A stretch of DNA of 32,916 nucleotides from a virus. The notes under the pieces are model-generated. The model was not told the origin of the DNA and searched no databases. It worked only from the letters and a program-made list of their open reading frames with translations. The DNA lies in the IMG/VR virus record IMGVR_UViG_3300035162_001664, positions 1-32,916 of that record. One strand, given 5' to 3'. Position 1 is the stretch's first letter. Every line of letters begins with the position of its first letter. The position numbers and the translations under genes were made by a program. Positions 1 through 32,916 of the stretch are shown piece by piece.

Positions 1-5
1 TATTT

Positions 6-155
6 CTAGTCCCATCTAATCTTAAAGTGCGCTTCATGTGAGTCTGCCACAGCCAAGACATTGGAAAGAGGTAATTTTTTATACACAAGTTCAATGGGCT
101 CTGACCTTTCCCATCCTCCGTCGACATTATGTTGCTTATAATATACAATGTACAT
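6..155 (-). CDS. Small unrecognised 49-aa protein
   Basis: This short ORF reads on the minus strand from an ATG at 155-153 to a TAG at 8-6. The product begins MYIVYYKQHNVDGGWERSEP and ends HFKIRWD. Its composition (balanced charged and hydrophobic residues, few Cys) is protein-like, in contrast to the Cys-rich plus-strand frames nearby. An in-frame TAG lies shortly upstream, so the ORF is closed. An in-frame GTG at 167 is an alternative start, but the purine-rich GAGGGA lies too close to it and about 13 bases from the ATG, so the ribosome-binding site is not ideal. It would be the first gene after the promoter at 455-483. I do not recognise the family and assign no function. Small early proteins of this size are common in T4-like phages. 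Confidence 0.5.
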   Translation of the reverse strand: MYIVYYKQHNVDGGWERSEPIELVYKKLPLSNVLAVADSHEAHFKIRWD

Positions 156-454
156 TATATGTAACACTATTCCCTCGCTTCGTTCCTATTGCTAAAGGGT
201 TTTTATGAACTATGTTGTGTTTTTCGACTGCCAACAGAACAATCTATATCAACCAGTAGCCCAATTTGTTTGGTGGCTTCCTACCTCTGGGTAGTCGATC
301 AATATGTTACGTGTGCTTCTATACGAGAGCTTTTTCCACAGCGGTATTATAAACTGGCCCGCCAACCTTATGTGTTGGAATGCTTTGCCTGTATGTATTG
401 TTTTAGGAATGCCTGTTGCTCAACGAGCTTATATATTAAATCTGCCTATAAACA
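156..454 (-). other. Gene-free stretch, probable transcribed leader or small RNA
   Basis: About 300 bases carry no convincing gene. Read leftward from the promoter at 455-483, the stretch contains no ATG until the start at 155. It holds a decayed copy of the 3' end of the GIY-YIG gene (384-417) and a small hairpin at 281-294 (5-bp stem CTACC/GGTAG, 4-base loop). The plus-strand frames across it encode Cys-rich, improbable proteins and have no ribosome-binding site. No tRNA T-loop motif was seen. It could be a long leader for the 49-aa ORF or a small RNA; the sequence does not decide. Confidence 0.45.
384..417. repeat. Imperfect direct repeat of the GIY-YIG gene 3' end
   Basis: Positions 384-417 match 501-534 at 30 of 34 bases, in the same orientation and 117 bases apart. 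The second copy encodes the last residues of the GIY-YIG protein (KQALLEHYMQAKKSI). The first copy, read on the minus strand, gives a matching short frame (KLVEQQAFLKQYIQAKHSNT, then a stop) that has no start codon and is preceded by an in-frame TAG. It therefore looks like the decayed remnant of a duplicated gene end. Confidence 0.7.
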
Positions 455-483
455 AGTATAGTTGGTTTATATATAGCTGTCAA
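455..483 (-). promoter_or_regulatory. Sigma70-type promoter P1, leftward
   Basis: On the minus strand there is a perfect -35 box TTGACA (483-478), a 17-base spacer and a -10 box TATACT (460-455), which predicts a start near 448. The -35 lies five bases after the stop codon of the GIY-YIG gene. The 14 bases from 478 to 491, covering the -35 and that stop codon, are repeated exactly at 4000-4013 in promoter P2. It fires into the gene-free stretch and the 49-aa ORF. Confidence 0.75.
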
Positions 484-487
484 CCGA

Positions 488-934
488 TTAAATTGATTTT
501 TTTGCCTGCATGTAATGTTCTAGCAATGCCTGTTTAAGCTTGTCTGATCCACCGACTCTAACATTAATGATACCATTATAGTAATCATCTGTTTCGAGTA
601 CTCGTCTATCAAATTGTTCCCGTGCCTCTATGTAGGACATTTCGCCCCTACCTTTACATAGGTATAATATTTCTCTTGTGAATTTGTCTGAGCCTAATGC
701 TGCAACATCTGCGTTTAGTCTGTCACTAGATCCGTAATAGGTTTTCCAGTCACTTTCTTTTGTTCCGCGCCGCTTGTTCTTTTTGCCTTTAAGTGGTGGC
801 TTAGTAGTTTTAAACTTTGCTAGTTTCTTGCCTATGTATTTTTGTCCTGTAGTGGTATTAGTAATAAGATAAACAAATCCTTCGTACTCGTCTGGAATAC
901 TGTCAATTATTTTATTCTTATAAGTCCACTTCAT
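488..934 (-). CDS. GIY-YIG family endonuclease (SegE-like)
   Basis: This 148-aa protein probably cuts DNA as a small phage nuclease. The N-terminal signature is a variant of GIY-YIG: GFVYLI at residues 19-24 and KYIGKK at 32-37. A Lys/Arg-rich stretch (46-60), a WKTYYGSS block (64-71) and a Glu-containing helix (YIEAREQFDRRVLE) follow, with a VGGSDKL segment near the end, in the order expected for this fold. Families of this type in T4-like phages are annotated SegE-like; whether it is a homing enzyme or a repair and processing nuclease is not shown. It lies 30 bases after the 67-aa gene and probably belongs to the gp47-gp46 transcript. The upstream ribosome-binding site is weak. Part of its 3' end is repeated downstream (384-417). 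Family call fairly sure, role uncertain. Confidence 0.75.
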   Translation of the reverse strand: MKWTYKNKIIDSIPDEYEGFVYLITNTTTGQKYIGKKLAKFKTTKPPLKGKKNKRRGTKESDWKTYYGSSDRLNADVAALGSDKFTREILYLCKGRGEMSYIEAREQFDRRVLETDDYYNGIINVRVGGSDKLKQALLEHYMQAKKSI

Positions 935-964
935 TAACAGTACTTACCGGCACTATACTATGTG

Positions 965-1168
965 CTAGTCTTTTCTGGTTTTTCTAGTAGTGACATGCTT
1001 AGTGTGTATTTCGTCCATTCTTAACTTAGATAGTTGTCTAATTTTCCTCAACCATTTTCGACTCAGTGCGTGTGTGCGCACCGAGTTTCTAGCTTCAAAC
1101 TTCTCGTTTGCTTTAAAATATTCTAAGTAAGCTTGTGTTAGCTTATCATGTATATCGTCGTCTGTCAT
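965..1168 (-). CDS. Small basic helical protein, 67 aa
   Basis: The start codon overlaps the gp46 stop (ATGA, 1168-1165), a typical sign of translational coupling in the same operon. The product is short, rich in Lys and Arg, and predicted by eye to be mostly helical. The segment FEARNSVRTHALSRKWLRKI and the following RQLSKLRMDEI resemble a short helical motif with alternating basic residues that recurs in small uncharacterised proteins of marine T4-like phages (a memory-based impression). There is no signal peptide, membrane segment or metal motif. A nucleic-acid-binding or recombination accessory role is possible from charge and position but is only inference. Confidence 0.7.
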   Translation of the reverse strand: MTDDDIHDKLTQAYLEYFKANEKFEARNSVRTHALSRKWLRKIRQLSKLRMDEIHTKHVTTRKTRKD

Positions 1169-2937
1169 TCTATAATATCAATATCGTTTTCATAACTAGT
1201 AAAGCCATTTTCTTTTACTACTTTCATTACATGATTAACTCTTCCGATTAGTTCGTCCTTGTGAGAGATAAGATAAACATTCTTGTCACCTTCTCTGCCC
1301 ATCTTCTTAAGAACACCTAACGCACTTTCAACACCTGCTGTATCCATGCCACTGTCGATAAGTTCGTCAATAAACATTAAGTTAATCTTTTGATATAAGC
1401 TTTCCCAAACATCACGGAATGCAAAGCTCATACCTAAGATAAGTCTGTTACGTTCTCCACGTGATAAGTTATCAAAGTCTAAATCTTGTCCTAGTTGTTG
1501 TATTTCAACAGCAAGGTCATTTTGGAATACAACTTGATGCGGTAATCCTAGTTTGTCAAGATAGTAAGACAATCTATTGTTAAGGTACATCAAGTTTTGA
1601 TCAATAATCTTCTTACGAATAAAGCTATCTTTGTTTGTAAGTAACTTTAACAGAAAGTCTTGATGCTCTTTAAACTCAGTAAGATCGTTTACTGGTGTCC
1701 AGTTAATTTCTTGCATTGCTGTATTGTTTAATTGATCAATCTGTGTCTGATACGGATCAGTGTCTTCTAGTTTGTTAGCTAATGTTTGATTTAAGCTATC
1801 AACATTCTGTCTATGATCGTATGCTTCTTTTGCACTATCATAGAACGTATTAGGCCTACCGTTAATATCACCGATCTTTTCAAGTTCTTTCATTACCTCA
1901 ACCACTTTACCTGCAATTTCTTGATGATAGGTAGTTGCATCAAGTAGTTCTTTAGATTTACGTTCTGCAATCTCTGCTTTTTTATCTGCATGTAACTCTT
2001 GTCCACATGTATAACACGTTGCATCATCTAAATCTGCGATGTCTTTTTGTGCTTTTTCAACACTCCTGTCTGCACGTACTAGTGCCGGCTCTAATGTGCT
2101 TAATTCTTTTTTAAGAGCCATAATAGCGTTGTTATGCTGCGTCCAATTAGATAGTTTTTCATGAGAGTCTAGCTCAGCATCAATGTCTACCTTCTCTAAT
2201 TCTGTAATACCTGACTGCAATTTAACACAGTCTTGCTCTTTTTTAGATAGCCAAGCACGTTGTGTTCTACTTAAACTATCAATAGTTGTTTGAATCTTTT
2301 CATTTGCACTTTGGATAGCATTAATCTTGAGTGTTTCTTCAGTAATTGCATCTTTAGTTTTCTTAGTCTGCTCTTTTAGAGAATCAGCCTTTTCACTAAG
2401 GATAGTAATACCAAGTAACTGTTCAATGATAGCACGTTGATCGTTTTGTCGCATACTCAAGAAAGGTTCAGTGTATGTGTTTAATGCAACGATGTGCTTA
2501 AACATATCATGACTCATATCTAATAAGTCGTTAATAAACTCCTGCGTCTTACGGCTGTCGCCTTGCGATTCGTCTGTTATCTCTTGTTCTTGATCGTTTA
2601 CATAAAACTTTAATAAGTTAGGTCCACGGCCACGTTCGACTCTATAATCTACATTATTCTTTTCAAAGTGTAGAGTAACTAACATACCTTTGCTATTAGT
2701 TTTATTAATTAAATTGTTTGCTCTAATATTTGTAAGAGCTTTGCCGTACAATGCATACGATAGTGCATTAATAATTGTAGTCTTACCTGTACCGTTGCGT
2801 GATCCGCTGTCATCGCCGCCTTGATCTAAATTTTCACCTAGTACAAGTGTTAGTTGCTCACGATTAAAGTTTACTGCCTGGGTCTGATTGCCCACACTCA
2901 TAAAGTTGCGTACTGTTAGATCTTTAATTTTTATCAT
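1165..2937 (-). CDS. 46: Recombination endonuclease subunit gp46 (Rad50-like ATPase)
   Basis: This is the ATPase subunit of the phage gp46-gp47 complex, the equivalent of Rad50-Mre11 or SbcCD, which resects DNA ends for recombination-dependent replication and host DNA breakdown. The 590-aa protein has a P-loop RNGTGKTT at residues 47-54, long Gln/Glu/Lys-rich coiled-coil arms (about 175-300 and 320-440), a zinc-hook motif CYTC at 308-311, the ABC signature LSRGER at 491-496, and a Walker B segment FIDEL with Asp524 and Glu525. All motifs are intact and in the family order; T4 gp46 is about 560 aa. The start overlaps the end of gp47 by four bases (ATGA) and the stop overlaps the next gene in the same way, so all three are probably coupled. 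Assignment is firm. Confidence 0.96.
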   Translation of the reverse strand: MIKIKDLTVRNFMSVGNQTQAVNFNREQLTLVLGENLDQGGDDSGSRNGTGKTTIINALSYALYGKALTNIRANNLINKTNSKGMLVTLHFEKNNVDYRVERGRGPNLLKFYVNDQEQEITDESQGDSRKTQEFINDLLDMSHDMFKHIVALNTYTEPFLSMRQNDQRAIIEQLLGITILSEKADSLKEQTKKTKDAITEETLKINAIQSANEKIQTTIDSLSRTQRAWLSKKEQDCVKLQSGITELEKVDIDAELDSHEKLSNWTQHNNAIMALKKELSTLEPALVRADRSVEKAQKDIADLDDATCYTCGQELHADKKAEIAERKSKELLDATTYHQEIAGKVVEVMKELEKIGDINGRPNTFYDSAKEAYDHRQNVDSLNQTLANKLEDTDPYQTQIDQLNNTAMQEINWTPVNDLTEFKEHQDFLLKLLTNKDSFIRKKIIDQNLMYLNNRLSYYLDKLGLPHQVVFQNDLAVEIQQLGQDLDFDNLSRGERNRLILGMSFAFRDVWESLYQKINLMFIDELIDSGMDTAGVESALGVLKKMGREGDKNVYLISHKDELIGRVNHVMKVVKENGFTSYENDIDIIE

Positions 2938-3944
2938 AGCTCGTTATAAATGTCCATTAGCATCTTCTTGTTGAAGCTGTCTGAGTCGATTGCGGCAATT
3001 TCGCCAGCAACAATTTGATCGACACTTTCAAATTGCTGAATATCTAGTTGTGTATTAATTTCTTCTAGTGACTTTTGAGGAATTAAGCTAATCTCACGAC
3101 AGTTGTAAGTATTAATAAATGTCTCTTTAATAAAGCTAGCTTCTTCATAACTAATAGGTAAGTCTAAGTTAACACGCAAATACATATTAGGTTTAATAAA
3201 TGTATCTGCTTCGTCAATAAGTCGACTTAGATTGATTGTACGATACTTAGGACATTGTGGCCAGTCAATATAAACTGGCTCTTTGTCGTTTTCTCTATCA
3301 AGAATCATCATACCACGTGCATCATCCCACGCATCTGCATAATTGTGCGGAAATGCATTACCTAAGTAATGTACTACGCCCTGTTGCTGACGTTTGTGGA
3401 AGTGTCCACTAAAAACATAAGACTGATTAGTAAAGTCCTCTGCTCTGAGCTCTCCGTGGTCGGGCATTTGTACCATAGCGTTCATATAGAAGCTAGGCAA
3501 CTCAAAATGCCCAAATATGTATTTGCTTTTTAAGTTTCTAAGTTTCTTCCATTCGTCACCTACAAGCCAAGGCACAATGGTTACGTCTTCGATTGTAGTT
3601 ATTTCGTCTACAAACGTGATACCTGGAATGTGTTTTGCAAAAGCAGTACTGTTAACGTCACGCTTGTCTTTATAATACAAGTCGTGATTGCCATCAAAGA
3701 AGAAGAACTGCTCAAATGCAGCCCCTAACTTTTCCATACATCGGATTGTTGCATCCATTGTAGTTAAGTTTAACGAATTTCTGTTATGATGCCAATCGCC
3801 GCAAAAGATACCAGTCTCGCAACCGGCGTCTTTTGCTTGGTCGATATACCAATCAATAAAGTCTTCACAGTCTTGATTGTGTACTTTACTATTGCCTTTT
3901 AGTCCAAAGTGGATGTCTGTAAACACCGCTGCTTTTTTAAACAA
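2934..3944 (-). CDS. 47: Recombination endonuclease subunit gp47 (Mre11-like nuclease)
   Basis: This is the metallophosphatase nuclease partner of gp46. In 336 aa it shows the Mre11/SbcD metal motifs in order: Asp10-x-His12 (TDIHFG), Asp50 in GDWHHN, Asn86-His87 in DGNHD, His146 in GHFELP, and His181/His183 in SGHFHKR. T4 gp47 is of similar length. The start appears to be TTG at 3944-3942: no ATG exists in this frame nearby, while a GGAG at 3956-3953 sits eight bases upstream, and the next residues lead straight into the first conserved strand. The ATG seen upstream is in another frame. Promoter P2 lies just before it, so it probably heads the gp47-gp46-67 aa-nuclease transcript. Its last four bases overlap the gp46 start. 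Confidence 0.95.
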   Translation of the reverse strand: MFKKAAVFTDIHFGLKGNSKVHNQDCEDFIDWYIDQAKDAGCETGIFCGDWHHNRNSLNLTTMDATIRCMEKLGAAFEQFFFFDGNHDLYYKDKRDVNSTAFAKHIPGITFVDEITTIEDVTIVPWLVGDEWKKLRNLKSKYIFGHFELPSFYMNAMVQMPDHGELRAEDFTNQSYVFSGHFHKRQQQGVVHYLGNAFPHNYADAWDDARGMMILDRENDKEPVYIDWPQCPKYRTINLSRLIDEADTFIKPNMYLRVNLDLPISYEEASFIKETFINTYNCREISLIPQKSLEEINTQLDIQQFESVDQIVAGEIAAIDSDSFNKKMLMDIYNEL

Positions 3945-3965
3945 GAGTACTTCTCCATAAATTTA

Positions 3966-3982
3966 TATACTTTTAAAGTATA
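3966..3982. promoter_or_regulatory. Operator-like palindrome over the P2 -10 box
   Basis: TATACTTT and AAAGTATA are perfect 8-base inverted arms around a single T. The site covers the whole -10 hexamer and reaches the expected start of promoter P2, where a bound dimeric repressor would block transcription. In AT-rich DNA such a palindrome may also arise by chance, and no regulator is known here. Confidence 0.35.
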
Positions 3983-4005
3983 CAGGATTTTTAGAATAAT
4001 GTCAA
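3977..4005 (-). promoter_or_regulatory. Sigma70-type promoter P2 of the gp47-gp46 operon
   Basis: The minus strand carries TTGACA (4005-4000), exactly 17 bases, then TATACT (3982-3977), with a predicted start near 3970 and a short leader to the gp47 ribosome-binding site at 3956-3953. The -35 box begins five bases after the gp55 stop codon. The box plus stop codon form a 14-base word also present at promoter P1. Confidence 0.85.
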
Positions 4006-4009
4006 CCGA

Positions 4010-4837
4010 TTAATCAGGAATACTAGAGCTATTTCTTAACAAGGAAGCTTCCCATTCAGCATTACCTGTTCGAGTGTGACTAGGACTCATGCCGTTCTGT
4101 TCAAGAATGTCATCTCTAATGTTTTGATTACGTTTTTCTATGTTAATGACACGCACAAAACTATTAGTAACGGCAGCAGTGTAATATGCAAATGGATTGT
4201 TTGACTTAGATTCGTCAAACTGTAAACCAATCTGTGCTAATTGTAGTATTGCTTGTCCGCGCATTTCGTCATTGTAGGTGTAACCACGTACATTGCCTCT
4301 TGTAGCATAACGATCGCATAGTTTCATCCACATCATAGCAAGCTTGTTAGTTGCTTTACCGTGCTTGTGACTAAAGTTACCGTTTTCCATGCCACCTTCC
4401 CAATGACTCTTGCCTACACATTGTAAATTACCTTCGTCATCAAACTTATAATGCTTAAACGGAGGAAAATTTAATTTTACTTTGTAGTCTGCAGGTGTTT
4501 TGGGATTCTTTTTACGTCCAGGCTCTTCTGGAATATGATCAAACGTCATTACACGGAATACTAATTCTTCCTTAGTAATTGTTTTATAATCTATTTCGCA
4601 TTCTGCTTGTTTAACTTTTTGTCCAGCTGCTTTGCGAGCAGCATAGTCAGCATCGCCTAAGCGTTTTGCTTTATTGCGTTTAGCTTCAGCTATCGTTCTG
4701 ATGTTAATTTTTTCAACATCTAACAAAATGATGTCAAATTGGTGATAATCTGATGAAATGTAACTATTGTATGTATTTTTAGACTTATGTATTTCAGACA
4801 ATATGTCTTTGTTGTTGAGATAATTTACTCTTTTCAT
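4010..4837 (-). CDS. 55: Late-transcription sigma factor gp55
   Basis: gp55 directs RNA polymerase to phage late promoters with a TATAAATA-like -10. The start VNYLNNKDILSEI resembles T4 gp55 (VNNKELL), and the conserved core shows GYTYNDEMRGQAI, then FDESKSNNPFAYYTAAV and FVRVINIEKRNQ (from Phe207), which align by eye with the T4 region containing FDETKYKNPHAY. The protein is 275 aa, against about 185 in T4; the extra length lies mainly between residues 20 and 160 and contains a Lys/Pro-rich stretch. The hydrophobic C-terminal clamp-binding tail of T4 gp55 is not obvious here (the end is LLRNSSSIPD). A strong AAGGAG (4848-4843) and promoter P3 lie upstream. The gene is divergent from the late structural genes it should activate. 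Confidence 0.9.
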   Translation of the reverse strand: MKRVNYLNNKDILSEIHKSKNTYNSYISSDYHQFDIILLDVEKINIRTIAEAKRNKAKRLGDADYAARKAAGQKVKQAECEIDYKTITKEELVFRVMTFDHIPEEPGRKKNPKTPADYKVKLNFPPFKHYKFDDEGNLQCVGKSHWEGGMENGNFSHKHGKATNKLAMMWMKLCDRYATRGNVRGYTYNDEMRGQAILQLAQIGLQFDESKSNNPFAYYTAAVTNSFVRVINIEKRNQNIRDDILEQNGMSPSHTRTGNAEWEASLLRNSSSIPD

Positions 4838-4867
4838 TACAACTCCTTATAGATGTATTTAACTACT

Positions 4868-4896
4868 ATTATAATATACTCTGTTAATAAAGTCAA
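4868..4896 (-). promoter_or_regulatory. Sigma70-type promoter P3 of gp55
   Basis: On the minus strand TTGACT (4896-4891) is followed by a 17-base spacer and a perfect TATAAT (4873-4868). The predicted start near 4861 gives a leader of about 24 bases carrying AAGGAG before gp55. It lies in an 83-base divergent gap, and its -35 shares base 4896 with the candidate late promoter of the opposite strand. Confidence 0.85.
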
Positions 4897-4903
4897 CTAA
4901 ATA
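4896..4903 (+). promoter_or_regulatory. Candidate late promoter octamer before gp48
   Basis: ACTAAATA matches the T4 late consensus TATAAATA at 6 of 8 bases. With T4 spacing the start would be near 4909, just before AGGAG at 4910-4914 and the gp48 ATG at 4921. It is a weak match in AT-rich DNA, supported mainly by its position. Confidence 0.35.
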
Positions 4904-4920
4904 ATGTATAGGAGAACATA

Positions 4921-5784
4921 ATGTCATTTAGAAGAGTGTTAAACACTGTATCACAAACTGCTAACACAGTTTCAACTGGATTAAGGACTACCCAACGTCT
5001 TGCTTCGGATATCCAATCCGGCAATATCGGTAGGACACTAAGAACAACAAGGTCTTTACTTGGATTAATTAACGGTACAAGTAACGGCGAAATGACACAG
5101 GCAAACTTTCCTAGTGCAGGAGACTGGCGTGTTAGGTTATCTATGCCATCACATCCTGCATATTCTGCTAGTCCGTTGCTAGCGCCACTAGAAGGCACAA
5201 ATGGCTTAGTGTGGCCATATACTCCTACAGTGAACATAGTACACAGTGCTAACTATAATGCAATATCTCCAACACATACTAACTATTCGACCCAAGCATA
5301 TAAAAATAGTACTGTAGATCAGATCACAGTATCGGGACAGTTTTTTAATGAAACTGAAGAAGAAGCAAAATATTGGCTTGGTATGTTACAATATTTAAGA
5401 AGTGTTACAAAGATGGCATATGGTCAAGGCAATGGAGACCTACAAGGTGCTCCTCCTCCTGTGCTTAGATTTAGCGGCTATGGTGATTATGTGTTTAACG
5501 GTGTTCCGGTAGTTGTAAGTAACTTTACTCTTGATTTATCTCCTGATACTGATTATATAAGTGTTAATGTTGGCGGTTCAACTTCTGCACTTAGTTCGAG
5601 CATCCAAGCACTTAACAAAACAGGTGCACAAATACCCGGCGCTCAGAACGGAAATGTGCATGTGCCAGTACAAAGCTTAGTTAGTGTAACATTAGTACCT
5701 ACATACAGTAGAAGAGAACAAGAAAAGTTTAACCTTAAAGACTTTGTTAGTGGAAGCCTTGTTAAAGGCGGAGGTTATATATAA
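4921..5784 (+). CDS. 48: Baseplate tail-tube cap protein, gp48-like
   Basis: The 287-aa product is best read as the protein that caps the baseplate centre and starts the tail tube. It has an amphipathic N-terminal helix region (1-55), a WRVRLSMP strand near residue 68, a central beta-rich part (GQFFNETEEEAKYWLGMLQY around 140-160), and a GYGDYVFNGVPVVVSNFTLD block near 193-212, which is typical of gp48/gp54 and tube-like proteins. T4 gp48 is about 364 aa and gp54 about 320 aa; they are paralogues, so gp54 is an alternative call, but the neighbouring gp53 favours gp48. AGGAG lies six bases before the ATG. The stop is separated from gp53 by a single base. It is the first gene of the rightward structural block. 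Confidence 0.75.
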   Translation: MSFRRVLNTVSQTANTVSTGLRTTQRLASDIQSGNIGRTLRTTRSLLGLINGTSNGEMTQANFPSAGDWRVRLSMPSHPAYSASPLLAPLEGTNGLVWPYTPTVNIVHSANYNAISPTHTNYSTQAYKNSTVDQITVSGQFFNETEEEAKYWLGMLQYLRSVTKMAYGQGNGDLQGAPPPVLRFSGYGDYVFNGVPVVVSNFTLDLSPDTDYISVNVGGSTSALSSSIQALNKTGAQIPGAQNGNVHVPVQSLVSVTLVPTYSRREQEKFNLKDFVSGSLVKGGGYI

Positions 5785-5785
5785 A

Positions 5786-6088
5786 ATGGCAAAATACAAT
5801 CAATCTAGTCCTTGGGCAAATACTAATTTTAGCTCAGGAAATTATTTGTCAACTTTTCAAATTAGGACAATTCCTGCAGAAGCAGATGATGTAGTTTATG
5901 AATTAGAACCGCAATACATATATAGACCTGATTTATTGTCGTATGATATTTACGGCACACCGAAATTATGGTGGGTATTTGCACAGCGTAATTTGGATAT
6001 ATTACAAGATCCGGTTTTTGATTTTATTCCAGGAGTAAAGATTTATCTACCTAAAAAAGATAACTTACTAAGAGCGTTAGGAGTTTAA
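5786..6088 (+). CDS. 53: Baseplate wedge protein gp53
   Basis: A 100-aa protein starting MAKYNQSSPWANTNF. The segment YRPDLLSYDIYGTPKLWWVF followed by RNLDILQDP and the ending IPGVKIYLPKKD are the conserved core of the gp53 wedge family, which joins wedges to the hub in T4-like baseplates. T4 gp53 is about twice as long (196 aa), so this is close to a minimal core form. A longer reading from 5744 would overlap gp48 by 41 bases; the ATG at 5786 is preferred because GGCGGAGG (5768-5775) sits at the right distance and the family start fits. The gene lies one base after gp48 and one base before the hub-like gene. Confidence 0.9.
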   Translation: MAKYNQSSPWANTNFSSGNYLSTFQIRTIPAEADDVVYELEPQYIYRPDLLSYDIYGTPKLWWVFAQRNLDILQDPVFDFIPGVKIYLPKKDNLLRALGV

Positions 6089-6089
6089 A

Positions 6090-8717
6090 ATGGCAAGACC
6101 AACGGTTGATAATCTCCTTGAGGGCATCAATAAAGTTGAACGTGGAGTTCAGCGTATTGAAGAAGCACAGCAAACATGGAATGATGCAGTACAAACTGTC
6201 AACGAAGTTAAGCAACTAGGCAATAACATTGCCCGTGCAACCAAAGCAATAGTGTCAGATGCAAAGTCGTTGTTAAGCGGTGATTTATTTTCCGGCGGAG
6301 CAACTTCAAGTTCAGCAGATGCTAATTTCTTTCCAAGTGCCCAGGACAATGAGCTAGAACAATTTAGAACTTTTAACTGTATATTTGAAATAAGTTGTTT
6401 GTCTCAAGCACAGTTTAATAATCCACTTGCTGGATATAGATCTACTAAACCGTCTCAGGTTATTTTAAGAAGCGGCGGCGGAGCAAATCCAAAGACTGTT
6501 ACTGATTGGGAAGGTAATGGCAAAGTAGAATACTTCATGGATAACCTTGAACTAAACACTATAATGGCTAACACCTCAGCAACTGGCACAACAAATGCAA
6601 CAGGCATAAAATTTGAAGTTACTGAACCTTTATCTATGGGGCTATTCTTACAGTCTCTTAGAAATGCAGCATTGGCACAGGGCTACGTAAATTATTTAGA
6701 AGCAGTTTATTTGTTAACTATTGAATTTATTGGAAATACTGATAGCGACACTCCTGTTAATTTATCAGGTGCTAAACGATATATTCCTATGCAACTTTAT
6801 GATGCAAAGATGAGAGTAAATGAAGGCGGCACAACATATGCTGTAAGCGCAGTTCCTTACAACCATGTAACAGTTTCTGATCAAGTCAATCAAACTAGAA
6901 CTACAATTAATATTTCCGGACCTGAAGAAGGCGAAGGCTCTGTTTTAGAAATGTTACAAAAAGGCGACAAAAGTCTTACTGCTGTTATGAACAAAATATT
7001 TTCTGACAGAGTCAAAGAACAGAACAATGCAGTTAAAGAAGAAATATTTGTAGTATTTCCTAAAGAAGCTTCGGCAGCAGCATCTACTGGTTCAACAAGT
7101 GCTGCATCATTGACTGATAGTTTTTCTACAGCAACAGCATCAATGAATCAATTATCAGGAGCAGTTTCGCAAGCAGCCGGAGTAGTTGGTACCGCAGTTG
7201 GAGACGTCCGGAGTGCCTTAGGACAATTTGGTGCAAGTTCGTCTGCTATTAATAACTTACAGCAAGATTTAGCCAACGCTTCACAGATTGCTAATAGTGC
7301 AATTGATACAATAAATCAAATACAAAATTTATCATCTCTAGGAAGCTCAGTGCTTGCTAGTGCAATAGGTAAACTATCAGGAGCGATGCCTAGCTTTGCT
7401 TCCTTAGGAGATTTCCAAGAACGTATTTCAATTGGTTCTAACACAGTTTCGGAAACTCAAGCTAGGGGAGACGGATTGCAAATAGGCGGCGTGCAAACTA
7501 GTAGAGAAGGCGAAGCAGAAAGTTTAGTGCAGCCAGCAGACTCTGTAAACGATATAGGCAATTCGTCGATGTTATTTGAGCAAGGTTCTCCTGGAACAAG
7601 TCCTAACCCGCAAGTTAGTGCAGAAGAAGCACTTAACGAAGACACTGGCGAAATTAATAGAACTGCAAACACTATTTCTGCTACCCAACGTCAATTTAGT
7701 TTTCCTGCAAATACAAAAGTAACAAAAATTATTGAAGAAGTAATACTAGCTAGTGAATATGGCCAGACATTGAATAATCGTGTTGATGATCAAGGAATGG
7801 TCGAGTGGTTTACTATTGATCCGCAATTATATATAATCGGCGATGCAAGAGATGTTGCAAGCGGCGGCATGGCAAAAATATATGTCTATAGAGTGTTACC
7901 AATGAAAGTGCATTCTAGTCAATTTGCACCTCCAACTGCTCCAGGCGCAGGTTATTCAAAAATTGCAAATCAAGTATATAAAGTATACAATTACATTTAT
8001 ACAGGAAAAAATAAAAATATATTAGATTTTGATATTGAATTTAATATGGCATTTGTTGATACTGTTAATCAGGGAGTTAACAATGCAGACACTGGCCGTG
8101 GACAAATAACTGAGCCAGACGTTGACAGAGTAGAACAAGCTACTGCTGGAACAGGAAATGCCGATGCAGGAACAACTAGAATTTCTACATCATCAGAATA
8201 TGGATCAGCTAATGCAGTCGGCGGCGTTGAAGTAGAAACAGCACCGATTAGAAATGCAAGACAGTTTCATGATGCTATCTTAAATGGACAAGGAGATATG
8301 GTCCAACTTACTATGACAATATTAGGAGATCCTTATTTCTTGTCAGATACTGGTATGGGCAACTATACTGCCGACCTAGGACCTTATACAACTGTAACAG
8401 CAGACGGCACCATGGATTTTCAACGTACTGAAATTGATATTGCTGTTAACTTTAGAACGCCCTTAGATTACGGATCTGATGGATTTATTGAAATGTTAGA
8501 CGACACTATTCCTGTGTCGCCGTTTAGTGGATTGTATAAAGTTGTTTCAGTTAGGAATACTTTTCAAGGCGGTGAATTTAGACAAGAACTTGAATTAGTA
8601 AGGCGTAGAAACCAAGATGCCGACTTGTCTTCGTCAACAGGAACCGCACAGCTATTAACAGAACCAACAGAACAACCTAACCAGACACTACAAGTTACTG
8701 AAGGAGGACCACCGTAA
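6090..8717 (+). CDS. Baseplate hub-like structural protein (gp27 position)
   Basis: The 875-aa protein lies directly before the gp5-like spike, the place of a hub protein, and its C-terminal third reads like one: a strand-rich region from about 545 (FSFPANTKVTKIIEEVI, then WFTIDPQL), the segment LTMTILGDPYFLS near 740, and a final VVSVRNTFQGGEFRQELELV. The N-terminus (1-70) is helical. An early beta domain spans about 90-280. The middle (about 325-450) is an Ala/Ser/Gln-rich, probably helical low-complexity stretch, unlike classical gp27 (391 aa in T4). A trimeric collar for the spike is inferred from position and the GDPYF-type signature; sequence similarity to T4 gp27 is not visible. Start ATG is one base after the gp53 stop with TAGGAG upstream. 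The stop overlaps the next ATG by one base (TAATG). Confidence 0.6.
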   Translation: MARPTVDNLLEGINKVERGVQRIEEAQQTWNDAVQTVNEVKQLGNNIARATKAIVSDAKSLLSGDLFSGGATSSSADANFFPSAQDNELEQFRTFNCIFEISCLSQAQFNNPLAGYRSTKPSQVILRSGGGANPKTVTDWEGNGKVEYFMDNLELNTIMANTSATGTTNATGIKFEVTEPLSMGLFLQSLRNAALAQGYVNYLEAVYLLTIEFIGNTDSDTPVNLSGAKRYIPMQLYDAKMRVNEGGTTYAVSAVPYNHVTVSDQVNQTRTTINISGPEEGEGSVLEMLQKGDKSLTAVMNKIFSDRVKEQNNAVKEEIFVVFPKEASAAASTGSTSAASLTDSFSTATASMNQLSGAVSQAAGVVGTAVGDVRSALGQFGASSSAINNLQQDLANASQIANSAIDTINQIQNLSSLGSSVLASAIGKLSGAMPSFASLGDFQERISIGSNTVSETQARGDGLQIGGVQTSREGEAESLVQPADSVNDIGNSSMLFEQGSPGTSPNPQVSAEEALNEDTGEINRTANTISATQRQFSFPANTKVTKIIEEVILASEYGQTLNNRVDDQGMVEWFTIDPQLYIIGDARDVASGGMAKIYVYRVLPMKVHSSQFAPPTAPGAGYSKIANQVYKVYNYIYTGKNKNILDFDIEFNMAFVDTVNQGVNNADTGRGQITEPDVDRVEQATAGTGNADAGTTRISTSSEYGSANAVGGVEVETAPIRNARQFHDAILNGQGDMVQLTMTILGDPYFLSDTGMGNYTADLGPYTTVTADGTMDFQRTEIDIAVNFRTPLDYGSDGFIEMLDDTIPVSPFSGLYKVVSVRNTFQGGEFRQELELVRRRNQDADLSSSTGTAQLLTEPTEQPNQTLQVTEGGPP

Positions 8718-10186
8718 TGAGTGGAAACTTAACTAGAACTGCCGGATCAAAAGGTTCGATAGGGCAAGGTCCGTGGAGAGCTAAAGTTATTAAGCATCTT
8801 GATCCTAGCTATATGGGAAAGCTTACTGTAAGTTTAAAGAAAAATACTACAGGCAGCGATAACCCTGGCACAGAAGAAACTACAGTAACAGCAAGTTACT
8901 TGAGTCCTTTTTATGGAGCAACTGGCAAACAGCATCTAACAGAAAATAAAGATTATAACAGTACTCAGCAAAGTTACGGATTCTGGATGATACCGCCTGA
9001 TGCAGGATCGGATGTTTTAGTAATTGCACTTGAAGGAAATGCTAAAGAGTATTTTTGGATAGGCTGTGTACAAGACGACTTTATAAACATGCAAGTACCC
9101 GGAGTTGCTCCCGCAACTGATACTCGTTGGAAAGATGACGAACCAGGTGATATTACAGGATCGAGATTGCCGACAGGTGAAATTAATACATTACTTGAAG
9201 ACAACAAACCTAATGCAGATGCAACAAAAACAAAACGTCCGTTTCATCCACACCAAGCTGCATTTTTAAAAGAACAAGGTTTGCTTGACGATTGGATACG
9301 AGGTACAACTACTTCCAGTGCTAGGAGAGAAGCACCTAGTATGGTATTCGGCGTTAGTTCTCCAGGGCCGTTAGATAAGACAGGTCCAAAAGGTCCGTAC
9401 GGAAGTAAGACAGATAATGTTATGCGCCACCGAGTTAGATTAGGCGGTACTAGCCTAGTAATGGACGACGGAGATGCTAGCTTGGTTAGACAAGCTCCTG
9501 CAGGCGAAGCAGCTCCTGAATATAAGCCAGAAGGCACTACTAATATTCCGGCTAATGAAATGTTTAGAGTGCGTACTAGAACAGGTCATCAAATATTATT
9601 ACATAACAGTGAAGACTTAATTTATATCGGAAATGCCAGAGGCACTAGTTGGATTGAAATGACATCTAATGGTAAAATTGATATCTATGCACAGGACAGT
9701 GTTAGCATCCATACAGACAATGACTTTAACTTTAATGCAGGACGAGATGTTAATATCAATGCAGGCAATAACGTTAATATTAGTTCTGGAAACAATACAA
9801 ATGTAACTGCACCAACTAGTATTAATTTAGATTCTCCAGACACAAATGCAATAAACGTAGATGCAACTGGTAATATAATAGTAGGCGGAAACGTAAATGC
9901 AGGCTCGTTAGATGCAGGTAGTGTTAATGGTACTGCTGCTGGTTCATCTTGGACAGACTTACCAGGGTCAGATGATCAAATACTAGGATCATTTAGTGCC
10001 GGATCAGCAACAGAACCAACAGTAGCTAGTAAGCCTATTAGAGTACCAGCACACGAACCTTGGCCAGGACATGAGAATTTAAATCCTACTGAATTTACTC
10101 CTGATAAGACAGAAGCAGTAGAAAAACCAGAAGAATCAACACCAGCAGCATTTCCTAGTATACCTGATACATTTGGTAGAAATTAA
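8717..10186 (+). CDS. 5: Central spike protein, gp5-like, without visible lysozyme domain
   Basis: This protein should form the needle at the baseplate centre that pierces the cell envelope. In 489 aa it has an OB-fold-like N-terminal domain (about 15-140, with GPWRAKVIKHLDP and SYGFWMIPPDAGSDVLVIAL), a linker region with FHPHQAAFLKEQGLLDDWIR (about 175-195) and FRVRTRTGHQILLHNS (about 284-299), and a C-terminal beta-helix of short repeats (about 310-400; NINAGNNVNISSGNNTN), as in gp5 and VgrG needles. T4 gp5 (575 aa) has a lysozyme between OB fold and helix; no such domain or its catalytic spacing is seen here. A conserved-looking HEPWPGHE lies at 446-453. Strong AAGGAGG at 8701-8707; the start overlaps the previous stop (TAATG). 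Confidence 0.78.
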   Translation: MSGNLTRTAGSKGSIGQGPWRAKVIKHLDPSYMGKLTVSLKKNTTGSDNPGTEETTVTASYLSPFYGATGKQHLTENKDYNSTQQSYGFWMIPPDAGSDVLVIALEGNAKEYFWIGCVQDDFINMQVPGVAPATDTRWKDDEPGDITGSRLPTGEINTLLEDNKPNADATKTKRPFHPHQAAFLKEQGLLDDWIRGTTTSSARREAPSMVFGVSSPGPLDKTGPKGPYGSKTDNVMRHRVRLGGTSLVMDDGDASLVRQAPAGEAAPEYKPEGTTNIPANEMFRVRTRTGHQILLHNSEDLIYIGNARGTSWIEMTSNGKIDIYAQDSVSIHTDNDFNFNAGRDVNINAGNNVNISSGNNTNVTAPTSINLDSPDTNAINVDATGNIIVGGNVNAGSLDAGSVNGTAAGSSWTDLPGSDDQILGSFSAGSATEPTVASKPIRVPAHEPWPGHENLNPTEFTPDKTEAVEKPEESTPAAFPSIPDTFGRN

Positions 10187-10208
10187 GATCTAGGCGTTTG
10201 TAAGAGAG

Positions 10209-10216
10209 TATAAATA
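10209..10216 (+). promoter_or_regulatory. Exact T4-type late promoter octamer TATAAATA
   Basis: This is a perfect match to the T4 late -10 consensus, in the 34-base gap between the spike gene and gp25. With T4 spacing the transcript would start near 10222, at the gp25 ATG itself (10221). It could therefore not give a normal leader for gp25 and may serve gp6 downstream, give a leaderless message, or be chance. Confidence 0.45.
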
Positions 10217-10220
10217 TAGT

Positions 10221-10661
10221 ATGGCAGATCAAAGATTATATAACGACATAGTGGTTAAAAATAACCGAGTGCAATCGTCTCCTGTGAAGAGCAGGGCATA
10301 CAGAGGATTGTCAACAGTTGGCAAGTCTGTAGGCAATACTGTAGCATACGACTTAGAACTTATCAAACAAGATTTAATAAATCACTTGCATATTAGACAA
10401 GGTGAAAAACTTGAAAATCCAGAGTTTGGAACTATTGTTTGGGACTTGCTTTTTGAACCTTTGACAGAAAGTCTTAAAGAAGCTGTTGCAAAAAATATTA
10501 CCGAAATAGTAAACTACGACCCACGAGTACAAGTAGAGCGTATTGTAGTTGACGAGTACGAAGCCGGCATAATTATCGAATGTGAACTTACTTATTTGCC
10601 TTATAATATTACAGAACAATTAGTATTTAAATTTGACGAAGCGAACGGCTTACTAGATTAA
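10221..10661 (+). CDS. 25: Baseplate wedge protein gp25
   Basis: A 146-aa wedge protein with the gp25 / phage W lysozyme-like fold, in which the name reflects fold and not proven enzyme activity. The diagnostic stretch is LIKQDLINHLHIRQGEKLEN, then PEFGTIVWDLLFEPLT (about residues 71-86), followed by a helix and a strand-turn-strand ending in ELTYLPYNITEQLVFKF. T4 gp25 is 132 aa. The only ATG is at 10221, and an in-frame TAG lies at 10191. The best ribosome-binding candidate, AAGAGAG, is rather far (about 12 bases). It sits between the spike and gp6, the usual neighbours of gp25, and with gp6 and gp53 builds the inner wedge. Confidence 0.93.
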   Translation: MADQRLYNDIVVKNNRVQSSPVKSRAYRGLSTVGKSVGNTVAYDLELIKQDLINHLHIRQGEKLENPEFGTIVWDLLFEPLTESLKEAVAKNITEIVNYDPRVQVERIVVDEYEAGIIIECELTYLPYNITEQLVFKFDEANGLLD

Positions 10662-10681
10662 ATACGCACTTTTCTAAAAGT

Positions 10682-10689
10682 AATAAATA
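10682..10689 (+). promoter_or_regulatory. Candidate late promoter before gp6
   Basis: AATAAATA differs from TATAAATA at one base and is followed by C. It lies in the 58-base gap before gp6 and predicts a start near 10695, leaving a leader with AAGGCGG at 10706-10712 before the ATG at 10720. The same nine bases occur at 28090-28098. A small AT-rich palindrome, ACTTTT-CT-AAAAGT (10668-10681), abuts it upstream. Confidence 0.5.
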
Positions 10690-10719
10690 CATTTACATAA
10701 AGTTTAAGGCGGAAAACAC

Positions 10720-13700
10720 ATGTCAAGTACAAACAGACAAAACAGATTATTGGTTGCAGAAGATTGGAAAAGAATCTATCAGAGCTACCAAAATGCAGAT
10801 TTTAAGTCATACGATTTTGATAATCTAAGAAGATCGATGATTAACTATCTTCGCAAAAATTATGCAGAAGATTTTAACGATTATATCGAATCTAGTGAGT
10901 ATCTTGCACTTATTGACCTAATTGCTTTCCTTGGACAGAACTTGTCATTCCGCATTGACTTGAACGCAAGAGAAAACTTTTTAGAACTAGCAGAGCGCAG
11001 AGAAAGTGTATTGCGTATTGCTAGAATGTTGTCTTATAATCCTAAACGCAATCAAGCAGCAAACGGCTTACTGCGTATTAGTACAGTAAAAACTACTGAA
11101 GGTGTGTACGATAATAATGGTACTAATTTAAGTAATGTTACAATAGAATGGAATGATAGTTCTAATCCAGATTGGTATGAGCAATTTACTAAAGTATTAA
11201 ACTCAGCATTAACAAAACGTAACCAAATTGGAACACCAATACAACAAGGAGCAGTAGGCACAGTTGCTACTAGTGTGTACAAGCTTAATTCTAATTCAAA
11301 GACTGTGCCAGTATACGGATTTACTAAAAATATTGATGGTAGAAATTTAAACTTTGAAGTTACAAGTTGTAAAATTGACGACTCTAGTATTATTGAAGAA
11401 GCGCCGCTTCCAGGAAACAATCTAAGTCTATTGTATAGAGACGATGGCGCTGGATCAGGAAGTGCAAATTCAGGCTTCTTCTGCCACTTCCGTCAGGGCA
11501 CTTTACAAAATGCTAATTTTATAGTTGACACTCCTAGTAACAACCAAGTAGTTGCTCTTGACGTAGAAAATATAAACAACGAAGATTTATGGCTATATCA
11601 ACTTGACTCAAACAACAGCGAGCAAAGTATATGGACCAAAGTAGATACTGTAGAAGGCAACAATGTTGTATATAATTCTGTAAGTAAAAATGTAAGAAAT
11701 ATTTATTTCCCTCAGACTAGACTGGGCGACAGAGTAAACCTAGTGTTTAGTGATGGTACATTTGGTAATTTGCCTAAGGGCTCCTTCCGTTCGTATTATC
11801 GTGTTTCTAAAAATGCAGCTTATACAATTTCTCCTCGTAATATAAGAAATGTTTCTATAAATATTCCTTATATTAACTCTGCTGGAAAAGTCGAAACACT
11901 TAGTATTAATTTAGAATTAACAACAACAGTAAATAATGCAGCAGAAACTGAATCAAACGATAACATTAAAGTTAACGCTCCTGCATTATACTATACTCAA
12001 AATAGAATGATTACAGCAGAAGACTACAATATTGCCCCGCTAGCAATTAGTCAAGATATTGTAAAGACAAAAGCAGTTAACAGAGTTGCAAGTGGATTTA
12101 GTAGATATTTTGACTTAATTGATTATACAGGAAAGTATTCAAGTACAAATATCTTTGCTAATGACGGTGTTATATATAGAGAAGAATTTTTAGAAAAAAC
12201 TGAATTTAGTTTTAATAATAAAACTGAAGTTGAAAATGTTATCTACAATACTATTACTCCGATAATTAGAGGCGAAACACTGCGTAACTATTATTATAAG
12301 AATTTTGCACAAATTGATATGATATCTTATAATACACAATTTACTCGAGTAACTTCAGAAACTAATTTATCAACAGGATACTTTGTTAATACCAACGACA
12401 GCAGTCTTTATAAAGTAGGCGTAGCTTATACCGGTGGTAACTTTAAGTTTATTCAGCCCGGCGCAATGTGTAAATTTATTGCTCCTACAGGCTATTACTT
12501 TGTGAAAGACACTAATGAGCTAAAGCTAGGCGATATGAGTGCTCAAGGATCAACTAATTATATCTGGACAAAGGTAGTAAGTGTATTAGGCGATGGCACT
12601 GCTAATGGCACTGGAATCTCTAGCAGCGAAGGTGTTATTAAGTTTAGCGACAATATACCTACTACTGCAATACTAGAAAAAATAATACCAAAATTATCAC
12701 AAGGCTTAATAACAGATATTTCTAATAGAGCAATTGATTTGATATTTGCATATAAGTCTTTTGGACTAAGATATGACCTAAATACAGCTACTTGGAAAAT
12801 CATAACAAGTGATAATTTAAATGTTAATGATGGATTTAACTTGGCAAAATCAGGTGATAATGCAAATCAAAATCTTGACTCTAGTTGGTTAATATTATTT
12901 GAAACCAATGGCGAAAAATACAATGTAACTTATAGAAATTTAAGATATATATTTGAAAGCGAAGCTGAAACAAGATTCTTCTACGATAGTACAGATAAAG
13001 TTTATGATAACAAAACTGGAAAAGTTGTAAAAGACAAGATCAGAGTATTAAACATCAACAATCAAGTAGACGAATTACTTCCGTATACTAAAGACATTGA
13101 TTGGGAGATTATTGCAGAATATAAAGAGCCGACTGGATATATTGATACGAAGAAAATACAAGTAACATTCCTTGATAATGATAGCGATGGGGTAGTAGAT
13201 GATCCTGATCTATTCGACTTGTTAGTTGCTCCTGATGTTAACGTGTTGTCTAAGTATGTAGTTCAAAAGCGTACTACTAACATCGATAATGTAGAAGAAT
13301 GGAAATTTATAGATCTTACTAGTGAAAACATTTTAGTATTAGATAGCGAAGCTAGTGTGCAAAATGTAACATTATATCCTAATGGACAATTATTTTATTT
13401 TACTAGCCTAAATGCATTTAAAACTCTAAACACTGTAAATGCAAAATATACAATTAATAATAACTATAGAGCATTTTTAGGAAGAAAGGGACTAAAGTTC
13501 CATTATATTCACACTGCTGATTATAACCAAAGAATTGATCCAAGTGCAAGTAATATTGTTGATGTTTATATGTTAACTAGAAATTACGATGTTCAATTTA
13601 CTAGATGGTTAAAAGGACTAGATTCAGTAAAGCCACTTCCGCCGAGTACTAATCAAATGTTCTTTGATTACGGAAAGCAATTAAACAATATTAAATCAAT

Positions 13701-14172
13701 TAGTGATGAAATTGTATATCATCCTGTAAATTATAAAGTGTTGTTTGGCGACAAGGCAGAGTCGGCATTACAAGCTACTATTAAAGTAGTTAAAAATAAT
13801 GAAGTTGTTGTAAGCGACAACGATATTAAAACACGCATTGTTATTGCAATTGACGAGTTCTTTGATCTACAAAATTGGGACTTTGGAGATACATTTTATT
13901 GGAGTGAATTAAGTTCGTTTATTACATACAACTTAGCACCTGATATTGTTAGTATAGTAATTGTACCAGATGCTGCAACGAGTGCATTTGGGTCAATTTT
14001 CCAAGTAAACAGCGAAAGCAATGAAATATTTAAGAGTGGTGCAACAGTGAGCGATATTGAAATTATAGACGAAATTACAGAAGCAAAACTTAAAGCAAGC
14101 GGTACGATAACTTATGCATCAAACTCTACAGTTGGCATAAGTTCAGCATCATTTAACGGAGGCAGTCAATAA
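10720..14172 (+). CDS. 6: Baseplate wedge protein gp6, enlarged
   Basis: gp6 forms the continuous inner ring of T4-type baseplates. The N-terminus is clear: RSMINYLRKNYAEDFNDYIE, then IDLIAFLGQNLSFRIDLNAR and ENFLELAERRESVLRIARML, up to residue 110. The C-terminus also matches gp6: YKVLFGDKAE, IDEFFDLQNWDFGDTFYWSE, IVSIVIVPD and EIFKSGATVSDIEI. The protein is 1150 aa against 660 in T4; the additional roughly 450-500 residues lie in the middle (about 530-960). Within this part, DNDSDGVVDDPD (819-830) has the Asp pattern of an EF-hand-like calcium loop. AAGGCGG precedes the ATG by seven bases, and the stop overlaps the giant gene's ATG (TAATG). The wedge role is firm; the function of the extra part is unknown. 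Confidence 0.92.
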   Translation: MSSTNRQNRLLVAEDWKRIYQSYQNADFKSYDFDNLRRSMINYLRKNYAEDFNDYIESSEYLALIDLIAFLGQNLSFRIDLNARENFLELAERRESVLRIARMLSYNPKRNQAANGLLRISTVKTTEGVYDNNGTNLSNVTIEWNDSSNPDWYEQFTKVLNSALTKRNQIGTPIQQGAVGTVATSVYKLNSNSKTVPVYGFTKNIDGRNLNFEVTSCKIDDSSIIEEAPLPGNNLSLLYRDDGAGSGSANSGFFCHFRQGTLQNANFIVDTPSNNQVVALDVENINNEDLWLYQLDSNNSEQSIWTKVDTVEGNNVVYNSVSKNVRNIYFPQTRLGDRVNLVFSDGTFGNLPKGSFRSYYRVSKNAAYTISPRNIRNVSINIPYINSAGKVETLSINLELTTTVNNAAETESNDNIKVNAPALYYTQNRMITAEDYNIAPLAISQDIVKTKAVNRVASGFSRYFDLIDYTGKYSSTNIFANDGVIYREEFLEKTEFSFNNKTEVENVIYNTITPIIRGETLRNYYYKNFAQIDMISYNTQFTRVTSETNLSTGYFVNTNDSSLYKVGVAYTGGNFKFIQPGAMCKFIAPTGYYFVKDTNELKLGDMSAQGSTNYIWTKVVSVLGDGTANGTGISSSEGVIKFSDNIPTTAILEKIIPKLSQGLITDISNRAIDLIFAYKSFGLRYDLNTATWKIITSDNLNVNDGFNLAKSGDNANQNLDSSWLILFETNGEKYNVTYRNLRYIFESEAETRFFYDSTDKVYDNKTGKVVKDKIRVLNINNQVDELLPYTKDIDWEIIAEYKEPTGYIDTKKIQVTFLDNDSDGVVDDPDLFDLLVAPDVNVLSKYVVQKRTTNIDNVEEWKFIDLTSENILVLDSEASVQNVTLYPNGQLFYFTSLNAFKTLNTVNAKYTINNNYRAFLGRKGLKFHYIHTADYNQRIDPSASNIVDVYMLTRNYDVQFTRWLKGLDSVKPLPPSTNQMFFDYGKQLNNIKSISDEIVYHPVNYKVLFGDKAESALQATIKVVKNNEVVVSDNDIKTRIVIAIDEFFDLQNWDFGDTFYWSELSSFITYNLAPDIVSIVIVPDAATSAFGSIFQVNSESNEIFKSGATVSDIEIIDEITEAKLKASGTITYASNSTVGISSASFNGGSQ

Positions 14173-17100
14173 TGGCTAAGGATCAAGAAGAAATTAATCT
14201 ACCGGGAACTAACCCAAGCAATCGAAAAACTTCTGTAGACTTGTTACCTAAATATTTTAGAACTGATGCAAACAAGAAATTTCTAGCAGCTACATTAGAT
14301 CCGTTAATACAAGATGGTGTTATTGATAAGTTAAATGGATATCTTGGAAGAAAGACTTCTAAAGCGTTTTCAGTAACCGATAACTATATTCCCGATATTA
14401 CAGATGATAGAGAAAATTATCAACTTGAACCTGCATTAGTTGTAAAAGACAACAACCAGAACACAACGTTCTATAAAGATTATAATGATTATGTTAATCA
14501 ACTTCGAGCATACGGCGGCAATGTCGATAATCACAGTCGACTTAACACCCAGGAATTTTATTCTTTAGATCCAAGAGTTGACTGGGACAAGCTAACAAAT
14601 TACAGAGAGTATTATTGGTTATCTCAAGGTCCGTCAACTATTAGTATTGCAGGACAAGAAAAGGGCATAACAAGTACATACGGTGTACAGCTTGTTAACG
14701 ATGGCGACAATAATGCTTATGTATTAAGTCCTGATGGATTAACTAGAAATCCTACTATTAAGCTTTACCGTGGACAAACTTATAATTTCGAAGTTGATCA
14801 AAAAAACAATCCATTTGCTATTAAGACTAAAAAAGTTAAATCTGGATTTGATTTTAATGACGGAGTAACAAATAACGGAGCCGAAAAAGGTGTAGTATCT
14901 ATTACTATTACACAAAATACACCTGACATATTACACTATGTAAACTTAAATGACTTATCTGCGTCTGGTTTAATACAAGTACTATCTATAGACGAAAATA
15001 CAAAAATTGATGTAGACAATGAAATAATTGGCAAAAAACAATATCAATTAAAGTCAGGACATTATTTAAGTAACGGTATGAAGATTGATTTTGTTGGCGA
15101 TGTAACACCGTCGACATATGCTGACGGTAATTGGTATGTTGAAGGTGTGGGCAAAGAAATTGTCTTAATAAGTGAACAGACACTAGAGACTTTATATCCA
15201 ACACAAACTATAACAGAATTGCAATTTGATGATGTAGGGTTTGATGTCACGCCGTTTGATCAGACTTCGGATAAAGCTAAAGATTATATTACTATTAATA
15301 GATCAGCGTATGACGGCAATCAATGGTCTCGTGCAAATAGATGGTTCCATAAAGATGTAATAGAAACTAGTTTTGAGATATCAGGTCTAGCACCAGTAAT
15401 TGATCAAAGCGCTCGCGCAAACCGTCCAATTATTGAATTTATCCCAGGACTTCAACTATTTAATAATGGATGGAATCGAATCCAAGACGTTGATCTTGTT
15501 GATACAGTTACTACTGATATTATGAGTCAAATTGAAGGTACTACAGGCTACTATGTTGACAATATAAATCTTGTTGCTGGAATGCGTGTAATCTTCACAG
15601 CTGATAATGATTTACTTATTAAGGATAAGGTCTTTACAGTTAAGTTTGTAAGATTTAATAATGATACTATTATTACACTTGTTCCTGATGCAATACCAGT
15701 AAGCTCAGGCAGCACGTTAGTAATTAAATCAGGAAACAAAAACCAAGGTAAGCAATACTGGTTTAACGGAAATATTTGGACTTCAGCTCAACAAAAAGAA
15801 GATGTTAACCAGCCACCGTTATTTGATTTATATGACAGTAATAGTGTATCGTTAAGCGATCCAACAGTATACGGTTCTACTGAGTTTGTTGGAAACAAGG
15901 TATTTTCTTATAGAGAAGGTACAGGAACAGCAGATACAGTATTAGGATTTCCTATAACTTATCTAAATATTTCAAATATCGGAGATATTGTTTTTGACTG
16001 TGATTTGTTAACAGACACGTATAACTATAATATTAATGAAAAGAAATATTCAATCATTGCTAAAGATTCATTCTTAAAAGTTTACAACCGCATAGGAGGC
16101 TTTGGTTACCATAGTGCTTGGGAACGTGCAATTACTGACAGTAAGCAATTTGTTATTAGACATTTTATTGCAGATCTAAATAGAAACAATTTTGAAATTG
16201 ATGTTTATAATAAAGCAGCAAGTATTACAGATTTAGAAATACAAGTATTTGTAAACAACAAGATAGTTTATAATTATGAGCTAGTAACACAAAACGATCA
16301 ATTGTTTATTAATTTTATAACAGACTTAGTAGAAAACGATAGTGTAATAATTAAAACCCACACAGCTACTAATAATAAAAATAAAAATGGATATTATGAA
16401 TTTCCGTTAAACTTGCAAAATAATCCAAATAACGAAGATCCACAAACAATTACTCTTGGAGAAATATTAGATCACGTTGAAACTATTGTAAATAATAGTC
16501 CTGAAGTGACTGGAGATTTTCCCGGAACTACAAATCTTAGAGATGTAGGCAATGCTAGTAAATATGGTTCACGATTTGTAAAACATTCTGGACCGATTAA
16601 TATTGCACTTTATCACTTAACAAATAAAGATACTAATATTATCAAAGCACTTGATAATGCTGCAAAAAGTTATGATAAGTTTCAAAAGTCTTTCTTAGAT
16701 TATATTACAAATAACAGTACCGATAGTACTGTTAACTTAGCAGTTGATCAAATATTAAATGAATTACTTAGTGACACTGACGAAACACAAAGTTGGTATA
16801 ATAGCGGTATGGTTCCGTTTAGAGCGTTTAATGAAATAGAACATATTGTAATAGATGCATCATTTAGTTTATATGGTATTACAGAAATGTACGAACCTTA
16901 TAAACACCAAGACAAGGCTTTATTAGTTTACATTAACGACTTTCAAATTACATTAGGCGATGATTATGAATTTATAAATGATAATTTTGTAAAAATTAAT
17001 ATTGATATACAGCCAGGCGATGTAATTAAAATTAGAGAATACGAAACATTAGTGGGTAATTACATTCCGCCAACTCCTGCTAAACTTGGATTGCTTCCAA

Positions 17101-20100
17101 AATATAAACCGTCAATATATGTCGATTCGACATTGCAAGAACCTGCCAGTGTAATTCAAGGACACGACGGTAGTATTATCCGTGCATTTGACGATTACCG
17201 AGATGATTTAATATTAGAACTAGAGCGTCGAATCTTCAACAATATTAAAGTTGAATACACTGATGAATTAATCAACTTCTTTGAATTTAAACCAGGCGGC
17301 TATAGAAAAACTGATTACCAGTTACCAGAAGTAAACAATATACTGCGTCCGTTATTTTTAAAATGGCATAAGAATTTAAATGTTTCTTATACTGATAATT
17401 CTTGGTACGAAACTGGTAATGCATGGAACAATAATTATACTACTGGAAGCTTTGGTTCAAAGCCTTTACCTGGACATTGGAGAGGCATTTATAATTACTG
17501 GTACGACACTGATAGACCTCATATTACTCCTTGGGAAATGCTAGGGTTTAGTATAGAGCCAACTTGGTGGGTAGATACATACGGTCCAGCACCGTATACT
17601 AGTGAAAACTTAATTCTTTGGAATGACCTGCAAGACGGCCGTATTAAAGAACCAGGTGCAGAAAGAATTGATACTAATTTCAGTAGACCTCAATTAATGG
17701 ATATTATTCCAGTAGATCAATATGGTAATTTAATAGATCCAATTGCTAGTAATATTGCACAGAATTATGACACACTAGCATTTGCAGATAATTTTAATTT
17801 TGGTGATTATGGTCCTGTTGAAAATGCTTGGCGTAGATCGAGTGGATACAGATTCTCTTTATTATGTGCTTGGCTACTTACTAAGCCTGCACAAGTATTT
17901 GGAGTTTATTTAGACCGTGCTCACACTAGTCGAGATATAAGCGGAATTATTAAATATGCAGGCGAATTTCCTACTCTATCTGGATTGTCAAATAAAGTAT
18001 CAAACACAGTTCTAGCAAGCGGACTGATTGACTATGTTAACAATTGGCTTTATCAATCAGGGTCATCTTTTATTAATAATTATATATTTAATTTAGCTAA
18101 TGCATCTAACCAATTAGGTGCAAAGTTAGCAGGTTATACAGAAAAACAGAAATTTAGATTAATACTTGATAGTCGTACACCTTTAAATGAGGGTAATGTA
18201 TTTGTTCCAGACGAAAATTATGAAGTAGTTTTAAACACTAGTAGTCCTGTTGAAGTATTATCTTATAGCGGTGCTATTATTGAAAAGGCATCTAATGGAT
18301 TTATATTAAAAGGTTACGATCAGAAGTTTCCTTTCTTTAATTATAAACCGATTATTACTTCACAGAGTGATAGCAAAATTGTTATTGGCGCTGTAAGTGA
18401 GGGGTATATGACATGGGCTGAAGAGCGCACCTACATAAAAGGAAAAATTGTACAATATAACTCAGTTTATTACAGATGTAGAGAAGATCACTTGAGTACT
18501 ACTGAGTTTGATGTAGATAAGTTTTCAAAATTAGCATCCTTACCAACAATTGGCGGCAGAGATTATTTCCATAGAACGCTATTTTCAGATTCATACTCTA
18601 CAGTTGATTACGGTACAGTATTTCCTACTGTACAAGATGTTGTAGATTTCTTTTATGGTTATTCTGCATACTTAGAAGATGCAGGCTTTGTATTTGATAA
18701 CTATGATAACGAAAATCAAATTCTTCATGATTGGGATACATCTATAAAAGAATTTGTATTCTGGACAACACAAAATTGGGCAGCTGGTACAGTTATTTCG
18801 TTAAGTCCGGGAGCAACAGAATTTAGTGTTGAGATCGATTATACAAACGTTGATGATTTGTTAAATGACTTCTATGATTATGAAATTTATAATAGTTCAG
18901 GAACTAGAATCAATATCAATGACTTAAATATTTCACGAAATAATAGTAAGTTTAGTATATCGTCTAATAACGATGACGGTATATATTTTGCAAGATTGCA
19001 CCTTGTACAAACAGAACACGTATTATTAATTGATAACAAAACAGTGTTTAACGACATTATATATGACACACCTGCAGGATACAGACAAGAGCGTATTAAG
19101 GTTCTTGGTTATAAAACTGTATTGTGGGATGGTGGACTAACAACCCCTGGATTTATTTACGACGAAATAGTAATTAATAATTGGGAACCGTTTAACCAAT
19201 ATAGAATCGGTGATATTGTTAAGAACAAAGAATTCTTATATAGTGCTAAGAAAAAAGTAGTATCTGCAGAATACTTTGACGAGGCTAATTGGACACAATT
19301 AAGCGGAGTGCAAAAAAGTCAATTACTTCCTAACTTCGATTATCGAGCAGAACAGTTTACAGACTTTTTTGATTTAGACACCGATAATTTTGACTCGGAG
19401 CAGCAGCGTTTAGCTCAACATACAATTGGTTATCAAAAACGTAAATATCTTGAAAATATTATTAACGATGATGTAAGTCAATACAAATTTTATCAAGGAA
19501 TGATTCTTGACAAAGGTACTAAGAATGTACTTACTAAGATGTTTGACAAACTAAGTTCAGCTGATAAAGAAAGCTTAGAGTTCTACGAAGAATGGGCGAT
19601 TCGAGTTGGACAGTATGGCGCAGTTGATAGTTTTGTCGAAGTAGAATATTTGATTGATGAGAAAAAAGTTAGACTAGATCCACAGCCGTTTGAATTAGTT
19701 AACATAAAAGATAGTTCAAATACTGATTTAGTATATCGCTTTACTAATGATGAAGCGTATGTAACCTATGACGGGTATACAAATACACCATTTAAGAAAA
19801 CAACTAAGCTTCCGAACTTTATTCGAACTGCTGGCAATGTAGATAGTGATGATGTTACATTTAGTGTTAAAGAAACTACTGACATCTTAAATCTAAATAT
19901 TGACGATTTTAGAGTAGGTTCAACTGTTTGGGTAAGTTTCTACGGAACAACTTGGAATATTTTAAGGTTGCAAGACACTAGTTCGAATGTATTGTCTATT
20001 TCTCCGTCCGGTAAAGACGTTATTGTTACTCTTAACAAGATTGTAACACTAACAGTTGGAGATATTGTAGGAATTAAAAATGTTTCAGATGAAGCTGATA

Positions 20101-23100
20101 AGTTTTACAAAGTTAAATCAATAGCTGATTATACAGTTACATTAGAAACAGATAAACAGTTAGATAATGCAATTGACATGGAAGACAGCAGCTTAGGAAT
20201 TTTCTATAATTTTGTAGATGCTAGAATACCTAATATAAGCAAACTAAACGAAATTACTCCAGATGTAGGATTTCAGGACGGTGAACTAGTTTGGGTAGAT
20301 GGCGAAGATGGAAATTGGAAAGTTTATCAAAAGAATAAAGTATATAACACAACAGAATTACTTGGATCGTCAACTAACGAAAACACTCAAGGTACTTACG
20401 GCGCTGCTGTTGCAGTAGATGCATATAATAGAGACTTTATTGTTGCTGATCCTTCTGGCGAAACTACTACTCCGGTTCCTGTATACGAGTCAGACGGAAT
20501 AAATGTTGACAGATATGTAACAACTTCTAAAAGTGCAGTCTATGTATACGCAAGATCAAATGATATAACTGCGCATAGATTAATTCAGACTATTAGACTT
20601 CCAGACAACCTTAATAAGATAATATTTGATATACCGCTTAATGATCGTCTTGAGCAGCCTTTATATAAAGGGTACGGAAAAGTTATTTCTACCTCACTAG
20701 ATACTAAGTTCTTAGCAATTGCTATACCAGATGCAAGTAACATTCCGTCAGACTTTACTGGAGAATGGAGCGCATTAACTACTTACGCAGATGACGAAGT
20801 TGTACTATATAATGGAGTTCTTTATCAGGCAACTGAAGATGGCCTTAATAGTACTCCTCCAAATTTAGTATCAGCTTGGGAAGCAATGGGACATAACCCA
20901 ATTGACGGACAAGCAATTACTAATAGCGGCCTTGCTAATCAAGGTTGGGTTGGTATGTATATTAGATCAGGAAGCGGAAGTTATAGTAATTTGTTTAATA
21001 TGCAATCTCCTATTCCTCAAGCAAATCAGCGCTTTGGCGAAACAATACGTATTGAAACAGTAGCAGCTAACGATTATAGAATGTTTGTTAGTGCGCCGGG
21101 ACATAACGGAACTGGCCAAATATTTGTATATGATTGGAATTTAGCAACTGGCGGCAAGTGGGTTTGGCAACCAACTAAATCGTTGCCTGCAATTGACAGA
21201 GCAACTGGAACAGATAACGTAGAAGTAATTAGTACTGCTATGGATTACGGCTATGATGTAAAAACATCTAACTCAGGAAATCGAGTATTTGTAAGTGCTC
21301 CTTATGCAAACAATGTACACTTTGAAGAATACAAAGGCAACTATAATATAGCTATTGCATATGCAATAGATAATGTTATAAAGTATTCCGGCGATTACTG
21401 GAAAAAACTAACAGTTAGCGCAGCAGGAACAACTCCAGTTGCAGGTATTAACTGGGAAATGTTGTCAGTCGATAGTGAAGGAGCATATGGTAAATTATAT
21501 GTTTACGACTATGTAGATAATACATATCAGTTAGCACAAGTTATTAGTGAGTTTAATCTTGACAATACAGAATCTACTATTAGTGATGCATTTGCAAAAA
21601 GCATTGACGTAACACCAAGTGGTAATACACTTGTAATTGGTGTTCCTAATTATGATAGTGATCAGGTAGATACTGGCAAGGTAATTGTATTTAATTATGT
21701 TGAAAATGCTTATAGCATAACACAGACATTAACAGGTAACGCAACAGAAAATCAAGAGTTTGGTCACAAAGTAAGTATTAGTGATGATACATTAGCAATT
21801 GGATCTCGTAGAGGAAACCAAGTAGATAGAATCACTATACTACCAGAAGGAACGACTTTTGACTCTGATGCTACATATATCTCGGATATCTATACTGATA
21901 CTGGTAAAGTAGATGTTTATAGTAGATACCAAGGAAGCTTTACATACGAAGACACAATTATACTAGGTGATAAAGATTTATACGACCTAGGCTCAGTATT
22001 AATTGCTAATAACAACCACGTAATTGTCGGCGTTCCGAACTATAACGAATACTCAGGTGGTGTTATTGACTTCTGGAAGCAATATGGTTCTTCAAGTTGG
22101 AAAACACATAGACAAGCAATATTTCCTGCAGATGTAACTAATATTAAGAGCTCGTTCTTATATGATACTAGAAAAAATGTTTTAGCTAAAGAGCTAGACA
22201 TTATTGATCCATTACAAGGAAAAATTGCAGGCCCAGCAGATCAAGAAATTGATTATAAAACTTTCTGGGATCCAGCAGTGTATACAATAGGTTCTGATAC
22301 TGTTAATGTAGACGAGACTGGCGCCTGGGACGCATCAAATATTGGCAAAGTGTGGTGGGATTTATCCACTGCTAGATTTGTTAACTATCATCAAAATAGT
22401 GCCCTTTATCGAGCAAACAATTGGAGCAAGTTAAGCGAGTTTGCTAACATCGATGTCTACGAATGGGTAAGTTCAAAATATAAACCAAGTACTTGGGATG
22501 AATTATCAGCTAGTGATAATGGTCTTGCATTAGGAATATCCGGAGTATCTAAATATGGAGATACAGTTTATTCAGTAGCTAGAGAATATGATACGGTATC
22601 TAAAAACTTTACCCAAAAGTATATGTTCTGGGTTAAGCAAAAAACAACTACTCCTAATATCGAAAATAGACAACTATCTATTTCGTCAATTGCAGCTCTC
22701 ATAGCAGATCCAAAAAGTCAAGGATATGCTCATATTGCTATTACAAGTGATAACAGCTTTGTATTATATAATTGTAAGCAATTCTTAAATGATAACGATG
22801 TTGCTTTAAACATACGTTTTTGGAATACAGAAGTTACGGATAGAAATATCCATAGACAGTATCAAATCTTAACAGAAGGTCTTGATATAAGTTCACCTAA
22901 CGACACAATTATTAATAAATGGTTTGATAGCTTAGTTGGATTTACTCCAGAAGGACTAGCTGTGCCTAATCCTAATTTGAGTGTTAAGCAGAGTTATGGT
23001 ATTTTAAACAAGCCTAGACAGGGTATGTTTAAAAATAGACTAGAAGCTTTCAAACAATTAATTGAGCAGACAAATTATGTATTTTCTAAAAACATATTAG

Positions 23101-26100
23101 TTGATGACTTTAACTTAGCACCATTTTTTGAAAAAGAACCACTGCCTAATGAATTTTCTAGACTGTACGATTTAAAAATTAACGATGATCTAGAACTAAG
23201 TCTTATTGCTACAGGTAAACTAGCAGCAGCTGAGGTAGATCTTAGAATCGAAGACGGCAAAATAGTAGACGTAATTATTACTAATGCCGGACGTGGTTAT
23301 CTAACTCCGCCTGCAATTACAGTAGTAGGACAAGGCGACGCCGCTAAACTAGAGTCTTCCTTAGATGCATTTGGTAGAATTTCTAGTGTAACTATTAAAA
23401 ATGCCGGAAGTGGATATTTAGACGACACATATGCAAGTGTAAGACAATACACAGTTTTAAACACAGACGTTAACAGTACCGGTAAATGGGGACTTTATAA
23501 TTACAGTGCTAAAAGTAAGTCTTGGCAAATTGTTAGAATGCAGTCGTATGATGTTACTAAGTATTGGAATTATAAAGATTGGTATGCTGAAGGATTTGAC
23601 GAAAATACTCCGATTGACTTCTTAATTGACGGCTCGTTCCAGTTAGCAGATATAACTCCTAGAATTAACCAATTAGTAAAAATTACTAATATTGGTAGCA
23701 GCGGACAATGGTTGTTGCTAAGAAGAAATGCTCAATCTAACGAAGGTGATATTAATTTAAATTATCAAGTTGTGGGTAGACAGGATGCTACTATAGAAAT
23801 TTCTAATGCGCTATATGATTATAATGAAAACGTATTAGGGTATGACGGAATTAGTTATGAGGAAATTGCATACGATAGTATTCCGATTACTGAATCTAGA
23901 AAAATTCTAGAAGCATTGCGCACTAACATATTTGTAGACAATCTACAAGTTGAGTTTAATAACTTGTTCTTTAACACTGTCCGTTATGTATTAACAGAAC
24001 AGTTAGCAGTTGATTGGATATTTAAAACAAGTTTTGTAAAAGCAAAACACAATGTTGGCGAGTTGGATCAAAGAATTACTTACAAAAACGATAGTCTTGC
24101 TTCTTATGAACAGTATGTTAATGAAGTAAAACCGTATAGAACAAAAGTTAGAGAATTTATAAGCAACTATACTAAAACAGAAACAGTTAATATGTTAACT
24201 TCTGACTTTGATTTACAGTCTAACAACAATATTAGAGTAATTGATAATCAATTACAACTAAATGGAAATACTACACTTGATGTATATCCTAACAAGAGTT
24301 GGAAAGATAATCATACATATGGCGTTGCATCTATTGAAATTCAAAATGCAGGCTCCGGTTATCAAACTGCTCCTGAATTAACTATTATCGGCGGCGGTGG
24401 CACAGGTGCCGCTGCTCGTGCATTCATTGGACGCAATGGAAGTATTACTAATATTATTATGACAACTAACGGGACCGGTTACTACTCGATGCCAGAAATT
24501 GTTATTAACGGGTCTGTTGATGATACTGGCACCGCAGCTAGATTGGTTGCTATTTTAGATAATAGTACTATTCGTAAGAATGATATTACAATTAAGTTTG
24601 ACAGAATAACAGGCGATGCTGAAGTTACAACACTTGATGTTACTGAGACTTTCTTAGGAACTGGCATACTAACAGCATTTAATTTAAAATGGCCAATTGA
24701 TGTAAGAAAGGGTCTTGCTACTGTTACTATTAACGGAATAGAATTATTAGAAAGTGAATTTACTGTATCTAATAGTTCTGCATTTGAAAATGGGTTAACT
24801 ACTACAACAGGTCACATAGAAATTCCTAGTCCTCCAGATGCTGCATCAACACTTGTAATTGAATATAAAAAAGATATTGGGACTTTAACAGCAGCAGATA
24901 GAATTAATTATTATTATGATCCTGCGGTAGGACAATTATCTAAAGATACTAGTGCGTTAATGAGAGGCGTTGACTATGGCGGAGTTAGTGTAACAGGATT
25001 TGGATTTGAGCCATCAGGTGGCTGGGGAACAGACGGAACAACTTGGGACAATGTTAACTGGGAAGGCAGCGACGAAGCGTTTACTGACATTACAGTTTAT
25101 AGTGACTTATCAGAAGTAGTGTATACGTTTGCTACTGCTCCAGAAGTTGGCGAAACTTGGAATGTTTATGTAAACGGCATAAGAATTGATGCATCGAACT
25201 TTGTAGCAGCTACGGGTAATATAGTAATGCAATCTATTGTCGGCGATGGTATAACAACTGCATTTACTATACCAATATCTAATGTACCTTCGATTGTTAC
25301 AGGTGACGGTACTGACGATCAAATAGTTCTAAGACGCATTAATAGCGATGGTAGCTTTATTCCAGTTGGTGTAGATATTGACAGTGTTATTGACGGCCGA
25401 GACTTAGGTTATACTCAAGCAACAGGATACAATCCTGAAGATATTAACATTGACGGCGACGGATTTGTTACTCCAACTACAAGTAGTAGTCTAGAAGAAC
25501 AGCTATCAGGACATGTATCAGAAGCAATTGACATGTATGTGTATAATTTAGCTAAAAGTGGTGGTCCACAGGTTAACAGTATTAGTTATGTTGCAGACGG
25601 CAGCACTAAAAGTTTTGCATACATTTCAGACCCACAAAGTGAAGATGCACTAATTATTAAAGTTAATAATAAGATTCTTCGCCCTACTGATTACAAGTAT
25701 ACTCCAAATTTTGCTGCATACACTGATTTCTTAGTAGCGTATGAAAGTAATTTAGCAATCAAGCAAACAAGGCTTCCGATAGCCCAGGCTAGTTTGTTAG
25801 AGTCTACTAATTCACTTACAGCACTAGACGATCAGTTAACAGATATACTTGCAGAAATAACTCAAATAAACATTCAGCTTAGTTTCTGGAATAACGAAGT
25901 AGTGTTCTATACCTCAGAAGTAGCAAGAATAGATGGAGAAATAGCAGCAGCTGATCCACTATCTAATCAGTTTATAATTCTTCAAGGTGAGAGAACCACT
26001 GCACTACAGCAGCTTTCAGCAGCACAAAATGAAGTTAGCAATTATCAAGATGATTTACAAATAGCAGAGGATACTAGAGACAGTATTTCTGCTAGTGTTC

Positions 26101-28094
26101 CTGCAATTGAAAACACAATTGCAACACTTACAAGCGAAATTGCAACACTTGAAACTGACATTGATACACTTGAAACTGATATACAATCTGTAGGTGATTA
26201 TCTAATTAATCCAGGAAAAACAATTATCTTAAATACTACTCCTGTTGTTAATGATGTTATTACTATAATGACATTTGGCACTAATGGTAATGATATTATT
26301 TTAATTGACAATTTCATTGGCGACGGTAGTACCAGTGAGTTTGTAACTCCTCTTAAATATACTGATGCATTAAGAGTATTTGCAACAGTTAATGGCAAGC
26401 AGCAAACTCCTAGAGTTAAAGAATCAACTGACGAATACGAAGAAGTAGGCAGATTAGTATTAGAATTTGATCCTACTCCGGACGCTAATGCTACAGTTAA
26501 GTATACTGTGTACAATAACGAATCACCTGATTATAGTTACATACAGAAGCAAAATATAACTACTGACTTTAGTACACTTGCTTATAATTTAGATGATACG
26601 CCATATGGTGCATCACCTAGTGCAAACTTCATAGTTGCATTTAAAGGAGATAAATTACTAAATGGAGGCTATACACAAACTGCAATAACAACAGCAAGCA
26701 ATGCTTATCAAGTAGATTTAAGTGATTTTGCAGATGGTGAATTTAGTGCAGATCACGTAGAAATTTATGTCGAAGGCCAACAAAAAGCACTTGGTGTTGA
26801 TTATCAAATTGACTTCGGATTAAACACTATTGATTTTATTCCAGGAAAAATTACAGCAGGCCAAGAGCTTAAAATATTTATAATGACTCGTGCTGACTAT
26901 TATGTAATTAATAATCAATTTGTATTAGCAGCAAATCCTGAAGATAACGAAGATATTATGATAATGACATTCTTTAACACTGATGTATTTGATACAAATC
27001 ATGTATCTAAGAGCGTACTATCACGTCGTAGTCTAACAATAGATAGTAAATGGTACAGAAGTAGTGTTGCAGGTAATGCAGGAATTATTTTACTAGATAG
27101 CGCAGTATCAAATGAAAACTATGTAATGATTGCAATTAATGGCGATGTACTAACTCCGCATAGAGATTATCGTTTAATTGAAAACGGCACTGCGGTACAA
27201 GTTGATATTGCACGTAATATTAACAGTACTGATAATTTTTATGTAATTGTGTTTGACTATGATCCTGTAGAAAAGAGTATTGCGTTTAGACAATTTACTG
27301 ATAACTTAAACAGAACGCATTATAAAGCAATTAACAATACTAAGATGGCCAAATTAGCTGCACCATTAAATTGGTATGATACATCGATTAATGTTGATGA
27401 TGCAAGCAATTTAGATACTCCTAATCCTAGAAAAAATATTCCGGGAATTATCTTTATAGGTGCTGAACGCATAGAATATATGCAAAAGAATGGGAATGTA
27501 TTAAGTCAATTACGTCGTGGCACAGTGGGAACAGCTACCCAAGCAGTATATCATATAGATACTGAGTTACTTAATCAAGGTAAAAGCTTAACAATTGATT
27601 ATACAGACACTGAAATGACTTCGATATTTTATGGAGACGGATCGACACAAGAGTTTTTACTTCCATACGCAGTTACGGTAAATACAAGTACAGTAAGAGC
27701 AAATAACAAATGGAATCGAATACATGAAACTGATATTAATGTTGCAGATATTCCAGACAGTTATGGCCAAGTAGACGATATTGAAGTCTTTGTAGGAGGT
27801 AAGCGTTTGTTAAAAGTACCATGCACATTATACAATCCTAATAAGGATCAATTAAGTCCAGCAGGCGACAGCGCACTTCCGGCAGACTTTAGTGCAACTG
27901 TTCCTCAATTAAACAATGCAGGTAGTAAAATACCAGTACCGATAAGATTTACAGTGCCGCCGGCAATGGGATCGAAGATTGTCATTAAGCGTAAACAAGG
28001 CGTAATTTGGCAAGAACGCGGAGAATCATTAGCAGATGCAAAAAATTCAATTGCTAAGTTTTTACGTGCTCAAGAAGTTTCGTTTCCAAAATAA
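14172..28094 (+). CDS. Giant 4640-aa baseplate/tail structural protein (gp7 position)
   Basis: One uninterrupted frame encodes about 510 kDa. It follows gp6 with a TAATG overlap, where T4 has gp7 (1032 aa); similarity to gp7 is not visible, so a wedge-periphery role is inferred. Visible parts: a helical start (LLPKYFRTDANKKFLAATLD, residues 25-44); beta domains near 680-745 and 895-960; an aromatic-rich region at 1055-1260; small carbohydrate-binding-like modules at 1415 and 1671; a conserved-looking helical block at 1763-1850; a seven-bladed FG-GAP propeller at about 2074-2640 with two more modules inserted; NAGSGY repeats near 3020-3085 and 3384-3465; a helical block at 3190-3310; GDGST-type beta repeats from 3490 to the end, split by a coiled coil at 3846-4012; and a final IAKFLRAQEVSFPK. 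No signal peptide, membrane segment or enzyme motif was seen. GGAGG lies upstream. Confidence 0.85.
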   Translation: MAKDQEEINLPGTNPSNRKTSVDLLPKYFRTDANKKFLAATLDPLIQDGVIDKLNGYLGRKTSKAFSVTDNYIPDITDDRENYQLEPALVVKDNNQNTTFYKDYNDYVNQLRAYGGNVDNHSRLNTQEFYSLDPRVDWDKLTNYREYYWLSQGPSTISIAGQEKGITSTYGVQLVNDGDNNAYVLSPDGLTRNPTIKLYRGQTYNFEVDQKNNPFAIKTKKVKSGFDFNDGVTNNGAEKGVVSITITQNTPDILHYVNLNDLSASGLIQVLSIDENTKIDVDNEIIGKKQYQLKSGHYLSNGMKIDFVGDVTPSTYADGNWYVEGVGKEIVLISEQTLETLYPTQTITELQFDDVGFDVTPFDQTSDKAKDYITINRSAYDGNQWSRANRWFHKDVIETSFEISGLAPVIDQSARANRPIIEFIPGLQLFNNGWNRIQDVDLVDTVTTDIMSQIEGTTGYYVDNINLVAGMRVIFTADNDLLIKDKVFTVKFVRFNNDTIITLVPDAIPVSSGSTLVIKSGNKNQGKQYWFNGNIWTSAQQKEDVNQPPLFDLYDSNSVSLSDPTVYGSTEFVGNKVFSYREGTGTADTVLGFPITYLNISNIGDIVFDCDLLTDTYNYNINEKKYSIIAKDSFLKVYNRIGGFGYHSAWERAITDSKQFVIRHFIADLNRNNFEIDVYNKAASITDLEIQVFVNNKIVYNYELVTQNDQLFINFITDLVENDSVIIKTHTATNNKNKNGYYEFPLNLQNNPNNEDPQTITLGEILDHVETIVNNSPEVTGDFPGTTNLRDVGNASKYGSRFVKHSGPINIALYHLTNKDTNIIKALDNAAKSYDKFQKSFLDYITNNSTDSTVNLAVDQILNELLSDTDETQSWYNSGMVPFRAFNEIEHIVIDASFSLYGITEMYEPYKHQDKALLVYINDFQITLGDDYEFINDNFVKINIDIQPGDVIKIREYETLVGNYIPPTPAKLGLLPKYKPSIYVDSTLQEPASVIQGHDGSIIRAFDDYRDDLILELERRIFNNIKVEYTDELINFFEFKPGGYRKTDYQLPEVNNILRPLFLKWHKNLNVSYTDNSWYETGNAWNNNYTTGSFGSKPLPGHWRGIYNYWYDTDRPHITPWEMLGFSIEPTWWVDTYGPAPYTSENLILWNDLQDGRIKEPGAERIDTNFSRPQLMDIIPVDQYGNLIDPIASNIAQNYDTLAFADNFNFGDYGPVENAWRRSSGYRFSLLCAWLLTKPAQVFGVYLDRAHTSRDISGIIKYAGEFPTLSGLSNKVSNTVLASGLIDYVNNWLYQSGSSFINNYIFNLANASNQLGAKLAGYTEKQKFRLILDSRTPLNEGNVFVPDENYEVVLNTSSPVEVLSYSGAIIEKASNGFILKGYDQKFPFFNYKPIITSQSDSKIVIGAVSEGYMTWAEERTYIKGKIVQYNSVYYRCREDHLSTTEFDVDKFSKLASLPTIGGRDYFHRTLFSDSYSTVDYGTVFPTVQDVVDFFYGYSAYLEDAGFVFDNYDNENQILHDWDTSIKEFVFWTTQNWAAGTVISLSPGATEFSVEIDYTNVDDLLNDFYDYEIYNSSGTRININDLNISRNNSKFSISSNNDDGIYFARLHLVQTEHVLLIDNKTVFNDIIYDTPAGYRQERIKVLGYKTVLWDGGLTTPGFIYDEIVINNWEPFNQYRIGDIVKNKEFLYSAKKKVVSAEYFDEANWTQLSGVQKSQLLPNFDYRAEQFTDFFDLDTDNFDSEQQRLAQHTIGYQKRKYLENIINDDVSQYKFYQGMILDKGTKNVLTKMFDKLSSADKESLEFYEEWAIRVGQYGAVDSFVEVEYLIDEKKVRLDPQPFELVNIKDSSNTDLVYRFTNDEAYVTYDGYTNTPFKKTTKLPNFIRTAGNVDSDDVTFSVKETTDILNLNIDDFRVGSTVWVSFYGTTWNILRLQDTSSNVLSISPSGKDVIVTLNKIVTLTVGDIVGIKNVSDEADKFYKVKSIADYTVTLETDKQLDNAIDMEDSSLGIFYNFVDARIPNISKLNEITPDVGFQDGELVWVDGEDGNWKVYQKNKVYNTTELLGSSTNENTQGTYGAAVAVDAYNRDFIVADPSGETTTPVPVYESDGINVDRYVTTSKSAVYVYARSNDITAHRLIQTIRLPDNLNKIIFDIPLNDRLEQPLYKGYGKVISTSLDTKFLAIAIPDASNIPSDFTGEWSALTTYADDEVVLYNGVLYQATEDGLNSTPPNLVSAWEAMGHNPIDGQAITNSGLANQGWVGMYIRSGSGSYSNLFNMQSPIPQANQRFGETIRIETVAANDYRMFVSAPGHNGTGQIFVYDWNLATGGKWVWQPTKSLPAIDRATGTDNVEVISTAMDYGYDVKTSNSGNRVFVSAPYANNVHFEEYKGNYNIAIAYAIDNVIKYSGDYWKKLTVSAAGTTPVAGINWEMLSVDSEGAYGKLYVYDYVDNTYQLAQVISEFNLDNTESTISDAFAKSIDVTPSGNTLVIGVPNYDSDQVDTGKVIVFNYVENAYSITQTLTGNATENQEFGHKVSISDDTLAIGSRRGNQVDRITILPEGTTFDSDATYISDIYTDTGKVDVYSRYQGSFTYEDTIILGDKDLYDLGSVLIANNNHVIVGVPNYNEYSGGVIDFWKQYGSSSWKTHRQAIFPADVTNIKSSFLYDTRKNVLAKELDIIDPLQGKIAGPADQEIDYKTFWDPAVYTIGSDTVNVDETGAWDASNIGKVWWDLSTARFVNYHQNSALYRANNWSKLSEFANIDVYEWVSSKYKPSTWDELSASDNGLALGISGVSKYGDTVYSVAREYDTVSKNFTQKYMFWVKQKTTTPNIENRQLSISSIAALIADPKSQGYAHIAITSDNSFVLYNCKQFLNDNDVALNIRFWNTEVTDRNIHRQYQILTEGLDISSPNDTIINKWFDSLVGFTPEGLAVPNPNLSVKQSYGILNKPRQGMFKNRLEAFKQLIEQTNYVFSKNILVDDFNLAPFFEKEPLPNEFSRLYDLKINDDLELSLIATGKLAAAEVDLRIEDGKIVDVIITNAGRGYLTPPAITVVGQGDAAKLESSLDAFGRISSVTIKNAGSGYLDDTYASVRQYTVLNTDVNSTGKWGLYNYSAKSKSWQIVRMQSYDVTKYWNYKDWYAEGFDENTPIDFLIDGSFQLADITPRINQLVKITNIGSSGQWLLLRRNAQSNEGDINLNYQVVGRQDATIEISNALYDYNENVLGYDGISYEEIAYDSIPITESRKILEALRTNIFVDNLQVEFNNLFFNTVRYVLTEQLAVDWIFKTSFVKAKHNVGELDQRITYKNDSLASYEQYVNEVKPYRTKVREFISNYTKTETVNMLTSDFDLQSNNNIRVIDNQLQLNGNTTLDVYPNKSWKDNHTYGVASIEIQNAGSGYQTAPELTIIGGGGTGAAARAFIGRNGSITNIIMTTNGTGYYSMPEIVINGSVDDTGTAARLVAILDNSTIRKNDITIKFDRITGDAEVTTLDVTETFLGTGILTAFNLKWPIDVRKGLATVTINGIELLESEFTVSNSSAFENGLTTTTGHIEIPSPPDAASTLVIEYKKDIGTLTAADRINYYYDPAVGQLSKDTSALMRGVDYGGVSVTGFGFEPSGGWGTDGTTWDNVNWEGSDEAFTDITVYSDLSEVVYTFATAPEVGETWNVYVNGIRIDASNFVAATGNIVMQSIVGDGITTAFTIPISNVPSIVTGDGTDDQIVLRRINSDGSFIPVGVDIDSVIDGRDLGYTQATGYNPEDINIDGDGFVTPTTSSSLEEQLSGHVSEAIDMYVYNLAKSGGPQVNSISYVADGSTKSFAYISDPQSEDALIIKVNNKILRPTDYKYTPNFAAYTDFLVAYESNLAIKQTRLPIAQASLLESTNSLTALDDQLTDILAEITQINIQLSFWNNEVVFYTSEVARIDGEIAAADPLSNQFIILQGERTTALQQLSAAQNEVSNYQDDLQIAEDTRDSISASVPAIENTIATLTSEIATLETDIDTLETDIQSVGDYLINPGKTIILNTTPVVNDVITIMTFGTNGNDIILIDNFIGDGSTSEFVTPLKYTDALRVFATVNGKQQTPRVKESTDEYEEVGRLVLEFDPTPDANATVKYTVYNNESPDYSYIQKQNITTDFSTLAYNLDDTPYGASPSANFIVAFKGDKLLNGGYTQTAITTASNAYQVDLSDFADGEFSADHVEIYVEGQQKALGVDYQIDFGLNTIDFIPGKITAGQELKIFIMTRADYYVINNQFVLAANPEDNEDIMIMTFFNTDVFDTNHVSKSVLSRRSLTIDSKWYRSSVAGNAGIILLDSAVSNENYVMIAINGDVLTPHRDYRLIENGTAVQVDIARNINSTDNFYVIVFDYDPVEKSIAFRQFTDNLNRTHYKAINNTKMAKLAAPLNWYDTSINVDDASNLDTPNPRKNIPGIIFIGAERIEYMQKNGNVLSQLRRGTVGTATQAVYHIDTELLNQGKSLTIDYTDTEMTSIFYGDGSTQEFLLPYAVTVNTSTVRANNKWNRIHETDINVADIPDSYGQVDDIEVFVGGKRLLKVPCTLYNPNKDQLSPAGDSALPADFSATVPQLNNAGSKIPVPIRFTVPPAMGSKIVIKRKQGVIWQERGESLADAKNSIAKFLRAQEVSFPK
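20391..22080 (+). other. Predicted seven-bladed FG-GAP beta-propeller inside the giant protein
   Basis: Seven repeats of the pattern [FY/L]G..[VI], then a hydrophobic strand ending in a Pro-containing turn, then a G-hydrophobic strand, begin near residues 2074, 2167, 2287, 2360, 2474, 2530 and 2607. Clear examples are FVSAPGHNGTGQIFVYDW, LVIGVPNYDSDQVDTGKVIV and VIVGVPNYNEYSGGVIDFW. This is the integrin-alpha type FG-GAP repeat, and seven is the number that closes such a propeller. Two small domains interrupt blades 2 and 4. Confidence 0.7.
26118..26180 (+). repeat. Three tandem 21-base units coding coiled-coil heptads
   Basis: Units at 26118-26138, 26139-26159 and 26160-26180 encode IATLTSE, IATLETD and IDTLETD. 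Neighbouring units share most bases, so the array probably grew by in-frame duplication. It forms the last part of the coiled coil at residues 3846-4012 of the giant protein. Confidence 0.8.
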
Positions 28095-28097
28095 ATA
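28090..28097 (+). promoter_or_regulatory. Candidate late promoter at the end of the giant gene
   Basis: AATAAATA, followed by C as at 10682-10690, overlaps the giant gene's stop codon (28092-28094). With T4 spacing the start falls near 28103, immediately before the purine-rich AGAGAG and the ATG at 28119. It would let the fibre genes be transcribed apart from the 14-kb gene upstream. Confidence 0.5.
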
Positions 28098-28118
28098 CAA
28101 TATGGTAGAGAGAAAAAA

Positions 28119-28730
28119 ATGACAGCTATAACTGAACCAAGTGGAATACACATAGAAGGCCACATTAAAATATTTGACCCTAGTACTAAAGAGGTACTAG
28201 TAGATAAGCGAAATGCTATTCATTATGAAAATATGAGTATTGCACTAGCAGAAAGTATTGCTAATGCAGGCCAAGGAAATATATTTGAAATGTCCTTTGG
28301 AAACGGCGGCACTGCTGTTGATCCTACAGGTATTATTACTTATTTGACACCTAACTCAACAGGAACTAATGCAGGGTTGTATAACCAAACATTTAGTAAG
28401 GTAGTAGACGACCGCAGTACTGAAAATTTAGATCCGTTGAGAAACAAAATTGAAACAAGACACGTTACTGGCGTTAACTATACTGATATAGTAGTTAGTT
28501 GTTTGCTAGACTATGGTGAACCAGAAGGTCAAGATGCTTTTGATAACTCTACCGACACAGAAGCATTATTTGTATTTGACGAACTTGGATTAAAAGCAAA
28601 ACGTATTACAGGCGATAACTTATTAGTTACTCATGTTATTTTTCACCCTGTACAAAAATCATTAAACAGGCTAATACAAATTGATTATACAGTTCGTATT
28701 CAAAGCTTGTCAGGGGGCGGTGAGGTCTAA
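28119..28730 (+). CDS. Unrecognised tail/baseplate-associated protein, 203 aa
   Basis: I do not recognise this family with confidence. The product starts MTAITEPSGIHIEGHIKIFD and is strand-rich throughout, with a short helix region (ENMSIALAESIANAG, about 37-51), a FEMSFGNGGTAVDPTG segment (56-71), an acidic middle (VDDRSTENLDPL), and a C-terminal ALFVFDELGLKA block followed by strands ending VRIQSLSGG. There is no signal peptide or membrane helix. The gene lies between the giant protein and two fibre proteins and behind a candidate late promoter, so a structural role as connector or fibre-attachment protein is likely from context. T4 has gp8 in a similar place, but no sequence similarity to gp8 is visible. 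The following gene starts two bases after its stop. Confidence 0.75.
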   Translation: MTAITEPSGIHIEGHIKIFDPSTKEVLVDKRNAIHYENMSIALAESIANAGQGNIFEMSFGNGGTAVDPTGIITYLTPNSTGTNAGLYNQTFSKVVDDRSTENLDPLRNKIETRHVTGVNYTDIVVSCLLDYGEPEGQDAFDNSTDTEALFVFDELGLKAKRITGDNLLVTHVIFHPVQKSLNRLIQIDYTVRIQSLSGGGEV

Positions 28731-28732
28731 AC

Positions 28733-30817
28733 ATGGCATATACTATTAATTTTAGCGATACTACTAAAGAACCGATTGTTGTTGACGATCTTACTATTAA
28801 CGAGCAAACTGATTTAAGTTTCATCGGAAAAAACACAGCAGGGTATGCTGTTGCAACCGGCGAGAACTTTTTACATCTATTAGAAAACTTTGCTAACATT
28901 AATTCTCCGGCTAATCCTGTTGAAGGACAGATGTGGTATAATACTGCTTCAAACGTATTGAATATTTTTGATAGTACACAATGGGTCGAAAGTGGCGGCC
29001 TTAAAAAGTCAAGTAATAAACCAGCAGCAGCTTCTAGTCAAGAAGGCGATTTATGGGTAGATGCAGGAAGTAAGCAGCTATATTTGTTTGCTAACGGTGC
29101 TTGGATCTTAGTAGGGCCACAGTTTAGCGAAGGTAATAAAACAGGCGTTGTTGGCGAAGCAGTAATAGACGTTAACGATAATACTTACAATGTTGTTAAA
29201 GTTTTTGTTAGTAACGAATTAATAGCAGTACTTAGTGCAGCATCTGAATCAGCTACAGTCCCTTATATTAGACCAAGAACACAAATACCCGGCTTTGAAG
29301 TATTATATAAAGGCATTACATTAAAAAATAATGCAGCGTCTCCGTTTAAGTATTACGGAACAGCTGAAAGAGCTGAAGCATTAAGTGTTGCAGGTAGTAC
29401 AATTACTGCTGATAAATTTTTAAGAAGTGACATTAGCGGAGCAATACAGGGCAACTTGCGAGTTAAGTCAAATGCAGGCGTATTTTTAGGCGAAGAAGGC
29501 ACCTTCAATTTAGGAGTGTCTGGTGCAAATGCTATATTAACAAACTCTGTAGACGGCGCAGATATTAGTTTTAGAATAAACAACGCTGGCGTTCAGTTAT
29601 CTCCATTAACTATAACAAATACCGGAACAGTATCACTAACTGGAGCAATGACAGTTGCAGGAGTTACAAGTTCAGCAGCAGTCAATGTTACAGATACCGA
29701 AGTTAGTACCAATGCTCAAACAGGAGCAATACGTACTGCTGGAGGCATTGGTGTAGCAGGACAATCGTATTTTGGCAACACACTTGATGTTGCAGGAAAT
29801 TTAACAACAACTAATATTGTAACAGCTGGTCAAGGTATTCATGACATAGGTAGTACAACCAATAAGTTTGCAAATGTATATGCTACTACTGCTAATATAA
29901 CAACAATTAATGCAGACACTATTACAGGTAGCAATTTAACTATCGAAGGTAATGTTGATAGTGCAACACAACTTGCTAACACTACTACATTTAGAATTAT
30001 CGGAGACTTAACAAGTGACGATATAACATTTAACGGAACTGCTAATGTAGTTAGTGGCGAATTTGTTCAAGAATTTACTGCTGCATTAGGTCCTGATTTA
30101 ATTAGTAATAAACAATTAATAGCACCTGCTAATATTACTAAAAATACTGACGAGTTATTAATTAATGTTGTAGGCGATTCATTAAAGAAAACAACAGTTA
30201 GCAATATACTTAGTTTAGTACCAACAATGCCAGTAGGGTGTGTAGTGCCTTGGGCAGGTGATTGGACAGTAGTATCTTCTAGACCTAACGGTTGGCTATT
30301 ATGTGACGGTAGTCAAGTAAGTCAAACAAAATTTAATCAACTATTTCAAATGTTAGGTGGCGCAAATAATTTATATCCACAATTGACTGAAGCAAGTCCA
30401 GGAAACTTTTATCTACCAGATCTAAGAGGTCGTATGCCAATGGGTGTTGACACAATGAATAACGTTGAAGGACAAGGCGGCGGCACTGCTGGTCGAATAT
30501 CAAACAACGCAGCTTCAGTAGTTGGCCGTTCAGGCGGCAGTGAATCTAAAACATTGGGTATTACTAACTTGCCAGATCACTCTCATAATATGAAAGACGG
30601 CGACGAGCAATTTTATGCATACCGAGACTTTAACACCGGAGATGCACAGATAACTTCGGCAGACTCTGGAACAACTACAGACGGCGGACAACTATTAGCA
30701 AACTCAGGCACAGTTGCTAACTTAGATGGATCAGACGTTACTACAGGGACACCATTGAATGTACTAAATCCGTACATGTCTCTAAACTTTATTATCTACG
30801 CTGGGGAAGTAACATAA
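28733..30817 (+). CDS. Tail fibre protein with collar domain (gp12-like)
   Basis: A 694-aa fibre in three parts. The N-terminal 110 residues (DLSFIGKNTAGYAVATGENF, then LLENFANINSP and GQMWYN) form a domain shared with the next gene, probably for attachment to the virion. The middle (about 280-440) is beta-structured, with short motifs such as TGAIRTAGGIGVAGQSYFGN and DIGSTTNKFANVYAT that are usual in trimeric marine T4-like fibres. The C-terminus is a phage tail collar domain: MPVGCVVPWAG, GWLLCDGSQVS (about 521-531), YLPDLRGRMPMG (about 561-572), and a metal-type LPDHSHN (about 614-620), comparable with short tail fibre gp12. It probably binds the host surface. The stop overlaps the following ATG by one base (TAATG). 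Confidence 0.85.
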   Translation: MAYTINFSDTTKEPIVVDDLTINEQTDLSFIGKNTAGYAVATGENFLHLLENFANINSPANPVEGQMWYNTASNVLNIFDSTQWVESGGLKKSSNKPAAASSQEGDLWVDAGSKQLYLFANGAWILVGPQFSEGNKTGVVGEAVIDVNDNTYNVVKVFVSNELIAVLSAASESATVPYIRPRTQIPGFEVLYKGITLKNNAASPFKYYGTAERAEALSVAGSTITADKFLRSDISGAIQGNLRVKSNAGVFLGEEGTFNLGVSGANAILTNSVDGADISFRINNAGVQLSPLTITNTGTVSLTGAMTVAGVTSSAAVNVTDTEVSTNAQTGAIRTAGGIGVAGQSYFGNTLDVAGNLTTTNIVTAGQGIHDIGSTTNKFANVYATTANITTINADTITGSNLTIEGNVDSATQLANTTTFRIIGDLTSDDITFNGTANVVSGEFVQEFTAALGPDLISNKQLIAPANITKNTDELLINVVGDSLKKTTVSNILSLVPTMPVGCVVPWAGDWTVVSSRPNGWLLCDGSQVSQTKFNQLFQMLGGANNLYPQLTEASPGNFYLPDLRGRMPMGVDTMNNVEGQGGGTAGRISNNAASVVGRSGGSESKTLGITNLPDHSHNMKDGDEQFYAYRDFNTGDAQITSADSGTTTDGGQLLANSGTVANLDGSDVTTGTPLNVLNPYMSLNFIIYAGEVT

Positions 30818-32916
30818 TGGCATATAGAATAAACAGAACAGACGGAACGCTTATTACCGAAGTAATTGACGGTACTATTGATAATAATAGTATTGACATT
30901 TCGCTTATTGGTAGGAATTATGCCGGCTTTGGAGAAATCCTAAACGAAAACTTTGTAAAGCTTCTTGAAAATTTTGCAAGTTCTACTAGTCCGAGTAACC
31001 CATTAGCAGGGCAGCTATGGTATGACAAGAATGAAAATAGATTAAAAATATATGACGGAACAACTTTTAGAGCAGGCGCTGGACCAATTGTTGCAGACAC
31101 TGTTCCATCTGCTCTTGTTGCAGGTGATATTTGGATGGATTCTGATGAAGACCAAATGTATTTCTTTGATGGATCCGGTGAACCTACACTAGCAGGTCCA
31201 GTGTACGGTAAATCACAAGGACTTAGTGGCTTTGTTGTCGAAACAATAAAAGATAGTCAATTACAGCCAGTAACAATAACTAAACTTTATACAGATGGAA
31301 TACTATTAGGTGCATATGCTCCTAAAAACTTTGATCCCTTAGCTGGACAAATTCCTGAACTAGGAAATACTTTATTCGCAGGGTTTAATGCTAGTACCCA
31401 GCAAGCATTTACAAACAACAATGTAACTGTTGATGTTGCTAAGTTTCTTCAAGATGCTCAAGGAATTAATAGAGATGCGGCACAGTTTTTACCAACTTAT
31501 ACAAGTGGTACCATTAATGGTAAGCTTACTGTTGCAAATAATCAAGGCATAGTAATTGGATCGCAAGGTCAAGTAACACATAGTATGAGTAGTGATAGAT
31601 ATAATATTATTAATACTAGAAGTAATCAAACAATGGCAATTGCTGTTAGTGTAAATGGTATTCGTGAAAACGCAATTACTATTGATACACCAAATAGAGC
31701 TCTTGGAATATTTTCTCCAACACCAGAGTACACTCTAGATGTAGGCGGCGATGCAAGAATTACAGGTAATTTAAGAGTTGACGGCGCATTAACAACCATT
31801 TCAACAACAGAAGTAGTAGTAGCAGACACTAATATAACATTAGGTAGCGGAGCAATTACTCCGGCTGATGTTAATGGCGGCGGCATTACACTTGCTGGAG
31901 CAGATGTTACACTTAATTATAATGTAGCAGACAATGGTTACTGGACAAGTAGCATTGACTTTGATCTTGGATTGGGCAAGGGCTATTATATCAATAATAC
32001 TAGTGTACTTTCTAGTACAACACTAGGTGCAAGCATAGTAAATTCTAGTTTAACTAGTGTAGGAGTTCTTAACGGACTAACACTAGCCGGCGGCACAGGC
32101 ATTACTATTAATGACAATCTTATTAACACAACTGGAACTTTAAATCTTCGAACTGGCGCAGGTGCAATAATCCTTGGCGAAGTTGGCGTAGCAAAGGCGC
32201 AAATTAAAAACCTAGCAGATCCAACAGTTGCTGAAGATGCTACTACTAAAGGATATGTTGACAGTTTAGTATCAGCAAACGCAGGTGTTAACACAGTTCA
32301 GGGACTTGGCGGCACAGTACGTATAGATTCAAATAAATTACCAGAGGGTGACCAAGGTAATGCTGAATTTTATAATGGTGTTGAGTGGGTAGACGCTACA
32401 TATACTAATGGGTTAGACGGTTTAAGCATAGATCTTAATAGAAAGTATTATACAGACGAGCGTGTGCAAGCGTTCTTAACAAATAATAGTTATACAACTA
32501 CAACATATGTAAACACTATCCGTGATAATATTATAGGAACACCAGTTCCGCCAAGTAATATGAACACATTGGCAGAAATTTCAGCAAGTATTAACAATAT
32601 TGTAGACTTCAAAGGGTACGTTGATACCGAAGTTGCAACACGTATTAGTGCTGGTACTAATGTTTTTGCAGGTGCAGGCCTTGTTGACGCTGGTAATACA
32701 CTACTAACTGGCGATGTTACTATTAACATTAGTGCAGGTAATGGTATTATTGCTACTGCTAACGAAGTACGTGTTGATATGACAGTGTTTGACACAGATG
32801 ATTTAACAGAAGGCACAGTTAACTTATACTTTACAGCGTTGCGTTCTAGACAAGCATTGCAAGGCTCTACAGGCGTTACATATAACAACATTACCGGAGC
32901 AATTGCAATTGGGCAA
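30817..32916 (+). CDS. Second tail fibre protein, 3' part beyond the window
   Basis: The frame opens at ATG 30817, overlapping the previous stop, and stays open for 700 codons to the right edge, so the C-terminus is missing. The N-terminal domain (IDISLIGRNYAGFGEILNEN, FVKLLENFASSTSPSNPLAG, QLWYDKNENRLKIYDG) is a diverged copy of that in the preceding fibre. Later parts are beta-structured: a DVGGDARITGNLRVDGALTT segment (about 310-330), an ATTKGYVDSLV motif (about 475), and repeats of the type YTDERVQAFL and NLYFTALRSRQAL (about 548 and 665). It is probably a long or side tail fibre subunit. No chaperone or adhesin tip is visible because the end is cut off. Confidence 0.82.
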   Translation, partial: MAYRINRTDGTLITEVIDGTIDNNSIDISLIGRNYAGFGEILNENFVKLLENFASSTSPSNPLAGQLWYDKNENRLKIYDGTTFRAGAGPIVADTVPSALVAGDIWMDSDEDQMYFFDGSGEPTLAGPVYGKSQGLSGFVVETIKDSQLQPVTITKLYTDGILLGAYAPKNFDPLAGQIPELGNTLFAGFNASTQQAFTNNNVTVDVAKFLQDAQGINRDAAQFLPTYTSGTINGKLTVANNQGIVIGSQGQVTHSMSSDRYNIINTRSNQTMAIAVSVNGIRENAITIDTPNRALGIFSPTPEYTLDVGGDARITGNLRVDGALTTISTTEVVVADTNITLGSGAITPADVNGGGITLAGADVTLNYNVADNGYWTSSIDFDLGLGKGYYINNTSVLSSTTLGASIVNSSLTSVGVLNGLTLAGGTGITINDNLINTTGTLNLRTGAGAIILGEVGVAKAQIKNLADPTVAEDATTKGYVDSLVSANAGVNTVQGLGGTVRIDSNKLPEGDQGNAEFYNGVEWVDATYTNGLDGLSIDLNRKYYTDERVQAFLTNNSYTTTTYVNTIRDNIIGTPVPPSNMNTLAEISASINNIVDFKGYVDTEVATRISAGTNVFAGAGLVDAGNTLLTGDVTINISAGNGIIATANEVRVDMTVFDTDDLTEGTVNLYFTALRSRQALQGSTGVTYNNITGAIAIGQ

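Follow-up and report, generated by a model that had tools for sequence, protein, structure and literature searches.

A propeller of the integrin-alpha type is predicted inside the baseplate-wedge megaprotein of a T4-type virus, and in the family to which it belongs long insertions are confined to one class of propeller loops. The chances are roughly even that this propeller serves as a one-sided platform for module display, probably facing the host. Baseplate propellers and wedge-borne CBMs are each already known; what is new is an integrin-type propeller inside a megaprotein at the gp7 position, with module insertion on a single face, and the papers searched contained nothing on this propeller. 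The window (the whole stretch of viral DNA analysed, 32,916 nucleotides) is outlined in Table 1.

Table 1. Features of the window, with the residues of the megaprotein (aa) that they cover
Feature	Nucleotides	Strand	Basis
gp25-like baseplate wedge protein	10221..10661	+	PHROG 43 and 261; context
gp6-like baseplate wedge protein	10720..14172	+	PHROG 10646 and 219; context
Baseplate-wedge megaprotein, 4640 aa, T4 gp7 position	14172..28094	+	ORF; PHROG 10938; isolate gene order
Conserved core before variable site, aa 1-1843	14172..19700	+	Common to isolate jumbo phages
Core CBM5/12-like module, aa 1415-1454	18414..18533	+	Pfam best stretch 1414-1442; module profile
Core CBM5/12-like module, aa 1671-1710	19182..19301	+	Module profile
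Predicted integrin-alpha-like seven-bladed propeller, aa 2059-2648	20346..22115	+	AlphaFold2, fold searches, integrin alpha-4 profile match
Blade 1, aa 2076-2145, including fast-changing hairpin aa 2096-2120	20397..20606	+	Predicted strands; alignment
Blade 2, aa 2165-2283, B-C loop split by insert 1	20664..21020	+	Predicted strands; alignment
Insert 1, CBM5/12-like module, aa 2195-2242, blade 2 B-C loop	20754..20897	+	Pfam CBM_5_12; own strands; module profile
Blade 3, aa 2287-2345	21030..21206	+	Predicted strands; blade profile 12.5 bits
Blade 4, aa 2357-2462, B-C loop split by insert 2	21240..21557	+	Predicted strands; blade profile 14.6 bits before, 5.4 after insert
Insert 2, CBM5/12-like module, aa 2384-2436, blade 4 B-C loop	21321..21479	+	Module profile; hhalign; under Pfam cut-off
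Blade 5, aa 2473-2526	21588..21749	+	Blade profile 34.8 bits; predicted strands
Blade 6, aa 2529-2601, including conserved TTFD hairpin	21756..21974	+	Pfam FG-GAP_2; predicted strands
Blade 7, aa 2605-2648, with N-terminal strand aa 2059-2064 as probable outer strand	21984..22115	+	Predicted strands; VIA alignment from model residue 27
Conserved core after propeller, aa 2660-3350	22149..24221	+	Sequence comparison with relatives

The 32.9-kb virus record carries a T4-type gene set, with the genes for a late sigma factor and an SbcCD-like nuclease on the minus strand, followed by baseplate genes on the plus strand. The megaprotein ORF is assigned to PHROG 10938 (virion structural protein) at 1081.6 bits. 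It follows the gp25- and gp6-like wedge genes, which is the position of gp7 in T4, and is itself directly followed by fibre genes. When core profiles of the megaprotein were compared by sequence with the PDB, no T4 baseplate chain was matched. By gene position, the megaprotein corresponds to T4 gp7, and it is probably the wedge megaprotein of a T4-supergroup jumbo phage. In virions of the coliphage phAPEC6, the 381.9 kDa gp245 was detected by mass spectrometry with 17 unique peptides, and it adjoins the 131 kDa wedge protein gp244 (PMC7247149). Size and gene order suggest that gp245 is the positional homologue of the megaprotein. A long predicted coiled coil, with weak Pfam coiled-coil matches, lies further along the megaprotein (window 25600-26250, aa about 3810-4025).

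A first-pass annotation of the window, made from the sequence alone, had read seven FG-GAP-type repeats in the giant protein at 20391-22080. The repeats were borne out by the AlphaFold2 model, VIA, a blade profile and a match to the integrin alpha-4 profile, and their location was correct, the ring being slightly longer than annotated (about 20346-22115). The blade profile, built from only two distant relatives and excluding the window, scored 79.5 bits on this region with six domains above 5 bits, and the best of 1000 shuffles reached 9.2 bits with one domain. Pfam FG-GAP_2 matches blade 6 at the cut-off (23 bits) and scores 49 bits in the close relative L092. A plain sequence search of the PDB with the window sequence alone gave no match; a 30-sequence profile of the window and its relatives, compared with solved structures, matched integrin alpha-4 (E=3.2e-8) as well as alpha-6, alpha-L, alpha-M and alpha-X. 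The structure prediction and fold search that the annotation had proposed likewise led to an integrin-alpha propeller. AlphaFold2 modelled the propeller on a 30-row alignment with a pLDDT of 81.7 and a pTM of 0.81, and from the single sequence with a pLDDT of only 33. The best 20 rows of a Foldseek search against the PDB are integrin alpha chains throughout, as are all 50 VIA matches listed (Z 23.7-25.0 over 355-388 residues, at about 3.1-3.8 Å). The best of these (Z 25.0, 3.3 Å, 357 residues) spans model residues 27-617. As the fold alignment covers the whole ring, the modelled ring is apparently closed by the N-terminal strand at about aa 2059-2064.

The closest known structures are thus integrin alpha propellers (7usm, 3v4p, 1jv2), which share the seven blades. 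However, the phage propeller is only 14-17% identical to them in the VIA alignments, is embedded in a wedge protein and carries CBM5/12-like inserts. No DxDxDG calcium loop occurs in aa 2030-2660, and the domain is therefore described as an integrin-type propeller rather than as an integrin proper. A sialidase-like depolymerase was also considered, as the pneumococcal sialidase NanA appears at Foldseek rank 46; this enzyme reading was set aside as very improbable, given that the best 20 Foldseek rows and the 50 VIA matches listed are all integrin alpha and that no Pfam enzyme family matches the propeller region.

Blades 2 and 4 had been described as interrupted at an equivalent loop by segments resembling CBM5/12 modules, and the predicted strands place both segments in the B-C loop. 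The family homology holds for both, with insert 1 at the cut-off of Pfam CBM_5_12 (26.7 bits; cut-off 26.2) and insert 2, taken alone, below it. Scored with a module profile made without the window's own group, insert 1 reached 40.9 bits and insert 2 27.4 bits, and the maxima among 2000 shuffles per insert were 8.0 and 11.9. Additionally, insert 2 aligns to the module alignment, which itself includes insert 2, at 98.8% in hhalign. Aligned to each other, as the annotation had suggested, the inserts gave a Smith-Waterman score of 50, equalled by one of 2000 shuffles. Each has four predicted strands spaced by 15, 6 and 20 residues (starting at AlphaFold2 model residues 166, 181, 187 and 207 in insert 1, and 358, 373, 379 and 399 in insert 2), separate from the strands of the blades. 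The two inserts are homologous and, in the predicted structure, form separate units, each within the B-C loop of its blade. Either the lack of a seven-bladed ring or inserts folding into the blades had been named as grounds for rejecting the annotation, and the model shows neither. Beyond the two inserts noted at first, the megaprotein has another two modules of this family within its conserved core.

The module profile also matches modules of chitinases and chitin deacetylases, and its strongest matches among solved structures are phage tail proteins, namely the Milano tail spike gp124 (8fqc; E=2.8e-12) and 9rkv (E=3.5e-10). The N-terminal modules of Milano gp124 are present in two copies; unlike those of the window, they sit in the tail-binding module of the spike, a structural use, and not on a propeller (PMC10811340). 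If the inserts were functional chitin- or GlcNAc-type modules presented to host glycans, their family match to CBM5/12 and to the enzyme-borne modules would be expected, and for phage receptor-binding proteins that bear propellers, GlcNAc receptors have been described (PMC4901313). However, in an approximate register set by pattern, the aromatic pair of the solved chitinase module 2rts (Tyr-Trp) falls opposite Glu2222-Asp2223 in insert 1 and opposite residues that are not aromatic in insert 2. The positions of this chitin-binding platform pair are aromatic in just 7 and 11 of 171 propeller-family modules. Because the pair is almost always absent, the sequences make classical chitin binding by the inserts unlikely, and a strictly sugar-binding role for them is improbable. 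Of the host-glycan receptor platform on the baseplate that the first-pass annotation had envisaged, the wedge context is retained; the aromatic sugar-binding platform is missing from both modules. The module profile also matched chain AE of PDB 7b5h (the All3316 protein; E=4.9e-7), which we take to be from the baseplate of a cyanobacterial contractile injection system. If that identity is right, the CBM5/12-like module would be widespread in contractile machines.

The distribution of insertions over the propeller was followed in 111 distinct sequences, with the lengths of the strand-to-strand loops taken from a profile alignment that gave long inserts a state of their own and a loop scored as extended when it exceeded its minimum by more than 30 residues. 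By this measure, B-C and D-A loops were extended in 163 of 1315 instances and A-B and C-D loops in 0 of 1425, counts that are descriptive of the family and carry no significance test, the contigs being related rather than independent. The extended sites are the B-C loops of blades 1, 2, 3, 4 and 6 and the D-A junctions between blades 1-2, 4-5 and 6-7. The stretch from strand 3C to strand 4A, extended in 99 of the 111 sequences, was counted apart because the D strand of blade 3 is not anchored in the alignment; in L102 and similar sequences, a module apparently follows that strand. The B-C and D-A loops of such a propeller share one face, which in integrins is the face that binds ligand and bears the I-domain.

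Matches to the module profile fall on the blade 2 B-C loop (91), the 3C-4A stretch (75), the B-C loops of blade 4 (10) and blade 3 (5), and the D-A junction between blades 1 and 2 (3). The blade 2 site is filled in most relatives, and the commonest second site lies between blades 3 and 4; a blade 4 B-C module, as in the window, is found in 10 of the 111 sequences. In many relatives, a stretch of roughly 480 residues interrupts the blade 2 module (L012:13742-15421; also L013, L021, L039 and L082). Neither Pfam nor PHROG gave a match for this nested insert in L012, nor did Pfam in L033. Between blades 3 and 4, at the site where other relatives have a CBM5/12-like module, L076, L078, L079, L087, L104, L116 and others carry another kind of small module (YNPVGS...GTGF...PDSTPSG), about 70-90 residues long. 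Bare rings also exist among the relatives, for example in L123, in which the whole segment is 479 aa in length.

When viral contigs were searched directly by pattern with the window propeller, no match appeared, and relatives were recovered through the conserved core and then through a propeller-plus-core alignment. Four near relatives among metagenomic virus contigs (L092-L095) are 65-67% identical along the protein and keep both modules, and more than 100 more distant metagenomic virus contigs also carry the propeller. One of these contigs, L098, is 381,886 bases in length, and at least some propeller carriers are therefore jumbo phages. Among isolates, the same gene order, with a homologous megaprotein core after the gp6-like wedge gene, is found in Pseudomonas PAC2 (PAC2/PA5oct; 3857 aa), Salicola SCTP-2 (3807 aa), Agrobacterium Atu_ph07 (4449 aa), Vibrio 2.275.O (3771 aa), Sinorhizobium Phosso (4555 aa) and Klebsiella RaK2 (3326 aa). 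Escherichia 121Q has a counterpart by position, compared by gene order only. The core is common to the isolate homologues as far as aa 1843 and resumes at about aa 2640, but between these segments they hold from 115 (RaK2) to about 1525 (Atu_ph07, Phosso) residues of unrelated sequence in place of the propeller, which is not recognisable in any of the six examined. In Atu_ph07 (L007) and Phosso (L009), the site is occupied by about 1520 residues with many repeats of GxGY...P...V...GG motifs. The corresponding stretch of SCTP-2 looks LamG-like by eye, without Pfam support.

The propeller of the window is 54% identical to that of L092 and 50% identical to that of L093, with 70-75% identity in the flanking core. 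Apart from the coiled coil near aa 3800-4000, no other large region of the protein differs as much between near relatives. Within the propeller, the hairpin of blade 1 changes fastest, at 22-25% identity. The modules, at 50-53% identity compared to 51-56% for the blades (L092, L093), do not diverge faster than the ring that carries them.

Another explanation is structural, in which propeller and modules form a scaffold within the virion, the modules are small joints between proteins, holding tail fibres or adjacent wedge subunits in place, and the variable face tracks the fibres rather than the host. We regard this as a serious possibility, if on the doubtful side of even. The loss of the aromatic platform, the fibre genes next to the megaprotein and the occupancy of the blade 2 site in most relatives would all be in keeping with it, and modules of this family can be structural, since they are also found in the conserved core of the megaprotein and in the part of Milano gp124 that binds the tail (PMC10811340). 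However, one would not expect modules and several-hundred-residue inserts to come and go on a single face of a constant surface for docking, or such a surface to diverge more than any other large folded region of the protein. Display to the host has difficulties of its own: the modules lack the aromatic sugar-binding platform, occupancy of the blade 2 site is more constant than a pure arms-race element would be, and the modules diverge no faster than the blades.

In the display-platform explanation, the propeller, held between two conserved core segments, would keep its A-B/C-D face fixed, most likely packed on the rest of the wedge, and would take up modules on its B-C/D-A face, here, in blades 2 and 4, the two CBM5/12-like modules. 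The exposed face would most likely make adaptable contacts with the host surface as the baseplate lands, with the modules acting as adhesive or ligand-presenting parts and not as classical chitin-binding domains. The orientation of the propeller on the virion, its contact with the host and the ligands of the modules are deduced. Host contact is favoured on account of the wedge position in a virion protein, the exchangeable site, the single hypervariable face, the fast divergence and the precedents in other phages.

Among these precedents, the wedge protein Gp119 of phage Vp4 (Herelleviridae) has CBM folds and was itself shown to bind host cells, whereas its Deep-Blue homologue without CBM folds does not (PMC11406892). 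In Gp119 the CBM folds are sandwiches of the CBM16 and xylanase types, not CBM5/12-like modules, and a propeller is not reported. Baseplate propellers with proposed receptor roles are found in the phi11 receptor-binding protein Gp45, which has five blades, and at the periphery of the phiKZ baseplate, in the seven-bladed C-terminal part of gp131 (4GBF), for which receptor binding lacks experimental proof (PMC4901313). Both differ from the window propeller in their protein context, and CBM inserts are not reported in either.

More tentatively, and with rather less confidence, jumbo phages may use the design of the integrin head, with a constant mounting face and a hypervariable ligand face bearing inserted domains, as an evolvable second receptor platform on the wedge. 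The inserted domains would be the CBM5/12-like modules here and, in relatives, the several hundred residues nested in such a module. If the variable face does contact the host, jumbo myophages would gain a wedge-borne receptor platform besides their fibres, and the loop-wise exchange of modules would be a readable record of host adaptation. Integrin I-domains are likewise inserted between strands on one propeller loop class, and the phage family offers a clean case of an integrin-type propeller using one loop class for domain insertion. It also reveals the content of one hypervariable site in very long phage structural genes, which are mostly annotated as hypothetical.

Phosso encodes, in addition, a separate hypothetical protein of 3692 aa (L011:7851-16675, PV764938, XYS97267.1), in which 24 FG-GAP_2 repeats were found in the part read (E=2.5e-175). 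It is the only protein of the phage collection matched by the window propeller in tblastn.
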